A stretch of 64,000 nucleotides of DNA from Dyella tabacisoli (lineage in GTDB: Bacteria > Pseudomonadota > Gammaproteobacteria > Xanthomonadales > Rhodanobacteraceae). The DNA is taken from contig NZ_KZ857183.1 in NCBI RefSeq assembly GCF_003350925.1, positions 1 to 64,000 on the forward strand. Reading direction: 5' to 3'. Positions 1 to 64,000 of this stretch are shown in pieces. Numbering within the stretch: position 1 is the stretch's first letter; every line of letters begins with the position of its first letter. The position numbers and the translations under genes were made by a program. The notes below the pieces were generated by a model. The model did no database searches. It was given only the letters and a program-made list of their open reading frames with translations, and was not told the origin of the DNA.

Positions 1-1
1 A

Positions 2-70
2 GCCAGTGTGATCGGGTATTTTCAGTCGGGTGCTGCGGAGGACAATCCGGCAGCACGGCTGCTGAAATAA
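2..70 (+). pseudogene. C-terminal end of a tyrosine recombinase/integrase (partial at window edge)
   Basis: Reading from base 2 gives a 22-residue tail ending at a TAA. It contains SVIGYF, where the Tyr is the expected nucleophile of tyrosine recombinases, followed by NPAARLL. A similar tail (SVMGYF...NPVARLLEDA) lies at 21.4-21.7 kb. The gene body lies upstream of the window, so it may be intact there. The pair of related tails suggests that the intervening 21 kb is an inserted island. Family assignment rests on the short conserved tail and on resemblance to the longer copy. Confidence 0.55.
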
Positions 71-187
71 AATCTATTAGCCAACGATTTAGTTAGCACG
101 GCGCAGCAAGAGTACAAATTAAATGAGCCGAGCGATGGAAAGCGAACCGCATGCTGACGTCGGCTAAAGGCAGAGGGAGCTCCTACA

Positions 188-1695
188 ATGAAGATCCAAT
201 CTGTTCGCATTAAGAACTTCCGTGCGTTGAAGGACGTGACAATCACTTTCGATTCTGTCACGACATTCATCGGGCCAAACGGCGCTGGCAAGTCCACTGT
301 GCTTCGTGCACTCGACTGGTACTTCAACGGCAAGCTTGGTTCTCTCACAGAGAAGGACTGCTCCTTCGGAGTGACTGACGAAGACATCGAGGTTCGGGTC
401 ACATTCGCTGACCTTACGGAAAAGGATCGAAATGAGCTTGGCAAATACGCGCCGACAGGAGTCACCACCTTCACTGCTTGGAAGCGGCGCGGTCACGACG
501 GGTCTGAAAGTCTATCCGCGAACTCGAAAAGTTACGCGCCATTCAATGCCATTCGAGGAAAGGGATCGGCTGCTGATAAGAAGACGGCGTACAACGATTT
601 GCGGAACTCCGATTCGTCGCTTGGCCTTCCAGCTTGGAGCAATGTAGATGCCGCTAACCAAGCTATGACGACATGGGAGGCGTCGCATACCTCCAGGCCC
701 AGACGTTTGCGAAGGTGCTCCGCTCGCTCGCTGAGGACACCGGCAAGCGCATTCAGGTGACTTATGCAACCCATAGCCCATATTTCCTTGAGGCGCGGCA
801 TTTTGACCAAGTCAGGCGACTGACGAGATCGTCTGAGGAAACCCCCGTTGTCTCTGTCCACCTTGCAACCGTTGCCGACGTAAAAGCTAGGTTGCAGGGA
901 GTAATGAGCACCGATACGGTTGATCGTCAGCTCGACGGTGTAGTTACGAATCAGCTTGCGGTAGCGCTTTTCGCGAATCGGGCTTTCCTTGTGGAAGGTA
1001 CGACAGAGTCATCGGTGTTCTACGGTATTGGCGATAAAACCTCTTTCGGCTCTCTTGAGGCTTCCGGCCTCTCAATAGTTCCCGTAGGAGGCAAGACATC
1101 GATCCCTCTCGCACACGCGATCCTTGTGTCGATCGGTATTCCGGTTTATGCACTCTTCGACGCGGATAGTGGGTTTGAAGCGCGTGCAAAGGCTAAGGGG
1201 AAGACACAAGACAAGATCGATGCTGAACAGAATTCCCATGTGGCAGCAAATCGTGCGTTGTTGAAATATTTCGGTCGAACCGTAGAAGACTTTCCGACTG
1301 CCATCGTTGCTGATGCCGTGGCCATCTTTGAGGATTGTCTCGAAGAGTTGCTTTCGGCAAATTGGCCCGAATGGATCACGGCCTGCAACAATGTCGAAGC
1401 GGCCGCAGGAATCAGTCTTGCAAAGAATCAACTCGCGTACCGCACCGCAACTCTTGAGGCCTCGGGAACGATTCCCGAGATGCTCTCGCAAATTCTCAGA
1501 AAAGCGGTAGGGGGGGTAACTCTGCGGCACACCACCCTAGCTGCCTGGTTGGTGGTGCACCGGGCAGCGCGCGCTCCCGATGGCAACGTGCGAGTCCGAA
1601 ATGCTCTCACGACGGATGCACGCCGTTCGGTCCATCACGCACGCTGCCGCTCCTCGATGAATCGCATTTCAGGAAGCGGATCGTTCTGTGTTTGA
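188..1695 (+). pseudogene. OLD-family ATP-dependent endonuclease, internally deleted and frameshifted
   Basis: The first part (188 to about 690) is an ABC/OLD ATPase N-terminus: the strand-helix start IKNFRALKDV, then a Walker A GPNGAGKST near residue 35. The second part, in another frame (about 673-1510), carries the post-Walker-B region QAQTFAKVLRSLA, the H-loop THSPYFLE and a TOPRIM-like start FLVEGTTES with a later DAD motif (ALFDADSG). The expected middle, including the ABC signature and Walker B, is missing, so the two halves look joined by an internal deletion with loss of frame. After LSQILRKA (about 1505) the sequence stops looking like this family, so the C-terminus is also replaced. 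OLD nucleases act in phage defence (known for the class, including GajA of Gabija). This copy should be inactive. It is convergent with the SIR2 gene and overlaps its 3' end. Confidence 0.75.
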
Positions 1696-4600
1696 TCAGC
1701 CCACTTGGAAAGCACGCTTGCTGAGTGCTTTGCGTCGCCATCTATGAACGCGAGGGCCAGGCGCGCGCAGTTAAAGCGCAAGATCGGCACGTCAGTATCA
1801 GGAATGTCGGAGCCGGGACTGCGGCCTTGGTAGCTAAGTTCAGTGACCAGCGCATCAAGACCCAGCTCGATCATTTGGAACATTCGTTCGGTTACCCACT
1901 GCGCTTGATTGCGAGCGATTTTGACAAGCAGATGGAGCGCCCAGATGAGACTGGGCATGCGTCGCGTGGCGACAATGCCGCACAAGACACCTAGCAACAA
2001 ATCGGGACACTGAACTTTTGGGTAATGATCTACCGTTAGCCAGTCCTCAATGACATGAGCGGCTATGAATGTCGAATCCGGCATGGATGCATCCAAGAAA
2101 CAATCCGACAATTCCTGTTGGATGCGGCCAAACTCGGCACCATCGTTCGCTTCCAGCGCGAGATGTAAGCGCAGCCGCCAAAAGTGTGCGGCAAATGGCT
2201 TTGAAGCATTCACCACTTCTTTGATCCAGCCTTTAATGCTGAGCTCAATGAGCGAGCTGGTTTCCCAGCCAGCAGGCAATCCCGTGGCAAGAATGACATC
2301 AAAGTCATCCATACGATCGATTACCGCTTCGGCAAGTTCGTGAATCCTCGGGATATCCGTGACGATACTCGCCCACTCATCCTCCCACCATTGCTTCAAT
2401 ATATTCAGTCCACGCACCATGTCTTGAATGGGCCATGGGCTGCCCGATAAGGATGCTTTCCACGCGGTTAGCAGCCTGTTGTTAACCGGAAAGCCCCAAT
2501 GCTTGGACGTGGAGGAGTCCGTGATTTGCATCGCACCAGGGCCATCGAATCGTGCCAGCGACTGCTCAAGGATCCACTCACGAAACACCTTTTCTTTGTT
2601 GATCCCTTCCGGTGAAGGCCATGCGCGAGTCGCCTCCGCGGGGTAATTGGGTATGCATGGCCATGTCGTGGAATTCGCCCACAGGATGTTCCCAATGGCC
2701 TGGCGCGTAGCAGGTAATACAAGACCCAGGTGATCGAGCCAAAACAAAACTTCCCATGCCCGCGTGTCGTCATGAAACCCCGTTGGAGTACTGGTGTCGC
2801 GATCAGCTGCATTTTCGATCTTGCTTATCAGAGCGGTAATCAAGTCCGTCAATTCTGGCGAAGACCGATCGACTGTGGGTGCAGTGGTTTGATACCGCCA
2901 AAGCGGAGAAAGTTGTAACCAGTCTTTTGTGTAATGTTGGTGAACTTGTTGTGGTAGCGGCATGCCCGTAATAGTGACGATTTGTAGAACAAGTTTATCT
3001 TGCATGCTGCTCGGCAGTGCATCCCAGCAGCGTGCTATGGACTTTCCCAGCAATTCCCAGACAGAAGGCCACTGTGCAATATGAGGGCTTTTATGAAGCA
3101 CAATTATTCGTTCAGCAAAAGCAAGAACAGCCGATACATTGCGAATTCTAATCACGAGTCTGGAGAATATCTCCAAGTGGAACCGCAATATCTGAAGGGC
3201 ATCGTCGCCGGACGATAGTGTTCGTTCGATCACGCGCAATGACCGTTCACAGACTTGAAATGCCAGTGTTTCGTCGGTCTCCGCGACTTGAAACCGAGAC
3301 AGCCATCCCGTGTGATGTGCTGGTTCTGAATCGTCTGCAGGTTTCAACACATCCGTACTCAGCGTTCGAATGGCGACACTCAATACGCGCTGGGGCGAGT
3401 CAACATATTGAGTCCACCAAGCTGCCTGCGTATAGGACGTTAGTTCAAATGAAATACTCCCCATTCGTGGAACTAGTGCCACCCGGTCAGCTAATGATAA
3501 CCAGGCGAACGCTGCAGCGATCTTCTCGCGGAGATCACCGCTCATTCCGATGCGCGTAGCGGCGGGATAGCGACCTAAATCGAATGCCGTCATTCGGTTT
3601 CGAGGCTTTGATGGCGGCTGAGCCTCTGCATTGAGTTCTGATTGGATTTCGGAAATCTCGAAGATGACGTCGTAATCCTGTCTGGCCAGGTCTGCGAGTC
3701 TTCGCTTCATTTTTTCTTGCGAAGGGCCACCTTCTTGGTTGATAGATTTAGCGTCCCTTCGCCTTTCAAAGGGATCCTTCGCGCGCAACATATTCCGGAT
3801 AATAAGGCACGCCCACGCCTCCTCAGAAAGGTAACGAGCACTCTCCGGATATAACTTCCGCCGCCGGCGAATGCGTTCCAATGCTTCAATTCCAAGAGTG
3901 AGTCCCGCGTCCATCTCTCCGACTTCGGTCAATAGAGCGGCTTTGCGAACGTCGAAGTAGATATTCGAAGAATGAACGCTCCAATCCAAAAGTAGACGCC
4001 GTGCGATATCGCGGTCGCCTAGATATAAGGCCTGCAAGATCGACTGATGCTTTACCTCGTCCGCAATCCAGCCGTCCCCCGGGAATGCCTGAGGTAGTAT
4101 CGATTTTAGTTCGTCAAAAATGGACTCGTGCAACTCCTCGCGAGACCATCGCAATAAACCAAGCACGAGATCTCGCCATTGCACCTGAACTTGGCGTATA
4201 GACACGATGCCAGCCTCTTTGAGAAGCGCAGCTTCGATGGCGAATGAAGACGCGTCAAAAGGCGGCTTTTGGGCCTTAATCAGATCAATGGCATGGTGTG
4301 CAAGCTTGTCATCGAAGCATTGGAGGAGCACATCCTGCTGCCAAGTATAGTGAGCAAGTAAAGTGATCGACAGCAAGGGGTATCGCGTGGAATTGCTTCT
4401 AGCAATGCGGTCTATCTCGAGATAAAACGGCAGCGTCCGAAGGACTCGGTCCAAGTTTTTCCGGGCCGTAACAGGCGCAACAAGCCATCCAGGATAGGCG
4501 TTTCGCAGTTGCCTTAGCTGGGGGAAAAATTCCATAAACCGAGCGAACTGCTCATCATCATTATTGGTGTAGGACCATGGTTCGTGGAAAATTTGAAAAT

Positions 4601-5477
4601 CTTGCCCCCATTTACTGTCCGAGGGTTTTAGCGGCTCGGCCAAATTTTGAAATAGCGCGGTGTATCGCGTTGCGTAGTCTTTAGGATCACACTGGTCGGG
4701 GAGAGGCAATACGATAGGCGTGACGCGCCGCGCCTCCAGCAACTTCCGATAACCCAGAGTAGGTGCCTTAGGCAAAAACAAATAAATCGGGAGCGCATGT
4801 TCATCCAGCATGTCTCGCACCCATCCGATCCAATGTAGGAAATTGGGATCGTCACCGGAAAATCCCACAAGGCAAAAGATGTTTTCCAGGAGCGCTTGGC
4901 GTACGAGGTTGACAAAAGGAGCAAAGTTCGTGGGATAAGTGCGATAGTCCTCTTCAGTGAAAATGAAGGGTCGTTGTGCTGGAAAGGAGCCATGCAGTTT
5001 GACGATTCTTCGCCTTCCCAACATCTTCGATTGGGGAATGTCCTCGCGACACATCACTGTGTAATGCGCCCGTTCGGGAATTTTTTCTGCAGCCCGTTCC
5101 AGAAGGGTGTCGTAATTGGTGGTAAAAATTTCGGCCCATGACAGTTGGAGAAGCTGTTCGTGCAGCGTACCTGGATTGACCTTCTCGTCAGGAATCATCC
5201 GTTTAAGAAGTTCATCCAACCCCGATTTTGTCAACACCCTTGCGTACTGCTCACCTAACTGAATAATTTCCGCCGGTGGTACCTTGGTGTCTGACTTTTC
5301 GCGCTTCGGATCCAAATCGTCCAAAATCGCTGTGGCCAAAGCATCCCAACTTGCTAGCTGCGATCCGCCCTCGGCATTGAAGCTGAAGCCGGAGCCCACC
5401 ATCACAGCGGCATTTCCGTTGCTCAACGCCTTGCGAATCGCAAGCAAATGGACAGCGGCTTCGGTATCGTCAATCAC
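1635..5477 (-). CDS. SIR2-domain protein with long helical C-terminal region (candidate NADase defence effector)
   Basis: This 1280-residue protein starts at a GTG preceded by a strong purine-rich ribosome site. Its first ~290 residues form a SIR2 fold: GSGFS (28-32) for NAD binding, TTNYD (119-123), KLHGS with the catalytic-type His (160-164) and GFSGDDPNF (205-213). The remaining ~1000 residues have no motif I recognise and look like helical repeats, typical of a sensing or scaffolding region; it may match the DUF4020-type SIR2-associated proteins. In several anti-phage systems (Thoeris, DSR, SIR2-Avs) such domains deplete NAD+ to stop infection. It lies 283 bases downstream of the STAND NTPase on the same strand, so the two may be co-expressed. 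The SIR2 call is firm; NADase activity and the defence role are inferred from family and context. Confidence 0.85.
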   Translation of the reverse strand: MIDDTEAAVHLLAIRKALSNGNAAVMVGSGFSFNAEGGSQLASWDALATAILDDLDPKREKSDTKVPPAEIIQLGEQYARVLTKSGLDELLKRMIPDEKVNPGTLHEQLLQLSWAEIFTTNYDTLLERAAEKIPERAHYTVMCREDIPQSKMLGRRRIVKLHGSFPAQRPFIFTEEDYRTYPTNFAPFVNLVRQALLENIFCLVGFSGDDPNFLHWIGWVRDMLDEHALPIYLFLPKAPTLGYRKLLEARRVTPIVLPLPDQCDPKDYATRYTALFQNLAEPLKPSDSKWGQDFQIFHEPWSYTNNDDEQFARFMEFFPQLRQLRNAYPGWLVAPVTARKNLDRVLRTLPFYLEIDRIARSNSTRYPLLSITLLAHYTWQQDVLLQCFDDKLAHHAIDLIKAQKPPFDASSFAIEAALLKEAGIVSIRQVQVQWRDLVLGLLRWSREELHESIFDELKSILPQAFPGDGWIADEVKHQSILQALYLGDRDIARRLLLDWSVHSSNIYFDVRKAALLTEVGEMDAGLTLGIEALERIRRRRKLYPESARYLSEEAWACLIIRNMLRAKDPFERRRDAKSINQEGGPSQEKMKRRLADLARQDYDVIFEISEIQSELNAEAQPPSKPRNRMTAFDLGRYPAATRIGMSGDLREKIAAAFAWLSLADRVALVPRMGSISFELTSYTQAAWWTQYVDSPQRVLSVAIRTLSTDVLKPADDSEPAHHTGWLSRFQVAETDETLAFQVCERSLRVIERTLSSGDDALQILRFHLEIFSRLVIRIRNVSAVLAFAERIIVLHKSPHIAQWPSVWELLGKSIARCWDALPSSMQDKLVLQIVTITGMPLPQQVHQHYTKDWLQLSPLWRYQTTAPTVDRSSPELTDLITALISKIENAADRDTSTPTGFHDDTRAWEVLFWLDHLGLVLPATRQAIGNILWANSTTWPCIPNYPAEATRAWPSPEGINKEKVFREWILEQSLARFDGPGAMQITDSSTSKHWGFPVNNRLLTAWKASLSGSPWPIQDMVRGLNILKQWWEDEWASIVTDIPRIHELAEAVIDRMDDFDVILATGLPAGWETSSLIELSIKGWIKEVVNASKPFAAHFWRLRLHLALEANDGAEFGRIQQELSDCFLDASMPDSTFIAAHVIEDWLTVDHYPKVQCPDLLLGVLCGIVATRRMPSLIWALHLLVKIARNQAQWVTERMFQMIELGLDALVTELSYQGRSPGSDIPDTDVPILRFNCARLALAFIDGDAKHSASVLSKWADQTQNDPLPEMRFIEERQRA

Positions 5478-5760
5478 GCCTTCCCCCTTCTAGGCACTAA
5501 TCCGGCAGGTCCTAATTAGTGCGCGTCTTTCACTGATTACGTTGCAGGTTGGTACTGATCGGGTCGCGACGTGCACCGAACCCGTATTGTCGATTACTTA
5601 CCGTACATCGTGAGACCCTTGCTGAAAGGAACGGCAGAAGCAGCTAGCGGCTTACTTAGATCAAACCCTCTAGCGTTTAACGGCGGCGATTGATGCTGCA
5701 CAGCAAGGATACGGGTCAATTCGAACCGTTTTACAGGCGGCAGCGAATGCGTTAGGTAAG

Positions 5761-8700
5761 TCAATGCGTTAGTGCGGGTACTGTCGTTCGTGGCGACACA
5801 AATTGAAACTGCCCCGATGCTGCATGATTTTGCCATGCGTGCGCTAGCGTCTTCGCGACATGATGGTTGAATAGTTCCTGCCGTACTCTCACAAAGTCGG
5901 AAACCAAGGGATAGGCTGCAAGCTGTTGAAGTTCGAAGAGTTGAGCTGCGTTAGGGCGATCGAGCATCCAAGTTGCGGAAGCCCCCAGGCGTACCAAACC
6001 ATCCTCAGCAGCATCCCTAACTGTACGCTGGGCACCATCACTTGATCGGGCCGCCCCATCAAGCAATCGACTTATCGCTTGACTAAGTGGATCTTCGTTT
6101 CCCACATGACTGTTGGCCTCCGTTAGCCACAGCGCGAGATGGCTCAACAACGCATGGCCCGAGCACAATACACCTGCAATGAGATAGCCAAACCATGCGT
6201 CGGGCAAGGTCACCGGTCGACTCCATTCAGTGGCGTCGATCTCGTAGCCCGGCCCTTCCGACCGGTGGATCATCATAAAATGGAGTGACTTATAGAACTG
6301 CAGCAACGATGGAATGAACCCTTCACCGGCGCCCCGCGCGTACGCTAACGACAAGCGTGTCTCAGACACGGGCAGTTGTACCAACAGATGACGTGATTCC
6401 TCCAAGGATGCTAAACAGGTGTCTGCACCGATCGGCCAAATACCAAGAGTGGCAGCAAGACGCAGCGCCTGCGCTTGTGTCAATTCCGTTCGAAGTTGCT
6501 GTCCCGCATTCGCGTCCAACGCGAACACGTTCGGCGCGCTCGCCCTACCCAGTTCAACGGTCTGCGATCGCGCTTGAGCATATCCGACGCGGTGCTCGAT
6601 GAGCCGACACACTTCGACGGCAATGCGTTGTACTGCCTCCCACTGCGGGTCATCCTCGCCCGCCGCTTCTATAGGCAGCGCGACAACAGCTTCCGCGAGT
6701 AGGGATGCCGCGTTGACTTGATTCCCGGTATGGGACGTTGCGAGTGCGGCGTCCACCATGAGGCCAAAACGAACGCGGGACATCGAATCGGGCCCCAATC
6801 GGGAGGCAGCAGCGTAAAAGATTTCTTGCGCATCGTTCCAGCGTGCTAGACGGCCTGCACTAATACCCGCGCGCCGCGCGGCAAACGGATCAAAAAACAC
6901 GTCTGCCAGCCCATCCTGGGAGAGCTGCAGCCAGATCTGGAGCACCTTCTCATCCTGATGTTGGTGGTAGCAAAGGTTGGCCCACTGCTCCAGCAAAATA
7001 CCGGATGGTCCAAAGTCCGCCTCCGCTTGTTGAAGACACGTTAGTGCTGTCGTCGCGTCCGATAGGTACTCCGCGAGGATGATGGCTTTCGCTTTCGCCG
7101 CTTCTCGCCCGAGTCGATGTAGGCCCCAACGCTTCGCGCACGCGTCAACACGATCCAGCGCAACAATCCATGGCGACCAATCCTTGGTGCTTTCGCAGTG
7201 ACGCGACCAGGTGGCCTGAACGAAAGCCCCCAATGTCTGCGTGATGGGCCAGCCCAGCACGTCCTCAAATTGGCCGCGGCTCGCGTCGTTGGTAGTGTTC
7301 AACCAGGAGAGCAATGTATCGATTCCAGCGATGCCTTCGACGGACCGTGCGACGTTGAGTAGCACGAATTGTGTAGGGGTCGCGGTCGTGGGAAACTCAG
7401 GCTCACCGGTCGCCTTATCGAAAATCGTTGCCAACATGGCTTCGGCTATATGCTTTGGCTCGTCCTGCAGCGTCAGCAGTCCGGTCGCGGCCTGCAGACG
7501 ATGGCTGTGCGGTACCTTTTCGCATTCGGAGAGGCCGACAGCTAGCCACATATGCGCCCTCACAATAGGCTGAAGTGCTTCGACGTCCACGGCGTTGGTC
7601 TCTTCGACCCAGCGATCGCAAATGCTTGGGACAACGTCAGCATCGAGGGTGGTGGCAACTTTAAACTGCAGGCCTCTGAGAATGACGGCGGCGTATGGAT
7701 TATTGGCTATCTGCTGTCCAGAACCAATCGCAAGATAAGGAAGCCACAGCAGATATCGCTGCTCGACCTCTTGGCGAGCCTCCTTCGAATCGATGGTTTG
7801 AAGCTTTAGCGCCGTATGTGCGAGTCGCCAGTCATCCTTACTGAAATATGCGTGATATAGAAGCGCTCCGGCTTCGGCTGGGCTCAGAGGCGACTTATGC
7901 TGAATGGCCGTATGAAGTCGTGCGTGCGCTTTTGCTTGATCTTCTTCGGACCAGACATCCTTTGCCGACCCCGATAACAACGCGGTGGTTCGATACCACT
8001 CACCCTCGATACACTCAATCCACTTTCCTGTAAAGCGATCGATCACATCGCCCGCATTTTTATTATTTCCCACCAATTCTGCCAGTCGAATCAATATGGA
8101 CCGATGCATGAGAACCAAGCATGTGGATGCATGGTAGAGAAGTTCCGCATCGGACGTGGAGACCGTATCACTCAAAAGTTGGCGGGTGGCCTGACGCGCT
8201 GACACGATGCCTTGAGAGGCGGATGACATCTCGCTCAACTGCGGCAGCGGCCAGTTGCGGTGCACCAGTTCGTCCAACATGATTTGAACCAGCTTTGGAT
8301 GGCCGCCGGTCTTTGCCGTGATAAGCACCGACCAAAGGTCCGCAACGTCATCGGGGCAGCCGTGGTCGATACATAGCGCCTTTGCTTCTTCAATACTTAT
8401 TTCAAGGACGTCGACTATCTCTACTCCGGTGAATCGCTGTTGAGCGACGGATGCGCTCGATTCACCTTGCGCCGTGAGGACAATCGACCGGCCGGTTGCT
8501 TCGGCCCGGCGGAGTAAGTCGGCAAGCGCCGCTCCATAGGCCTTTTGTTGGCCCGGCGATAGATTCAAATCGTCTAAAATAATCACCGTCGGGAAGTTTG
8601 AATCGTCCATTTGAGCAGCGAGCTCCCGGAAAAGCAGTTTTTCCCAAACTGGTTCCGCTTCCGCTAAATCAACCCATTGCGACGATGCCGCTAACGTTCC

Positions 8701-9669
8701 CAGCACAACTTGAACCAATGTGGTCTTGCCTTTGCCAACCGTGCCAGTAACCAAAACAGATTTGCGTTGATTGATGAGACTGGTCAGTTGATCGCAAAGT
8801 GCACGACGCATCAATAATGGTGAGGGCACCGGCGGGACACTCCGCGCCAAAAGATTCAATAGATTTCGGCCGGGGTTATTTGCATCCAGTACGTGGGGGA
8901 GTTGCGCCGTGCCCAGCGCCAACAAGGGGTTGGTTGCCGCATCCACCAGCCGATGCAGGTCCCCTAAGGTCAGTCGACGTTGCTCTGCCTCGTTCCGAAT
9001 CACCACCTCCCAAAAATACGACTCCAGCCATTTGCAGACCGCCGTCGCCATGCCGGCCGAGCGTCGCTGGTTTCGCAACAACTCGCCAATTCGGTCGGTG
9101 ACGCTTTGCTTTACGGCGTCAATATCGGGACGATGGGTTAGCCATCGAAAACGCCGAATCAGATATTGCTGAACGTTATGCGCATCCGCCTGTGCAAGGA
9201 AGGCGCGTAGCTGGCTATCGGTAGGGAGCTTCGAAACCAAATATGTCGTAAGCTTCGCGGCAAGCTGCTCATTGGTTTGGGCGGTCGTCCATGCATCGAT
9301 ACCAGCGAGACCGTCAAAGTCAGCGTCTTGCTCCAGAGCGATCGTGCTCGTTGTCAGGTAGTGGTATTCAACGATTGTTGCAGGTGATCGGGATGCCAAA
9401 GACCAAAAATGTTCGAGCGCTGTTCTCGCCTTTTCAACACCTAGAGAAATGGGCGACGACGTCCTTCGGACCTGTACCGTCAGAACGCTTCCATTCTTGT
9501 GGATATCGAAGTCCTCAGCACCTTCAAGATAGATGACCTGATTGGCGTGCTCCAATCGAGTCCATGCTTCAATAGAACACCACGCTTGGTACACCGTTCC
9601 GCTAATTGAGTGAACGGCCTGACGTATCGCATCGGCTGGCAATGGCGCAGGAAGTCCGGCTACGTCCAT
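5761..9669 (-). CDS. STAND-type NTPase with putative DUF4297/Cap4-like N-terminal nuclease domain
   Basis: The 1302-residue product has three parts. Residues 20-75 (GTVYQAW, EGAEDFDI at 49-56, VQVRRT at 65-70) resemble the PD-(D/E)XK-like DUF4297/Cap4 nucleases, except that the usual Lys of the QVK motif is Arg68. A P-loop NTPase follows: Walker A TGTVGKGKTT near residue 308 and Walker B TVIILDDLN near residue 358. The C-terminal ~800 residues are helical and repeat-like, as in the target-sensing arms of STAND/Avs proteins. In such proteins recognition of a phage component drives oligomerisation and switches on the effector. The downstream SIR2 gene on the same strand suggests a two-effector or sensor-effector module. 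Alternatives are a regulator unrelated to defence, or a nuclease domain that is structural only because of the Lys-to-Arg change. Confidence 0.75.
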   Translation of the reverse strand: MDVAGLPAPLPADAIRQAVHSISGTVYQAWCSIEAWTRLEHANQVIYLEGAEDFDIHKNGSVLTVQVRRTSSPISLGVEKARTALEHFWSLASRSPATIVEYHYLTTSTIALEQDADFDGLAGIDAWTTAQTNEQLAAKLTTYLVSKLPTDSQLRAFLAQADAHNVQQYLIRRFRWLTHRPDIDAVKQSVTDRIGELLRNQRRSAGMATAVCKWLESYFWEVVIRNEAEQRRLTLGDLHRLVDAATNPLLALGTAQLPHVLDANNPGRNLLNLLARSVPPVPSPLLMRRALCDQLTSLINQRKSVLVTGTVGKGKTTLVQVVLGTLAASSQWVDLAEAEPVWEKLLFRELAAQMDDSNFPTVIILDDLNLSPGQQKAYGAALADLLRRAEATGRSIVLTAQGESSASVAQQRFTGVEIVDVLEISIEEAKALCIDHGCPDDVADLWSVLITAKTGGHPKLVQIMLDELVHRNWPLPQLSEMSSASQGIVSARQATRQLLSDTVSTSDAELLYHASTCLVLMHRSILIRLAELVGNNKNAGDVIDRFTGKWIECIEGEWYRTTALLSGSAKDVWSEEDQAKAHARLHTAIQHKSPLSPAEAGALLYHAYFSKDDWRLAHTALKLQTIDSKEARQEVEQRYLLWLPYLAIGSGQQIANNPYAAVILRGLQFKVATTLDADVVPSICDRWVEETNAVDVEALQPIVRAHMWLAVGLSECEKVPHSHRLQAATGLLTLQDEPKHIAEAMLATIFDKATGEPEFPTTATPTQFVLLNVARSVEGIAGIDTLLSWLNTTNDASRGQFEDVLGWPITQTLGAFVQATWSRHCESTKDWSPWIVALDRVDACAKRWGLHRLGREAAKAKAIILAEYLSDATTALTCLQQAEADFGPSGILLEQWANLCYHQHQDEKVLQIWLQLSQDGLADVFFDPFAARRAGISAGRLARWNDAQEIFYAAASRLGPDSMSRVRFGLMVDAALATSHTGNQVNAASLLAEAVVALPIEAAGEDDPQWEAVQRIAVEVCRLIEHRVGYAQARSQTVELGRASAPNVFALDANAGQQLRTELTQAQALRLAATLGIWPIGADTCLASLEESRHLLVQLPVSETRLSLAYARGAGEGFIPSLLQFYKSLHFMMIHRSEGPGYEIDATEWSRPVTLPDAWFGYLIAGVLCSGHALLSHLALWLTEANSHVGNEDPLSQAISRLLDGAARSSDGAQRTVRDAAEDGLVRLGASATWMLDRPNAAQLFELQQLAAYPLVSDFVRVRQELFNHHVAKTLAHAWQNHAASGQFQFVSPRTTVPALTH

Positions 9670-9974
9670 TGCCTGAGGGGGGCTGAAACATTTGACTAGC
9701 GTCTTTTTCGTGCATGGATCACCGCTTTGCCAACGTAAATTGATCTGCGTTAGCGTGAGATATCGCCTCTTTCAAGCGACATCAGACTAACAACGCGTTC
9801 TACTTGTCGCGACAAAAGTCCATCTGACGATCATTTTAAAGCCTTTGCACCACCTACTCTTCCATCGGGGGCATTGCGGCCTATGGAGCAAATGCTGCTT
9901 CGTCGACTTCGTGGCTTGCCACCTAAACTATTAGAAGGTGGGATTTCACTATTGAATCCCATGCGTCCTTGGAT
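9670..9974 (+). other. Intergenic stretch with one short possible coding sequence
   Basis: About 305 bases separate the STAND gene from the HEPN-like gene. An open frame on the plus strand (ATG at 9882, stop at 9999-10001, 39 codons) encodes an Arg/Leu/Pro-rich peptide and stays open upstream without a clear start, so it could be the tail of a lost gene. A weak inverted repeat, GGGATT (9940) with AATCCC (9955), could end transcription of the HEPN-like gene. Nothing else was recognised. Confidence 0.25.
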
Positions 9975-10703
9975 TCATCCGGCTATGGCACCCGGATAGA
10001 ACTGGATGCGTTCTCGATAAGCGTATTCGATTAAGTCTCTGATGAGCTCCAACAAACCACCCCATGGCCATCCCTCGATTGAATCACCGTGAGCCAAGCG
10101 GTTGCGAATCGTAGCTAGTACGATTGGCTCATCTGCTGCCAATTGTGAAGGGTCCTCAATCGCCTTCCTCGCATCCGCATTGCGCTTCAATCGAGCAGCC
10201 TCGGTTTCATAGAGAAACCGCACCGCAGGGGCCTGATATCGTTGGGCGAATGCTAGACGCTCGTCTGTCAATCCGTCTTCTTCTACAAGGTAAGACATAA
10301 GTTCTGCGAACATCGGAGGCTTAGCAAGCTTCAGCTTTTCCGTTGAGGATATTTTTACGAAATCTTTTCCTTGTTGTTTGACTTTGCATTTACGGAACTC
10401 GATCACTTTTCGCCCATAGCAGTCCAGGAGGGCGCCTTCTAACGCAGCCAAGGCAACGAGTTCGTAAGCTTTGCTGAAGTCGCTTTCGAGCCAGGTATAA
10501 GCACAGAGTTTCTGCGCACGCTCGTACTTTGAAGCGGTAGGAACTGGAATCGCAGCGTGGAGATCCAGCTCACGAAGGAATTCCAACCAGTCGGTTATCC
10601 GATGGAAGGAGTGGAGGTGAGCGGGATTCCCGGGTACTGGCCAAACTACTTGCAGCGGCGTGTTGCAAACTGGCCAGTGGGAAGTGTCAATCACCAGCGA
10701 CAT
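9975..10703 (-). CDS. Hypothetical protein with HEPN-like RNRLAHG motif
   Basis: I do not recognise a named family for this 242-residue, soluble, largely helical protein. Near the C-terminus it has TIRNRLAHGD, which fits the R-x4-H motif (usually RN...AH) of HEPN ribonuclease domains found in toxins, Abi proteins and CRISPR effectors. The preceding helices are rich in Glu, Arg and Lys, and no membrane segment is visible. It lies between the STAND NTPase and a GNAT acetyltransferase on the same strand, so a defence or toxin role is plausible. A non-catalytic HEPN-fold or a C-terminal 'RiboL/Apea-like' domain are alternatives. Existence as a gene is likely; the HEPN call rests on one motif. Confidence 0.6.
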   Translation of the reverse strand: MSLVIDTSHWPVCNTPLQVVWPVPGNPAHLHSFHRITDWLEFLRELDLHAAIPVPTASKYERAQKLCAYTWLESDFSKAYELVALAALEGALLDCYGRKVIEFRKCKVKQQGKDFVKISSTEKLKLAKPPMFAELMSYLVEEDGLTDERLAFAQRYQAPAVRFLYETEAARLKRNADARKAIEDPSQLAADEPIVLATIRNRLAHGDSIEGWPWGGLLELIRDLIEYAYRERIQFYPGAIAG

Positions 10704-10798
10704 CGTCCCATGTCCTCTATTGGTGGTGGATCAAACGGAATGCTTGGCGCGCACAGGTTTGCCCTTACAGTGGCGACCATCGGTATTACCAACGGCGG

Positions 10799-11305
10799 TT
10801 ACGTCATACTCAATCCTTGATTTCGCACAAACAATTGCAGGTATGCGTCCCTTCGCTGGGAGGCGTAGGACGTACCCACCGATTGAAATCCGAATTTTCG
10901 CAAGACAGCATGCATTGCTTCGTTAGTAGTGTTTGAGGTGGCATATATAGCTTCGCCCCTTGCCTGCTCAATTAAGCTTGCAACGAGCGAAACTGCGATT
11001 CCTCTGCCCCTAGCTTCTGGTCGCACGACGACCCATCCAAGTTCCAAATTAAAAGACTCTGCAGCCAGTAAGGCACAGGATTTTTCGAATACACCGTTGC
11101 GATAAGCGGTGTTGGGGCGTTTGAGCGCCGCTATCCCTTGAATTTGTGCCGCATGTCGCGCAATCGCAATTGAATGAGCCATTCCCATCAACCGTTCGAA
11201 CGACAACGCAGCCACCTCACCACCTTCGCGCGCGAGGGTGGTGAAAACCCTTCGGTCCGTGTCCGATAGTGCCGAAGGCACACAAATCTCTATGGAAGGA
11301 GTCAT
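10799..11305 (-). CDS. GNAT-family N-acetyltransferase
   Basis: This 168-residue protein carries the GNAT acetyl-CoA site: LGWVVVRPEARGRGIAVSLV around residues 90-110, matching the V-x-P-x-x-R-G-x-G pattern that binds the pyrophosphate of acetyl-CoA. A later ATSNTTNEAMHAVLRKFGF is the typical motif B region with the [FY]GF turn. It therefore transfers an acetyl group to an amine; the substrate cannot be told from the sequence. The start ATG has an AAGGG ribosome site. It is 95 bases upstream of the HEPN-like gene on the same strand. A GNAT near a HEPN-type protein might act as a toxin or antitoxin modifier, but nothing here proves that link. Confidence 0.8.
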   Translation of the reverse strand: MTPSIEICVPSALSDTDRRVFTTLAREGGEVAALSFERLMGMAHSIAIARHAAQIQGIAALKRPNTAYRNGVFEKSCALLAAESFNLELGWVVVRPEARGRGIAVSLVASLIEQARGEAIYATSNTTNEAMHAVLRKFGFQSVGTSYASQRRDAYLQLFVRNQGLSMT

Positions 11306-12209
11306 AACGCCCTTGGGTGCCTTGAGAGACTATTTTGAGGGTATTTGTCCTCCGCCCGATGCCCCTACCCCATATTGGCGACTAGGTACGCTGAAGCAAT
11401 ACCGTTAGGCGCCGCCTTTTGACCAGGGAAAAGCGATGAAATGTTGCGATAAGGGCTGCCAGGGCATCCTTATTGGCGAAAAAGTAAGCAATCGGCGGAT
11501 CAAGTACTTCACGGAGCTTGGCTAAGATGCTGGTATCGGGGCCTGCTCCAGGTCAAAAGCATATTTTCGCTATACCTGCGATAACACCGGCTAATCAGCA
11601 GGTCCGTGTTCGACATGCATTAGCAGCTGTCGCTCGCGCGCGCTGCCTTTATCTCATATGCCGTCAGATTTGCTATCGATGTGGCCGTGTACAACCGCGA
11701 CAGCTCCCTTCGGTATCGTGGATATGCGCATTGATCGCTATTTTCAAACGGATGTATATCAGGAGTGTGCGTACTGCCCCCTGCTGGTGAAAGGCCGCCG
11801 CCTCGGTGTTTGCTACCCACTTCGAAAGTGCGACATGACCCCTGACCACTACGCCGCCGTGTATGCCGAAGAAACTCGAAGAACTTTTGTCCTCATCTCC
11901 GAGGCCATTGGCAATTTCGTACTCACAATAGAGTGCCAGGGCGGCGGGTGTATACCTTTGTCCCGGCACACTTCAACTCCTTGTGGCCCAATTTTTCCTT
12001 CTCCGGGCGCACTCCCGAAAGGAGATATGCACTGAAAGCAGGCACTTTATTGCTTTCGCTTAGTCTGCCTTGCTCTCAAAGGAAAAACCGTCGAGAGCAA
12101 TCGAGCTAAGCGGCAGCGACCGATAGGACACCATGGTTACCCCTGATGGTTACCCAAAGTGCTTATATAGACTCCTCATTCGATAAGACTGCACTCTGCC
12201 CCTGTTTCT
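11306..12209. other. About 900 bases without a convincing gene
   Basis: A Cys-rich 29-codon plus-strand frame (11436-11525, beginning MKCCDKGCQGILIG) ends at TAA. The same frame continues after the stop with a second Cys-containing segment (YTCDNTG) to another TAA near 11595, so this may be a small zinc-ribbon-like gene interrupted by a nonsense mutation. A plus-strand frame at 11658-12035 and a minus-strand frame at 11673-11969 lie on top of each other and neither resembles a known family. I treat the stretch as decayed DNA between the GNAT gene and the 3' end of the phosphoesterase. Confidence 0.3.
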
Positions 12210-15200
12210 TCACGCGGGATCTGAGCATAACTGGTACAGCGCCCACGACGTGGCCACACCCGGCGTATGGGAGCAGCCGATCGAGTCCGGCTTGCAGCCG
12301 ACTGCGCCCGAGGTGCCTTCCAGCTGCTGCGAACAATTGGCCCCATCCACCTTGGCAAGATTCGCGGGGAGCTCGTTGCCCAGGCACACGTACACTACCC
12401 CTCCTGCCCGCTGCCCTTCTGGAACGGTCAAAGCCATGTATTTGAAGGTGCTACCGAAATGGGTTCGGACGGTATCGCCGATGCTCGTCAGGTCCCAGTG
12501 CGGAAATACAATGTCGGGCCGGTATGCCTGCACGAAGTAGTAGCCGTCGGGAATATCGACGCCTGGCGTCGAATAGCAACCTAGGTGCGACGCTGGCTTG
12601 TTCTGGGTCCGATACAACTTGTAACGGCGGTCCGACAGATTGTTGTTGTCTCCATCCTCAATGATGAAGAGCGTGTCCGCTGCGCCGCCGGTGCTCGACA
12701 CGGTGCCGGGTCCATAGTAGGTGTCTTCATATTCGAAAGGACAGAACAGGATCTGTATCCCCATCGCCGACGCTTCGCTCTGCCCGGGATAGCACATGAC
12801 CCAACTGCGGGCGCCCACGTCGAACTCGCTGGGTGCGGACACGATGGACAAGGATCGGGTCCCGTTGCCCATGGACAGATACCCTTCCGTCGTTCCCGAC
12901 TTGAAGTAGATCGTGTGGTCCTGCCGCGAATACGTCAGCATCGCGGTGCTCTCCGCAGCACCTCCCCTGTGCCGCGGCATGTTGACGCCCCCGAGGGTCA
13001 CGACATCGAGGATGTCGTTGCCCATTGTCAGCAGCTGGTACTTACCCGAGGGCAACTCGATCGCGGCGACACGCGCCGGATCGACACGTCCGTCGGACAC
13101 GAGGCCGAAGAGCTGGAACTGGGACTGGTGAGGCCAGGAACGGGCGTCGTGGACGACGTTCATCGGCCGGCTTTGCGAGCGGGGTGGGGGCGGCGGCGTG
13201 ACCGTGTTGGTCATCGCGCCCTTTCTCTCCGGGAAAGAATCATTGGAGTAGAACAGCCCGAGGGCGGTCCTGCCGTCCGCCTTCGCCGCCCCCGCCCAGG
13301 GAAGATCGGACGGATTGACCGTCCAGCCCTCGTTGGTGTGCAGCGGCGGGTTCTGCAACACGTTCGGATAAGTAGGGTGGTTGTTGTCCGTCACAGAGAC
13401 GTCGCCGGTCGCGATGTAATGGCCCGGTGGCAAGGACCAATACACCTGCAGCTTCTTTTCTTCCTTGTTGTACTTGAAGACCGTGTTCGTGCCCGGGCGC
13501 GCCGGCTTCAGCCATCCATAGTTCGAAATATTCTCGAATTGGCTGCACTCGATCGGCTGCCATGACGTATTGAAGAACTTGTACAAGCCCGTGGGAAGGT
13601 TGCGCGATTCTGGAGAGGTGTCGGTACTGACTCGCAGCGCATAGAAGGTCTGCAAGTCGTCGGCAACAGGTGGGATTCCACCGGCTATCACATACAAACG
13701 GTTGTCATCCCCGCCGGTCGAGGTGAGCGGCCCATCCGCGGCCCCCGACTTGCGGCCGGCCGGGCTGTACAGGATTCGCAAATGATTCCGTCCGTCGGCC
13801 GGCCCCGTGATCACCCAGGACTTCCATTGGAAGTCCTGCAGTGTCGACGTGTCGTCGGTCATCAGGACGTAATAGCGTCCGTGGTCCTGGTGCGTGGGCA
13901 CGAAGAGGTACGGACCGGTTGCGGCCGGGTCCGTGGAATCGACTAGCCGGATGGTGTGCTGGATCGCGTCGTAGCGCACGTACTTGGGAGCGGAATTATC
14001 GCCCCAGCGCAGTTGATTGCCGGACGCGATGATCGCACTCCAGTAGCGATTGAAGAAGCAGTAGAGGCCGGAAGGCAGGTGATTCAGCGGGTTGTCGATC
14101 AACGGGGTTCCGCGGGACGTGTACGACAAGGTCGCATCCGGCACGGTGCAGTTCGCGAGCGTGCGCGCCCCGCCGGCCTCGATCCTCACCATTCGGCCGG
14201 TCACCGTCAGAATCGCCTGCAGCGGTCCCGCATCGCAGGAGATCGTGAACGGCTTCGAGAAGGTGGTGGAGATCGGTGCAAACTGCGGCGGCAGGAAATC
14301 GGGGCTCGAAACCGCGGGGAGCGCGAGCGACTTCGAGCTGAATCCCTTCAGGCTGACGTCGATGGAGTGGACCGTTGAGATCGCGCGCACGTAAGCGGAT
14401 GTCGTGCCGTCCGGTTTGAACTCGCCCACGAAGACGTCGGAGATCCCCGGCTTCGTTTCCCACGGAAATGGCGAATCCATGTAGGACGGACTCAGCGAGG
14501 CGAGTTCCCGTGCCGTGATGCAATCCGTGCGCGGAACTCCCTCGATGAACACCTTGGCCCCTGCGCGATCCTTGCCATCCTTGAAATTCTGACTGGCGCG
14601 AATCCGATCCAGGTCCCCCGAGCGCCCGACGCCTGAGTTCATGCGGTCGAGATTGAGATTCAGGCGATCGGCGACTTCCTTGATGAGGCTCGCGTGGTCA
14701 TGCCACACGGAATCGACGGACCCCTTGCGAACCCAGGGACTGATCAGCAGGCAGGGAACACGCACACCGAATTGATCGTACTTGAACGGCGGGGCGACGT
14801 CGGGCTCCCGGAAACTGGTCGCACCCGGCTTGGGAGGAACGACGGGGCGAGCACCCGTCAACGGGTCCTCGTCCCCTTTCTTCGGAGGCGCCACGTGGTC
14901 GTACAAGCCGCCATGTTCGTCGAAAGTGACGATGAGCAGGCTGCGCTTCCACAGCTCCTCGTTGCCGCGAATCGCTCCGTAGATTTCCGATATGAAGTGC
15001 TCGGCATTTGCCATCGAATGGTACGGATGCGCGTCCTGCGCGTGCAATCCCGCATACGTCGGTTCCACCCATAGGAATTTCGGCAGGCGCGGCGTGATCG
15101 GTGACGGCGGATTGGGGCTGTAGCCCCTGCACTCCGCTTTGAAGTCATCGATGGTGCCGTGGTTCGTGATGGTGTCGTCGTCGACTGCTTCGGAAAATAC

Positions 15201-16046
15201 TTCCGAGAACGACCCGAAGGAGCCGTTGGTGTAAACCCGCCACTGCTCGAGATTCGTGAACAGGTCGAAGACGGACGTCTTTTCGAACCCGGTACTCTGC
15301 TTGATAATCCAAGACGTGTCGGGTTGTGAGAGCCAGCCGTCGGAACTACCCAGCAAGGCGAAGAGGCGATTTGGCCACGTCGGACCGGGGATGGAGGCGA
15401 AGTAGCGATCGCAGACGCAGAATTCTTCCGCCAGCTTGTGGAACACCTTCAGCGAGCCGTAGGGGTAGTAGCTCATGGCCTGATGGCGGCGCAGCACGTC
15501 GTTGTTTTTCAGCCAGACATCCGGCGCTCCGCACAGGCTGGTGCTGTCGATGGAGCAGCCACCGTTGTAATCGAATTTGTGATCCGAAAACAAGGAGACC
15601 GTTTTCCGCAGCGCGACCGCTTTCTTCATAAGCACGTTGGCGGCAGCGCCTGGAGTCTCGCTCGGCAGACCCAGATCCTCCAGGTCCGACTTCACCACCG
15701 AATTGACGAATCCGACCTTGGACTGTCCCTGGATGCCCAGGCTTTGCGTCACGTGGTAGTAGCTGTGCGGGTAGTCGCCAATGGTCAGGTAGTCCAGCAC
15801 CAACGGCAGTTGCCTCACCGAGCTGGCCGTGGGCTCGTTCGGAGCCAGGTTACGACCCTCCCTGTCCTTGAACAGGTGGCTGTCCGTTTCCATGTTGCTG
15901 GAACTTACGGACGAATCCGCTGGGAGCCACGGTAGGGATCCGAGCAAATGATCGAAAGAACGATTCTCCAGCATTACAATGAATACATGCTGGATCTCGA
16001 CGGATTCGCTGGCAGGGTTGGAGGCGGAACTTGCATCTTCTGACAT
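12210..16046 (-). CDS. Phosphoesterase (phospholipase C / AcpA-like) with repeated C-terminal region
   Basis: Residues 18-520 form an alkaline-phosphatase-superfamily phosphoesterase of the bacterial phospholipase C/acid phosphatase group. Signs are HVFIVMLENRSFDHLLG (20-36) at the metal site, later TFDEHGGLYDHVAPP and VPCLLISPWVRKG, and VWHDHASL near the end of the domain. The family hydrolyses phosphate mono- or diesters such as phospholipids. The rest, about 650-1278, is unusual: four imperfect units of roughly 165 residues, each opening with an [LI]P-x-G-x-Y motif (about 656, 815, 997 and 1163), some ending in an ILYSP- or ILFCP-like strand. They may be beta-rich binding modules. No signal peptide, Tat motif or membrane helix is visible at the N-terminus, so export is unclear. 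AAAGGAG sits 6 bases before the ATG. A broken ChW-type gene lies just upstream on the same strand. Confidence 0.85.
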   Translation of the reverse strand: MSEDASSASNPASESVEIQHVFIVMLENRSFDHLLGSLPWLPADSSVSSSNMETDSHLFKDREGRNLAPNEPTASSVRQLPLVLDYLTIGDYPHSYYHVTQSLGIQGQSKVGFVNSVVKSDLEDLGLPSETPGAAANVLMKKAVALRKTVSLFSDHKFDYNGGCSIDSTSLCGAPDVWLKNNDVLRRHQAMSYYPYGSLKVFHKLAEEFCVCDRYFASIPGPTWPNRLFALLGSSDGWLSQPDTSWIIKQSTGFEKTSVFDLFTNLEQWRVYTNGSFGSFSEVFSEAVDDDTITNHGTIDDFKAECRGYSPNPPSPITPRLPKFLWVEPTYAGLHAQDAHPYHSMANAEHFISEIYGAIRGNEELWKRSLLIVTFDEHGGLYDHVAPPKKGDEDPLTGARPVVPPKPGATSFREPDVAPPFKYDQFGVRVPCLLISPWVRKGSVDSVWHDHASLIKEVADRLNLNLDRMNSGVGRSGDLDRIRASQNFKDGKDRAGAKVFIEGVPRTDCITARELASLSPSYMDSPFPWETKPGISDVFVGEFKPDGTTSAYVRAISTVHSIDVSLKGFSSKSLALPAVSSPDFLPPQFAPISTTFSKPFTISCDAGPLQAILTVTGRMVRIEAGGARTLANCTVPDATLSYTSRGTPLIDNPLNHLPSGLYCFFNRYWSAIIASGNQLRWGDNSAPKYVRYDAIQHTIRLVDSTDPAATGPYLFVPTHQDHGRYYVLMTDDTSTLQDFQWKSWVITGPADGRNHLRILYSPAGRKSGAADGPLTSTGGDDNRLYVIAGGIPPVADDLQTFYALRVSTDTSPESRNLPTGLYKFFNTSWQPIECSQFENISNYGWLKPARPGTNTVFKYNKEEKKLQVYWSLPPGHYIATGDVSVTDNNHPTYPNVLQNPPLHTNEGWTVNPSDLPWAGAAKADGRTALGLFYSNDSFPERKGAMTNTVTPPPPPRSQSRPMNVVHDARSWPHQSQFQLFGLVSDGRVDPARVAAIELPSGKYQLLTMGNDILDVVTLGGVNMPRHRGGAAESTAMLTYSRQDHTIYFKSGTTEGYLSMGNGTRSLSIVSAPSEFDVGARSWVMCYPGQSEASAMGIQILFCPFEYEDTYYGPGTVSSTGGAADTLFIIEDGDNNNLSDRRYKLYRTQNKPASHLGCYSTPGVDIPDGYYFVQAYRPDIVFPHWDLTSIGDTVRTHFGSTFKYMALTVPEGQRAGGVVYVCLGNELPANLAKVDGANCSQQLEGTSGAVGCKPDSIGCSHTPGVATSWALYQLCSDPA

Positions 16047-16154
16047 GGGTTCACTCCTTTAAATTGGACGTTCAAATCGGGCGAGCCCTTTCCCCCGTCC
16101 CCGCCAACCGCCTAGGGTCAAAGGCAGGCATCGCGTCAGTGTTCAATTCATCGT

Positions 16155-16656
16155 TCATCGCAGGCGATTGAGTGGCGAGCGGTTGCTCGAGGTTGTCTTG
16201 GAGACCAGCCTTACAAAATTCGGTTTGCGCGGCACAATCTGGACCACCAGCGCTTCGATTTGGCGACCGTGCCTGCCGCAGTACTCGCCATAAGCGAGCC
16301 ACACGGTGTCTCGCTCGTCATTGCCGTGATCTTCGCCCCTACCGCTCACGTGGGCCATGTAGAGCTCGCCGTACTCTGACAGGCATTCGCCAGTCAGCTT
16401 GATGCGGAAGCCCTCAATCACCCTGCCTTGTTCGCGGGTACCGATCAAGCTGCCGCCGTTGATCCACCCGGCATCGCCCACGCCCCAAACATCGACCCGG
16501 TGCCGCGCCCTCTAGGTCTCGCGTCCAAGGGGCGAGCGTGATCATGAAACCTTCCAGGCGCTTATTCTCGCCGCGTGTACCGGCGTAACCGCCGGGCCCC
16601 GTATGCCCGTCGCCCACATCCTGAATATAAGCAAGGAGATCGAATCCCACCGCCAT
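16155..16656 (-). pseudogene. ChW-repeat (hydrophobic W) protein, frameshifted
   Basis: Two overlapping minus-strand frames make one ChW-like protein when joined near 16490-16520. The upstream frame (from the ATG at 16656) gives LLAYIQDVGDG...AGTRGENKRLEGFMITL. The downstream frame gives VDVWGVGDAGWINGGSLIGT and then REQGRVIEGFRIKLTG and a third partial unit. The pattern G-W-x(n)-G-x-x-x-G-T-x(4-6)-R-[IL]-E-[GA] is that of clostridial hydrophobic W repeats, thought to bind surfaces or proteins. The downstream frame has an in-frame stop before the join, so the gene is broken by a small indel unless this is a sequence error. It lies about 110 bases upstream of the phosphoesterase on the same strand. 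Confidence 0.6.
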
Positions 16657-16995
16657 GCCTACCGCCCCTCTGGTGATTGTCCTTAATCATACCGATGCCA
16701 GCATTGCACGAAGCGGCGCCGAAGCCTTAGGGAGGGTCGCCAGGCCTAAATTGAGACGGAGGGTCAAGCACCGATTACGTAAGAGCAGTGCCACGGCTTT
16801 GGGCTCAGGGCATCACGGTCAGCCACAACGCCCCAACCAAGAGCCACCACGTGAGCCCTCCCCCTCAGCATACGGCAGCACCCGAGTGGGCATCACGGCT
16901 TCCAATCAACTGATGAGTTCAATGGTTGTCTTGGCGGTGAGAGAGAAGCCAATGGCTAGATCGCCGGCCGCTGGCGATCTAGCCGAATCTCTTCA
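16657..16995. other. Non-coding or decayed stretch
   Basis: About 340 bases between the ChW-like pseudogene and the alpha/beta-hydrolase remnant. Open frames exist on both strands but show Arg/Pro/Ser-rich, low-information translations and no family resemblance. I see no gene, repeat or RNA here. Confidence 0.4.
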
Positions 16996-17343
16996 CGTAG
17001 GTACATCTCCGGATGGGATCAGGCTGCCTTCGAGGCATACATCCAGCATGCATTGAAGGAGGTCGATGGTGGCATCGAGCTAAAGTGCCAGCCCAGTCGC
17101 GAGGCAGAGATCTTCGGCTCATTTTCGCGCCGTCTGTGGCCATCGTTGACCAGGATTTCGACCCCCACCGAGGTCGTGCACGGCATGCACACATACCCCT
17201 TCGTTGCCAGCTTGGTGTCTCGCTAGCGCGCGAAGAATGTCCACGTGTGTAGCCAGGTGGTGCTGGGCGGGCACTGCCTCATGCAAGAGCAGCCGGCGCG
17301 CAGCGCCGAGCGCGTGAAGACCTTCCTATTGCAGAGCGGTTGA
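16996..17343 (+). pseudogene. Alpha/beta-hydrolase C-terminal remnant with internal stop
   Basis: One plus-strand frame reads GWDQAAFEAYIQHALKEVDG, then ELKCQPSREAEIFGSF, TRISTPTEVVHG, YPFVASLVSR, an internal TAG at about 17224, and then VVLGGHCLMQEQPARSAERV before a TGA. This follows the last third of alpha/beta hydrolases, in which a GGH segment near the end supplies the catalytic His (here GGHCLMQE). The N-terminal nucleophile elbow is absent and a stop interrupts the frame, so this is a decayed fragment. It lies just left of the tniQ end of the Tn7-like operon, possibly at the edge of an insertion. Confidence 0.6.
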
Positions 17344-17566
17344 TCTGTTGGATCGAGATCACCCAGTTCCAAACTCGCCGCCGTGCTTGCCACGAGGCTG
17401 CCAGCCCCCCTACCCTCGATAACGATCGCTAATCGCTCGCAACGCGCCCCATCAGTTGGGAGCAGACCGGGGCCATTGGGACTTTGCGACCAGAACGCCG
17501 CGCCAGATCAGTGCATCCCCCACTGCCCTTTCCATCGATTAACAATCTACGCAGGATGTCCAATCA

Positions 17567-18307
17567 TCAGGGATCAGGAGTTAGAACAAGCGGCAGTCGA
17601 TCAGCAAGGCGTGGCCAAGTCTCAAGAAGCGCCACCTGTAATCTGGAGAAGCTTTGAGAATCAATTGGCAACGCCGGCCACAACCTGGGCAGAGCTCCTA
17701 CCAAGCAACCCCACACCTTCCAGGTGGTTGCAACCAATGCCAATCGATCCGTCTGACTGCTCAACTCGCCAACTTGAGATGCCGGGCGTTCATGAGGGTG
17801 TGACGGCAAAGGCCAACCTTCCAGCCATAATCGCCAGCAGGCGACCGCAAAAGATTGGGCGCTGCCATTTTGCTCAGTTAAAGCCCGAAGGACTTGGTCC
17901 TGAAGGCAGTGTGAGACAAAGACCGGCCTGCCAACAACAGTGGCCGGGCTTAGCTGTATCCATGCCTCGATCCATCGTGCAAGCTGCTCCAGTTGGAATC
18001 GAATTTCACACCCCAACCGGGGCATTCCGACATGTTTCGGCGGCATGGAGGCCCGCACCAAAGGGATAACATGTGCTGCACAAACGACGCGACGTGGATC
18101 TTGCCACTCACCACGACTGTAGTATCGAACTTTCCCACCGTCTTTGGCTCGACAGCAAGGACAGTACAAGGATAGGTGATTGGTGTAATGGTCGACTGCC
18201 TCGCCGGTCCATGCAGCCAAAGGAACTGGGCCTGCCCGGAGCCAAGATACCAACGACTCCCCGTGCGCTCGACGAGATCCAAGTCCAGCCATCACTTCGA
18301 GACTCAT
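17567..18307 (-). CDS. tniQ: TniQ/TnsD-like transposition protein
   Basis: The 246-residue protein has the zinc-finger pattern of TniQ: YCPCCRAKDGGKVRYY followed by GEWQDPRRVVCAAHVIPLV (about residues 48-85), i.e. CxxC then CxxH around an aromatic W-x segment. TniQ proteins recruit transposition complexes to the target in Tn5053/Tn402 and Tn7-like elements. It is the last gene of an overlapping tniA-tniB-tniQ operon: its ATG overlaps the tniB stop (ATGA). The N-terminus (ESLVSWLRAGPVPLAAW) fits the usual TniQ beginning. It is short compared with many TniQ proteins, so the C-terminus may be reduced. The left end of the element is not recognisable, but should be left of 17567 unless further cargo follows. 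Confidence 0.7.
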   Translation of the reverse strand: MSLEVMAGLGSRRAHGESLVSWLRAGPVPLAAWTGEAVDHYTNHLSLYCPCCRAKDGGKVRYYSRGEWQDPRRVVCAAHVIPLVRASMPPKHVGMPRLGCEIRFQLEQLARWIEAWIQLSPATVVGRPVFVSHCLQDQVLRALTEQNGSAQSFAVACWRLWLEGWPLPSHPHERPASQVGELSSQTDRLALVATTWKVWGCLVGALPRLWPALPIDSQSFSRLQVALLETWPRLADRLPLVLTPDP

Positions 18308-19220
18308 GCCGCCGCGCCACGAATCGCAATGGGCGGTGGCAGACTGGCTTCCCGCGCCGTTTCAAAATCGTCTTTGGCTACGAAGCCGGCTCCTCGATCC
18401 AGCGCCCACATTGCCGCCAGTCGAACTAACGTAACAATCGCGTCCGTATTGCCGCCTCCATGCAGGAGCAACCACCTCACCATCTCTTGTCGATCCAAGT
18501 ACGATCGTGCTGGAAATGGGAGGTATGACTCCAAGCCGGACAAGAAATCGCGAAAATCTTGCGATTCCTCCCAGAGGGGAATTTTGATTTTTCGTTTGAA
18601 TCGCTTGCTTAGCTGATCATCCATGTCGAAAACATGCTCATACTTTTCAACCGTGGCGAAGGCGATATTTATTTTTAGCCTGGTGGACATGCCCCTCACT
18701 TCTGAAAGGGTTTTTATCTGAGACGATTTCCAGCAACGGAAAACTCTCCACCCTCGTCAATCAGCAACAGTTTTACGCCCTGAATTTTTAGTATTTCATC
18801 ACACTCTTCAGTGGAGCAGTGATCGGTCATGCGCCTTGCATCTGGCCATGCAGATCTCATGATCATGTAACGCAAACTTGCCGCTCCTACAGCCACTGCG
18901 CCACTTCTTTCCTCAGGCTTTGCCACCACCCGCAAGACTGGGCGCCTCTTGCGCAGGGGATCCTCGCAGTCGATAACAGGATGCAGTTCTGAGAAATTGC
19001 GTAGTAATGCGCTTTTCCCTCTCCCCGAGTCACCGATTAGATGCAGGCAATCCGGTCGCTCAGTTCGTTCGCTCCGCAGCAAGTACTCCATCCATTGGAA
19101 TGCCATTCGACTGATGCGTGTATTGACCCAGTGTTCATTCTGAATCCAGGAAAGTCGATCGCTCAGACTCTTGTTAAGAACCTCACTAGTTCCCTTCTCG
19201 AGAAGAAACTCGTCTCTCAT
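18304..19220 (-). pseudogene. tniB: TniB/TnsC-like AAA+ transposition ATPase, frameshifted
   Basis: The first frame (from 19220) has Walker A GDSGRGKSALL and Walker B VKLLLIDEGGEFSV, then stops after NRLR at 18714. The rest of the protein continues in another frame from about 18720: KTLSEVRGMSTRLKINIAF, then MDDQLSKRFKRKIKIPLW and the C-terminal helical domain to 18304. The two halves abut without missing sequence, so a single-base indel near 18716-18722 accounts for the break. TniB normally couples target choice (TniQ) to the transposase. Its start overlaps the tniA stop and its end overlaps the tniQ start by ATGA, so the operon was translationally coupled. The element is probably immobile unless this is a sequencing error or programmed frameshifting. 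Confidence 0.75.
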
Positions 19221-21076
19221 CGCAAGGCCTCATGAGGGTCTGTCGACAACGAGGAAGCCACTGAGTAGTCGACGGATGAAGGCGATGTCTCTTTGTGTTG
19301 ACGGTCATCTGGTGGGCGTCGTGCTCGATCACGACGCTCCTTACGGGTGGTTACTATCGCCTCATCCTCGACGCGGCATGAATGTTCGAGATGGTCGAAA
19401 ATCGCAGCCTCACTATAGGCGCGGTCATGCCTGGATCTAACAGCCAGCTTTGATCGTTCCAACTCAAACAGAGCGCAAGGACGACGCGACCGATCGCGCC
19501 ATGGAACATCGATCCAAATGTCTCGAAGCCTGATGTAAACACGGCTTACGTTACGCTGATCGTGCGCCACCCAATATCTATTGCCATCGCCTATCCATGG
19601 GACGAGCGAGTTGTCCCAGTACTTTAAGTTGAATCTAGATATCCCCTCTCGGCCTACCATTCGATGCTTGCCCGGTAGAAGTGAGAGCCGAAAGGACCTC
19701 CGATCCGCAGGAAAAGGCGGAATCACGTACTTGCCGTCTCTTGTCCACGCCGAATCCCAAGCCTCCAGTGGCGTCACGCCCAACGAGCTGTGTCGCGTGT
19801 TGTGATAAACAGCAATCTGATGAGCGGTCCATAGCTCCAGTTCCCGCAGCGTCATTACAGCCTTCTTTTGGCTACAGTAGTCCTCGCGCTGCTTGGTGTT
19901 CGAGAATGTCGTCCCCTTTAGTAGGTGGACCTTTCCCATATACGTACCAATGAATCGCTCAATGTAGGCGCCATGCTCGGGGTGTCTAATCTGACGGAAC
20001 TTTGGTTGGATGCCGATCCGTTCGCATGCAGTTACCAACGATGTTGCCTTAAAGCATTTGGCATTGTCCCATCCAATACACTTCATGATGCCAAAGGGGC
20101 GCCACTCATCATTGAAGCCGATTTTCTTGCACCACTCATCCTTGGGGCAACAGCTGTGCTCTAGCGCGAGCGCCACGCTAGTTTGAGATGGCGAATCGAA
20201 CGTTAAATAGAATCCCACTATGCAACGCGTAGCAACGTCAATTGCCAACGTAATCCACGGCCTGCCGATCTCTTCCCGAGTGACCGGATCAACGACGATG
20301 ACATCAACGATGGCATGATCCATCTGCACATATTGCAATGGCTCCTCAACTTCTATCCCGCCACCTGCCGGCCCAGCCTTTGCATCACCCCGCACACGCC
20401 CATGGCGTTTGCGCGCAGCTCGCCATCTGTCACAGCGCTTTACGCGCTCAGAAACTGCGTTATAAGAGGGTGGCGCATAGCCTGCAGCTCTAGCGAGCTT
20501 GGCCGCATATAGGCGAGTTGCCGCTACGCTGGCTCGCTCCGGGCTTTCGTACTTCTCCGCAATAGCCTTAAAGATAATTTCATCAACGGGTTTAGGAAGA
20601 AGACTGGAGCCAGGCTCCGGGCCAGGCTTCCAGGGAAGCTGATGCTCAGGACTTGGATCGAACAGGTATCGGTCGAAGTGCCGCCTCACGGTTCGTGATG
20701 AGGCGTTCATTGCCTGGGCAATTTCGCTCTGCGCAGAAGAAGAAAGAAACTCGTTCCTTGCGTAAGGAGCGAAACTCATAACCCATTGATTCGCCCGATC
20801 CAGCTCCGCACCTGATACAACTAGCTCAGCCTTCAGGGCGGTGCCATCCGCTCCAACATGCGTAGAGAGATAGCCACTTAGCTCCCCGGCCGACACCCAG
20901 ATCGCTTTATCTGTTCCGGAAATACTAATAAGTATCTGCGTAGACGAGCAAGCCGCCAGAACCTTCGCAGCGCAATTTTGATAGACGACGTCTGCACCTT
21001 TCTGTACGCGAAGAACGGTTGGCTTTCGTGCACGAGAGGTAGCGACTGAGCGCTGATTCTGATCAGACATACGCAT
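19217..21076 (-). CDS. tniA: TniA/TnsB-type DDE transposase
   Basis: The 619-residue protein has an N-terminal helix-turn-helix region (QAMNASSRTVRRHFDRY), an integrase-core DDE domain and a C-terminal Mu-type beta-barrel region. The catalytic acidic residues appear as MDHAIVDVIVVD (first Asp), GWDNAKCFKA (second Asp) and HGAYIERFIGT (Glu). After the core, YHNTRHSSLGVTPLEAW is a standard transposase motif. It should cut and join the ends of the element with TniB as activator. The gene is complete; two nearby ATGs (21076 and 21070) are possible starts. Transcription runs inward from the presumed right end near 21.2-21.4 kb, so any cargo should lie to the left, in the direction of the SIR2/STAND genes. 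Confidence 0.88.
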   Translation of the reverse strand: MRMSDQNQRSVATSRARKPTVLRVQKGADVVYQNCAAKVLAACSSTQILISISGTDKAIWVSAGELSGYLSTHVGADGTALKAELVVSGAELDRANQWVMSFAPYARNEFLSSSAQSEIAQAMNASSRTVRRHFDRYLFDPSPEHQLPWKPGPEPGSSLLPKPVDEIIFKAIAEKYESPERASVAATRLYAAKLARAAGYAPPSYNAVSERVKRCDRWRAARKRHGRVRGDAKAGPAGGGIEVEEPLQYVQMDHAIVDVIVVDPVTREEIGRPWITLAIDVATRCIVGFYLTFDSPSQTSVALALEHSCCPKDEWCKKIGFNDEWRPFGIMKCIGWDNAKCFKATSLVTACERIGIQPKFRQIRHPEHGAYIERFIGTYMGKVHLLKGTTFSNTKQREDYCSQKKAVMTLRELELWTAHQIAVYHNTRHSSLGVTPLEAWDSAWTRDGKYVIPPFPADRRSFRLSLLPGKHRMVGREGISRFNLKYWDNSLVPWIGDGNRYWVAHDQRNVSRVYIRLRDIWIDVPWRDRSRRPCALFELERSKLAVRSRHDRAYSEAAIFDHLEHSCRVEDEAIVTTRKERRDRARRPPDDRQHKETSPSSVDYSVASSLSTDPHEALR

Positions 21077-21215
21077 GCACCCTCAAGTCAAACACCTGTT
21101 TTTCTGAAGCCTCCAACAAAGGCGGTTTCTTCAATGTCAACGGCCCCTTATCAATCCATTGCAAGGGGAGTGCGGCAACGGGGCGGGGTAGTCAGCGACT
21201 TTTCCTTCTCAGGAA

Positions 21216-21253
21216 TCGTGTCCAAACCTTACAACTCCCCTGCATTCGTGTCC
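21216..21253. promoter_or_regulatory. Direct repeats upstream of tniA, candidate transposase-binding sites
   Basis: The octamer TCGTGTCC occurs at 21216-21223 and 21246-21253 in direct orientation, 30 bases apart, within the 350 bases between tniA and the integrase remnant. Ends of Tn5053/Tn7-like elements carry several direct copies of a transposase-binding sequence, which fits this place. I could not define the terminal inverted repeat or a matching left end. The rest of the stretch (21077-21414) contains no gene I can support. Confidence 0.35.
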
Positions 21254-21414
21254 GATGGGGGATGAGCGCAGGCTACGCATGAGACCTCGAACTTTAAGTA
21301 TTGATCCTAAACAAGTTGTTTTTTCTATAAGAAATTTGGTGGCCATCAATCACGGAAGCTGACTGGCTGGAGTCATCTTTTTCAAAAGATCCGCGTAACT
21401 GTGTCAGTTTTTCG

Positions 21415-21666
21415 CGGGATCGTGGTCAACGACACCTGTCGCCGGCCGCCGTCGGCGAGATTGTGCAACGCCGCGCGAGATTGGCGGGCCTCGAGGGGGA
21501 CTTTAGTGGGCACAGTCTGTGCTCGGGCTTCGTGACCGAGGCGAGCCGCCAGGGCGTGTCACTACCTGCCATCATGGCGATGACCGAACACCGCGCGGTG
21601 TCCAGCGTCATGGGGTACTTCCAAACTGCTGACAATCCTGTAGCGCGTCTGCTTGAGGACGCCTAA
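21415..21666 (+). pseudogene. Tyrosine recombinase C-terminal fragment with mutated catalytic Arg
   Basis: From about 21420 one frame reads RHLSPAAVGEIVQRR, then GHSLCSGFVTEASRQGVSLP and TEHRAVSSVMGYF before a TAA. In tyrosine recombinases the second Arg sits in HxLR; here it is HSLC, so the residue is changed. The later His (TEHRA) and Tyr (GYF) are present. The N-terminal and first catalytic parts are missing. The last codons and stop lie in a perfect 7-base inverted repeat (21660-21666 with 21670-21676, loop 21667-21669). The fragment is related to the tail at 2-70 but not identical. Confidence 0.7.
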
Positions 21667-21979
21667 ATGTTAGGCGGAGAGAGTGGGATCCGATCTCCCC
21701 CTTCCGGCTCATCCTCCCTTTCCAACGTCCGTTGCAAGATTGAGATACGTAATTCAGAAGAGAAATCGCGCGCAGACCATTTTCCTTGGTTCCGTAATCC
21801 ACCGACTCCCCATGAAGAACGGTGTGCCGGTTCAATCCGACGAAACCTTGAGGGCGTGATTTTTGCGACACGGCAACAAGCATCTCTTCCTCAAACGGAG
21901 CCAGAAATGCTTTTGCGATGCTGTTGCTCGTCGCCGTTAACTGAGCAATCACCTTTTCCGCAGATCTCGAGTCCGCCAT
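21608..21979 (-). CDS. Fragment or small protein with HEPN-like RHTVLHG motif
   Basis: This minus-strand frame has a convincing protein core: a charged helical start (MADSRSAEKVIAQL), then GLNRHTVLHGESVDYGTKEN and GLRAISLLNYVSQS. The RHxVLHG segment followed by a Tyr and a second helix is seen in C-terminal domains of several Abi/HEPN-like bacterial proteins (R-x4-H). The natural end is probably near 21700; beyond that it runs antisense into the integrase fragment. It may be the surviving tail of a larger defence protein, with the N-terminus lost at the boundary of the imported biosynthetic cluster. No ribosome site is obvious. Confidence 0.45.
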   Translation of the reverse strand: MADSRSAEKVIAQLTATSNSIAKAFLAPFEEEMLVAVSQKSRPQGFVGLNRHTVLHGESVDYGTKENGLRAISLLNYVSQSCNGRWKGRMSRKGEIGSHSLRLTFRRPQADALQDCQQFGSTP

Positions 21980-22062
21980 ATCCTATTCACTCAGTCTTCA
22001 CTTTCGCTTCCGCTATTGTCGAACTCAACCACAAGGTCGGGCGCGACCGTTTGTCCAGTTGC

Positions 22063-22104
22063 GCTGCCCTTGCAGGAGAGCATGCCGCCCTTGCAGGAGA
22101 GCAT
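22063..22104 (+). repeat. Tandem 21-bp duplication carrying the ribosome binding site
   Basis: Two adjacent 21-base copies (22063-22083 and 22084-22104) differ by one base (GCT versus GCC at the start). Each contains GCAGGAGAG. The second copy places AGGAG about 6 bases before the ATG at 22105, the start of the first gene of the biosynthetic operon; the first copy is followed by its own, out-of-frame ATG at 22082. This supports 22105 as the true start and looks like a recent slippage duplication. Confidence 0.8.
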
Positions 22105-23382
22105 ATGGACAAATCGGTTCGAACATTCCCTTGGCCAACCTACGACAAGGGCAATGTCTTCGTCGACGATGAGGACCTGGGTGCGCCGCGCCAGGCGTTG
22201 GCGAATCGGCTGTATTTCCGATATGACTATCGGGCGTACAACGATACCGAGACCGGCCGCTTCGAGGCGGCGCTCCGCCGCTACCTCGGCGTGCCGCACG
22301 CGCTCGCGGTGTCGAGCGGCACGGCGGCGATCGCCCTGGGCCTGATGTCGCTCGAGCTCGAGCCGGGGGCGCTCGTCGCGTGCCCGGGCTTTACGTTCGC
22401 TGCGACGCCGAGCGCGATCTTGCTCGCCGGCGGCCGGCCGCTCCTGATCGAGTGCGATCACAACCTGCACTTCGACGTCGCCGATCTCGAGCGCAAGATG
22501 TCGCCGGCGGTGCGCGCGATCGTGGTCGTCCACATGCGCGGCTTCGCGAGCGACATGCCCGCGATCCTCGCCGTCGCCAACAAGTGGAAGATCCCGGTCG
22601 TCGAGGACGCGGTGCCCTCGCTCGGCCTCGTAGTCGGCGGCAAGCACACCGGCACGTTCGGTGACGCCGGGGCATTCAGCACACAATCGGATAAGTCATT
22701 GAATACCGGCGAAGGTGGCTTTCTTGTGTGCCGCGATGCCACGCAGTTCGCCAAGGCGGTGGTGCTCTCCGGTGCCTATGAAGGGCGTTTCAAGCGTCAC
22801 TTCGCGGGTCCGCCACCCGAGATCTGCGATCTCGACTACCCACTCTTTAGCTTCCGCATGGACGAGATCCGCGCCGCGCTCGCCCATGCGGAAATGGCGC
22901 GCTTGCCGCGCCGACTTGAGATCTTGCGCAGCAATTACGACTATGTCGTCGATCAGATCGCGGACCTCGAGCGCATCAGTGTGCGCCAGCCGGTCATCCC
23001 GGGCAGCTACTTGGGCGACTCGCTGATCTTCCGCCTCCCGCACGACAGTAATGATCACGTGGTGCAGGTCGCCGCCGCGCTGTGCAGCGAAGGCGTGGAC
23101 GCGCGCGCGCTCGCGTCGGCCAACGATCCCAACGTGCGCTGTTTCTGGAACTGGCGGTTCCTGTTCCGCGGCAAGAGCCCGGCCGAGATCCGCGCGCTGT
23201 TGCCGGCGACCACGCAGCACCTGTCGCAGGCAGTCGACATCCCGATGTCACCGACCCTGACCCGCGCCGACTGCGACGATCTGATCCGCGCGATCCGCAA
23301 GGTCATGCAACGCCGCGCGTCCTCGCACGCCGACCTCGCGCCGCGATCGGCCGACGTCGTCGAAACCGCCGAAGTCAAATAA
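22105..23382 (+). CDS. DegT/DnrJ/EryC1-family PLP-dependent aminotransferase
   Basis: The 425-residue protein has the family order: SSGTAAIALGL (70-80) for phosphate binding, CPGFTFAATPSAIL (93-106), VVEDAVPSLG with Asp168 that contacts the pyridine nitrogen, and FSTQSDKSLNTGEGGF with Lys197 as the PLP Schiff-base residue. These enzymes transaminate sugars or other keto groups, or act as dehydratases. The ATG at 22105 follows the tandemly duplicated ribosome site; the frame is open upstream but that part is not family-like. It is the first gene of the plus-strand cluster. Base composition is intermediate here and becomes strongly GC-rich downstream. The tail after about residue 400 (RASSHADLAPRSADVVE) is low-complexity and could be a linker or cargo tag. 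Substrate unknown; it may act on the peptide or on a sugar-like precursor. Confidence 0.88.
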   Translation: MDKSVRTFPWPTYDKGNVFVDDEDLGAPRQALANRLYFRYDYRAYNDTETGRFEAALRRYLGVPHALAVSSGTAAIALGLMSLELEPGALVACPGFTFAATPSAILLAGGRPLLIECDHNLHFDVADLERKMSPAVRAIVVVHMRGFASDMPAILAVANKWKIPVVEDAVPSLGLVVGGKHTGTFGDAGAFSTQSDKSLNTGEGGFLVCRDATQFAKAVVLSGAYEGRFKRHFAGPPPEICDLDYPLFSFRMDEIRAALAHAEMARLPRRLEILRSNYDYVVDQIADLERISVRQPVIPGSYLGDSLIFRLPHDSNDHVVQVAAALCSEGVDARALASANDPNVRCFWNWRFLFRGKSPAEIRALLPATTQHLSQAVDIPMSPTLTRADCDDLIRAIRKVMQRRASSHADLAPRSADVVETAEVK

Positions 23383-23402
23383 CCCACGCGCCCGAGGCCA
23401 CC

Positions 23403-24299
23403 ATGTATTCGCCCCACTCTTCTTTATCGCCGGCCGCGCCCGCCATCCCGCCGTCCGCCGAGCCCGCCGGCCCCACCCCGGGCCAGGCGTTCGCCTCGGC
23501 GTACGCCAAGGCCGGCACGTCGGCGCGCGTCGACTTCCCGGTCACGATCACCGACAGCTTCCCCGGCTTCCGGCGTCGACCACGGATCGCGATGCGCGCG
23601 CTGTTCAAGATCGTGAAAGCCGAAGGCCCCGAGGCCACTTACTTCTTCGAGACCCGCCCCGCCGAGGCCGCCAAGCGCGTGCGCGACGAAGCGCTCCGCC
23701 TCGAGGCTGGCTTCGACTTCCAGTGCGGCAAGGTCCCGCTCCAACCGACCCGCGCGTGGGTGCAGATCCCCGAGGCCCTGCTCGCCGATCCGGTCGCGCT
23801 CGCCACCTTCATCGACTTTCGCCTCCTCGTCCGCCTCGGCACCGCCGAGAATCAGTCGCTCGCGCTCGGCAAGGGCGGCGATCATATGCGCGGCCTGCTC
23901 GAGATGCCCGACCTCCGCCGCCTGCCCGCGCTCGCCGACCCGGTCACCTCGTTGCTCGCCGCATGCGAGCACGTTGAGCAGATGGGCGGCTCGGCCGATG
24001 GCATCGTGATGAACCCTGCCGATTATTTCCAGTACCTGTTCCCGCGCCAGGACGTGCTCACCGGGCTCGCCAACCTAGGCATCCGCATCGTGCGCACGCG
24101 GATGATTAACGCTGGCCAAGCGATCGTCGGCGACTTCTACGCCGGCGCGACGATCTTCGACAGCCAGCGCTCGACGATCGCGTTCGATCGCCCGCCCGAG
24201 GGCACGTTCGCGCGCGACGGCCTCGCCGTGCGCGGCGAGATCAAGACCGCGCTCGCCATCCACCTGCCCACCCACTTCTCGATCGCTGCCCTCACCTGA
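23403..24299 (+). CDS. HK97-fold encapsulin-like shell protein (natural-product/Family 3 type)
   Basis: The 298-residue protein reads like the second half of an HK97-type major capsid protein. FDFQCGKVPLQPTRAWVQIP (104-123) matches the P-domain/spine strand before the helix EALLADPVALATFIDFRLL. SADGIVMNPADYFQYL (197-212) matches the 'D-A-[IV]-V-x-N-P-x-D' helix start. Then GIRIVRTRMINAGQAIVGDF (226-245), AGATIFD and a final RGEIKTALAIHLPTHFSIA are the last A-domain strands. Residues 1-40 are a Pro/Ala/Ser-rich flexible arm. No portal, protease, terminase or tail gene is nearby; instead it is the second gene of an NRPS cluster, between an aminotransferase and a sulfotransferase. Encapsulins of this kind, known as natural-product encapsulins, are found in such clusters. 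A compartment that houses one of the neighbouring enzymes is the likely role. Fold call strong; shell assembly and cargo inferred. Confidence 0.82.
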   Translation: MYSPHSSLSPAAPAIPPSAEPAGPTPGQAFASAYAKAGTSARVDFPVTITDSFPGFRRRPRIAMRALFKIVKAEGPEATYFFETRPAEAAKRVRDEALRLEAGFDFQCGKVPLQPTRAWVQIPEALLADPVALATFIDFRLLVRLGTAENQSLALGKGGDHMRGLLEMPDLRRLPALADPVTSLLAACEHVEQMGGSADGIVMNPADYFQYLFPRQDVLTGLANLGIRIVRTRMINAGQAIVGDFYAGATIFDSQRSTIAFDRPPEGTFARDGLAVRGEIKTALAIHLPTHFSIAALT

Positions 24300-24301
24300 A
24301 C

Positions 24302-25369
24302 ATGACGATCAAGGTGTTATCGATCAATGGTTGGTGCCGCAACGGCAGCACGATCATTGGCAATTTGCTCAACGAAGTCGAAGGCTTCTTCCACGTTGGC
24401 GAGCTCCACTTCCTGTGGAAGAACGCGTACGGCAAGGGCTCGAACACCAAGTGCGGCTGCGGGCGCGAGCTGGTGGTGTGTCCGATCTGGTCGCGCGTGC
24501 TCGAGCGCGAGCAGCCAGCGGTCCACGCGCGCGAGGCCCACGCGCGCGAAGTGTGCGCGCGGCAGGCACGGAGCGTTCGCACTCGGCACACCTGGCGCGC
24601 CTTGCGCGATGGCATCGCTACGGAAGACCGTCGGCAGCACGCCGAGACGATGGCGCGCACGTACCGCGCGATCGTCGAGGCGACCGGCTGCCAGGTGATC
24701 GTCGACAGCACGAAGATCCCCGGCGAGGCGGCGTTGCTCGAGCATGTCGAGGGCATCGAGGCGTACTACGTGCACCTCGTGCGCGATCCGCGTGCGACTG
24801 CGCACTCGTGGATGCGGCAAAAGGACTACGCCTACAAGCTGTCGGCATTTCGCAGCACGGCGTACTGGCTCACGTTCAACCTCGCGTCGCGCGCGCTCCT
24901 CGCACGTTACCCGGAGCGCTCGCTGTTCGTGCGCTACGAAGACTTCATCCGCGAGCCGGCTCCTGTGCTGCGCGCGCTCGTCGAGCTGGTCGGCGGCGAT
25001 CCAAGCACGCTGCCGCTGCGCGGTCGGGTCGCCGAGTTGCAACCGAACCATACGGTGACCGGCAATCCTGATCGCTTCCGGTCCGGCCCGACGGTGATCC
25101 GGCCCGATGACAGCAAATGGCGCGATGAGCTACCCACGCGCGATCAGCTGACTACGATCGCACTGGCATGGCCACTCATGCGGAAGTACGGATACCCACT
25201 TACCCGCAGAACCACGCACGCACCTGCTGACGCCGCGTCCACGCACGCCAACGCGGATTCCCATTCTCGCGACCACGCGACCTCCAGTGACCGCGTCGAT
25301 TCCGACCACACCCACCCTCATCCTCAACCCCTGCCCCGGAGCGAACGTGGACCTCGGTCTGCAAGATAG
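24302..25369 (+). CDS. Sulfotransferase family protein
   Basis: This 355-residue protein has both PAPS-binding elements. GWCRNGSTIIGN (10-21) is the 5'-phosphosulfate loop, equivalent to the G-x-x-R-S-G-S-T motif, and VHLVRDPRATAHSW (around 158-171) is the 3'-phosphate loop with its Arg and Ser. SLFVRYEDFIREPAPVLRAL is the typical later helix. A CGCG...C cluster (51, 53, 60) could bind metal or form a disulfide. It would transfer sulfate from PAPS to a hydroxyl or amine of the cluster product. The start ATG comes 2 bases after the capsid-like gene's stop. The last ~50 residues are a Thr/His/Ser/Asp-rich disordered tail, unlike the compact family end, and overlap the SDR start by 23 bases; it might serve as a shell-targeting tail or simply be run-through sequence. 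Confidence 0.87.
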   Translation: MTIKVLSINGWCRNGSTIIGNLLNEVEGFFHVGELHFLWKNAYGKGSNTKCGCGRELVVCPIWSRVLEREQPAVHAREAHAREVCARQARSVRTRHTWRALRDGIATEDRRQHAETMARTYRAIVEATGCQVIVDSTKIPGEAALLEHVEGIEAYYVHLVRDPRATAHSWMRQKDYAYKLSAFRSTAYWLTFNLASRALLARYPERSLFVRYEDFIREPAPVLRALVELVGGDPSTLPLRGRVAELQPNHTVTGNPDRFRSGPTVIRPDDSKWRDELPTRDQLTTIALAWPLMRKYGYPLTRRTTHAPADAASTHANADSHSRDHATSSDRVDSDHTHPHPQPLPRSERGPRSAR

Positions 25370-26180
25370 AGTCGCGCTGATCGCCGGTGGCTCGGCGGGG
25401 CTCGGCTATGCGATCGCGCACGAGCTGGTGCGCGAAGGCGCGCATGTGGCGATCTGCGGGCGCAACGCCGACCGGCTCGCTGCGGCGGAGCGCAACTTGC
25501 ACGCGCTGGGCAAAGGTCGCGTGCTGAGCGCGCGGGTCGATGTGCGTGACGACGACGCGATTCGCGCGTGGGTGGATGGCATGGCGGCAGAGCTGGGGCG
25601 GCTCGACATCGTGGTGACCAACAATGGCGGACCGCCATCGGGGCCGCCGCTGCGCTTCGCGATCGACGCCTACCGCGACGCGACGCAGACGTCCTTATTC
25701 CCGGCGATCCAGCTCGCGCTGGCCGCACTGCCGCACCTTCGCGCGCGCGGCTGGGGGCGATTGCTGATCATCGCGTCAGAGACCGTGGTGCGCACGGTCA
25801 AGGACTACACACTCTCCGGCGTGGCGCGCGCGGGGCTGGTGCGATTCGCGCAAGGCCTGGTCGCCGAGCTCGGCGCATCGGGCGTGACGGTGAACGTGCT
25901 CGCGCCGGCGTACCTGCGCACCGGGCCAGTCGAGCGACTCGCCGCCCAGCTCGCGCCACGCTACGCGGGCGATCACGAGGCCAGCGTGCGCGCGCAGGCC
26001 AGCCACATCCCGCTCGGCCGGATCGGCGATCCCGCCGAATTCGCCGCACTCGCCGCCTTCCTCGCCAGCGATCGCGCCGGCTTCATCACCGGCACGGTGC
26101 AGCTCGTCGACGGTGGCGCGTGCGCGGCCGGTGGTTTGCCCGATCACCTCGCGGCCGTCGATCCGACCGCGGTCACCTGA
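25347..26180 (+). CDS. Atypical short-chain dehydrogenase/reductase
   Basis: With the GTG at 25347 as start (GGAG 5 bases before it) the product is 277 residues with a Rossmann fold: AGGSAGLGYAIA (13-24) for NAD(P), CGRNADRL, then NNGGPPSG (92-99). The Ser of the catalytic set is present (ASETVV, Ser144), but the expected Tyr and Lys of YxxxK fall on Ser157 and Arg161 (YTLSGVARAG). A Tyr three residues earlier (154) might substitute. Related SDRs with this LS...R version exist. The end GFITGTVQLVDGGA is normal. It may still oxidise or reduce a keto/hydroxy group, or bind cofactor as a non-canonical enzyme. The frame opens earlier, at an ATG at 25287, inside the sulfotransferase, but the residues there are not SDR-like. 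Confidence 0.85.
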   Translation: MDLGLQDRVALIAGGSAGLGYAIAHELVREGAHVAICGRNADRLAAAERNLHALGKGRVLSARVDVRDDDAIRAWVDGMAAELGRLDIVVTNNGGPPSGPPLRFAIDAYRDATQTSLFPAIQLALAALPHLRARGWGRLLIIASETVVRTVKDYTLSGVARAGLVRFAQGLVAELGASGVTVNVLAPAYLRTGPVERLAAQLAPRYAGDHEASVRAQASHIPLGRIGDPAEFAALAAFLASDRAGFITGTVQLVDGGACAAGGLPDHLAAVDPTAVT

Positions 26181-26205
26181 TCCTCTCTCTCATCTTGAGG
26201 CACGC

Positions 26206-27063
26206 ATGATCACCGCCACCGCCGCCCCTACCCCCACCTTCACCGAGCGCGACGTCGAGCAGTTCTTCGACGCGAGCACGCAGAACTACCTGAGTTTCTG
26301 GGACAGTGAAGGCGTCCTGCACACTGGCTATTTCGCCGACGGTAACACGACCGACTATCACGCCGCCGCCGACGCCACGTCGCGCCTGCTCGGCGACGCC
26401 GCCGAGATCACGGCGTCGTCGCGCGTGCTCGACGTCGGCTGCGGCTGCGGCAACTTCGTGTTCGCGCTCGCCCGCCGGTTCGCGTGCGAGTGCGAGGGTC
26501 TCGACCTCAGCCTCGAGCGGGTCAAGTTCGCTGCGCAAAAGTGCAGCGAGCTGCCGCCGGCGGTCGCCAAGCGCGTGAGCTTTCGCCACGGCAGCGCGAC
26601 CCAACTGCCGTACGAAGATGGCCAGTTCACCCACGTAGTGAGCCAGGACGCGTTGTTTTTGATCCCCGACAAACCACGCAGCCACGCCGAAATGTTCCGC
26701 GTGCTCGCGCCCGGCGGTCGGCTCGCGATCTCCGACTTCCTGCAGCCCACGCTCGAGATCAGCCCGCGCGCGCGCAAGCACGTGTACGACCGCGTGCGCT
26801 GGACCTCGGGCTACTCGCTCGTCGGCTATCAGCAAGCGCTCGAGCAGGTCGGCTTCCGGGTCCGGCTTGCGCGCGAGCTGTCGCCGCACCTTGCACGCAC
26901 GTACCAGGTGCTCGGCAAGGTGGCGACCGCGCGTGCCGCCGAGACCGCCAACCCGGCCGCGCGCGACTGGATGCTCGGCTTTGCAGCGTCGTGCCAGGAG
27001 ATCCAAGTCGCGATCGATCAGGGCGAGTTCGCGTGGGGCGTGGTCGTCGCGGACAAGCCCTGA
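26206..27063 (+). CDS. SAM-dependent class I methyltransferase
   Basis: The 285-residue protein begins at the ATG at 26206, preceded by GAGGCACGC. Motif I is VLDVGCGCGNFVFALA (about 70-85), followed by an acidic segment CEGLDLSLERVKFA that binds the ribose, and by RVSFRHGSATQLPYEDGQFTHVVSQDALF (motifs II/III). MFRVLAPGGRLAISDFL is the post-motif strand. This arrangement, with a substrate region YDRVRWTSGYSLVGYQ, is like small-molecule C-, O- or N-methyltransferases of the UbiE/sarcosine type. It probably methylates the peptide or a precursor. It sits 25 bases after the SDR gene, in the same operon. Confidence 0.88.
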   Translation: MITATAAPTPTFTERDVEQFFDASTQNYLSFWDSEGVLHTGYFADGNTTDYHAAADATSRLLGDAAEITASSRVLDVGCGCGNFVFALARRFACECEGLDLSLERVKFAAQKCSELPPAVAKRVSFRHGSATQLPYEDGQFTHVVSQDALFLIPDKPRSHAEMFRVLAPGGRLAISDFLQPTLEISPRARKHVYDRVRWTSGYSLVGYQQALEQVGFRVRLARELSPHLARTYQVLGKVATARAAETANPAARDWMLGFAASCQEIQVAIDQGEFAWGVVVADKP

Positions 27064-27104
27064 TTACTTTGTTTATTTCACGCTTTCGATAAGGAGAAGC
27101 AGCA

Positions 27105-27812
27105 ATGATCCCAACGATTCGACAGGCGCTGATGAAAGACACTCTTCGCGCCGAGCTCATCAACCATCGGTTCTTCGCGCGTGTGAAGCAGAGCTCCGAT
27201 CTCGATCGTGGCCAGGTCGCGCGCTTCCTCGGTCAGTGGTGGCACCCACTCCACTTCTTTCCGACCTTCCTGTCGCGCCTGGTCTCGAACCTGCGCGACA
27301 TCGAGATGAAGACCGCCGTATCCAAGATCCTGTGGGAGGAGCTCGGTGAGGGCAAGCCCGACCGCGCCCACGAGCGGGTGTACGTCGACACGATGACCGC
27401 GGTCGGCTTTTCGGCCGAGGCGGTCAACGCCGCCGCGCCGCTGCCCGCGACCGAGCGCCTGGTCCAGCGCTACAGCGAGGCCGCGACCGACTGCTGGACC
27501 GGCCTGGGCTTTCTGTACGGCACCGAGGTCGCCGATCTCGCGATGGTGTCGGGCATCGGCGTGTCGGTGCGCCGGGTGACCGGCGCGAAGCAGCTACCGT
27601 GGGTGACGATTCACGCACAGCAGGAGCCCGGCCACATCGAGAGTGCGCAGGAGGCGATCGTTTCCGAGCTGTCGGAGATCGAGATCCACAAGATCCACGA
27701 GGCCGCGCGCGAGATGTGGTCGCTGTGGATCGCGTTCTTCGACGCGCTCGACGCGGCGTTCGATGGCCGCGATCACGCCCCGGAGCACGCCCCGAAGCAC
27801 GCCCAGGCGTGA
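27105..27812 (+). CDS. Haem-oxygenase-like (PqqC/TenA-like) metal-dependent oxidase
   Basis: The 235-residue, all-helical protein has the layout of haem-oxygenase-fold metallo-oxidases: QWWHPLHFFPTFLSRL (44-59), a Glu pair with WEELGEGKPDRAH (77-89, Glu78/79 and His89), YGTEVADL (138-145, Glu141), and IHAQQEPGHIESAQEAI (169-185: His170, Glu174, His177). These are the spacing and residues of the diiron ligands in the HDO group (UndA, SznF and CADD-like proteins), which use O2 to cleave, desaturate or hydroxylate amino-acid or fatty-acid substrates. A purine-rich AAGGAG site lies before the ATG. The last ~15 residues (DHAPEHAPKHAQ) form a His/Pro tail. A PqqC-type cofactorless oxidase is the alternative. 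It overlaps the NRPS start by 4 bases. Confidence 0.8.
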   Translation: MIPTIRQALMKDTLRAELINHRFFARVKQSSDLDRGQVARFLGQWWHPLHFFPTFLSRLVSNLRDIEMKTAVSKILWEELGEGKPDRAHERVYVDTMTAVGFSAEAVNAAAPLPATERLVQRYSEAATDCWTGLGFLYGTEVADLAMVSGIGVSVRRVTGAKQLPWVTIHAQQEPGHIESAQEAIVSELSEIEIHKIHEAAREMWSLWIAFFDALDAAFDGRDHAPEHAPKHAQA

Positions 27813-30800
27813 GCCGCGCCCACTCCCCGCGCTTCGTGCCGCCGGCCCTCGCCGCCCACGCGCCGGACATGGTGGTCCCGCTGTCGTTCATGCAACAGCG
27901 GCTTTGGTTCATCGAGCAGCTCGAGCCGGGGAGCGCGGCGTACAACGTGAGCGTGATGTTTCGCCTGCGCGGTCGCCTCGACCGCGCGGCGCTGCGCGAC
28001 GCGCTGCAGGCGGTGGTGAACCGCCATGCCGCCCTGCGTACACACTTCACCGACGTGCTCGGCGAGGCGCGGCAGGTCGTCGTCGACAGCTTCGTGCTCG
28101 CAATGCCGATCGACGAGGTCCGCGAAGCGGACGTGGCCGTGGTGGCGCGCGGCATGGCGCAGCGCGCGTTCGACCTCGCGACCGGGCCGCTCGTCCGCGT
28201 GCGCCTGCTCGCGATCGACGGCGGCGATCACGCTCTGATCGTCGTCGCGCATCACAGCGTGTGCGATCAGTGGTCGATCGGCATCCTCATCGGCGAAGCG
28301 GCGGCGTTCTACCGTGGCGCGGGCGCTAGTCTGCCCGCGCTCGCGGTGACGTATCCGGACTTCGCGCTGTGGCAGCGCGGCTGGATGACCGCCGATGCGC
28401 TCGCGCCGCAGCTCGCGTACTGGCGCGCGCAGCTCGCCGGCATCCCCGACGGCCTCGATCTGCCGTCGGATCGCCCGCGGCCCGCCACCCGCTCGGGGCG
28501 CGGCGCCCGGCTGTTTCCGCGCCTGCCGCGCGGCCTGGTCACCTCGCTTATCGACTTCGGTCGTCGCGAGCGCGCGACCTTGTACATCACCTTGCTCGCC
28601 GCGTTCGACGCTCTGCTCTGGCGCTACACCGGCCAGTCCGACGTCGTGACCGGCGCGCCGATCGCCGGCCGCAACCGCCACGAACTCGAGGGCCTGGTCG
28701 GCTTCTTCGCCAATACCCTCGTGCTCCGCGTCGGCGTCGACGGCGAGCGCAGCTTTCGCGACCTCGTCCAGCGCGTGCGCGCGGTGTGCCTCGACGCATA
28801 CGCGCACCAGGACGTGCCGTTCGAGCAGCTCGTCGATGCGATCAAGCCGACGCGCGACCTCAGCCGCACGCCGATCTTCGAGGTCATGTTCGGCCTGCAA
28901 ACGTCGTTTCCGCACGTCGAGCTCGGCGAGTCGACGCTCGCGCCGACACTGCTCGACGCCGGCACCGCTACGTTCGATCTCACGGTGTCGTGGGAGCTGC
29001 AGGACGGCGAGCTCGCCGGCTGGGTCGAGTACAACACCGACCTGTTCGACGCGCCGACCGTCGAGCGCATGATCGATCACTACCGCATCCTGCTCGAGGC
29101 CGCGGTCACGCGGCCTGACGACCGACTCGCCGCGCTGCCCTTGCTCGGCGCCGCCGAGCGCGATCGCGTGATCTACGCGTGGAACCACACGCACACGCCG
29201 CCGCCGCGGGTCGCGCACGTGGCCGAGCTGTTCGACGCGCAGGCCCGGCGCACGCCGGACGCGATCGCGGTGCTCGCCGGCGACGAGCCGGTCACGTACC
29301 GCGAGCTCGATCAGCGCGCCGAGCGCTGGGCCGCGATCCTGTGCGCGCGCGGCTGCGGGCCCGGCGCGCGCGTCGCGCTCGCGCTGTCGCGCGGTGTGGC
29401 GTTCCCGACGATGGTGCTCGCCGTGCTCAAGGCCGGCGCGGCGTACGTGCCGCTCGATCCGTCGTACCCCGCCGACCGGCTCGCGTTCATGGTCCGCGAT
29501 TGCGCGGCGCGGGTCTTGATCAGCGAATCGGCCGTCGTGGCCAGCCTGGCGGCGAGCGCCGCCGAGATCCTGCTCGTCGAGGCCCCGCCGCCGATCGATC
29601 GTGTGTTCGAGCGCCGGACGGCGAGCGCCGACGACCTCGCGTACGTGATCTACACGTCCGGATCGACCGGCAAGCCCAAGGGCGTGGCGATGCCGCACCG
29701 CGCGGTGGTCAACTTGATCACGTGGCAGGCCGCGCGCTCGCCCAGGCCGATGCGCACCTTGCAGTTCGCGTCGCCGAGCTTCGACGTGTCGTTTCAGGAG
29801 CTGTTCGCGACCTGGGCCAACGGCGGCTGCCTCGTGCTCGCGAGTGAGGACGAGCGCCGCGATCCCGACGCCTTGCTCCGCCGGCTCGCCGCCGCGCGCG
29901 TCGAGCGCCTGTTCCTGCCGTTCGTCGCCCTGCATCAGCTCGCCGAGGCCGCGCACGGCCGACCCGCGGCGGGCCTCGCACTCCGCGAGGTAATCACCGC
30001 CGGCGAGCAGCTCCGGATCACGCCGGCGATCGCCGCGCTGTTCACCCAGCTCCCGGCGTGCCGGCTGTACAACCAGTACGGGCCGACCGAGACCCACCTC
30101 GCGAGCGAGCTCCCGCTCACCGGCGCACCATCGACGTGGAACACCCTGCCGTCGATCGGCCGGCCGATCGCCAATGTGCGGATCTACATCCTCGACGCCG
30201 ATCGTCAGCCGGTGCCGATCGGCGTGCCCGGCGAGGCGTGGATCGCCGGCGCCGGCGTCGCGAGTGGCTACCTCGGCCGCGACGAGCTCACCGCCGAGCG
30301 CTTCGTCGACGATCCATTCGCCGGCGCCGGCGAGCGCATGTACAAGACCGGCGATCGCGTGAAGTACCTCGCGACCGGCGAGCTCGTGTTCCTCGGCCGC
30401 GCCGACGATCAGGTCAAGCTACGCGGCTACCGCATCGAGCTCGGCGAGATCGAGGCCGCGCTCGGCAGCCACCCCGCGATCCGCGAGGCAACGGTGATCG
30501 TCCGCCACGACGGCAGCGAGCCGCGCCTCGTCGGTTACGTGACGTGCACCGACGCGGCGCCGACGACCGCGGCGATCAAAGATCACCTGCGCGCCCGCCT
30601 GCCCGACTACATGATCCCGGCGGCGATCGTGGTCTTGCCCGCGATCCCGCTGTCGCCGAACCGCAAGGTCGATCGCAAGGCGCTGCCCAGGCCCGACGAT
30701 GAGCACAGCGAATACGTCGCGCCAGACACCGCGCTCGAAGCGCAGGTCGCCGCGGTGTGGGCGGCCGTGCTTGGAATCGAGCGGATCAGCGTGATCGAGA

Positions 30801-33800
30801 GCTTCTTCGAGGTCGGCGGCCACTCCCTGCTCGCCACCCAGGTCGTATCGCGGCTGCGCGCGGTGCTCGCGATCGAGCTGCCCGTCCGCGCGCTGTTCGA
30901 GGCGCCGACGATCCGCGGCCTCGCGGCGAAGATCGCGACGATCGCGACCATCTCGCCGACCGAAGATCGCGCGATCCCGCGTGTCGATCACGCCGACGCG
31001 ATCCCGCTGTCGTTCGCGCAGCAGCGCATGTGGTACCTCGCGCAGCTCGAGCCCGGCGGCTTCACGTACAACGTGCCGTGGTTCCTCCGCCTCACCGGCG
31101 CGCTCGACCTCGCCGCGCTCACCGCCGCGCTCCGCCGCGTGATCGACCGCCACGACGTCCTGCGCACCCGGTACGTCGAGCTCGACGGCGAGCCGCGGCA
31201 GATCATCGCGCCCGACGCGACCGGCGTGACGCTCGCGGTCGAGACCGTTGACGAGTCGGCGATCGCCGCGCGCGCCGTCCACGAGGCGCAGCAGCCGTTC
31301 GACCTCGCGACCGGCCCGCTGATCCGCGCCCGCGTGCTCCGCATCTCCGCGAACGACCACGTCCTCCTGCTCACCATGCACCACATCGTGTGCGATGGCT
31401 GGTCGATCGGGATCGCCCTCCGCGAGCTCGGCGCGGCGTACCGCGGCGAGGCCTTCGCGCCGCTCGCGATCCAGTACGCCGACTTCGCCGCCTGGCAGCG
31501 CGCGCAGCTCACCGGCGTGCGGCTCGCCGACGATCTCGCGTACTGGCGCGCCCAGCTCGCCGGCGCGCCGCCGGTGATCGAGCTCCCGCTCGACCGGCCA
31601 CGCCCGGCTGCGCGCACCGTGCGCGGCACCACGGTCGATCGCGTCCTCCCGGCGACGATCGCGCGCGCCACCCGTGCGTTCGCGCAGCGCGAATCGGTGA
31701 GCGAGTTCATGACCCTGCTCGCCACGTACGGTGCCCTGCTCGCCCGCCACACCGGCCAGCCCGACGTCGTGATCGGCTCGCCGATCGCCGGCCGCAATAG
31801 CGGCGAGCTCGAGCCCCTCATCGGCCTGTTCGTTAACACGCTCGCCCTCCGCGTCGACACCGCCGGCGCGCTCACGTTCCGCCAGCTCGTCGCGCGTGTG
31901 CGCGAGACCTGCCTCGCCGCGTACGCGCACCAGGCCCTGCCGTTCGATCGCGTCGTCGACGCGCTCAAGCCCGATCGCGATCCGCGCACCACGCCAATCT
32001 TCCAGGTCATGTTCGCGGTCAAGACCGCGCAGCCCGCGGACCTCGGCGTACCCGGGCTCACCGCGCGCCCGCTCGACGTCCACCCTGGGATGGCGAAGTT
32101 CGAGCTGACCCTGTTCGCTCATCTCACCGACGATGGCCTCGCGACCACGTGGGAGTACAACACCGACCTGTTCGATCGCCCGACGATCGAGCGCATGGCC
32201 GCGCACTTCGAGATCTTGCTCGGCGCGCTGATCGCCAACCCCGATCGCGCCCTGGATCAAACATCGATGATCGACGCCCGCGAGCACGCCGCCCTGCGCG
32301 CGCTCGGCGAGGCGATCTCGCCGTTCCCCGACGATCTCTCCCTCCACGCCCTGTTCGAAGCCCAGGTCGTCCGCGCACCGGACGACCTCGCCCTCACGTT
32401 CGCAGATTCCGAGCTCACCTATGCCGCGCTCAACGCGCGCGCCAACCAGCTCGCCCACCACCTGATCGCGCTCGGCGTGACCCGCGAAGATCGCGTCGGC
32501 GTGTGCCTCGGCCGCTCGATCGACTTCATCGTCGCCGTGCTCGCCACGATCAAGGCCGGCGCGGCGTACGTGCCGCTCGATCCGGCCTACCCGGCCGAGC
32601 GCCTCGCGTACATGACCGACGATGTGCGTGCGAAGGTCGTGATCAGCCGCGACTGGCTCGCCGCCGCCGATCTCACCGCGCATTCCACCGCCAACCCGCC
32701 GATCACCACGACTAGCCGCGACCTCGCGTACGTGATGTACACGTCGGGATCGACCGGCCGGCCCAAGGGCACGTGCATCGAACAGCGCGCGATCGCCCGC
32801 CTCGTGCTCGCCACCGACTACGTCCAGCTCACCGTGCGCGACGTCATCGGCCACGCCTCGAACACGTCGTTCGACGCCGCGACGTTCGAGATCTGGGGCG
32901 CCCTGCTCACCGGCGCGCGCCTGCACGGCCTCGCGCCCGATATCGTGCTGTCGCCCGAGTTGTTCACCCGCGAGATCGTCGCGAGCGGGATCACCGCGCT
33001 GTTCATCACCACCGCCCTGTTTCATCAGCTCGCCGCGCTCGCGCCCGACGCGTTCCGAACCGTCGATCACCTCCTGTTCGGCGGCGAGGTGTGCGACGTA
33101 GCCGCGGTGCGCCGCGTGCTCGCCGTCGGGCCGCGCCGCCTGCTCCACGTCTACGGGCCGACCGAGACCACCACGTTCGCGACCTGGCACCCCATGCGTG
33201 CCGTCGAGCCCGGCGCGACCACGATCCCGATCGGCCGCCCGCTCGCCAACACCACGATCCGGATTCTCGATCGCGCGCGCCAGCCGGCGCCGATCGGCGT
33301 GCGCGGCGAGATCTTCATCGGCGGCCCCGGCGTCGCACGCGGCTACTGGAACCGCCCCGAGCTCACCGCCGAGCGCTTCGTCGACGATCCGCTCGCGCCC
33401 GGTGAGCGCCTGTACAAGACCGGCGACCTCGCGGCATGGCGCGCCGATGGCGCGATCGAGTTCCACGGCCGTGCCGATCACCAGGTCAAGCTGCGCGGAT
33501 TCCGGATCGAGCTCGGCGAGCTCGAGGCCGAGCTGCTCGCCCATCCCGACATCACTGCGGCGATCGCGATGGTGCGCCACGACACCGGCGATCCGCGCCT
33601 CGTCGCGTACGTCGCCCCGCCCGTCGATGTCGATCACCTCCGCGATCAGCTCGCCGCCGCGCTCCCGCGCTACATGCTGCCGAGCGCGATCGTCGTTCTC
33701 GACGTGATGCCGATAACGCCGAACGGCAAGATCGATCGCGCTGCCCTCCCAGTACCGTCGGCGCGCCGCGAAGAGCGCGGTGGCGGTTACATCGCCCCCG

Positions 33801-34840
33801 ATGGCGAGCTTGAGCGCGCGATTGCCGAGATCTGGGCCGGCGTACTCGGCGTCAACCGGGTCGGCGCGGACGACAACTTCTTCGACCTCGGCGGCAGCTC
33901 GCTGCTCCTCGTCGCAGTGCGCTCGCGGCTCGAAGCGGTGCTCGGCCGGCCGGTCGCAATGATGACACTGCTCCAGCAGCCGCAGGTTCGCGCGCTCGCA
34001 GCCCATCTCGCCGGCGCCGAGGTCACGCAGACAGCCAGCTGCTTGATCGAACTCCAGCGCGGAGATCACCGCCCGCCAATGGTGTTCGTCCATGGCGGCG
34101 GCGGCCACGCGCTGGTCTATCGCGATTTGGCGCGTGCCGTCGATCCCGATCGCACGATGTACGGTTTCGCGGCGAGCGGCGTCGAGCGCGATCAACCGCT
34201 CGACACCTCGGTCGAGGCGATGGCGAGCCGCTACATCGAGTTGCTCCTCGCGGTCCAACCCGCTGGGCCGTACCTCCTGACTGGCGCCTCGCTCGGCGGC
34301 ATGATCGTCTACGAGATGGCGCGCCGGCTGACTGCGGCTGGCCACGCGGTGCCGCTGTGCGTGCTGCTCGACGCCCCGAGCCCCGAGATCGCGCAATCCA
34401 CGTCGATCGAACTTGCCGATCTGATGCCGGTCCTGCTCGAAGCCACCCACTGGATCGCCGCCGACGAGCTGCGCAGCCTGCCGCTGGACGACCAGATCCA
34501 GCGCCTGCTGGTTCGCGCGCGCGCCATCGGCGCCGTGCTTCCGTTCTCCGATCTCGACGAGGGCCGTCGGCTCGCCAGGGTATGGCAGAACAACGCGTGC
34601 GCCGCCGCCGCCTACACCGCGCCGCCGTGGCCCGGCGGGCGGGTTCAATACATCGCCGCGCGCGATCGCTACGAGGGGATCCCGACCAACCTCGCACGCG
34701 GCTGGCTCGAACGCTGCGACGTCCGCGTCGAGTTCTCGGCTGGCAATCACCTGTCGATGATCGCGCAGCCGCACGCCAGCGCACTCGGCGCGAGGATCCG
34801 CACCCTCATCGACACTCGGACCCGGAGCACCGCGCCATGA
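27809..34840 (+). CDS. Two-module non-ribosomal peptide synthetase, C-A-T-C-A-T-TE
   Basis: About 2343 residues, starting at the GTG that overlaps the previous stop. Domains: C1 (20-450; HHSVCDQWS near 147), A1 (465-955; YTSGSTGKPKG near 615), T1 (FFEVGGHSLL near 1000), C2 (1065-1480; HHIVCDGWS near 1191), A2 (1510-1985; YTSGSTGRPKG near 1644), T2 (FFDLGGSSLL near 2023) and TE (2080-2340; GASLGG near 2158). By alignment to GrsA numbering, the A1 pocket reads D-V-Q-F-I-A-Q-L-A-K, close to proline codes, and A2 reads D-A-F-F-L-G-V-T-F-K, close to Ile/Val codes. An N-terminal C domain without a preceding carrier can take an acyl starter, possibly from the free carrier protein encoded next. There is no epimerase or methyltransferase domain. 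The likely chain is acyl-Pro(-like)-Ile/Val. Domain calls are firm; substrate calls are predictions. Confidence 0.93.
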   Translation: MSRAHSPRFVPPALAAHAPDMVVPLSFMQQRLWFIEQLEPGSAAYNVSVMFRLRGRLDRAALRDALQAVVNRHAALRTHFTDVLGEARQVVVDSFVLAMPIDEVREADVAVVARGMAQRAFDLATGPLVRVRLLAIDGGDHALIVVAHHSVCDQWSIGILIGEAAAFYRGAGASLPALAVTYPDFALWQRGWMTADALAPQLAYWRAQLAGIPDGLDLPSDRPRPATRSGRGARLFPRLPRGLVTSLIDFGRRERATLYITLLAAFDALLWRYTGQSDVVTGAPIAGRNRHELEGLVGFFANTLVLRVGVDGERSFRDLVQRVRAVCLDAYAHQDVPFEQLVDAIKPTRDLSRTPIFEVMFGLQTSFPHVELGESTLAPTLLDAGTATFDLTVSWELQDGELAGWVEYNTDLFDAPTVERMIDHYRILLEAAVTRPDDRLAALPLLGAAERDRVIYAWNHTHTPPPRVAHVAELFDAQARRTPDAIAVLAGDEPVTYRELDQRAERWAAILCARGCGPGARVALALSRGVAFPTMVLAVLKAGAAYVPLDPSYPADRLAFMVRDCAARVLISESAVVASLAASAAEILLVEAPPPIDRVFERRTASADDLAYVIYTSGSTGKPKGVAMPHRAVVNLITWQAARSPRPMRTLQFASPSFDVSFQELFATWANGGCLVLASEDERRDPDALLRRLAAARVERLFLPFVALHQLAEAAHGRPAAGLALREVITAGEQLRITPAIAALFTQLPACRLYNQYGPTETHLASELPLTGAPSTWNTLPSIGRPIANVRIYILDADRQPVPIGVPGEAWIAGAGVASGYLGRDELTAERFVDDPFAGAGERMYKTGDRVKYLATGELVFLGRADDQVKLRGYRIELGEIEAALGSHPAIREATVIVRHDGSEPRLVGYVTCTDAAPTTAAIKDHLRARLPDYMIPAAIVVLPAIPLSPNRKVDRKALPRPDDEHSEYVAPDTALEAQVAAVWAAVLGIERISVIESFFEVGGHSLLATQVVSRLRAVLAIELPVRALFEAPTIRGLAAKIATIATISPTEDRAIPRVDHADAIPLSFAQQRMWYLAQLEPGGFTYNVPWFLRLTGALDLAALTAALRRVIDRHDVLRTRYVELDGEPRQIIAPDATGVTLAVETVDESAIAARAVHEAQQPFDLATGPLIRARVLRISANDHVLLLTMHHIVCDGWSIGIALRELGAAYRGEAFAPLAIQYADFAAWQRAQLTGVRLADDLAYWRAQLAGAPPVIELPLDRPRPAARTVRGTTVDRVLPATIARATRAFAQRESVSEFMTLLATYGALLARHTGQPDVVIGSPIAGRNSGELEPLIGLFVNTLALRVDTAGALTFRQLVARVRETCLAAYAHQALPFDRVVDALKPDRDPRTTPIFQVMFAVKTAQPADLGVPGLTARPLDVHPGMAKFELTLFAHLTDDGLATTWEYNTDLFDRPTIERMAAHFEILLGALIANPDRALDQTSMIDAREHAALRALGEAISPFPDDLSLHALFEAQVVRAPDDLALTFADSELTYAALNARANQLAHHLIALGVTREDRVGVCLGRSIDFIVAVLATIKAGAAYVPLDPAYPAERLAYMTDDVRAKVVISRDWLAAADLTAHSTANPPITTTSRDLAYVMYTSGSTGRPKGTCIEQRAIARLVLATDYVQLTVRDVIGHASNTSFDAATFEIWGALLTGARLHGLAPDIVLSPELFTREIVASGITALFITTALFHQLAALAPDAFRTVDHLLFGGEVCDVAAVRRVLAVGPRRLLHVYGPTETTTFATWHPMRAVEPGATTIPIGRPLANTTIRILDRARQPAPIGVRGEIFIGGPGVARGYWNRPELTAERFVDDPLAPGERLYKTGDLAAWRADGAIEFHGRADHQVKLRGFRIELGELEAELLAHPDITAAIAMVRHDTGDPRLVAYVAPPVDVDHLRDQLAAALPRYMLPSAIVVLDVMPITPNGKIDRAALPVPSARREERGGGYIAPDGELERAIAEIWAGVLGVNRVGADDNFFDLGGSSLLLVAVRSRLEAVLGRPVAMMTLLQQPQVRALAAHLAGAEVTQTASCLIELQRGDHRPPMVFVHGGGGHALVYRDLARAVDPDRTMYGFAASGVERDQPLDTSVEAMASRYIELLLAVQPAGPYLLTGASLGGMIVYEMARRLTAAGHAVPLCVLLDAPSPEIAQSTSIELADLMPVLLEATHWIAADELRSLPLDDQIQRLLVRARAIGAVLPFSDLDEGRRLARVWQNNACAAAAYTAPPWPGGRVQYIAARDRYEGIPTNLARGWLERCDVRVEFSAGNHLSMIAQPHASALGARIRTLIDTRTRSTAP

Positions 34841-35078
34841 CCACGCAGGACACGATCGCCAAGTACTGGATGCAGATCCTCAACGTCCCCACCGTCGAGC
34901 CGAGCGACGACTTCATCAGCCTGGGCGGTGATTCGATCCGCGCGGTCCATGCCGCCAACCGGATCGCCAGCGATCTCGGCGTGCAGATCGAGATCGCGGA
35001 GATGTTCAACACTCTCGAGCAAGTCACCGCGCACTGCGATCAGCTGATCCGCGAGCGCGACGCAGGAGCCGCCCCGAC

Positions 35079-35082
<4 letters not shown>
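34837..35082 (+). CDS. Free-standing acyl/peptidyl carrier protein
   Basis: The 81-residue protein has the phosphopantetheine attachment motif DDFISLGGDSIRAV with Ser33. Helix-1 (QDTIAKYWMQILNV) and the helix-3/4 region (IEIAEMFNTLEQVTAHC) are those of the carrier fold. Its ATG overlaps the NRPS stop (ATGA), and its stop overlaps the next ATG by the same pattern, so it is translationally coupled to both. It must be modified by a phosphopantetheinyl transferase that is not in the window. It probably carries the starter unit made by the ligase and flavoprotein that follow. Confidence 0.93.
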
Positions 35083-36716
<1,634 letters not shown>

Positions 36717-36720
36717 ACAC

Positions 36721-37884
36721 ATGGACTTCACGCCGACCGAAGATCAGCAGTTGATCCAGCGCACGGCGCGCGAATTCGCCGATCGCGTGCTCGCGCCGCA
36801 CGCCGCGGCACGTGACGCGAATGGCGAATTCCCGCTCACGGAATTGCGCGCGCTCGGCGCGCTCGGCCTGCTCGGCGTCACCGTGCCCGAGGCGTTCGGC
36901 GGCGCGAACGCCGGCGCCATCGCGTACTCGCTCGCGATGCAGGAGCTCGCCCGCGGCGACGCCTCGGTCGCGGTCCTGTGCTCGCTCACCAACATGGTCG
37001 GCGAGCTGATCGCGACCCGCGGCAGCCCCGCGCTCGCCGCGCGATGGGTGCCGCGCCTGATCTCCGGCGACGCGGTGATCGGCGCATTCGCGCTCAGCGA
37101 GCCCGACGCCGGCTCCGATGCGTCCGCGATGCGGACATTCGCGACCCGGACTGCGCACGGCTGGCAGATCTCCGGCACCAAGCAGTGGGTCACCGCCGGC
37201 GATTGCGCGAGCTGCCTCGTCGTTTGGGCGATCACGCAGCCGCCCGCCGCGCCCGGCGGCCCGGGCCGCGGCATCACCGCTTTCGTCGTCCCCGGCGATG
37301 CGCCCGGGATCACCGTCGCGCGGCTCGAGGACAAGCTCGGCCTGCGCGCCACGTCGACCGCACAGCTCGTCTTCGATCGCGTCGAGGTCGGCGACGATGC
37401 CGTGCTCGGCGCGGTAGGCGGCGGGTTCGCGCTCGCCATGCTCACCCTCGACGGCGGCCGGATCGGCATCGCGTCGCAGGCGATCGGCATCGCGCGTGGC
37501 GCGTTCGAGGCCGCCCTGCGCTACGCCAGCGAGCGCCGGACGTTCGGTCAGCCGATCATCGAGCATCAGGTGATCGGCGCGATGCTCGCCGACGCCGCGA
37601 CCTGGCTCGACGCGGCGTCGCTGATGACGTTGCGCGCCGCCGCGCTCAAGCAAGCGCGCAAGTCGTACTCGCAGGCGTCGGCGATGGCCAAGCTGTTCGC
37701 GACCGAGCACGCGTGGAAGGTGTGCGACGCTGCGCTCCAGATCCACGGCGGCTACGGCTACGTGCGCGACTTTCCCGTCGAGCGCGCGCTGCGCGACGTG
37801 CGCGTCACCCGCATCCTCGAAGGCACGAGCGAGATCCAGCGCATCGTTATCGCCCGCAACCTCTTGCTCGGCCAATTGCGATGA
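36721..37884 (+). CDS. Acyl-CoA-dehydrogenase-like flavoprotein
   Basis: The 387-residue protein has the full family layout: an N-terminal helical domain (FTPTEDQQLIQRTAREFADR), a central beta domain with AFALSEPDAGSD (signature 1), GTKQWVTAGDCAS and a C-terminal bundle with FGQPIIEHQ and IHGGYGYVRDFPVERALRDVR. The catalytic base Glu lies in ILEGTSEIQRIV. It should oxidise an alpha-beta C-C bond of a thioester using FAD; the electron acceptor is not encoded here. On a carrier-bound proline it would give a pyrroline/pyrrole unit, on an acyl chain an enoyl chain. It is 4 bases after the ligase and overlaps the exporter by 4 bases. Confidence 0.9.
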   Translation: MDFTPTEDQQLIQRTAREFADRVLAPHAAARDANGEFPLTELRALGALGLLGVTVPEAFGGANAGAIAYSLAMQELARGDASVAVLCSLTNMVGELIATRGSPALAARWVPRLISGDAVIGAFALSEPDAGSDASAMRTFATRTAHGWQISGTKQWVTAGDCASCLVVWAITQPPAAPGGPGRGITAFVVPGDAPGITVARLEDKLGLRATSTAQLVFDRVEVGDDAVLGAVGGGFALAMLTLDGGRIGIASQAIGIARGAFEAALRYASERRTFGQPIIEHQVIGAMLADAATWLDAASLMTLRAAALKQARKSYSQASAMAKLFATEHAWKVCDAALQIHGGYGYVRDFPVERALRDVRVTRILEGTSEIQRIVIARNLLLGQLR

Positions 37885-38777
37885 CGCCGTCCCGCGCCCA
37901 GATCATCCTCGCGTTCGCCGCGATGTACCTCGTCGGTGGCTCGGTGTTCCTCGGCCAGCGCGTCGCCATGCACGGCGGGCTCACTGCGTTTCTGACCAGC
38001 GGCGTGCGCATGGCGTTCGCCGGCGCGATCCTGCTCGCGTGGTCGCGCGCGCGCGGCGGCGGGCTCGCGCCGCGCCGGACCTGGCTCGATCTCGCGATCT
38101 CGGGCAGCCTGCTGTTCGTCGGCGGCAGCGCGCTGTCGATGATCGCCTCCGACCGCATCGCGTCCGGCCTCGTCGCGTTGCTCACCGCGACCGTGCCGTT
38201 CTGGATCACGATCGGCGCCGCGTTGCTCCCCAGCGGCGAGCGGCCGGTGAGCCTCGGCGCGCTCGGCCTCGTGCTCGGCTTCGCCGGCCTCGCGATCGTG
38301 ATCGTGCCGACCGTGCACGGCGACGCGAGCGCGTCGGGCATCGCGATCTCGCTGATCTCGGCGGTGGCGTGGGCCGCGGGCAGCCTTTGGGCGCGCCATC
38401 GCCTGCGCGCGTTGCCCGCGATGACGATCGCGAGCCATCAGATGCTGTTCGGCGCGCTGCCGCTGATCGCGATCGGCCTCGGCCGCGGCGAGCTCGCGCA
38501 GCTTGCGCCGACCGGCGACGGCCTACTCGCACTCGCGTACCTCATCGTGTTTGGCAACCTGATCACGTACCAGGCGTTCGTGTTCCTCATGAAGCACGTG
38601 TCGCCGACCAAGGTCTCGACGTATGCGTACATCAATCCGATCCTCGCGATCGCGCTCGGCAGCTGGCTCGCCGGCGAGCACCTGCCCCCGAACGGTCTCG
38701 CCGGCGCGGCGGCGATCCTGGCCGGCGTCGCGCTCGCCAACCTCAGTACGGGTAACCGATCTCGACGTAGGTCTTGA
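37881..38777 (+). CDS. EamA/DMT-type drug/metabolite exporter
   Basis: The 298-residue protein shows about ten hydrophobic segments in two five-helix halves (first GLTAFLTSGVRMAFAGAILL, second FGNLITYQAFVFLMKHVSPT), and the second-half signature KVSTYAYINPILAIALGSWL typical of EamA permeases. It likely exports the cluster product or an intermediate from the cytoplasm. The ATG overlaps the dehydrogenase stop (ATGA). It is the last gene of the operon. The very end (NRSRRRS) is basic and the frame closes within DNA that also reads as the C-terminus of a convergent gene fragment, so the natural end may be slightly altered. Confidence 0.88.
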   Translation: MTPSRAQIILAFAAMYLVGGSVFLGQRVAMHGGLTAFLTSGVRMAFAGAILLAWSRARGGGLAPRRTWLDLAISGSLLFVGGSALSMIASDRIASGLVALLTATVPFWITIGAALLPSGERPVSLGALGLVLGFAGLAIVIVPTVHGDASASGIAISLISAVAWAAGSLWARHRLRALPAMTIASHQMLFGALPLIAIGLGRGELAQLAPTGDGLLALAYLIVFGNLITYQAFVFLMKHVSPTKVSTYAYINPILAIALGSWLAGEHLPPNGLAGAAAILAGVALANLSTGNRSRRRS

Positions 38778-38856
38778 TGCCCTCGCCGAAGCCGCGCAAC
38801 AAGTACGAGCCGCCGAGCGTGCTCTGCTGCGCGAACGCCGCACTGCTGTCGCTCAT
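38743..38856 (-). CDS. Short convergent frame, likely truncated gene tail at the cluster boundary
   Basis: A minus-strand frame of 37 codons gives GGSYLLRGFGEGIKTYVEIG followed by YPY and a stop, overlapping the exporter's 3' end. It uses the same CG-rich codons as the cluster, and the sequence switches to host-like composition directly upstream (about 38860). That suggests it is the C-terminus of a gene that in the donor ran convergent to the operon and was cut off at the transfer junction. I do not recognise the family. A chance antisense frame is the alternative. Confidence 0.35.
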   Translation of the reverse strand: MSDSSAAFAQQSTLGGSYLLRGFGEGIKTYVEIGYPY

Positions 38857-38957
38857 GAATACGGTTGTTTTGGCGCTTTACGTGGAAATGGTTTGGATAT
38901 CCTGAAGCTGGCACGAGTGGTAAGCCGTGTGCCTAACCGACGCTCAGGGAGTTCGAC

Positions 38958-39239
38958 ATGAAGTTGAGAGGGAAGAGCATCATTTGTTCGTTGTCACTGT
39001 TCATCGCGTTCTATGCTGGTCTGGTTGGTGCCGTGGATAACTCGGCAGTCATCCAGGGGCTGGGCATGCGCAATCCGGGCTCGCCCGACATAAGCAAGAG
39101 CAAAGATTTTGGGAGGCGCTTTCCCAACGCATGTTGCGCGAACTTTCGAGCAGGAAGGGAGTCATTGTTTTCAATTGATGTCCTTTTTCTCAGGATCGCG
39201 CCCATCCTTGAATCGCTTTGCATTTATGGGTCGCTTTAA
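38958..39239 (+). CDS. Small exported protein, probably truncated
   Basis: The ATG follows AGGGAG at a good distance. The first ~25 residues form a signal peptide (MKLRGKS, then SLSLFIAFYAGLVGA), followed by VDNSAVIQGLGMRNPGSPDI. After about residue 45 the sequence loses protein character (RRFPNACCANFRAG), and the frame ends inside DNA that also encodes an opposing frame. I think the start is a genuine secreted protein whose 3' part has been replaced by recombination. Function unknown. Confidence 0.45.
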   Translation: MKLRGKSIICSLSLFIAFYAGLVGAVDNSAVIQGLGMRNPGSPDISKSKDFGRRFPNACCANFRAGRESLFSIDVLFLRIAPILESLCIYGSL

Positions 39240-39546
39240 ACCAGCTCCTAAAGCTGCCATCTTTTGGAAACTGGTGGGCGACTGTCTCCAGTAAACAGAC
39301 GCTGGGACGTCGCACTTCGTTGGAATCGAACTTGTGATCCTTAAGCCACTTCAATCCGGCTAAATTAATCGGCCACCGCAGGCTAGTATCAGATTGAGCG
39401 TTTCTGCGAGTTGTGCGTACTCCGGCGGCAACGGCGAGTCGGTCCAGATTGACAAAATAGCTTAAATCAAAGCGTTGAACCAAAAACGGTCCCGAACGCC
39501 TTGCTGGACAAACGCGTTCAGATCTTGCCAGACGGGGGGCCTCCAA
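39190..39546 (-). CDS. Hypothetical protein (or fragment)
   Basis: An unrecognised 118-residue frame. The part from about residue 20 looks protein-like: FLVQRFDLSYFVNLDRLAV, LRWPINLAGLKWLKDHKFDS and VCLLETVAHQFPKDGSFRSW, with balanced hydrophobic and charged residues, while the first 20 residues are Arg/Pro/Ala-rich and may lie before the real start. It overlaps the 3' end of the small exported frame. No ribosome site is clear. It could be the tail of a larger gene lost by rearrangement. Confidence 0.35.
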   Translation of the reverse strand: MEAPRLARSERVCPARRSGPFLVQRFDLSYFVNLDRLAVAAGVRTTRRNAQSDTSLRWPINLAGLKWLKDHKFDSNEVRRPSVCLLETVAHQFPKDGSFRSWFKATHKCKAIQGWARS

Positions 39547-39598
39547 ATGCGTTGCTGCCCACTCAGCCTAGCCAACTTTGTTATGGATGAAATAATTT

Positions 39599-40003
39599 AT
39601 GCGATTTCATAACGTGACCGCGATGATTTTCATGTTTATCCCAGCAATCGTTTTGGCTAACAGTGGTTGGGCCGTGGCGATTCCTTTTGAGATTGACACT
39701 TATGGTGCTGTTACAAAAGCTTCCTTTTCAACGCACGCCAAACAGGATTGCTTACTGGTCGAGCCAGGGGCAACCACCGATCTACTTGAAAAGTCGGAGA
39801 TCACTAAAGTTCCATTCGATGAGAAACGGGTGCGTGCTGTGATGGAAGAAGCTGGTAATCCACTTTTCGTGGATGCGCGCGGCGTGTTCCAGTACAAGGG
39901 AGGCAACCATCAAGTGACTGAGGAGCATTTTCTGGTCATCCTGAAGCAACATTTCTCATGCAACGAGAATGTGGCAAAGCCGCTCAGGCCCGCGGGCAAT
40001 TGA
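39599..40003 (+). CDS. Hypothetical periplasmic/secreted protein
   Basis: The 134-residue product begins with a signal peptide (MRFHNVTAMIFMFIPAIVLA, cut probably after NSGWA), followed by a soluble region with two Cys (KQDCLLVEPG and HFSCNENV) that could form a disulfide. The mature part alternates strands and helices (VRAVMEEAGNPLFVDARGVF). I recognise no family. It stands alone, 100 bases before the YkgJ-like gene. Confidence 0.6.
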   Translation: MRFHNVTAMIFMFIPAIVLANSGWAVAIPFEIDTYGAVTKASFSTHAKQDCLLVEPGATTDLLEKSEITKVPFDEKRVRAVMEEAGNPLFVDARGVFQYKGGNHQVTEEHFLVILKQHFSCNENVAKPLRPAGN

Positions 40004-40110
40004 ATCGTTCAATTTATGAGTGGTGGCGCGCGACGTCATATCTACAACCCAACAGTCAGGACGACAGCCACAATTCTGATTATTAGCCTTTGTCCGCTTA
40101 AAAGGTGCCC

Positions 40111-40710
40111 ATGAGCATTGAAGAGGAAGTGAACATCGCAACCGCGCAGGACAACGCAAGGCGGAGCGCGGCGAGTATGTTGGCGAGTCTGCCGGCACGG
40201 CTGCAAAAGGACGAGGATCGGATCGCCGCTCAGCTGCAAAGACATAAGGGGAATGCCTTTGCAAAGATTACAGTTTTGCATGATTTGCTTAATGCATTTG
40301 GGGCGGCCATGGCGCCATTTACTGCATGCAAAGCAGGGTGCGATGCGTGTTGCCACTACAACGTGAGCCTGTTTCCCATCGAAGCTCGGTATATCGAACA
40401 CTTCGCTGGCCATAAGCAGCGTGGCGATCCCCTGCCCGCTCAGGACTTCCATGGCCAGCCCTGCCCCTTTCTCAAAGAAGGACGTTGCGGCATCTATAAT
40501 GCCAGGCCCATCAGCTGCCGCTTGCACGTCGCCTTTACCAAGACGGCATATTGGTGTTCGCCCGCGCGCTCTTCTGAAGGACAATTTCAGCAAATAGACT
40601 TGACAGGAATTCGCGAGGCGCTGGTCGACGTCGCTAGTGCCTCGGGTGGCGTAGCCCACACCGACATCCGACAAGTATTCGGCGTGCCGGCACGCTGGAC
40701 CGCGACTTAG
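40111..40710 (+). CDS. YkgJ-type cysteine-cluster protein
   Basis: With ATG 40111 as start (AAGG 5 bases before; a GTG two codons upstream is less likely) the product is 199 residues. It has the CxxxCxxCC pattern CKAGCDACCHYNVSLFPIE, then CPFLKEGRCGIYNARPISCR, the zinc/iron-chelating domain common to the YkgJ (CxxCxxCC) family. The function is unknown; it may bind Zn2+ or an Fe-S centre. The N-terminal ~80 residues are a charged helical region. The sequence directly after its stop is a remnant of an AAA-type ATPase in another frame. Confidence 0.8.
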   Translation: MSIEEEVNIATAQDNARRSAASMLASLPARLQKDEDRIAAQLQRHKGNAFAKITVLHDLLNAFGAAMAPFTACKAGCDACCHYNVSLFPIEARYIEHFAGHKQRGDPLPAQDFHGQPCPFLKEGRCGIYNARPISCRLHVAFTKTAYWCSPARSSEGQFQQIDLTGIREALVDVASASGGVAHTDIRQVFGVPARWTAT

Positions 40711-40712
40711 CA

Positions 40713-40964
40713 CCATCGCGCAGTTGCCAGGTCGGGGCAGCTCCTCTCAAGGGGCGCGGTGAACTGCTGCGGTCAGCGCACATCGGGCTGCCAGCGGCAT
40801 GGGTAACCGGTGATGCGGCAGCGGCTGCAGCCGCCCTGTTCGACTTCGTCAAGGCCAATGAAGCAGCACTCAGAACCCACATGCCTGAGAACGCCGACTT
40901 CCGCGCGTGGGCGCGCGATATCTCGGACTGGCTGTACAGCACAGACCACATTACGGTCGGCTAC
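40713..40964 (+). pseudogene. Remnant of an AAA/TrlF-like ATPase
   Basis: Directly after the YkgJ-like stop a frame reads LKGRGELLRSAHIGLPAAW, then LFDFVKANEAALRTHMPENA and FRAWARDISDWLYSTDHITV before similarity ends at about 40964. I recognise ...ISDWLYSTDHI...GY as the region just before the signature/Walker B of TrlF-type AAA-like ATPases linked to DNA repair or defence. There is no start, and the Walker A and B parts are missing, so this is a decayed internal piece. It marks another lost defence-type gene outside the 5' island. Confidence 0.45.
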
Positions 40965-41731
40965 GTCTGCAGTACGTTGATTGAGAACCAGACGGCCGCA
41001 ACACCTGCAAGGGCTGCCGACATCAGTGTGATGTGCAGACGGTGCGCCGCCGGCATGATTGCCAGCAGCGCGCGCCCACACGTACGCCCAGTCACAGCCA
41101 AAATCAATGCCACCACGCCAGGCAGTAGCCGCTGCGACATGCCGAGACCATCGTCCGAGGAGGCAAGTCCCGGGGGAAACCACGCGAGGCCCGGCGCGGC
41201 TCCAGCGAACAACAGGCAACTGCTGACAATCATCGTCACCATTGCAAAGGCGAGCGGGTCGGCGGCCCACTTGTCAAGCCGCGCATACGTTGCCGGCAGG
41301 ACTGCAACACACGTCCACGCGATCGCGGCCGATGCGTCGATGCGCGCGCGGACGTTGCGCAGGTTCGTACCACCGGCTGCCGCGCCTGCCGCCAGCACAA
41401 ACCACGGGAAGGGTACCCATACGAAGCCCACGACCAGGAGTCCCGCATCGGGATAGCCCGCGACTGCCAGAATCGCCGTGAAACTCAAGTAAGCTAGCAA
41501 CGCAACGACGACACCACGCAGCGCGCCGTACAACTCCACGCCATCGCGGGGATAGAGCAGCCAAGCCCAGCCATATGCACAGGTAGCCGCAAGGAACGGC
41601 ATAGCAATCGCCAGTTGACGAGATAGCGGCAGCAGGATCGGTGTAAGCAACGCCGCCGTGCACAGCGCGACCACTGCAAAGAAGCTGGCGGCAAATACTC
41701 GCGTCGGGGGCTTGGCGATCAAGGGAACCAA
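40961..41731 (-). CDS. Multi-pass inner-membrane protein of unknown function
   Basis: The 256-residue frame has about seven hydrophobic segments, including VFAASFFAVVALCTAALLTP, GVVVALLAYLSFTAILAVAG, LLVVGFVWVPFPWFVLAAGA and AMVTMIVSSCLLFAGAAPGL. It has no catalytic or transport motif I can name. The start is uncertain: the longest form uses TTG at 41731 without a visible ribosome site. It lies just downstream of the MocR-type regulator on the same strand and might be its target. Alternatives are a permease subunit or a DUF-type membrane protein. Confidence 0.65.
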   Translation of the reverse strand: MVPLIAKPPTRVFAASFFAVVALCTAALLTPILLPLSRQLAIAMPFLAATCAYGWAWLLYPRDGVELYGALRGVVVALLAYLSFTAILAVAGYPDAGLLVVGFVWVPFPWFVLAAGAAAGGTNLRNVRARIDASAAIAWTCVAVLPATYARLDKWAADPLAFAMVTMIVSSCLLFAGAAPGLAWFPPGLASSDDGLGMSQRLLPGVVALILAVTGRTCGRALLAIMPAAHRLHITLMSAALAGVAAVWFSINVLQT

Positions 41732-41793
41732 GTGCAGTTTGCTTGCGAAGGAACAGGATGCTCACGGTTATATCACAGCCCATTGCCACCACC

Positions 41794-43251
41794 TCAGACG
41801 ATGGTTTGGTGGTCCGCAGCGGAAATCAGTCGTTCAACGCCAGAACGTATGGCGGTAACACTGAGACCGCCAAACCGCAGCAACAGGCCATCGTCGTTGG
41901 CGGGTTTGTACCGATAGGCATTGAGCATATGCAGCGCCAGGCCGCTAGCCTTCGCAGTGCGATGCACTTCCTCTGCATCCGAGTGATGCAGCATGAGTTG
42001 CACCCCCACCGTGTTTTTCTCCCATGTCCAGCCGCAGTCGGCGAGCGGCGCCAAACTCTCTCTGAGAAAAGCACATTTTTCGGCATACACGCCGCGCATG
42101 TGGCGCACGTGGGTCGAAAAATGGCCTTCATCCATGAATCGGCTCATGGCAAGTTGTGTCAGTGGCGCACTGAAGGCATCGAGCTGGGTGCGGATGTTGG
42201 CCAGTTGCTCAACCATGGCTTCCGGCACCACGGCAAAAGCGAGCCGCAGTGATACGAACATGGATTTACTGAGCGTACCAAGGTAGAGCACCCGGTCATG
42301 CCGGTCGAGCGAATGCAGCGGCGTCGCAGGTTGGCCGACATACCCAAACTCGCCATCGAAGTCATCTTCCAATATCCAGGCGTCATGCTTTTCCGCCCAA
42401 TCCAGCAGTGCAATGCGACGCTCCATGCTCAAGGCGACGCCGGTGGGAAACTGATGTGACGGTGTCACGTAGGCCAATCGCGCGTCTGGCGCATGCCGCA
42501 AGCCCACTTCTATCTGCAGACCCTCCCGGTCTACGGGTATAGGCGCGATGGCCGCCCCGGCAAGTTCCAGTGCAGCACGCGCGCCTGGGTAACCGGGATC
42601 TTCCATCCATACCGCATCGCCGGGATTCGTGAGCAACAATGCCAATAGGTACAGCGCTTGCTGGACACTGTTGAAGACGATCACCTGCTCTGCCGTGCAG
42701 CGCACGCCACGCAGTTGCGCAAGATGGTGCGCGAGCGAGCTGCGCAGCGCTGGTAGTCCGCGCGGATCGGTAAAGTTCATGTCGGCACGCCTGACTTCGC
42801 GGGCGGTGCGCGCCTGTATCCGCTGCCAGATCTTCCAGGGAAACTCGGCGGTGTCCGCGACGCCGGAGTTGAATGGCTTGAAATCATGCGGTACGCGACA
42901 CGTGAGATTGCCCGCAAGCGCAATCCCGCGTGCCGAGATAGATAACGCGCGGCCGGGCGCCTTTCCAACCCGGGCAAGGTCTGCCGACTTCGCTATGTGA
43001 CCGGCTATGAATGTGCCGCGCCCCAGGATGCGCTCCAGCAGACCTTCCTCCACGAGCTGGGAATACACCTCCTCCAGCAGACCACGAGAGACGCCATAGT
43101 CGGCCGCCGCTTTGCGAGTGGATGGCATGCGCTCTCCCGGTGCAAGCAGACCTCGCAGCACAGAGTTGCGCAGTGCTAGGTAGACATCGGCGCGTCGTGG
43201 ATGGCCGCCGGGTACCTGCGGCAGTAATGCCCCTCGAGATTGGCGTGCCAT
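41794..43251 (-). CDS. MocR-family transcriptional regulator (GntR HTH plus aminotransferase-like domain)
   Basis: The 485-residue protein has an N-terminal GntR winged helix (YLALRNSVLRGLLAPGERMP, STRKAAADYGVSRGLLEEVY, LLERILGRGTFI) and a class-I aminotransferase fold. PLP is held by the Lys in YLGTLSKSMFVSLRLAF, and EDDFDGEFGY and VTPSHQFPTG are the usual family motifs. MocR proteins sense PLP or amino-compounds and act at direct repeats in the divergent promoter. AGGGGGA precedes the ATG. The divergent secreted-protein gene at 43358 is the likeliest target; candidate repeats lie between them. Confidence 0.9.
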   Translation of the reverse strand: MARQSRGALLPQVPGGHPRRADVYLALRNSVLRGLLAPGERMPSTRKAAADYGVSRGLLEEVYSQLVEEGLLERILGRGTFIAGHIAKSADLARVGKAPGRALSISARGIALAGNLTCRVPHDFKPFNSGVADTAEFPWKIWQRIQARTAREVRRADMNFTDPRGLPALRSSLAHHLAQLRGVRCTAEQVIVFNSVQQALYLLALLLTNPGDAVWMEDPGYPGARAALELAGAAIAPIPVDREGLQIEVGLRHAPDARLAYVTPSHQFPTGVALSMERRIALLDWAEKHDAWILEDDFDGEFGYVGQPATPLHSLDRHDRVLYLGTLSKSMFVSLRLAFAVVPEAMVEQLANIRTQLDAFSAPLTQLAMSRFMDEGHFSTHVRHMRGVYAEKCAFLRESLAPLADCGWTWEKNTVGVQLMLHHSDAEEVHRTAKASGLALHMLNAYRYKPANDDGLLLRFGGLSVTAIRSGVERLISAADHQTIV

Positions 43252-43262
43252 AAATCCCCCTG

Positions 43263-43295
43263 ATATCGGTCCGTTTTATCTATCCAATACGGTCC
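43263..43295. promoter_or_regulatory. Candidate MocR operator: direct repeats
   Basis: In the ~105-base divergent space between the MocR gene and the secreted-protein gene, two direct copies of CGGTCC (43267-43272 and 43290-43295) are 23 bases apart, with similar flanks (ATATCGGTCC and AATACGGTCC). This is about two helical turns, as expected for binding of a MocR dimer to direct repeats. No -35/-10 can be placed with confidence. Confidence 0.35.
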
Positions 43296-43357
43296 TGGAT
43301 TGCTGTCCGCATATCGGTAGTCTGGCCGCTCCACGCCCTAATCACGTGAGGTGCCGA

Positions 43358-43930
43358 ATGTTCTTCAAAGTCCCTGCTAAATGCACGATGGTCTTCGCAG
43401 TTATGTGTAGCCTTCTGGTCGCCCTGCCTTCCCTTCAGGCGCTCGCAACGCCTTCCGCGGAACGCGATGGGCAACATGATTTCGACTTTCACTTTGGCAA
43501 CTGGAAAAGCAGCATATCCCGTCTTCAGCACCCGCTGACGGGCTCCACGACATGGATCAAGTGCGAAGGCACACTGGTGGCGCGCAAGGTATGGGATGGA
43601 CGCGGCCAGCTTGAGGAACTCGAAGCCGACTGCCCCACGGGTCATATAGAGGACTTGCTGCTGTTTCTATACAACCCACAATCCCGCCAGTGGAGTCTTA
43701 ATGCTGCAGCCGTTAACGACGGCGCAATAAGTCGACCCATGTTCGGCGAATTCAAAAACGGACGCGGCGAATTTTATGATCAAGAGACGTTCAAGGGAAG
43801 AACCATCCTGGTCCGCCAAGTCTGGTCGGATATCACTCCGACGTCACACCAATTTGAACAGTCATTCTCGGATGACGGTGGTAACACGTGGGAGCCCAAC
43901 TTTAGGGCAACGCTGACACGAGAGCAGTGA
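43358..43930 (+). CDS. Secreted DUF1579-like hypothetical protein
   Basis: Starting at ATG 43358 the product is 190 residues with a signal peptide (CTMVFAVMCSLLVALPSLQALA). The mature part has the opening DFDFHFGNWKSSISRL, then WDGRGQLEELEADCP and FGEFKNGRGEFYDQETFKGR, the pattern of small secreted DUF1579-like beta proteins often seen beside regulators. The function is not known. It is divergent from the MocR gene and probably under its control. Confidence 0.75.
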   Translation: MFFKVPAKCTMVFAVMCSLLVALPSLQALATPSAERDGQHDFDFHFGNWKSSISRLQHPLTGSTTWIKCEGTLVARKVWDGRGQLEELEADCPTGHIEDLLLFLYNPQSRQWSLNAAAVNDGAISRPMFGEFKNGRGEFYDQETFKGRTILVRQVWSDITPTSHQFEQSFSDDGGNTWEPNFRATLTREQ

Positions 43931-44225
43931 GTATCTGTACGGGTCCATTTACCTTCTTACGGTCTCCATCGAGACGAAAGGCGTGCTGGACGCAATGATG
44001 ACGCCACCCTTGCGAATAGTTGACTTGCGCACCGCTTCGGCTGGCGTCTATAGTTGCATTTAGGTGCCGAAGGGGCGCCTTCCCGCACAAGAGGCTCTCA
44101 CCCTTCGAGAATACGTCTGTTTCTATCGGCCATGCGATCAGCTATCGACATGGCCGGAGGTCAGCGATGCTCAGCCCTTTGTCTGGCTTCAGCGGGAATG
44201 TCGGACACCTTATTGAGGGGTTGTC

Positions 44226-44834
44226 ATGACTGCATGGATTTTAGCCGGTGCTGCTGCGCCTGAGGTGTCAGAAGATGCCTCCTATGAACTGTTGCGTGAA
44301 ATTAAAATTCGCGCTCGACTTCGATTGAAAGATCTACTCAACGAAATGCCCGACGCCATTTTTTATACACGCTGGGTGTCGAGAAAGCGGCGATGGCCGT
44401 GGCCAGCAACATGGAAGCTGACGCACGCACTCAACATCGTTTGTACTGAGGTCGGATTTCAAGACTGGGAGCATGCGCGTCGCGTGCTCAATGGGCATGC
44501 CCGGCCCGGCGATGACATGGGAGGGTTGTGGTACGACCTTCGATGCCAACTTCTACTCAATCATTGGTTCGCAAGCTACGAAGAGGCTCGCGCATTCTGC
44601 GGAAGCGAGACGACCCGGTTTTTGTTTCCTTTCGCCAAGCAAGTTGTCGTTGGCGACGAAAGTTTCATACGCATGCTCGGGCTCGATCCGGCATCCCCGC
44701 TCTGGCAGCAGACTGGCCGCGACCTTTACGCCAGTTATGGCACTCCGGCCTGGCGTGCACTCTGCCATGCCCGACTTGTAGCGACGCGTGATCGCCTGCC
44801 GATTGGCCGAACGCCTACCGTACGAAATTTCTAA
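44226..44834 (+). CDS. Hypothetical soluble protein
   Basis: I recognise no named family for this 202-residue protein. It has a charged start (IKIRARLRLKDLLNEMPDA), FQDWEHARRVLNG, MGGLWYDLRCQLLLNHWFAS and a C-terminal GRDLYASYGTPAWRALCHAR, which look like a compact helical fold, without signal peptide or membrane segment. The ATG is preceded by GGGGTTGTC (weak GAGGGG site at 44216). The 295 bases before it contain no gene I can support. Confidence 0.65.
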   Translation: MTAWILAGAAAPEVSEDASYELLREIKIRARLRLKDLLNEMPDAIFYTRWVSRKRRWPWPATWKLTHALNIVCTEVGFQDWEHARRVLNGHARPGDDMGGLWYDLRCQLLLNHWFASYEEARAFCGSETTRFLFPFAKQVVVGDESFIRMLGLDPASPLWQQTGRDLYASYGTPAWRALCHARLVATRDRLPIGRTPTVRNF

Positions 44835-44926
44835 CGCGTCCGGATTGCTATTTCAGTGATCGCATCTGCTTAGTGCATGCGCACTTGGCGGGTGCGCCGC
44901 ATTCCTTTTCGAGAGCATGTCCATAC

Positions 44927-45703
44927 ATGAACACATCCTTTGCAGCCTCTAGCGACGGCTGTCGCATTGCCTACGACATAACCGGGTCCGGGCCCGCCAT
45001 CGTGTTATTACATGGCGGTGCACAGTCGCGCAAAATCTGGCACTCCCTTGGTTATGTAAGCAGGCTCCTTGCTGACTACACTGTCTTGACCGTCGACCTT
45101 CGCGGGCATGGCGAGAGTGATAAACCCACCGACGCACGCGCCTATACCACCATGCAGCAATGCAAGGACATTCTTGCCGCAGTCGATCAGGCGGGCATCG
45201 AGCAATTTATGCTATGGGGATACTCTTTCGGCGCCAATATCGGTCGCTATCTTGCCGCACAGTCCGAGCGCGTGCGCCGGTTTGTTTTGGTAGGCATACC
45301 CTTTGGAGCAGGCGCTTCCGGTGAGTTTCATAGCACTATCGTAGGTGTCAGAGATCGATGGATCCCCATCCTGAAAGCTCAGCAAGATGGCAGTCTTGAC
45401 GAAGCGTCATTGTCTCCTGCCGAACGGAGCTATCTTCAAAGCGGACGTGCTGGTTCAGAGGTCGCATGGCTTACAGCTATTCTGGATTGGGAACATATCG
45501 GTCCGAATGATCTTCTGTGCAGCACGCTCTGGATTCTTGGCGGTGAGAATCGCGTGGCGCTGGAAAATGCCCGCAGCATCGAGGCCACCCTAGCGGCGTC
45601 CCATGTCTGCCTTACTGTCATCGACGGATTGACCCATGAGACTGAACTGACCGAGGTCGATAGCGTCTTGCCTTATATTCAGCAATTTCTGGAGAGGAGG
45701 TAA
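44927..45703 (+). CDS. Alpha/beta hydrolase
   Basis: The 258-residue protein begins at the ATG at 44927; an upstream start in the same frame adds a stretch without family character. It has the oxyanion segment VLLHGGAQSRKIW, DLRGHGESDKP, the nucleophile elbow GYSFG (LWGYSFGANIGRYLA), an acid in the LWILGGENRVA region and the catalytic His in DGLTHETEL. This is the classical Ser-Asp/Glu-His hydrolase fold; esters or amides of unknown type are the substrates. It stands alone, with the SRPBCC gene convergent at its 3' side. Confidence 0.85.
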   Translation: MNTSFAASSDGCRIAYDITGSGPAIVLLHGGAQSRKIWHSLGYVSRLLADYTVLTVDLRGHGESDKPTDARAYTTMQQCKDILAAVDQAGIEQFMLWGYSFGANIGRYLAAQSERVRRFVLVGIPFGAGASGEFHSTIVGVRDRWIPILKAQQDGSLDEASLSPAERSYLQSGRAGSEVAWLTAILDWEHIGPNDLLCSTLWILGGENRVALENARSIEATLAASHVCLTVIDGLTHETELTEVDSVLPYIQQFLERR

Positions 45704-45775
45704 CCCAGAAATCATCGCGTCATACACGTGCATTGGGGGCGACATAGCCAAGACTGACATGCCCCATGTAAAGAG

Positions 45776-46264
45776 TCATCGCGACTCTGTGTACCGCTTG
45801 AAGACAGCGAGCGTTCCCATCCAGTAGAAGTGCAAATGCCTATAGATGGCCATCGTGGGAAATCCAGATGCCTCGAATTTCAAGATCGTTTGGCTCCCGG
45901 CGGCTTCGAGCGCGAAGCTAAGTTTCGTATAGCTTGAGGGCTGATCCGGGAGACGAGAGAGCGAGCTAAGGTGCGTGAAGCTCAGTTCTTTGCACGGACG
46001 GAATGCCAGGATCTCACCCCTGTTCTCGAATGGAAGATGGTGCCTGCCTCGAATGACAATCGCGCTCCCTATGGTCCAGGTCGTGTCCACCTCGACCGAG
46101 TAATCGTCGCCGCCAAGCCATTTCCGCATCTCGTGATGGCTAACGAGATGCCTCCAAACCACAGGAGCGGATTTCTCCAAAACCACTTCTTCGCTGAAGC
46201 GGTCGGGGATATCGCCGTTATCGTTGGACAGAAGGTTCATTGCTCGGAATACGCATCGGCTCAT
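45776..46264 (-). CDS. SRPBCC/AHSA1-like protein
   Basis: The 162-residue frame (or 154 from an inner ATG at 46240) carries the START-like fold: SEEVVLEKSAPVVWRHLVSH at the start, MRKWLGGDDYSVEVDTTWTI, a strand GEILAFRPCKELSFTHLS and a final helix HLHFYWMGTLAVFKRYT. Such proteins bind hydrophobic ligands or modulate partner proteins. No partner ArsR gene is adjacent here, unlike the pair at 55-56 kb. Neither ATG has a strong ribosome site. Confidence 0.75.
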   Translation of the reverse strand: MSRCVFRAMNLLSNDNGDIPDRFSEEVVLEKSAPVVWRHLVSHHEMRKWLGGDDYSVEVDTTWTIGSAIVIRGRHHLPFENRGEILAFRPCKELSFTHLSSLSRLPDQPSSYTKLSFALEAAGSQTILKFEASGFPTMAIYRHLHFYWMGTLAVFKRYTESR

Positions 46265-46596
46265 TCAGAATTTCAAAATTACGTCGGCTTGCTTGGACTC
46301 GGACGTCACCAATCTATACAGCTTCATAAGAAGCTCGCGTTTTCCTTAAGGCACCCGTGCCGCTCATAGTGGCGAGCCTGAACGCCGCCCATGCCATGAT
46401 TTTGCAAATGCCCCCTTACCTACCTTGAGCCAGTACCTCCCTTAAGATACCCAGCGCCTCAAGACGAGCTTCAACGGTTCGCGGTTCGACGCAGGTCGCC
46501 AAGCGTAAAAGCCCCCTTCCCATCTGCTGGCCTTGTGATCTCAAAAGGTAAAAGGATAACCGGCGCCCCGAAAATTACGTGGTAGTTTTTGCAGCT
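46265..46596. other. Intergenic stretch with a possible decayed coding tail
   Basis: About 330 bases before the permease gene. On the minus strand a frame ending at 46416 reads RGLLRLATCVEPRTVEARLE followed by ALGILREVLAQ, which looks like the C-terminus of an enzyme, but no start or further domain is visible, so it may be a remnant. The rest shows no gene, repeat or RNA. Confidence 0.3.
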
Positions 46597-47727
46597 ATGA
46601 CTGAACCAGCCACACTGCCATCTTTCATCGGCCAAATCGGCCGGCCGTTTCTACGCGACCGTTTAATGCATCTTCTGTTAATCGCCGCCATCGCACTATC
46701 CGCTCTGTCGCCACATCCGTTCGCAGAATATCGAACCTGGGTCGACTGGAACACCATCACGACACTCGCCGGCATGTTGCTGCTGACCACAGGTATCGAA
46801 GTAAGCGGCTACCTGGAACACCTGGGACGAACCATCATCAACCGGCTGCAACAGGAACGTGTGCTAGCCATCTTCCTGGTGTCGGCATCTGCCCTGCTGT
46901 CAACCATGCTGACCAACGACATCGCGCTCTTTATCGTAGTCCCGCTTACTGTCAGTCTGGCCAGCACCGGCGGCTTGCCGATCGGCCGCCTGGTTATCTT
47001 TGAAGCATTGGCTGTGAATGCCGGCTCGCTACTGACGCCGATCGGCAACCCGCAAAACATCCTGCTGTGGCAGCGCTCACATCTGTCTTTTGCCGGCTTC
47101 ACCTGGCAAATGGCGCCGCTGGCGCTGGCGATTTTCTTGCTGCTGCTGTTGGCAACTTGGTTTTGCTTCCCCAAACAAACCATACACGCTGAGTTGAAAG
47201 ACGATCCTGCGGCATACCGGGTTGGGCTACTCAGAACCTGCGGACTACTTTATCTCGTGTTCCTGGCGATGGTGGAACTAGGGCATCCAAGCTGGGGCTT
47301 AGTTGGCGTGGCAAGTGCCGCCGTGCTGTTTTGCAGGGAGATCATTGCAAAAGTTGACTGGAGCCTGATCTTAGTTTTCATACTAATGTTCATCGACATC
47401 CGTTTACTGACGCAGTTGCATTTCATCCAGACCTTGGCTGAAACGATTCTGCATTTTTCTCAATTTGAACTGTTCATATCAGCCCTGCTCGGTTCCCAAG
47501 TCATCAGCAATGTTCCGGCGACGATTCTGCTCGTGAACTATTCCACGGCTTACAAAGTGATTGCATACGGGGTCAACGTCGGTGGTTTTGGCCTGGCGAT
47601 TGGCTCGATGGCCAATATTATTGCGCTGCGCATGGCTCCTGAGCGTCATCTGTGGCTGCGTTTTCACCTGTACTCCTTTCCCTTCCTTATTTTGTCGGCT
47701 CTGATTGCCTGGGTGCTGCTGCTTTAG
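46597..47727 (+). CDS. SLC13/CitMHS-like anion permease
   Basis: The 376-residue protein (ATG 46597; an upstream GTG is possible) has about ten hydrophobic helices. Two re-entrant-loop motifs are typical of the ion-transporter superfamily: STMLTNDIALFIVVPLTVSL and NAGSLLTPIGNPQNILLW in the first half, with SQVISNVPATILLVNYS in the second. It would carry an inorganic or organic anion or arsenite-like substrate by Na+ or H+ coupling. No partner gene (for example arsA or a regulator) is close. Base composition is somewhat lower in GC than the neighbours. Confidence 0.82.
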   Translation: MTEPATLPSFIGQIGRPFLRDRLMHLLLIAAIALSALSPHPFAEYRTWVDWNTITTLAGMLLLTTGIEVSGYLEHLGRTIINRLQQERVLAIFLVSASALLSTMLTNDIALFIVVPLTVSLASTGGLPIGRLVIFEALAVNAGSLLTPIGNPQNILLWQRSHLSFAGFTWQMAPLALAIFLLLLLATWFCFPKQTIHAELKDDPAAYRVGLLRTCGLLYLVFLAMVELGHPSWGLVGVASAAVLFCREIIAKVDWSLILVFILMFIDIRLLTQLHFIQTLAETILHFSQFELFISALLGSQVISNVPATILLVNYSTAYKVIAYGVNVGGFGLAIGSMANIIALRMAPERHLWLRFHLYSFPFLILSALIAWVLLL

Positions 47728-47960
47728 TGAAACAAAAAGTCACATAACACGTGAGAGCGATGAGCCCATGCCGCCAACGAGACAGTGATAGTCCACTGAC
47801 ATCGCAATGGTGTCCTGATAAAGCCGGCCTGAAGTCATACTGGGCCTATGTGACGCGAGCTGGCGACGGTGTGCGCACCCAGGCAGGGGCCTGTAAGGTC
47901 CGCTTTCAACTCATAGCGGACCTAAACTTCGATGAAAGACACTGGCATCAGGGGATGGTT

Positions 47961-49313
47961 ATGAAGTCCAGGGCAAACAGGGTGCCGCCAAGATCGCATG
48001 AGTCATCTATCCACGCTGATCCATCCAGCAATTACAACAAGTCTCGAATAAAGCGAATAGCACTGGCATGCATGCTTGCCTTGGCCTCGGCCACCATCGC
48101 AGCGCCATCGTCTCCGACCACGCCGGCTCGAGATATCACGATCTGGCTGGGTGAATACGTTCCCGGCGCCTTTCCGGCGCGCCTGCGATCCGGCATGCCC
48201 TTCAGCGACAGCCAGGACCCACCGGGGCCTGGCGCGCGCATCACGCAACCGCTGTCGGCACTGCGGCCGTGGGGCTTTCTTCGCAATGGGCAGTTCGTCG
48301 GTGTCGGCGCACCGCTGCGCGAGGAAGCTATGGATGCCTACGGTAAGGCGCTTTCGCGCTGTACCGCGGAAAAGCCGGGCGCACGTGCCGCGTGCCGCAT
48401 TGCGGTCGCCGAAGGGAAGCTTGGATTCAATGCACAGGGGCTGCACGATCTGCTCTGGTACTGCGGCGCATACCGGACCGACGTGCGAGATGCCACAGCC
48501 ACCTTCCAGGACAGCGCTGATGGCGTGCCGACTGAGGTGCCGGTGCGCGAGTTGTCGCTGGCGGCGACCACCGTCGACTGCGGCAAGCTCACAACCTCGG
48601 ACTTTTCAGGCGACCCGGCGATTCCAGTCAGCACCTCGTTGCATGCCAGCATCCAGGTCTTCCGACCCTTGGAAGACCTCATGTCAGGCGACCAGATCTC
48701 CGCCTTACGGCAAAAACTATGGCCGATGGTTCGCCAGGCTCTAGTGGACGAGACGCGCGCACAGCTAGCCAATGCTTCCACACGTACTGCCTACGGGCGG
48801 CAATGCCGGCAGCCTGGCTTGTCCAACCGCGACGTACAGTTCACGCCGATCACCGATCTGTCGAAGGCGACTCTGGACGACTACACCCACAGCGGTGCCG
48901 ATGTCGCCCGGATGTGGCAACTCGCGAGCGTGGATGACAAGCGGCGGCTCATTTTCGTGGCGCTATGGGCCAATGTATTGCTGCCCGGTGTCACGCAGAG
49001 CGGCTGTCCGGCGACTGTGCGCACCAACGCGTGGATCGCCGATGACGGCACGGGTGGCGGACGTCGGCTACGCGGCCCGGCAACTGGGGTCTCCGCGCCG
49101 GATGCACTGCTCCACATCGAGGACGGCGTGTACGTCGTAAATCGGCTCGATGGACATCTCGACCTGGGCATGCCGAAGAACGATGACGTGCCGGCGCCGC
49201 AACTTTCCATCGAACAACTGACGCCGGAAGGCCTGAATCGTCTCGGTTATCCCGGTTATGGGCCGGACAATCCACTGCCTGCCCACGGCTTGCCCATGGG
49301 ATACGCGCACTGA
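47961..49313 (+). CDS. Secreted hypothetical protein
   Basis: With ATG 47961 (AGGGG 7 bases upstream) the product is 450 residues; the longer open frame upstream has no coding character. A signal peptide sits after a ~30-residue basic lead (KSRIKRIALACMLALASATI, cut after AAP). The mature protein has paired Cys residues (LSRCTAEKPGARAACR, LLWYCGAYR, RQCRQPG, SGCPAT) suitable for periplasmic disulfides, and a late DALLHIEDGVYVVNRLDG. I recognise no family. It is alone, with 230 and 400 empty bases on either side. Confidence 0.65.
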   Translation: MKSRANRVPPRSHESSIHADPSSNYNKSRIKRIALACMLALASATIAAPSSPTTPARDITIWLGEYVPGAFPARLRSGMPFSDSQDPPGPGARITQPLSALRPWGFLRNGQFVGVGAPLREEAMDAYGKALSRCTAEKPGARAACRIAVAEGKLGFNAQGLHDLLWYCGAYRTDVRDATATFQDSADGVPTEVPVRELSLAATTVDCGKLTTSDFSGDPAIPVSTSLHASIQVFRPLEDLMSGDQISALRQKLWPMVRQALVDETRAQLANASTRTAYGRQCRQPGLSNRDVQFTPITDLSKATLDDYTHSGADVARMWQLASVDDKRRLIFVALWANVLLPGVTQSGCPATVRTNAWIADDGTGGGRRLRGPATGVSAPDALLHIEDGVYVVNRLDGHLDLGMPKNDDVPAPQLSIEQLTPEGLNRLGYPGYGPDNPLPAHGLPMGYAH

Positions 49314-49710
49314 TTTTTCAGCACCGACCCAACCAGGAATCTCCACCCTGCTGGTATGCCGAAGCGCTACAGGAAACTTGGCGCGATCCTTTTCACGAGA
49401 ATGAAGCGACGCAGTGCGGGTACCTTGCTTCAGGATATTCGCGATAGCCGGAATACCGGGTCAGCTTGAATCAGGAGCGTGCCGAGCTGAAGCCGGAGTC
49501 TGCCCTCCCCTTCCGCTCACGTGTCTTGATTTTTGCCGTGGCGGTCGAGCTGTTGTGGTGGAAATCACCCTGCCCGCCCTCCCCCTTTGGTCGAGCTAGT
49601 TCATTGCAATTGGCGTTCGAGAGGATTTTCCAAAAAAAATCTTCTATGTCGCGATCCGTTTCCACTCTTCGGATCGTCCTTGGTGTGTCCAACACAAAAG
49701 GAGACATGCC
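49314..49710. other. Upstream region of the ABM-EthD-hydrolase-sigma operon
   Basis: About 400 bases without a gene. Near its right end there is an inverted repeat, CGATCCG (49652-49658) and CGGATCG (49670-49676), that could be an operator, 35 bases before the ribosome site of the next gene (AAAAGGAG at 49697). No sigma-70 promoter can be called with certainty; since the operon encodes an ECF sigma factor, an autoregulated promoter may lie here. Confidence 0.3.
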
Positions 49711-50016
49711 ATGTCCGACCAGTCCGTTACTTTGATCAATCTGCTGAAAGTTAAACCTGGGAAACAGGATGCGCTGATCGCGCTCTTGAAACAGAACATC
49801 GACACGGTGATCCGCACGCTCCACGGCTGGAAGGCCACCCTGCTGATCGCCGCGGAGGACGGCACCAGCGTCGTTATTTACTCTGAGTGGGAGACCCAAG
49901 CGGCCGTCGTGGCGATGCGCAGCGATCCGCGCATGACAGCCTATTTCCCGGAGATCAATGAGTTGGCGAGCCTGGACTCGATCATGGGCTCAGTGGTGTT
50001 GAGCGAAACCCGGTGA
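49711..50016 (+). CDS. Antibiotic-biosynthesis-monooxygenase (ABM) domain protein
   Basis: The 101-residue protein is a ferredoxin-like ABM domain: TLINLLKVKPGKQDALIALL at the start, HGWKATLLIAAEDGTSVVIY and WETQAAVVAMRSDPRMTAYF. These small dimeric proteins oxidise quinol-like or polyketide substrates without cofactor, or degrade haem. AAAAGGAG precedes the ATG. It heads a four-gene plus-strand run with an EthD-like protein, a hydrolase and an ECF sigma factor, so it may deal with an oxidised or toxic aromatic compound. Confidence 0.85.
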   Translation: MSDQSVTLINLLKVKPGKQDALIALLKQNIDTVIRTLHGWKATLLIAAEDGTSVVIYSEWETQAAVVAMRSDPRMTAYFPEINELASLDSIMGSVVLSETR

Positions 50017-50068
50017 GGGTGAGCATGCAAGTTAGTTTGCGTCGAGCCAGTAAAAAAGGAGAACCGCC

Positions 50069-50383
50069 ATGTCTCGGATGGTAGTGATTTACCCGACACC
50101 CAAAAACATCGAAGCGTTCGACCGACATTACTTCGAAATTCACGTGCCCCTGGCCAAGAAGATTCCGGGCCTCAGGAAATACGAGGTCAGCGACGGCCCC
50201 ATCGCAGCGCTGATAGGAGCCTCCCTTGTTCATCGGATCGGAACGCTGTACTTCGACGACCTGGCGGCGATGAAAAAGGCGCTTGCAAGCGCGGAGGGAC
50301 AGGCGGCTGGCGCGGATCGCCGACTCTTTGCGCCTGATGACTCAGGCGTTCAAATATTCCTTTTCGACAACAGAGAAGTTTGA
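50069..50383 (+). CDS. EthD-family protein
   Basis: The 104-residue protein has the EthD signature: MVVIYPTPKNIEAFDRHYFE followed by IHVPLAKKIPGLRKYEVSDG, with the F-x-x-Y-F-x-x-H-V-P pattern. EthD proteins are dimeric alpha-beta barrels that help P450 ethers metabolism or bind small ligands. AAAAGGAG lies before the ATG. It is 52 bases after the ABM gene and probably co-transcribed. Confidence 0.85.
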   Translation: MSRMVVIYPTPKNIEAFDRHYFEIHVPLAKKIPGLRKYEVSDGPIAALIGASLVHRIGTLYFDDLAAMKKALASAEGQAAGADRRLFAPDDSGVQIFLFDNREV

Positions 50384-50483
50384 AACCTATGCCTTCGTTC
50401 GTCTCCGCGGGCGGGGACGGCATGGCGGGCGGCCGCTTATATAGGTCGTAAAGATCATAAAATCAGATGAAGAGAGATCAACG

Positions 50484-51371
50484 ATGTCAGCAACCAAAGC
50501 AGTTTTTGTCTTAATCCACGGCGGTTGGCACAACCATTCGGCGTGGGACAGCGTTACGCCAATACTTGAGGCCAGCGGCTTCGCGGCTATGACGCCCGAT
50601 CTTCCCGGCGCGGGGGTCAATGCGATAGCACCAGCGTCGCTCGATCATCGCCCCTTCGACCCCGCTGCGTTCGCCGCCGAGCGGTCGCCCGTCGTCGGCG
50701 TTACGCAGGAGGAGCGGACGCAAGCGGTCGTCGCGTTGGTAAAAGAGGCTGCGTTACTCAGCGACGGCAAGGTCATCCTGGTCGGGCACTCGGCTGGCGG
50801 GATGACGATTTCGGCAGTCGCCGAGCAGGTTCCGGATCAGCTTCTCGCAGTCGTCTATCTTGCCGGGTTCATGGTGCCGAACGGCATGCCGCTGCTCGCG
50901 ATGCTCCAGCATGAAACCCTGTCTTCGGCGCTGGCACCTGGTCTGTTCGTGGGCGATCCTATCGCCATCGGCGCGACCAGGATCCATGCCGGATCAACCG
51001 ACGAAGCCTACCGATCGTTACTCAAGGCTTCGTTTTATGGCGACGTGTCGGAGTCCGAATTCGCGCATGCGGCGGCACAACTTCATTGTGACGAATCGAA
51101 CGCCGGCGCCATAGCCCTATCGGAAATTACGCCTGAAAGATTTGGCACAGTGCCGCGCCATTACATTCGTTGCACACAGGATCGCGCGATTCCGTTGACG
51201 GGTCAGGATCACATGATTGCGACGGTTGACACTGCCATCGGCAACAAGACAACGACCCACACCTTGGAAAGCAGCCACTCGCCATTCCTGTCACAACCGG
51301 CCATTCTGTCGAAGGTTCTCATCGATATTGGTATTCAATCCTTGGCGGAACAGCGCGCGGAAGCGGCATAG
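50484..51371 (+). CDS. Alpha/beta hydrolase (esterase-like)
   Basis: The 295-residue protein has FVLIHGGWHNHSAWDSVTPI (oxyanion and first helix), PDLPGAGVNAIAP, the nucleophile GHSAGG (VGHSAGGMTISAV), an acid in IRCTQDRAIPLTGQDHM and the catalytic His in LESSHSPFLSQP. This is the salicylate-esterase/MhpC-like form with the late His in a SHSP motif. It is 11 bases before the sigma gene and in the same operon as ABM and EthD, suggesting breakdown of an ester or ring-cleavage product. Confidence 0.87.
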   Translation: MSATKAVFVLIHGGWHNHSAWDSVTPILEASGFAAMTPDLPGAGVNAIAPASLDHRPFDPAAFAAERSPVVGVTQEERTQAVVALVKEAALLSDGKVILVGHSAGGMTISAVAEQVPDQLLAVVYLAGFMVPNGMPLLAMLQHETLSSALAPGLFVGDPIAIGATRIHAGSTDEAYRSLLKASFYGDVSESEFAHAAAQLHCDESNAGAIALSEITPERFGTVPRHYIRCTQDRAIPLTGQDHMIATVDTAIGNKTTTHTLESSHSPFLSQPAILSKVLIDIGIQSLAEQRAEAA

Positions 51372-51381
51372 GTCTCCATAC

Positions 51382-52242
51382 ATGAAAACGGATGAATTCG
51401 AAGATCGCCTGAAAGCGCTTCGGCCACGCCTTCATCGCTACTGCGCGCGCATGACGGGATCGGCGGTCGATGGCGAGGATGTATTGCAGGACACCCTCGT
51501 CAAGGCGCTTCACGCACGATCCCAGGGCGCTCGGGTGGATAATCTCGAAGGCTGGCTATTTCGCATTGCTCACAATGCGAGCCTCGATTTCCTGCGCGAA
51601 AGGTCGCGGAATACGGTCGTTCCGCTCACCAAAGACGTCGACGAAGCGGCCCCCATGCTCGAGGCGGACATCGTTGCGATCAGCTTTCAGACGTTTCTTC
51701 GGTTGCCTGAACTTCAGCGCTGCGCGGTGATCCTCAAGGATGTTTTGGGTCATTCGGTCGAAGAGATCGCAAGTATCACTGAGTGCTCTCCGGCAGCCGC
51801 CAAATCGGCGCTTCAGCGCGGGCGTGCAGCGCTGCGGCAATTCGCGCAGGCGCCTGAAGATACCCGGCTGCCGCTGATGTCCGATTCGAGCCGGCGGAAG
51901 ATCACCACTTATGTCCATCTCTTTCAAAGCGGCGATTTCGACGTCATCCGCGCCATGCTCGCCGATGATGTGAAGCTCGATCTGGTGAACCGGCTCCAAT
52001 TGGAAGGGCGCGACAAGATTGGCCTCTATTTCACGCGCTATGCGGAAGTGACGAAATGGCGATTTGTCCTCGGCGCGGTTGAAGGGTGGCCGGCCATGCT
52101 GGTCTTCGATAGCACCGGCCCGATGGAAAAACCTGCGCATTTTGTCCTGATCGACTGGTCCGAAAGCAGGATCATCGAGATCCGGGATTTCTTGTTCGCT
52201 CCCTATGTGCTCGAATCCATCGATTGGGTACGGTTAGCCTAA
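51382..52242 (+). CDS. ECF RNA polymerase sigma factor with SnoaL/NTF2-like C-terminal domain
   Basis: The 286-residue protein has sigma region 2 (LRPRLHRYCARMTGSAVDGE, DVLQDTLVKALHAR, LEGWLFRIAHNASLDFLRE) and region 4 (RCAVILKDVLGHSVEEIASI with the HTH ECSPAAAKSALQRGRAAL). After ~175 comes a SnoaL/NTF2-like domain (YVHLFQSGDFDVIRAMLADD, then FTRYAEVTKWRFVLGAVEG). Such a tail replaces the anti-sigma factor in ECF41/ECF56-type sigmas and tunes their activity. The DGGGR linker of ECF41 is absent. It likely controls the operon it ends. A 10-base gap separates it from the hydrolase. Confidence 0.88.
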   Translation: MKTDEFEDRLKALRPRLHRYCARMTGSAVDGEDVLQDTLVKALHARSQGARVDNLEGWLFRIAHNASLDFLRERSRNTVVPLTKDVDEAAPMLEADIVAISFQTFLRLPELQRCAVILKDVLGHSVEEIASITECSPAAAKSALQRGRAALRQFAQAPEDTRLPLMSDSSRRKITTYVHLFQSGDFDVIRAMLADDVKLDLVNRLQLEGRDKIGLYFTRYAEVTKWRFVLGAVEGWPAMLVFDSTGPMEKPAHFVLIDWSESRIIEIRDFLFAPYVLESIDWVRLA

Positions 52243-52443
52243 ATGGTTATGGTCGAGTTCCAGCCAACCCTCGAAGCCATTGGGCGATGGTACCCACGAT
52301 AACGCGCCCTAATCGCGTGTTGCGGCACGCTCCCCTCACCATCGAAAGCGGCTGCACCCTGCTAAGGGCGAAACAAATCATCAGTCGCTAGCTTTCAGAA
52401 CAACCCAACAACTGAGTCAATCAGGAAGCCTCCGTTGAACACG

Positions 52444-53580
52444 ATGAAATCTGCCGATGCCATTACGCTCTCCCTTACGAGTTCCGATAGTCATAAGCTG
52501 GTGCTTACCCCTGGCATGGGGAGTCTCAGTGTTGGTCCCTCCGGCGGCACGCGACGACCAGACCTCGTCGTGGAGCCGGATCAAACGATTAATTGGCACG
52601 TCTTCGATAAAATGCGGACAGGCGCCGGTAGTAATTGGCCGCGCTACATCTCCTATGAAGGCAATGACACCTCTTTGTTCACCTGGATGCGCGAACGTGA
52701 GACCGAGGAGGTCACTTTCGCTCCCTGCGGGGACTTGGAGGTTGACGCCAGCGACGCGAATCTGGGCGGCTTGACCCTCAAGCCGGGAAGGCATCGGATC
52801 AGGATGACGCTGCCGCGGACACTCCGGCGTCTTTCAATCATGGGCAATCCCAAGCTGGTTGATTTCGACGTGCCCGTTGACGGCAAATGGCCCGATATGT
52901 ACCTCGCTGATGACGACAGCGGCATTCTAAGCAGTGTCGACGGCCTGCCGTACCTTGCTTCAGTCCGGTCTCTTGGTATCCGCAACACTGTTCTCGGCAC
53001 CCCTTTCGATTGCCGCAGCCTTCTGACACTGCGCAATCTCACCCATATACGCCTTTACGGGGCCATGGCGCATCTCGATGCTTTGGCGGAACTGCCGTTG
53101 AACGGGCTGGAATTGCGCTTCGTTTCCGACCTCAATGGCCTGCCCGATCTTGGGACCTGGCCAGAGCTGAGCTACTTCATCGCCTGGAACGTCGAGGAGA
53201 GCGTTGGCAAGACCTTGCGCAAAGCGGTGAAGCAGTTGCCGGACAGCGAAGACAGCTTCTTCGGTGTCAGCCAGCTTCGCAGCAAGCAATGGTTCATCGA
53301 AGAGCATGGACTACCGTTCGCCGGTTGGACCAGCAAGAATGAAAAGACCGCCAGCAAAGCCTACAAAGCTGCCAGCAAGATTTTGAAAACAGCGACGACG
53401 AAAGCAGAAGCCAGAAACACGATTGCCGCCTTCGTTGAAACGATCAACGGCCTTGCCGGAATCGAGACCAGTGAACGCGACGATGCCGGGGATGCGGTCG
53501 CTTTGCTCGCGGGAGTCAACCCAACTTTGATGACGCCCGAGGAGGCCTTGATCTGGTTTGATGAGATAAGGGATTTTTAG
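52444..53580 (+). CDS. Hypothetical protein with leucine-rich, repeat-like middle
   Basis: The 378-residue protein (ATG 52444; a TTG three codons upstream is possible) has a beta-rich start and a middle with regularly spaced Leu/Ile strands: LEVDASDANLGGLTLKPG, IRMTLPRTLRRLSIMGNPKL, YLASVRSLGIRNTVLG and NLTHIRLYGAMAHLDAL, similar to leucine-rich repeats. The end is helical and Lys/Ala-rich (KAYKAASKILKTATTKAEA). I know no family name. It is followed closely by a SMI1/KNR4 gene, so the pair may belong to a toxin-immunity or contact-signalling locus. Confidence 0.65.
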   Translation: MKSADAITLSLTSSDSHKLVLTPGMGSLSVGPSGGTRRPDLVVEPDQTINWHVFDKMRTGAGSNWPRYISYEGNDTSLFTWMRERETEEVTFAPCGDLEVDASDANLGGLTLKPGRHRIRMTLPRTLRRLSIMGNPKLVDFDVPVDGKWPDMYLADDDSGILSSVDGLPYLASVRSLGIRNTVLGTPFDCRSLLTLRNLTHIRLYGAMAHLDALAELPLNGLELRFVSDLNGLPDLGTWPELSYFIAWNVEESVGKTLRKAVKQLPDSEDSFFGVSQLRSKQWFIEEHGLPFAGWTSKNEKTASKAYKAASKILKTATTKAEARNTIAAFVETINGLAGIETSERDDAGDAVALLAGVNPTLMTPEEALIWFDEIRDF

Positions 53581-53652
53581 TACGCGCCGGCTTGGTCGGG
53601 TTCCAACCCGCCCGCATGGGTGTCAGACAGGCAGTTGCCAGGAGGAAAGATA

Positions 53653-54207
53653 GTGGCGTTTGCAAAATATGTTGAAAAATTGCGGCTGATTTATTCCAGT
53701 CATGATGCGCAGCTCAATCTTGCCAAGGGCAATACGGAAACGGCGCTGGCCAAAGCGGAAGTTCGGCTTGGCTTCTCACTGGATCCTGGCTTGCGTGCAG
53801 CTTGGCGCATCGCCGACGGCAGTGAACATGAGGTGCGTGTTTTTCTGAGGCCGGGCTTTCTGACTGGATATGACTTCCTGTCTTTGGTCTCAGCCGAAAA
53901 GGCCCGCGCCCGCATGGAGCGCGTGTCGCCTCAATATGTGGACTATGTCGAACCTTCGCCCCGCGACCGCCGCATCCGTGACGGCTGGTATCAGAGCGGA
54001 TGGCTTCCATTTGCCGCCTTTGGCGGCAACTCGCTGACATTGATACAAGACTACGCCCCCGCCGACGGAGGGAAAGTGGGGCAGATCATCGCCTTCACCC
54101 ACGATCCGGACGAGATCAGCTATGTGGCGCCGGACTTCTCGACGTTCCTCCGGCTTTCACTGAACGCGATCAAGGATGACCCCGAAGAGTTCCTCGAAAT
54201 ATTCTGA
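53653..54207 (+). CDS. SMI1/KNR4-family protein
   Basis: Starting at GTG 53653, preceded by GGAGGA at 7 bases (a GTG at 53620 lacks such a site), the product is 184 residues. It has the SMI1/KNR4 pattern: EVRLGFSLDPGLRAAWRIAD with a later GYDFLSLVSAEKAR, WYQSGWLPFAAFGGNSLTLI and GKVGQIIAFTHDPDEISYVA. This superfamily is known mostly as immunity proteins of polymorphic toxins. No toxin gene with a recognisable nuclease or deaminase domain is next to it; the preceding LRR-like gene is the only close partner. Confidence 0.8.
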   Translation: MAFAKYVEKLRLIYSSHDAQLNLAKGNTETALAKAEVRLGFSLDPGLRAAWRIADGSEHEVRVFLRPGFLTGYDFLSLVSAEKARARMERVSPQYVDYVEPSPRDRRIRDGWYQSGWLPFAAFGGNSLTLIQDYAPADGGKVGQIIAFTHDPDEISYVAPDFSTFLRLSLNAIKDDPEEFLEIF

Positions 54208-54222
54208 ATGTAGAACGCGGCG

Positions 54223-54957
54223 ATGAATACACGACCACCACCCACATCCGCCGAGCGCCTGGCTGCTCGCCAGACCAGTTCGGCGTCGATCACCAAACAG
54301 CTAATCGTCCTCGCCATGGGGATGGCCGGCGCAGCAACCATTGCCGGGATCCTAGGCCAGGTGACCGAGCAGACAAATCCCATCTGGACGCTTCCGGTCA
54401 TCATGTCGGGATTTGTCTGCTTCATGGGATTTCTGGCCACGACGGGCTGGACCATGCATTCGGCATTCGGCAGCGCGCCACGGCCGATCGTGACTGGTGG
54501 ACTCTACCTGACTGCATTACTGCTCGTGGGCGGTGTCGTGGCCTACGCCAGCGAAGTCCCTCGTGCGGCCTATCTGACGCCACTTACGATAGCGGTCATA
54601 GTGGCGGCACTGACCACGATCGCCGCGCTACGGCGTCGGGCCAGGATCACGAAGATCGCCACGCTGCGACGCGGCACCCACGCTCAAGGCACCGTGACCG
54701 ACGACGGACTCGCCGCGTTCGCCACCACCCCCAACCTCAAGATCGCCACGATCACGGTGTCGTTCCGAGATGCCAGCAACGTCGAGCGCTGGGTCACGAC
54801 CATGGCCACTCAGGCGCCCAGCCGGCCGATCGCGGTGGGTGACCGCGTGGATGTGTGGTTCGACGCTACCGCACCGGGCGACATCAACCGCATCGTGGTC
54901 GAGCACGACAACGGCGCCTCCCGCATCGCTCCGGGCAATCCATCAAAGCCAAAATAG
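54223..54957 (+). CDS. Membrane protein, DUF3592-like
   Basis: The 244-residue protein has four hydrophobic segments (LIVLAMGMAGAATIAGILGQ, PVIMSGFVCFMGFLATTGW, GGLYLTALLLVGGVVAYA, LTPLTIAVIVAALTTIAAL), then a soluble C-terminal domain with AQGTVTDDGLAAFATTPNLK and VGDRVDVWFDATAPGDINRI, an OB-like pattern as in DUF3592 proteins. Function unknown. The ATG is 15 bases after the SMI1 stop, so it may be co-transcribed. Codon use and the Thr/Ala-rich style look more actinobacterial than the neighbours; transfer is possible. Confidence 0.7.
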   Translation: MNTRPPPTSAERLAARQTSSASITKQLIVLAMGMAGAATIAGILGQVTEQTNPIWTLPVIMSGFVCFMGFLATTGWTMHSAFGSAPRPIVTGGLYLTALLLVGGVVAYASEVPRAAYLTPLTIAVIVAALTTIAALRRRARITKIATLRRGTHAQGTVTDDGLAAFATTPNLKIATITVSFRDASNVERWVTTMATQAPSRPIAVGDRVDVWFDATAPGDINRIVVEHDNGASRIAPGNPSKPK

Positions 54958-55031
54958 TTGCATCTTCAGAATTCAATGGCACTGATGTCTAACGACTTGA
55001 AATCACCACGGAGCCGGCGGCCGAAGTGTGG

Positions 55032-55532
55032 TCACGATCTGCCTGCGAGCAACTCATCCAACTGTGCGAACTGTTCGGGCAGGCCTTCCGCCGAACCGGC
55101 GAGGGCTTCGTCGAGGGCCGCTTCTGTGGGGTAGAGTTCGTGAAAGGTGACCAGCGTCTTGCCGGCATGTTCTTCGAACGTCACCGTGGTCACGGCACCC
55201 TGATCGCTTTCTTCGTTCGTCCATACGAGGCGCTTTTGCGGCGTTACTTCTCTGTACGTGCCGAAGAACGCCATCGGTTGATCGAAGGCCGGATGGCTGA
55301 ACACGAGGCGATACGCGCCCCCGGTGCGAATATCCATGTCGCACGAGACCAGCGACATGCCTGCCGATTTCGGAATCCACCACTGCTTGAACAATTCGGG
55401 GTTACTCCACGCTTCGAAAACGATGTGCACCGGGGCATTGAACGTTCGCGTCACGACCAGTTCGCGGTCGGACTTGCGTTCCACGGCGGTGCGGTTCGTG
55501 GCGGCGGGACTACCTTCTTTTGCTTTGAGCAT
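55032..55532 (-). CDS. SRPBCC/AHSA1-type protein, partner of ArsR-type regulator
   Basis: The 166-residue protein has the AHSA1 pattern: LVVTRTFNAPVHIVFEAWSN, PELFKQWWIPKSAGM, DIRTGGAYRLVFSHP, EVTPQKRLVWTNEES and GKTLVTFHELYPTEAAL. It binds a hydrophobic ligand or acts as a stress-linked helper protein. Its start overlaps the end of the upstream ArsR gene by 23 bases, the common ArsR-SRPBCC arrangement, so both are made from one message. Confidence 0.85.
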   Translation of the reverse strand: MLKAKEGSPAATNRTAVERKSDRELVVTRTFNAPVHIVFEAWSNPELFKQWWIPKSAGMSLVSCDMDIRTGGAYRLVFSHPAFDQPMAFFGTYREVTPQKRLVWTNEESDQGAVTTVTFEEHAGKTLVTFHELYPTEAALDEALAGSAEGLPEQFAQLDELLAGRS

Positions 55533-55872
55533 CTGCCTTCTCCTTACATTTCAGGTGTTCGACAAGGTTATCCAGCGCGTCGAAGCGCGCGCTCCAAAGT
55601 TGGCGGTGTTGCTCGATCCAGCCGGCCTCTTCTTCTAGCCGGCGCAGTCCGAGCTTGCAGGTTCGTACGCGCCCGACCTTCTCCGTGGTCACGAGCCCCG
55701 CCTGCTCCAAGATGCTGACGTGCTTCTTCATGCCCGTGAGGGTCATGTGAAACCTTTGGGCAAGCTCGGTGATTGAAGCGTCTGCCCCACCGAGCTGCTC
55801 CAGCACGCCGCGTCGGGTGACATCGGAGAGCGCGGCGAACGTTGTGTCGAGGCGGGCTTGATAGTGAACCAT
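55510..55872 (-). CDS. ArsR-family winged-helix regulator
   Basis: Starting at the ATG at 55872 the product is 120 residues: LDTTFAALSDVTRRGVLEQL, then the HTH ASITELAQRFHMTLTGMKKH, VSILEQAGLVTTEKVGRVRT and a basic tail. No metal-binding Cys cluster is seen, so it is of the SRPBCC-coupled ArsR type rather than a metal sensor. The sequence around its start (ACCATATGGTT, 55869-55879) is a small palindrome that may be its own operator. It is divergent from the response regulator gene. Confidence 0.85.
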   Translation of the reverse strand: MVHYQARLDTTFAALSDVTRRGVLEQLGGADASITELAQRFHMTLTGMKKHVSILEQAGLVTTEKVGRVRTCKLGLRRLEEEAGWIEQHRQLWSARFDALDNLVEHLKCKEKADAQSKRR

Positions 55873-56041
55873 ATGGTTCACTGTAGGCCACCCATGGGTG
55901 GTTTGCAAGCGGAAGCCCTTTCCTGCTGTGGCGTCGCCCAATGGCCATCTTTAAACGGACAGCTTAAGGCGCCTGTCCCGCTTTGCGTCTGGGCATGCGC
56001 TATGCTCCAGCGAACCGATTAGCATTCCAGTCATCTGAGTC

Positions 56042-56722
56042 ATGCGCGCTTTAGTTGTTGAGGATCAGGCACCTGTCAGGAATGCCATCGCGAAACGGCT
56101 CCGCGCTTCAGGGCATGCGGTTGATGAGGCGGCTGATGGCGCCACCGCCGAATCGTTTATCCAGTCATATACCTACGACGTGTTGGTCCTGGACCGGCTC
56201 CTGCCCGATGGCGATGCACTGCTTCGCCTGAAGGGCTGGCGAGACCGAGGAGTGACCACGCCTGCTCTGTTCCTGACCGCTTTCGATCGGGTGGCCGATC
56301 GGCTGAGTGGCTTCGAGGCTGGGGCCGATGACTATCTGGTCAAACCGTTCGACATGGAAGAGTTGCTTGCTCGCCTTGCCGCGATAGCGCGTCGTGGATC
56401 AGTCATCAGGCCTAGCACTATTCGTATTGCCGACCTCGAGGTTGATATCGGGCGTCGTGAAGTTCGGCGCGCCGGCATTGCCCTCCCTCTGCGCAACAAG
56501 GAGTTTGTCGCCCTGCAGTTGTTGGCGGAGCGTGCTGGAAAGGTCGTGTCGCGCGATGAACTGATCGCCGGGTGTTGGGGTGAGGAGCATCTGCCGGCGT
56601 CCAATGCCGAAGAAGTTATCATTGCGTCGTTGCGCAGAAAACTGGGCGGGCCGCCGCTGCTTCACACGGTGCGCGGGGCTGGATACATCCTTGAGGCGCC
56701 CGATGGCAAAGCGTCGTCATAA
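56042..56722 (+). CDS. OmpR/PhoB-type response regulator
   Basis: The 226-residue protein has a receiver domain with VVEDQ (acidic pocket), the phosphorylated Asp in VLVLDRLLPDG and Lys in YLVKPF, then an OmpR-type winged helix with IADLEVDIGRREVRRAGIAL, EFVALQLLAERAGKVVSRDE and VIIASLRRKLGGPPLLHTVR, RGAGYIL. The kinase gene starts inside its last 20 bases, so the pair is coupled. The target genes are not identified; the exported agmatine-deiminase genes downstream are candidates by position only. Confidence 0.92.
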   Translation: MRALVVEDQAPVRNAIAKRLRASGHAVDEAADGATAESFIQSYTYDVLVLDRLLPDGDALLRLKGWRDRGVTTPALFLTAFDRVADRLSGFEAGADDYLVKPFDMEELLARLAAIARRGSVIRPSTIRIADLEVDIGRREVRRAGIALPLRNKEFVALQLLAERAGKVVSRDELIAGCWGEEHLPASNAEEVIIASLRRKLGGPPLLHTVRGAGYILEAPDGKASS

Positions 56723-57944
56723 CGCCATCCACCAGCGTCTGTATCTGAAGCTCACCGTGAGCTGGGCTGTCGCGTGGATCGTGGGCATCGCGTGCCTGGG
56801 CACGTTGGCCATAAGCATGAACGGTCGGCTTGGGCGCGTCGGGCTCGAAGACATGCTGCGGCTGCGGGCGACGGCTGTTTATGGGCTGAGCTGGTTTGAT
56901 GCACAAGGCCGCTTTCACGACGAACTCCTCGATAAAGAGCCTGGCCTGCTCACTGGCGGCGTCGATATCTGGGTTATCTCGCAACGATCGCCAGATACCG
57001 TCCTGTTAAGGCCCAAACAGGCCATATTCAACATCCACTCTCCGGCCGAGCTGGCGAATGCCAATGCGGGCAGCGAGGACGGCGCGATCCGCGAGGGGCG
57101 CGACAGCTTGGGCGTCTCTTATTTGTCTTTGACCAAAACCACCTACGACGACGCCGATCGCGTTGTGGCGAGGATCCTCGTGCTGGGCGATCCCAGGGCG
57201 ATCGATGCGGCACATGCCGTCTTTACGCGCAATCTCCTGCTTGCAGTGACCGCGCTTGCCCTGCTCGGCCTCGCGGTCGGCACCCTGTTGGCTCGCCAGA
57301 CCCTACGCCCTGTTGCGGAGACCATGGATATCCGTGAGCGCTTGATCGCGGCGGCGGCCCACGAACTTCGTGCACCGGTGGCTAACCTACTCGCCATCTG
57401 CGATTCGGTGGGTTACGGAGATATCCCGCTGGAGGAAGGTTTTACGCAGGTTCGTCATGTGGCACGAACAAGTGCGACGTTGATCGACAAGCTGCTGCTT
57501 CTGGCGCAGCTCGACTCGTCGGCCGCCGGGGTCATGAAGGAAAAAGTCCGCCTTGACCTGATCGTAGAAGCGGCGCTTCCAGAGGGGCATGGCATCACCA
57601 CGGACATGGAGGAGTCCGTGGTCGTTGCAGACCGGCGCCTCCTGCAAATCGCGGTGCGCAATCTGATCGAGAACGCGTTGACCCATGGACGTAGCAACGG
57701 CGACACCGGCGCTTCGGTACGCATAACAGTGCGCCATCACACGGTCACGATTGAAGATGATGGCGCCGGCTTTCGGATGGATCAGTTGGCGAGTGCGCGG
57801 GAGGCTTTTCGCAAGGCACCGGGGAGCCCGGGTTACGGTCTTGGCTTATCCATCGTGCAACACATTGCCGAACTTCATGGTGGCCAGCTAATTCTCGAGA
57901 ACCTCGCGCCGCACGGCGCCAGAGTGCGCCTGCAGATCAACTGA
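56703..57944 (+). CDS. Membrane sensor histidine kinase
   Basis: The 413-residue protein (ATG 56703) has an N-terminal TM helix (LTVSWAVAWIVGIACLGTLA), a periplasmic domain of ~125 residues, and a second TM (LLLAVTALALLGLAVGTLLA). The H box AAAHELRAPVANLLAICDS has the phosphorylated His, followed by N box LQIAVRNLIENALTHG, G1 IEDDGAGF and G2 GSPGYGLGLSIV. A classic HAMP is not obvious; the linker is short. It phosphorylates the response regulator that overlaps it. Confidence 0.92.
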   Translation: MAKRRHNAIHQRLYLKLTVSWAVAWIVGIACLGTLAISMNGRLGRVGLEDMLRLRATAVYGLSWFDAQGRFHDELLDKEPGLLTGGVDIWVISQRSPDTVLLRPKQAIFNIHSPAELANANAGSEDGAIREGRDSLGVSYLSLTKTTYDDADRVVARILVLGDPRAIDAAHAVFTRNLLLAVTALALLGLAVGTLLARQTLRPVAETMDIRERLIAAAAHELRAPVANLLAICDSVGYGDIPLEEGFTQVRHVARTSATLIDKLLLLAQLDSSAAGVMKEKVRLDLIVEAALPEGHGITTDMEESVVVADRRLLQIAVRNLIENALTHGRSNGDTGASVRITVRHHTVTIEDDGAGFRMDQLASAREAFRKAPGSPGYGLGLSIVQHIAELHGGQLILENLAPHGARVRLQIN

Positions 57945-58163
57945 AGGCTGGGCTGGAAGCCCCCCACAAATATTCATTGTTCGTCTTGCCTGCCCTTCCT
58001 GAGAAGGGCGCTGGATGCAGGGCGGGTCAGCTATTGGCGATGCCACATGAGGTGGCCCGCTGTGCCGGAAAGCAAAGCCGAGGTGTCAGCTCGATATCAG
58101 GTTGGCCTCGTATGGTGCCAGCCGAACCCTTTATGCGCCCTGCGCGCACCCCGAGGTCACGCC

Positions 58164-59282
58164 ATGTCACATCGCGATACGAAACGCCTTGCCACCCGCC
58201 GCCCGGCTTTGCTTCTGGCCGCCATTGCACTTCTCAGCACCGCTTGTGCTGGTGCCCAAACCACGATGCCGCACGAGAATGTGCGCCATGAAGGCACGTG
58301 GCTGCAGTGGCCGCATTCCTATACCTATGGGTCCACCTACAGGGACCGCATCGAGTCGACCTGGATCGAAATGACGCGCTCCCTGGTGAGCGGCGAAAAG
58401 GTCCACATTGTCGCCTACAGCGCCAGTGAGCAGGAGCGCATTCAAAATCTGCTGGCTGAAGCCGACATCCCGCTCACCAACGTGACCTTCGTGGTTCAGC
58501 CAACAGACGACGTGTGGGTTCGCGACAATGGCCCGGTTTTCGTTTATGGCCCTGACCATGCCATGGCTATTCAAAGCTGGGGCTTCAATGGCTGGGGCGG
58601 GAAACAGCCGTACCACTTGAGCGCGGAAGTCCCTGCTGTGGTCGCAAGAGAGCTCAATATGTCGAAGGTCGACCTCAGCAACTATGTTGTTGAAGGCGGT
58701 GCCGTGGAAACCGATGGGCGCGGCACTTTTCTGGCCACGCGCAGTTCTATTCTCAACCCCAACCGTAATCCGGATGTGACCGAAGATCAGATGGATGCGG
58801 TGCTTGCCGCCAACCTGGGTGTTTCAAACTTCATCTGGTTGGACGGTGTTCGGAATGCCGACATCACGGATATGCATATCGACGGCTTTGCGCGATTTGC
58901 AACCAGCGACACCATTGCCACGATGAGTCCGGCCGACCTCAATGACTGGGGCCTTTCTTCCACCGACATCCAGCGACTTTACGCCGCTAAAGATGCCAAT
59001 GGTACGCCGTACAAATTCGTTCAATTTCCGCTCACGGAAAACAACGTGGTGACGAGCTACGGTAAGGACCTCGGATACAAGGGCTCGTATGTCAACTTCT
59101 ATGTCGGCAATTCGGTCGTGCTGATGCCAACGTATAACGACGCGAACGACGCCGTCGCCAAAGCGGCGCTTCAGCGGGTTTTCCCGGATCGCGTGGTGGT
59201 TGGAATCGATGTGCGAAATCTCTACGCCAATGGCGGCATGATCCATTGCGTCACTCAGCAGCAGCCTGAGGGCAGCTTCTGA
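58164..59282 (+). CDS. Exported agmatine deiminase family protein
   Basis: Starting at ATG 58164, the product is 372 residues with a signal peptide (RPALLLAAIALLSTACAGA; STAC could be a lipobox). The catalytic set of the agmatine deiminase/peptidylarginine-deiminase (PPAD-like) family is present: VWVRDNGPVFV, VVEGGAVETDGRGTF, HIDGFARF and the nucleophile Cys in GGMIHCVTQQQPEG. It hydrolyses a guanidine group (agmatine or Arg) to a ureido group plus ammonia, here in the periplasm or outside. A second, longer homologue follows in the same direction. Confidence 0.88.
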   Translation: MSHRDTKRLATRRPALLLAAIALLSTACAGAQTTMPHENVRHEGTWLQWPHSYTYGSTYRDRIESTWIEMTRSLVSGEKVHIVAYSASEQERIQNLLAEADIPLTNVTFVVQPTDDVWVRDNGPVFVYGPDHAMAIQSWGFNGWGGKQPYHLSAEVPAVVARELNMSKVDLSNYVVEGGAVETDGRGTFLATRSSILNPNRNPDVTEDQMDAVLAANLGVSNFIWLDGVRNADITDMHIDGFARFATSDTIATMSPADLNDWGLSSTDIQRLYAAKDANGTPYKFVQFPLTENNVVTSYGKDLGYKGSYVNFYVGNSVVLMPTYNDANDAVAKAALQRVFPDRVVVGIDVRNLYANGGMIHCVTQQQPEGSF

Positions 59283-59431
59283 CGAGGCTTTCGTGTTTCG
59301 GTCGTACGCCCTATGGGCTGGCCAACCCTTCTTGATGCGTTCGTGCATCGATTACCTTGATCGCGTCAGCGGACTTACGCATAGCCATGTCGACTGCGTA
59401 GTCCGCTAACGCTTTACCTAATGCAACGATC

Positions 59432-61252
59432 ATGAAATTGACGAGACGTAAGTTTATTGAGGCATCGATGACAGCCGGTGCTTTTCTCTTGGTCGCTCCC
59501 TTGTCAGGGTGCGGCGGGGATGGCGGCGGTGGCGAAGACGCCGCCGCGAGCGGCAACACGCCTGTGAATCCGGGGGTGCCTACTTCCGTGACCCTCAAAG
59601 TCCCCAGCGAAGGTGCGGAGCACGCGGCGACATGGATGGCGTTTGGCGCCACGGTGTCCGCCTGGGGTGACGATGCCACCATGGTGGCGGCCAACCGGAA
59701 CGGGTCGACAGACCTGCCTCTAACCCGAGCCATGGCGCGCGAAGACCTTATTCGTATCGCGGCGCAACTGTCGCGCTTCGAGTGGGTCAACATGCTTGTC
59801 GACACGTCCAGGAGCGTGAACCTCAACCGCGGCGATCAGGACCTGGTCGATGCGAACGCGCACGTGGCCCGCATGGTTGCCGGCGTCGGCGAAAAGAACA
59901 TTATCCAGTTCACTTCAACGCCGATCAGCGCTTTGACAACGCAGTCGCCCTATCAGACAACTGCCAACGGAGTGCCTGGTGGACGAATCCTGGTCGCCTC
60001 CCCTACGACCGGCCCGGATGCCGGTAAGCCGTTGCCTGCCATTCGATCTGATCGGGTCAGCTTTGCACGGCAGCCGATCAATGACCTGTGGGTTCGGGAT
60101 ACCGCGCCCGTCTTCGCCAAGGGCTCGGATGGCCGGACCTACGGTATCAACTTCAATTTCAACGGATGGGGCCAGGGCTTTGGCCCGAACAATGACGGGC
60201 TGGCACCGTCGGCCAACAATCTCAACGGTCTTCGTCAGGCCACCGGCCTGGCTTCGCTCTTTCGATACGACACCGTCAAGATGGGACCCTTCAATACAAC
60301 CAACGGCCTGGGTGGCGTTGAGTTCCAGGTCATTGATGGCGACATGGACGTTGCGCGCTCGATCATCGAGCGCACCGGGGCAGCCCCGATGTCCACGTGG
60401 CTTACGATGGAGGGAGGCGGCGTAGAGTTGAGCGGCAACGGGCTGGCCATCGTTGCCAAGAGCTGCGTGATAAACAACAACCGCAACCCATCCAAGACGG
60501 TTACAGAGATAGAGGGCGAATTCAATCGACTGCTCGGCGTTCGCAAGGTCTATTGGGTTCCCGGTGTCAGGGGGTCCGAAATTACCGATGGCCACGCCGA
60601 CTTTTACATGCGGTTCCCGGCAGCCGAAGCATCAGCCTTTGCGACGGTGATCCTGGCCACATGGGATGGCGGCAAGGTCAACGACAATGACCGGCAGCCT
60701 ACATCGGTTGATGCCCTGAACTTGTCCGCCTTGCTGGCCAGCCTGCCGGGCGGCGCGTCCCCGCAGACGACGGCTCAAGAAAATCTGACCTATTTCGGCT
60801 CGGCCGGACCGGTGGTGAAGGTATGGCAACCGATGCCTGCGGGGGTACCCACGGCCGTAGTCACATTGGGCTCGCTGACCATCAATCAGATTCCCATCAG
60901 CGATCTCCCCGCGCTCTTGCGGCAGCGCGATCAGATCAACATCGTTCTGCTGCCGACGCCGGACCTCAGCAAGGTCAAGTCGACGGTCAATGTGCGATCA
61001 ACGGGTATCAACAACGCGCTGGTGACATACAGGCAAAGCTTTGAAATCACGTTCGCCGCCGGCTACGTTGGCTACTATGAGGCGAACCGGTGCGTAGTCA
61101 TGTCGCAGTTCGGCGATCCGACGAATGATCTGCTCGCGTTTCAGATCGTCCAGGCCATCTACCCTGAGCGTTACATCATTCAGATAACCACGGACGGCAT
61201 TGCTAACGGCGGCGGCACAATACATTGCGCGACACAGCAGCAAATCATCTGA
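59432..61252 (+). CDS. Long exported agmatine-deiminase-like protein (Tat/lipoprotein signal)
   Basis: The 606-residue protein starts with LTRRKFIEASMTAGAFLLVA (twin-Arg) and LSGC (lipobox) then a Gly-rich linker, so it is an exported lipoprotein. The deiminase core has LWVRDTAPVFA, WLTMEGGGVELSGNG, EITDGHADFYMRF and GGGTIHCATQQQI at the very end. Compared with the upstream homologue it has ~200 extra residues, mainly between residues 390 and 540, including a beta-rich insert. All catalytic residues seem kept. It probably deiminates a larger substrate such as peptides or polyamine conjugates. The two copies suggest a duplicated guanidine-degrading function. Confidence 0.88.
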   Translation: MKLTRRKFIEASMTAGAFLLVAPLSGCGGDGGGGEDAAASGNTPVNPGVPTSVTLKVPSEGAEHAATWMAFGATVSAWGDDATMVAANRNGSTDLPLTRAMAREDLIRIAAQLSRFEWVNMLVDTSRSVNLNRGDQDLVDANAHVARMVAGVGEKNIIQFTSTPISALTTQSPYQTTANGVPGGRILVASPTTGPDAGKPLPAIRSDRVSFARQPINDLWVRDTAPVFAKGSDGRTYGINFNFNGWGQGFGPNNDGLAPSANNLNGLRQATGLASLFRYDTVKMGPFNTTNGLGGVEFQVIDGDMDVARSIIERTGAAPMSTWLTMEGGGVELSGNGLAIVAKSCVINNNRNPSKTVTEIEGEFNRLLGVRKVYWVPGVRGSEITDGHADFYMRFPAAEASAFATVILATWDGGKVNDNDRQPTSVDALNLSALLASLPGGASPQTTAQENLTYFGSAGPVVKVWQPMPAGVPTAVVTLGSLTINQIPISDLPALLRQRDQINIVLLPTPDLSKVKSTVNVRSTGINNALVTYRQSFEITFAAGYVGYYEANRCVVMSQFGDPTNDLLAFQIVQAIYPERYIIQITTDGIANGGGTIHCATQQQII

Positions 61253-61266
61253 TGTAAGGCGTGTTT

Positions 61267-61301
61267 GGCGGCTCTCCCGGATATCGTCCGGGAGAGCCGC
61301 C
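61267..61301. terminator. Perfect 15-bp hairpin, bidirectional terminator
   Basis: Bases 61267-61281 and 61287-61301 are perfectly complementary with a 5-base loop (61282-61286). The hairpin sits exactly between two convergent genes, 14 bases after the agmatine-deiminase stop and 14 before the DUF1501 stop. The stem starts GGCGGCTCTCCC. A long T run is absent, so it may work as a strong hairpin in both directions. Confidence 0.85.
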
Positions 61302-61315
61302 AACTTACGCGCAGC

Positions 61316-62749
61316 TCATCCGAAAATACGCAGATTCGATGAATTGAAACGGCCAAGATTCGGGAAGATGCTGGCGATATCGCTCACGCTTACACCGAGC
61401 CAACTCGCCAGCGTCGCCCCGTATTGATCGACCGCGGTGGTCGGAATGATCTGACCGTAACCGGTATCGTCCGGGTTGCCTGCCGCCGTAGGCAGCAGGC
61501 TGGGCATCGTGCCGTAAAAACGCTGCCCGCGAACCGCACCGCCGACTACGAAGTGATGGCCGCCCCAGCCATGGTCGGTGCCGCCGCTGTTGACCGAAAG
61601 TGAGCGGCCGAAGTCGGAGGCGGTGAAGGCCGTTACGCTCTGATCCAGGCCCAGCGCTACCGTCGAGTTATAGAACGCGGACAGCGCTTGCGAGAGTTGC
61701 GTGAGATTAGCCTGCTGCTGCGCTAATTGATTGGTGTGGGTATCGTAGCCACTGGCAGAAACGAAGAATATCTGACGGCTCGCGCCCAGCTTCGCCCGCA
61801 CTTGCAATAGCTGCGCCACCATTTTGAGTTGATTGCCCAGCTCCGTATCAGGGAATGTCGTGGTAAGTGCCGGTGCCTGACCGAGGGCATTGATAAGCAC
61901 GCTGTAATAGTCGACGGCGCTGCTGCTTGATGCGGCGAATGCGCGCTCAAGCGCGTTGCTCGGCGAGGGGCCTCGAATCAATGCGTTGTAGGCATTCGTG
62001 TCGTCCGTCGTGCCGCCGGCGACCCAGGATTCGGGACCATTACCGAGGTAGCTCATGGCCTGAACGCCGCCTGGGTCGACGGCGTATTGGTTCACCATCA
62101 CTCCGCGCTGAAAGAGATTGGTGCCGGACAAGGTCATGCTCATCGAGAATTGCGGATTGGCATTACCGGACGACAACACATCTGCCATCCTGCCGCCCCA
62201 GCCATTGGCATTGGCGTCGTCCGGGCGCGAGGTCTGCCACTGCGCGGTCTGATCGTCGTGCGAAAACAACTGCGGTGGTGGCTGCACCCGACCTTGCTGA
62301 AACTGCTGCTGCGTGATCGGGTAGAGCAAGGAGCCGACATTGGCGACGACAGCAGCATGCCCTGCATTGAACAGACCGCGCAATTCCGGCATGGCCGGAT
62401 GCAGGCCATAGGCGGCACCATCACTCGGCGGTCCACCAGGCAAGCCCCCGGCGAACGCGGCGGGAATCAGGCTATTCGTCTGGATATCGGCTTGCGCCAA
62501 TGCGAGGCCGGCGCGCGAGCCCGCATAGGTGGCATAGGTTGCGTTGTCGTAAGGCACGATGGTGTTGAAACTATCGTTACCGCCATACAGATACACGCAG
62601 ACCAGGGCCTTGTAATCGTTAAAGGCATAATTGCTATGCGAGGCAGCAGCCTGAAGCAGGCGAAGGTTGCCGAACCCCGAATACAGGCCGACCCCGCCCA
62701 GTGTGGTGTACATGCTACGGCGCAGAAATTCACGACGGCTTATAGGCAT
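61316..62749 (-). CDS. DUF1501 family protein (Tat-exported)
   Basis: The 477-residue protein has a twin-Arg signal (SRREFLRRSMYTTLGGVGLY). The mature part has VCVYLYGGNDSFNTIVPYD, HPAMPELRGLFNAG, SASGYDTHTNQ, ASDFGRSLSVNSGGTDHGWG and GGHHFVVGG, as in the DUF1501 family, a sulfatase/phosphatase-like fold. The ATG lies 10 bases after the stop of the DUF1800 gene, the usual partner, so they form an operon. Its function in the periplasm is unknown. Confidence 0.88.
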   Translation of the reverse strand: MPISRREFLRRSMYTTLGGVGLYSGFGNLRLLQAAASHSNYAFNDYKALVCVYLYGGNDSFNTIVPYDNATYATYAGSRAGLALAQADIQTNSLIPAAFAGGLPGGPPSDGAAYGLHPAMPELRGLFNAGHAAVVANVGSLLYPITQQQFQQGRVQPPPQLFSHDDQTAQWQTSRPDDANANGWGGRMADVLSSGNANPQFSMSMTLSGTNLFQRGVMVNQYAVDPGGVQAMSYLGNGPESWVAGGTTDDTNAYNALIRGPSPSNALERAFAASSSSAVDYYSVLINALGQAPALTTTFPDTELGNQLKMVAQLLQVRAKLGASRQIFFVSASGYDTHTNQLAQQQANLTQLSQALSAFYNSTVALGLDQSVTAFTASDFGRSLSVNSGGTDHGWGGHHFVVGGAVRGQRFYGTMPSLLPTAAGNPDDTGYGQIIPTTAVDQYGATLASWLGVSVSDIASIFPNLGRFNSSNLRIFG

Positions 62750-62759
62750 ATCCGTATCC

Positions 62760-64000
62760 TCATTTCTGCACTGAATATTCGGGTGAATTGATGATCAGGT
62801 AGAGCGCGTGCTGCACACGCTGGCGACCGAGATCGCCTGCGGAGTTGTCGGCCAGTGCATTGAGTCGCGTCAGCAAAGTGTTGTGCATAAAAGATGACAT
62901 CTGGCCCGACATGAACAGCAAGTTGTAGAGATCGACCAGTCCAGCGGGGTTATTGAGCGCGAGTGCCGCATCACGATCCGCATTGATCGACATGGTGTTC
63001 GGACCATTCGACGAATAGCAGCGCGTGCTGGTGGCGTAGTCGCAGAAAATGCGATGAAAGATATCGTTGGGTATGCTTACCGCTGTCGTCGCCGTGTGGA
63101 TCTGGAATTCCGGACCGAACAGCCCGCGCTGGCGAAGCTCCCCCGGTTGCTGGAAATCCGGCTTGAAGAAATTGAAGACGCTGGGCGAGCGCAGCGGCGC
63201 CTGGCCGTAGTCGCTTTCCCATTCTGGATAAGGCGTATCCACCCGGCCGTTTTGCGACACGGCCGCCATCGCTCTCCATAGATGCGTAAGCTTGAGCAAG
63301 GGTTCGCGCAACTTGCCGTAAGCATCCGGATTGGGCACATAAGATGCACCTATCACTGCCTCCGGATCGAGCAGGATCGCCTGCACCACCGCTTGCAGAT
63401 TGCCGCGCACATGCGCACTGCTTCCGTCGTCGGCGAAGACCTGTGCAATGTGGTGGACATAGCCTGGCGTCGGGTTACTCGTCACCAGGCGTTGAATCAG
63501 GCGTCGCGCGATAAACGGACCGACATTGGGGTGATTGAAAATATTGTCCAGCGCGGCGGTCATCTCGGCTTGTGCATTACCGCCATGTACAAGTATGCCA
63601 TTGCTCAATGCCACGCCTGGGTAATTGAGCAACTGCTTGTCCGAGGTGCTGTCGTGAAAGTCGGCAACGGGCTGCAGCGGGCTCCACCATGCGGGATCGT
63701 TTGTGTCGCTCGGGCCGCAATTCGTATAGGTGTCCACAGCGCAACATGTCCATGAGCCTGTGGCACAACTTGTGTTGTTCCAGTTCCAGCCCGTGAACAC
63801 CGCCGCCATGCCGCGCACGGCGGTCTGGTCGTAGGTGGGAATCGGTTGGTTGCTGGCATCCAGCTTGGGGGTGCCATCGGGATTGAGCTGCACCAGCCCG
63901 ACCGAAAATAGCTGCATGACCTCGCGCGCATAGTTCTCGTCGGGATGAATGTTCTGCGTCGGATCAGCCTTCTGATTGGCGAGCATGCTGAGATACGTGG
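62760..64000 (-). CDS. DUF1800 family protein, N-terminus outside the window
   Basis: At least 413 residues are visible. HPDENYAREVMQLFSVGLVQ, AVFTGWNWNN, GVALSNGILVHGG, IFNHPNVGPFIARRLIQRLV, YPEWESDYGQAPLRSPSVFN and YLIINSPEYSVQK are all DUF1800 landmarks. The frame continues past base 64000 with TYLS before the first inner Met, so the start lies to the right. It is the upstream partner of DUF1501. Both are exported proteins with no proven reaction. Confidence 0.9.
   Translation of the reverse strand, partial: TYLSMLANQKADPTQNIHPDENYAREVMQLFSVGLVQLNPDGTPKLDASNQPIPTYDQTAVRGMAAVFTGWNWNNTSCATGSWTCCAVDTYTNCGPSDTNDPAWWSPLQPVADFHDSTSDKQLLNYPGVALSNGILVHGGNAQAEMTAALDNIFNHPNVGPFIARRLIQRLVTSNPTPGYVHHIAQVFADDGSSAHVRGNLQAVVQAILLDPEAVIGASYVPNPDAYGKLREPLLKLTHLWRAMAAVSQNGRVDTPYPEWESDYGQAPLRSPSVFNFFKPDFQQPGELRQRGLFGPEFQIHTATTAVSIPNDIFHRIFCDYATSTRCYSSNGPNTMSINADRDAALALNNPAGLVDLYNLLFMSGQMSSFMHNTLLTRLNALADNSAGDLGRQRVQHALYLIINSPEYSVQK

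What the first reader, a model, noticed from the sequence alone, without database searches (positions are those of the whole stretch)
58164..61252. Two consecutive exported agmatine-deiminase-type enzymes of different size
Most agmatine deiminases are cytoplasmic. Here both have export signals and all catalytic motifs; the second is a Tat/lipoprotein-like form with a ~200-residue insertion. Function outside the cytoplasm may concern peptidyl-Arg modification or guanidine scavenging.
Basis: partly seen in the sequence, partly recalled or inferred. Interest (0 to 1): 0.5.

Follow-up and report, generated by a model that had tools for sequence, protein, structure and literature searches.

The report
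Sensor-linked pair of exported guanidine deiminases
Two neighbouring genes encode enzymes of the agmatine-deiminase family that carry export signals, they travel with their own two-component sensor system, and one of them has a remodelled active site, which points to a controlled way of treating guanidine-bearing amines outside the cytoplasm.

Summary
D1 (58164-59282, 372 aa, Sec-type signal) and D2 (59432-61252, 606 aa, Tat lipoprotein signal) are both PF04371 proteins. Two details are wrong. D2's extra ~220 residues are three separate insertions. D2 also has Gly547 where the PPAD paper reports an Asn strictly conserved in citrullinating members. Export in itself is not new: Agu2A' of P. aeruginosa, a known Tat substrate, falls in the same clade.

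New, as far as I could search: (1) D1 belongs with an upstream OmpR-type regulator and histidine kinase (56042-57944). In two genome sets D1 and the kinase occur in exactly the same genomes (9 of 63; 4 of 197), and Thiolinea has the same regulator-kinase-D1-D2-like order. (2) The residue that holds agmatine's terminal amine in a plant enzyme is Ile in D1 and D2, and PPAD's carboxylate-binding arginines are absent. (3) In exported relatives, Gly at the Asn site always comes with Ser/Thr three before the catalytic Cys (14 of 14 rows, against 0 of 95 with Asn), on few independent origins.

Best reading: a two-component-controlled periplasmic deiminase module for agmatine-like amines. No activity was tested. 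Peptidyl-arginine modification is not supported.

The parts
56042..56722 (+). OmpR-type response regulator
   Evidence: PF00072 73.6 bits and PF00486 62.3 bits; linked to D1 in relatives
56703..57944 (+). sensor histidine kinase, overlaps the regulator's 3' end by about 20 bases
   Evidence: PF02518; present in exactly the D1-bearing genomes of two sets
58164..59282 (+). D1, Sec-type exported PF04371 deiminase, 372 aa
   Evidence: PF04371 307.5 bits; model pLDDT 88.2; Z 42.7 to 1xkn
58164..58256 (+). D1 signal peptide, residues 1-31, likely cut AGA|Q
   Evidence: sequence; same type in five of five aligned D1-type proteins; no signal predictor was available
59432..61252 (+). D2, Tat-type lipoprotein of PF04371, 606 aa
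   Evidence: PF04371 192.3 bits; model pLDDT 69.6, pTM 0.77; Z 38.4 to 1xkn
59432..59509 (+). D2 Tat signal with lipobox LSG|C, residues 1-26
   Evidence: TRRKF at residue 4 and LSGC at 24, same in three orthologues
59666..60046 (+). D2 insertion site 1 (about +86 residues before the WxRD motif)
   Evidence: segment lengths against the median of Asn-bearing rows; limits approximate
60173..60325 (+). D2 insertion site 2 (about +49 residues after NFNGWG)
   Evidence: low confidence in the model; limits approximate
60629..61036 (+). D2 insertion site 3 (about +86 residues between HxD and the Asn/Gly site)
   Evidence: strands and helices at 461-527 in the model; limits approximate
61070..61072 (+). 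codon of Gly547, at the place of the catalytic Asn (PPAD N297)
   Evidence: PMC4487231 section 8
61217..61219 (+). codon of Thr596, the Ser/Thr that accompanies Gly547
   Evidence: complete association in 109 rows
55966..61257 (.). 5.3 kb block (regulator-kinase-D1-D2) shared with D. subtropica and, with gaps, D. silvatica, between unlike flanks
   Evidence: blastn; boundaries read

Best explanation
Regulator, kinase, D1 and D2 form one unit. The kinase (sensor part outside the inner membrane, inferred) detects an envelope signal, perhaps a guanidine-bearing amine such as agmatine, and through the OmpR-type regulator switches on the two enzymes. D1 is exported by Sec as a soluble periplasmic hydrolase that cuts ammonia from the guanidino group of agmatine or a close relative, by the usual Cys-His-Asn chemistry of the family, giving a carbamoyl (ureido) amine that can be taken up and used. 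D2 leaves by Tat as a folded lipoprotein on a membrane facing the periplasm; it is a sister enzyme with enlarged loops and a changed active site (Gly for Asn, Thr near the Cys) that acts on a different guanidino compound or works by a modified mechanism. Shown: family, fold match, signal patterns, conserved unit, co-occurrence. Inferred: actual export, regulation of D1/D2 by the kinase, substrate, benefit, D2's chemistry.
For: Fold and family. Export tracks a clade: 99 of 114 rows with an aliphatic residue four before the catalytic His carry a signal pattern, 0 of 30 with an acidic residue (a stricter first rule gave 63 of 114 and 0 of 30). Unit: regulator-kinase-D1 linkage in relatives; D1 in 9 of 63 genomes of one order and the kinase in the same 9 of 63; D1 in 4 of 197 genomes of the own family and the kinase in the same 4; of 12 other D1 genomes tested 11 hold the kinase at E 1e-20, and in 10 of the 11 every such hit lies in a D1 locus. 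Small-amine substrate: two channel Trp, the guanidine-binding Asp and the MtAIH Asp89 equivalent kept in D1; PPAD arginines absent; in 8 of 80 named loci exported relatives sit with AguB and a solute-binding protein as in the P. aeruginosa operon; in four loci of the Thiothrix group the Tat deiminase is followed by a flavin amine oxidase.
Against: MtAIH Asp220, which contacts agmatine's terminal amine (PMC6447857 section 14), is Ile in D1 and D2, so agmatine itself may not be the substrate. Neither protein reaches the curated agmatine-deiminase cut-offs. No AguB, transporter or amine oxidase lies beside the window's pair; the own genome has no match to the Thiothrix-group amine oxidase at 1e-10; and that oxidase is seen in only 1 of the 80 named loci. 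In D. silvatica the regulator's start is lost and the kinase lacks 92 bases, which shifts its frame, while D1 and D2 are intact. The D1 genome G826 has no kinase at E 1e-20, and in G1026 it lies on another contig. No binding site of the regulator was shown or sought beyond a plain promoter scan.
Confidence: 0.57

Rival explanations
1. D1 and/or D2 are peptidyl- or protein-arginine deiminases like PPAD, modifying envelope or foreign proteins outside the cell.
For: Export signals, same Pfam family; PPAD structures match the models (Z 33.2 and 31.8 at best); D2's big loops could bind a large partner.
Against: PPAD R152/R154 fall on G143/G145 (D1) and G245/G247 (D2), at the same 21-residue spacing of the preceding Asn from the guanidine-binding Asp; agmatine deiminases and their kin match better (Z 36.6-42.7 and 34.4-38.4; the top row, 1xkn, is itself only a putative, untested enzyme); polyamine-type neighbours in some relatives.
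Confidence: 0.1
2. D2 is not a deiminase but a catalytically dead or ligand-binding sister that holds the guanidine compound and passes the signal to the kinase or steadies D1.
For: Gly547 replaces the Asn whose Ala mutant is inactive in PPAD (PMC4487231 section 6); insertions that fall near the active-site lids by alignment; kinase linked to the pair.
Against: Asp, His, Asp and Cys are all kept, and Gly with Ser/Thr is kept in a whole clade, also in loci whose fetched flanks hold no such kinase (kinase in 4 of 80 named loci); D1 with the kinase exists without a D2-like neighbour in G048, G070 and G1029.
Confidence: 0.25
3. Both are ordinary agmatine deiminases that happen to be exported, as Agu2A'; the residue differences have no bearing on function.
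For: Agu2A' has the same Ile at the -4 site and its operon is said to respond to environmental agmatine (PMC4211729, passages).
Against: Agu2A' falls in another subclade (with the own C5 paralogue); D2's loss of Asn; [quoted passage not shown]
Confidence: 0.3

Closest known systems
Agu2A' of Pseudomonas aeruginosa PA14 (PA14_48450, agu2ABCA' operon)
   Same: Exported clade, Ile four before the catalytic His, listed as an experimentally identified Tat substrate (PMC6085387, passages); the plasmid copy read here begins with the published signal sequence.
   Different: Soluble Tat protein in a deiminase-AguB-binding-protein operon; no two-component genes among the 20 features shown around it; 373 aa, Asn kept. 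Its closest relative in the window's genome is the C5 paralogue (L002), not D1 or D2.
Cytoplasmic agmatine deiminase AguA / plant AIH (TIGR03380, MtAIH 6NIB/6NIC)
   Same: Fold, guanidine-binding Asp, His, Cys, channel Trp residues.
   Different: Export signal; Ile for Asp220; below the curated cut-offs; D2 lacks the Asn. The genome has its own signal-less AguA beside an ORF that I read as AguB.
Porphyromonas gingivalis PPAD
   Same: Superfamily fold, export, Cys/His/Asp residues.
   Different: No R152/R154 equivalents and no extra C-terminal domain in D1 or D2; lower structural match. PPAD's type IX export is recalled.
D2 clade: Nocardioides speluncae, Kribbella antibiotica, SAR324 and Pasteurellaceae proteins (L048-L051)
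   Same: Gly for Asn, G[ST]IHCATQQQ, insertions at the same three sites; one clade, SH-aLRT 100.
   Different: Insertions much smaller (about +69 to +99 residues in all, against +221).

Membership tests
PF04371 (PAD_porph) | score over Pfam's curated cut-off of 25 bits | tested here: met
   307.5 (D1) and 192.3 bits (D2)
Agmatine deiminase AguA (TIGR03380, NF010070) | score over NCBI's curated cut-offs 381.8 and 483 | tested here: not met
   187.5 and 211.6 (D1), 132 and 125.3 (D2)
Agmatine deiminase (MtAIH mode of binding) | acidic residue four before the catalytic His that holds the terminal amine (Asp220) | tested here: not met
   Ile234 in D1, Ile384 in D2; PMC6447857 section 14. That paper also says bacterial enzymes recognise the amine differently (passage), so this is not decisive
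Agmatine deiminase | conversion of agmatine to N-carbamoylputrescine | not testable with these tools
   needs an assay
Citrullinating guanidino-modifying enzymes (Cys-His-Asn), D1 | Asn equivalent to PPAD N297 | tested here: met
   Asn311, 51 residues before the Cys, as N306 to C357 in EfAgDI (N306 from PMC4487231 section 8; C357 recalled)
Citrullinating guanidino-modifying enzymes (Cys-His-Asn), D2 | Asn equivalent to PPAD N297 | tested here: not met
   Gly547, and Gly in three of three D2 orthologues
PPAD-type peptidylarginine deiminase | Arg152 and Arg154 binding the substrate carboxylate | tested here: not met
   G143/G145 and G245/G247 by motif and equal spacing; no residue-level alignment to PPAD was printed
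Tat lipoprotein (D2) | twin-arginine motif and lipobox | tested here: met
   TRRKF, LSGC in three orthologues; pattern only, export not shown
agu2ABCA'-type operon | AguB and solute-binding protein beside the exported deiminase | tested here: not met
   window neighbours are a two-component system and DUF1501/DUF1800 genes

The most novel reading that the evidence does not exclude
A dedicated periplasmic guanidine sense-and-quench module: a two-component system co-inherited with a Sec-exported deiminase, and a lipoprotein sister from a clade of penteins in which the catalytic Asn has been exchanged for Gly together with a new Ser/Thr near the nucleophile, so that either deimination runs without the Asn, the rule of the Cys-His-Asn triad being broken, or the sister acts as the ligand-holding partner of the kinase.
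Probability: 0.3. Interest if true: 0.7.

Novelty: new variant of a known kind. Interest (0 to 1): 0.52.

Why it matters
It defines a testable unit (sensor, regulator, two exported deiminases) for how bacteria may deal with guanidine-bearing amines outside the cytoplasm; the only exported relatives whose study my searches turned up are Agu2A' and PPAD. The D2 clade offers natural proteins in which a residue reported as strictly conserved in citrullinating enzymes has been exchanged, so that the need for that Asn can be tested directly.

Tried and rejected
Rejected: one long insertion in D2 (three sites); D1 as a lipoprotein (the Cys is not kept in G070); a decayed D2 gene (open in three genomes at 93-95% identity, with Gly and Ser/Thr kept clade-wide). 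My signal rule calls D1 'TAT' because of TRRPAL; I read it as Sec, since G048 and G070 lack that motif.

Led nowhere: promoter and terminator scan, no more sites than in shuffles; base composition, no contrast (block 59.7%, 5.3 kb stretches of the window 60.5 +/- 5.7); a DNA baseline with window 1-16000 gave one 62-base match in G039 and none in G001, so the baseline for transfer is the aguA/aguB region alone; the independent-pairs test of the Gly/Ser-Thr association has too few independent pairs (1 on supported branches, 3 on all). Papers: the listings of searches showed no report of a two-component system linked to exported deiminases or of Gly-type members; only open-licence PMC papers are searched, I saw listings and starts of abstracts, and most of these papers I did not open. 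Williams et al. 2010 on agu2ABCA' is not held; what I say of it comes from passages of papers that cite it and from recall. PDB families not listed are not excluded.

Dropped rows: 169 profile hits were cut to 150 by equal ends. Before the tree, 19 of 30 acidic-type rows and six broken, masked or duplicate rows were left out, 17 rows from wider contexts were added (142), and 17 near-identical rows were dropped (125). One script failed and was mended. The first signal rule was loosened once; both results are given. My notes gave 87 bases or 29 codons for the gap in the D. silvatica kinase; one search shows 92 bases.
Full report
What is there. The window comes from a Dyella-group genome of 5.07 Mb: G001, of the same genus code, has a contig of the length of one of Dyella silvatica RBB189, and G039 of one of Dyella subtropica RXD159. 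D1 spans 58164-59282 and D2 59432-61252 on the + strand. Both are PF04371 proteins. The genome holds two further members: an AguA without a signal, followed by an ORF that I read as AguB (C1, L001), and a standard-size Tat-type paralogue (C5, L002). Full-length D2 matches lie in 3 of 99 relatives searched, the own genome included, and at E 1e-30 in 1 of 398 genomes drawn from the phylum, the own one.

Export. D1 has a Sec-type signal with an AxA|Q end in five of five aligned D1-type proteins, one without any Cys near the cut. D2 has TRRKF and LSGC in three of three orthologues. No signal predictor was available, so I wrote a rule. In an alignment of 150 family rows from fetched loci, the residue four before the catalytic His is acidic in 30 rows, His in 4, aliphatic in 114, and Gly or X in 2. 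Signal patterns: 0 of 30 acidic, 0 of 4 His, 99 of 114 aliphatic; with the first, stricter rule 0 of 30, 0 of 4 and 63 of 114. Several of the 15 misses have an RR motif without an ATG start. The rows are not independent, and the 80 named loci are the best by likeness to D2 out of 507 confirmed in a capped scan. An exception outside this set is Agu2A of P. aeruginosa, which shows no signal and has Met at this place.

A known precedent. On a P. aeruginosa plasmid the order is deiminase, AguB, solute-binding protein, exported deiminase. The last protein begins with the signal printed for PA14_48450/Agu2A', listed there as an experimentally identified Tat substrate. On the tree it pairs with the own C5 paralogue, not with D1 or D2. 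So exported enzymes of this kind are known; for what follows I found no report in the listings of searches.

Tree. 125 rows, 330 columns, short search, SH-aLRT only. The exported rows form one side of a branch with support 98 (109 rows). D1-type proteins form a clade with support 100 on a long stem (10 rows). D2 groups with SAR324, Pasteurellaceae, Nocardioides and Kribbella proteins, support 100 (6 rows). The program warns of long branches meeting, also at D2, so finer placements are unsure.

The unit. DNA of the block 55966-61257 is 95.7% identical to D. subtropica over 5293 columns, and 92.6-92.7% to D. silvatica in two main pieces; the flanks on both sides differ. The aguA-aguB region of the same genomes is 80-84% (D. 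subtropica) and 85-86% (D. silvatica) identical. This suggests recent transfer of the block between species, on one baseline; base composition gives no sign of it. The block holds regulator, kinase, D1 and D2. Regulator-kinase-D1 without a D2-like neighbour occurs in G048, G070 and G1029; regulator-kinase-D1-D2-like in the same order in Thiolinea disciformis (L090); and D1 plus a Tat partner, with the two-component genes convergent or up to about 6 kb away, in Thiothrix and its kin. D1-type genes (E 1e-75) were found in 4 of 369 genomes of the class, 4 of 197 of the family and 9 of 63 of the order of G556. The kinase at E 1e-40 is in exactly the same 4 of 197 and the same 9 of 63. In 12 D1 genomes other than the three with the full block, 11 have the kinase at E 1e-20. 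In 10 of the 11 every such hit lies in a D1 locus: one hit each in nine genomes, and three pieces over two D1 loci in G1023. G1026 has its copy on another contig, and G826 has none. Shared ancestry makes these counts non-independent.

Damaged copies: in D. silvatica the regulator's start is lost, and 92 bases of the kinase are absent, which shifts its frame (the kinase match ends at residue 330). In G1023's second copy an ORF that looks transposase-like (by recall) lies between two kinase pieces. In G1028 only part of the kinase is seen and the Tat partner is broken.

Tandem exported pairs are common among the loci fetched. Of the 80 named loci, 18 in the listing hold two or three adjacent members, and L047 is the D. 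subtropica copy of the D1-D2 pair. In 11 of the 18 one member looks like a Tat lipoprotein and a neighbour like a soluble Tat protein. The two consecutive exported enzymes are therefore a recurrent arrangement.

Active sites. D1: D121, E177, H238, D240, N311, C362; D2: D223, E327, H388, D390, C599, with Gly547 for the Asn. The PPAD paper states that N297A is inactive and that the Asn is strictly conserved across citrullinating members, EfAgDI N306 among them, with human PAD6 as an exception (PMC4487231 sections 6 and 8). In 109 exported rows of the tree set, all 14 with Gly have Ser or Thr three before the Cys, and none of the 95 with Asn has. On the tree the change needs three steps at least, but only one contrast lies on well-supported branches, so the association is complete while its independent support is thin. 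Cytoplasmic-type rows combine Asn with Ser, so Ser alone does not mark the loss.

Substrate side. In MtAIH agmatine's terminal amine is held by Asp220, Ala360 and, through water, Asp89 (PMC6447857 section 14). Asp220 is Ile234 in D1 and Ile384 in D2; Asp89 is kept (D116, D218); the two channel tryptophans are kept (W118 and W144; W220 and W246). PPAD's R152 and R154 fall on Gly; PPAD N151 and the D1 and D2 Asn all lie 21 residues after the guanidine-binding Asp. D2's insertions 2 and 3 fall, by alignment, near the two flexible loops beside the MtAIH active site (around Cys132-Cys134, and 291-314; passages), which suggests altered access to the site; the model is weak at insertion 2 (pLDDT 38-46 over most of 247-297). 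VIA-align Z, D1: 42.7 to 1xkn (2.3 A, 336 residues), 36.6-41.4 to agmatine deiminases and their close kin, 33.2 at most to PPAD. D2: 38.4 (2.5 A, 341), 34.4-38.2 and 31.8 at most.

Neighbourhoods of relatives. AguB and the Agu2C-like binding protein lie in the same 8 of 80 named loci. A flavin amine oxidase (PF01593 in the two tested, with an RRKFL start in three copies read) follows the Tat deiminase in both copies of G1023, in G1033 and in L112, the last being the only one of the 80 named loci. The own genome has no match to it at 1e-10. These favour a small amine over a peptide, for relatives rather than for the window's pair itself.

Verdict. A new variant of a known kind: exported agmatine-deiminase-like enzymes bound to a two-component system, one with a natural exchange of a catalytic residue. 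The function is inferred, not shown.

Noticed in passing
L152:4710-6116, L148:5069-6463, L149:5444-6826, L112:6987-8378: Flavin amine oxidase ORF that overlaps the end of the exported deiminase gene in Thiothrix-group loci, with a Tat-like start in the three copies read.
   Followed up: partly
window 1-16000: One 62-base DNA match in G039 and none in G001: this end of the window looks like a variable region.
   Followed up: no
L038 (G001:C22:28000-46500): In the D. silvatica copy the regulator's start is lost and the kinase lacks 92 bases, with a shifted frame; D1 and D2 are open.
   Followed up: partly
window 53620-54207: SMI1/KNR4 (SUKH) family gene next to a 381-aa ORF without a Pfam match.
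   Followed up: no
L002:2766-3995: ORF beside the C5 paralogue whose sequence looks, by recall, like a DUF4157-type protein.
   Followed up: no
L059:7145-8665 and L061:7116-8651: Burkholderia and Paraburkholderia exported members of about 510 aa with another set of insertions and TDITNGHVD; Asn kept.
   Followed up: no
L057:2010-4724, L079:2143-4863: Phospholipase C-type gene with an RR start (PF04185 in L057; like start in L079) and a likely LysR-type gene (by recall) beside tandem exported deiminases.
   Followed up: no
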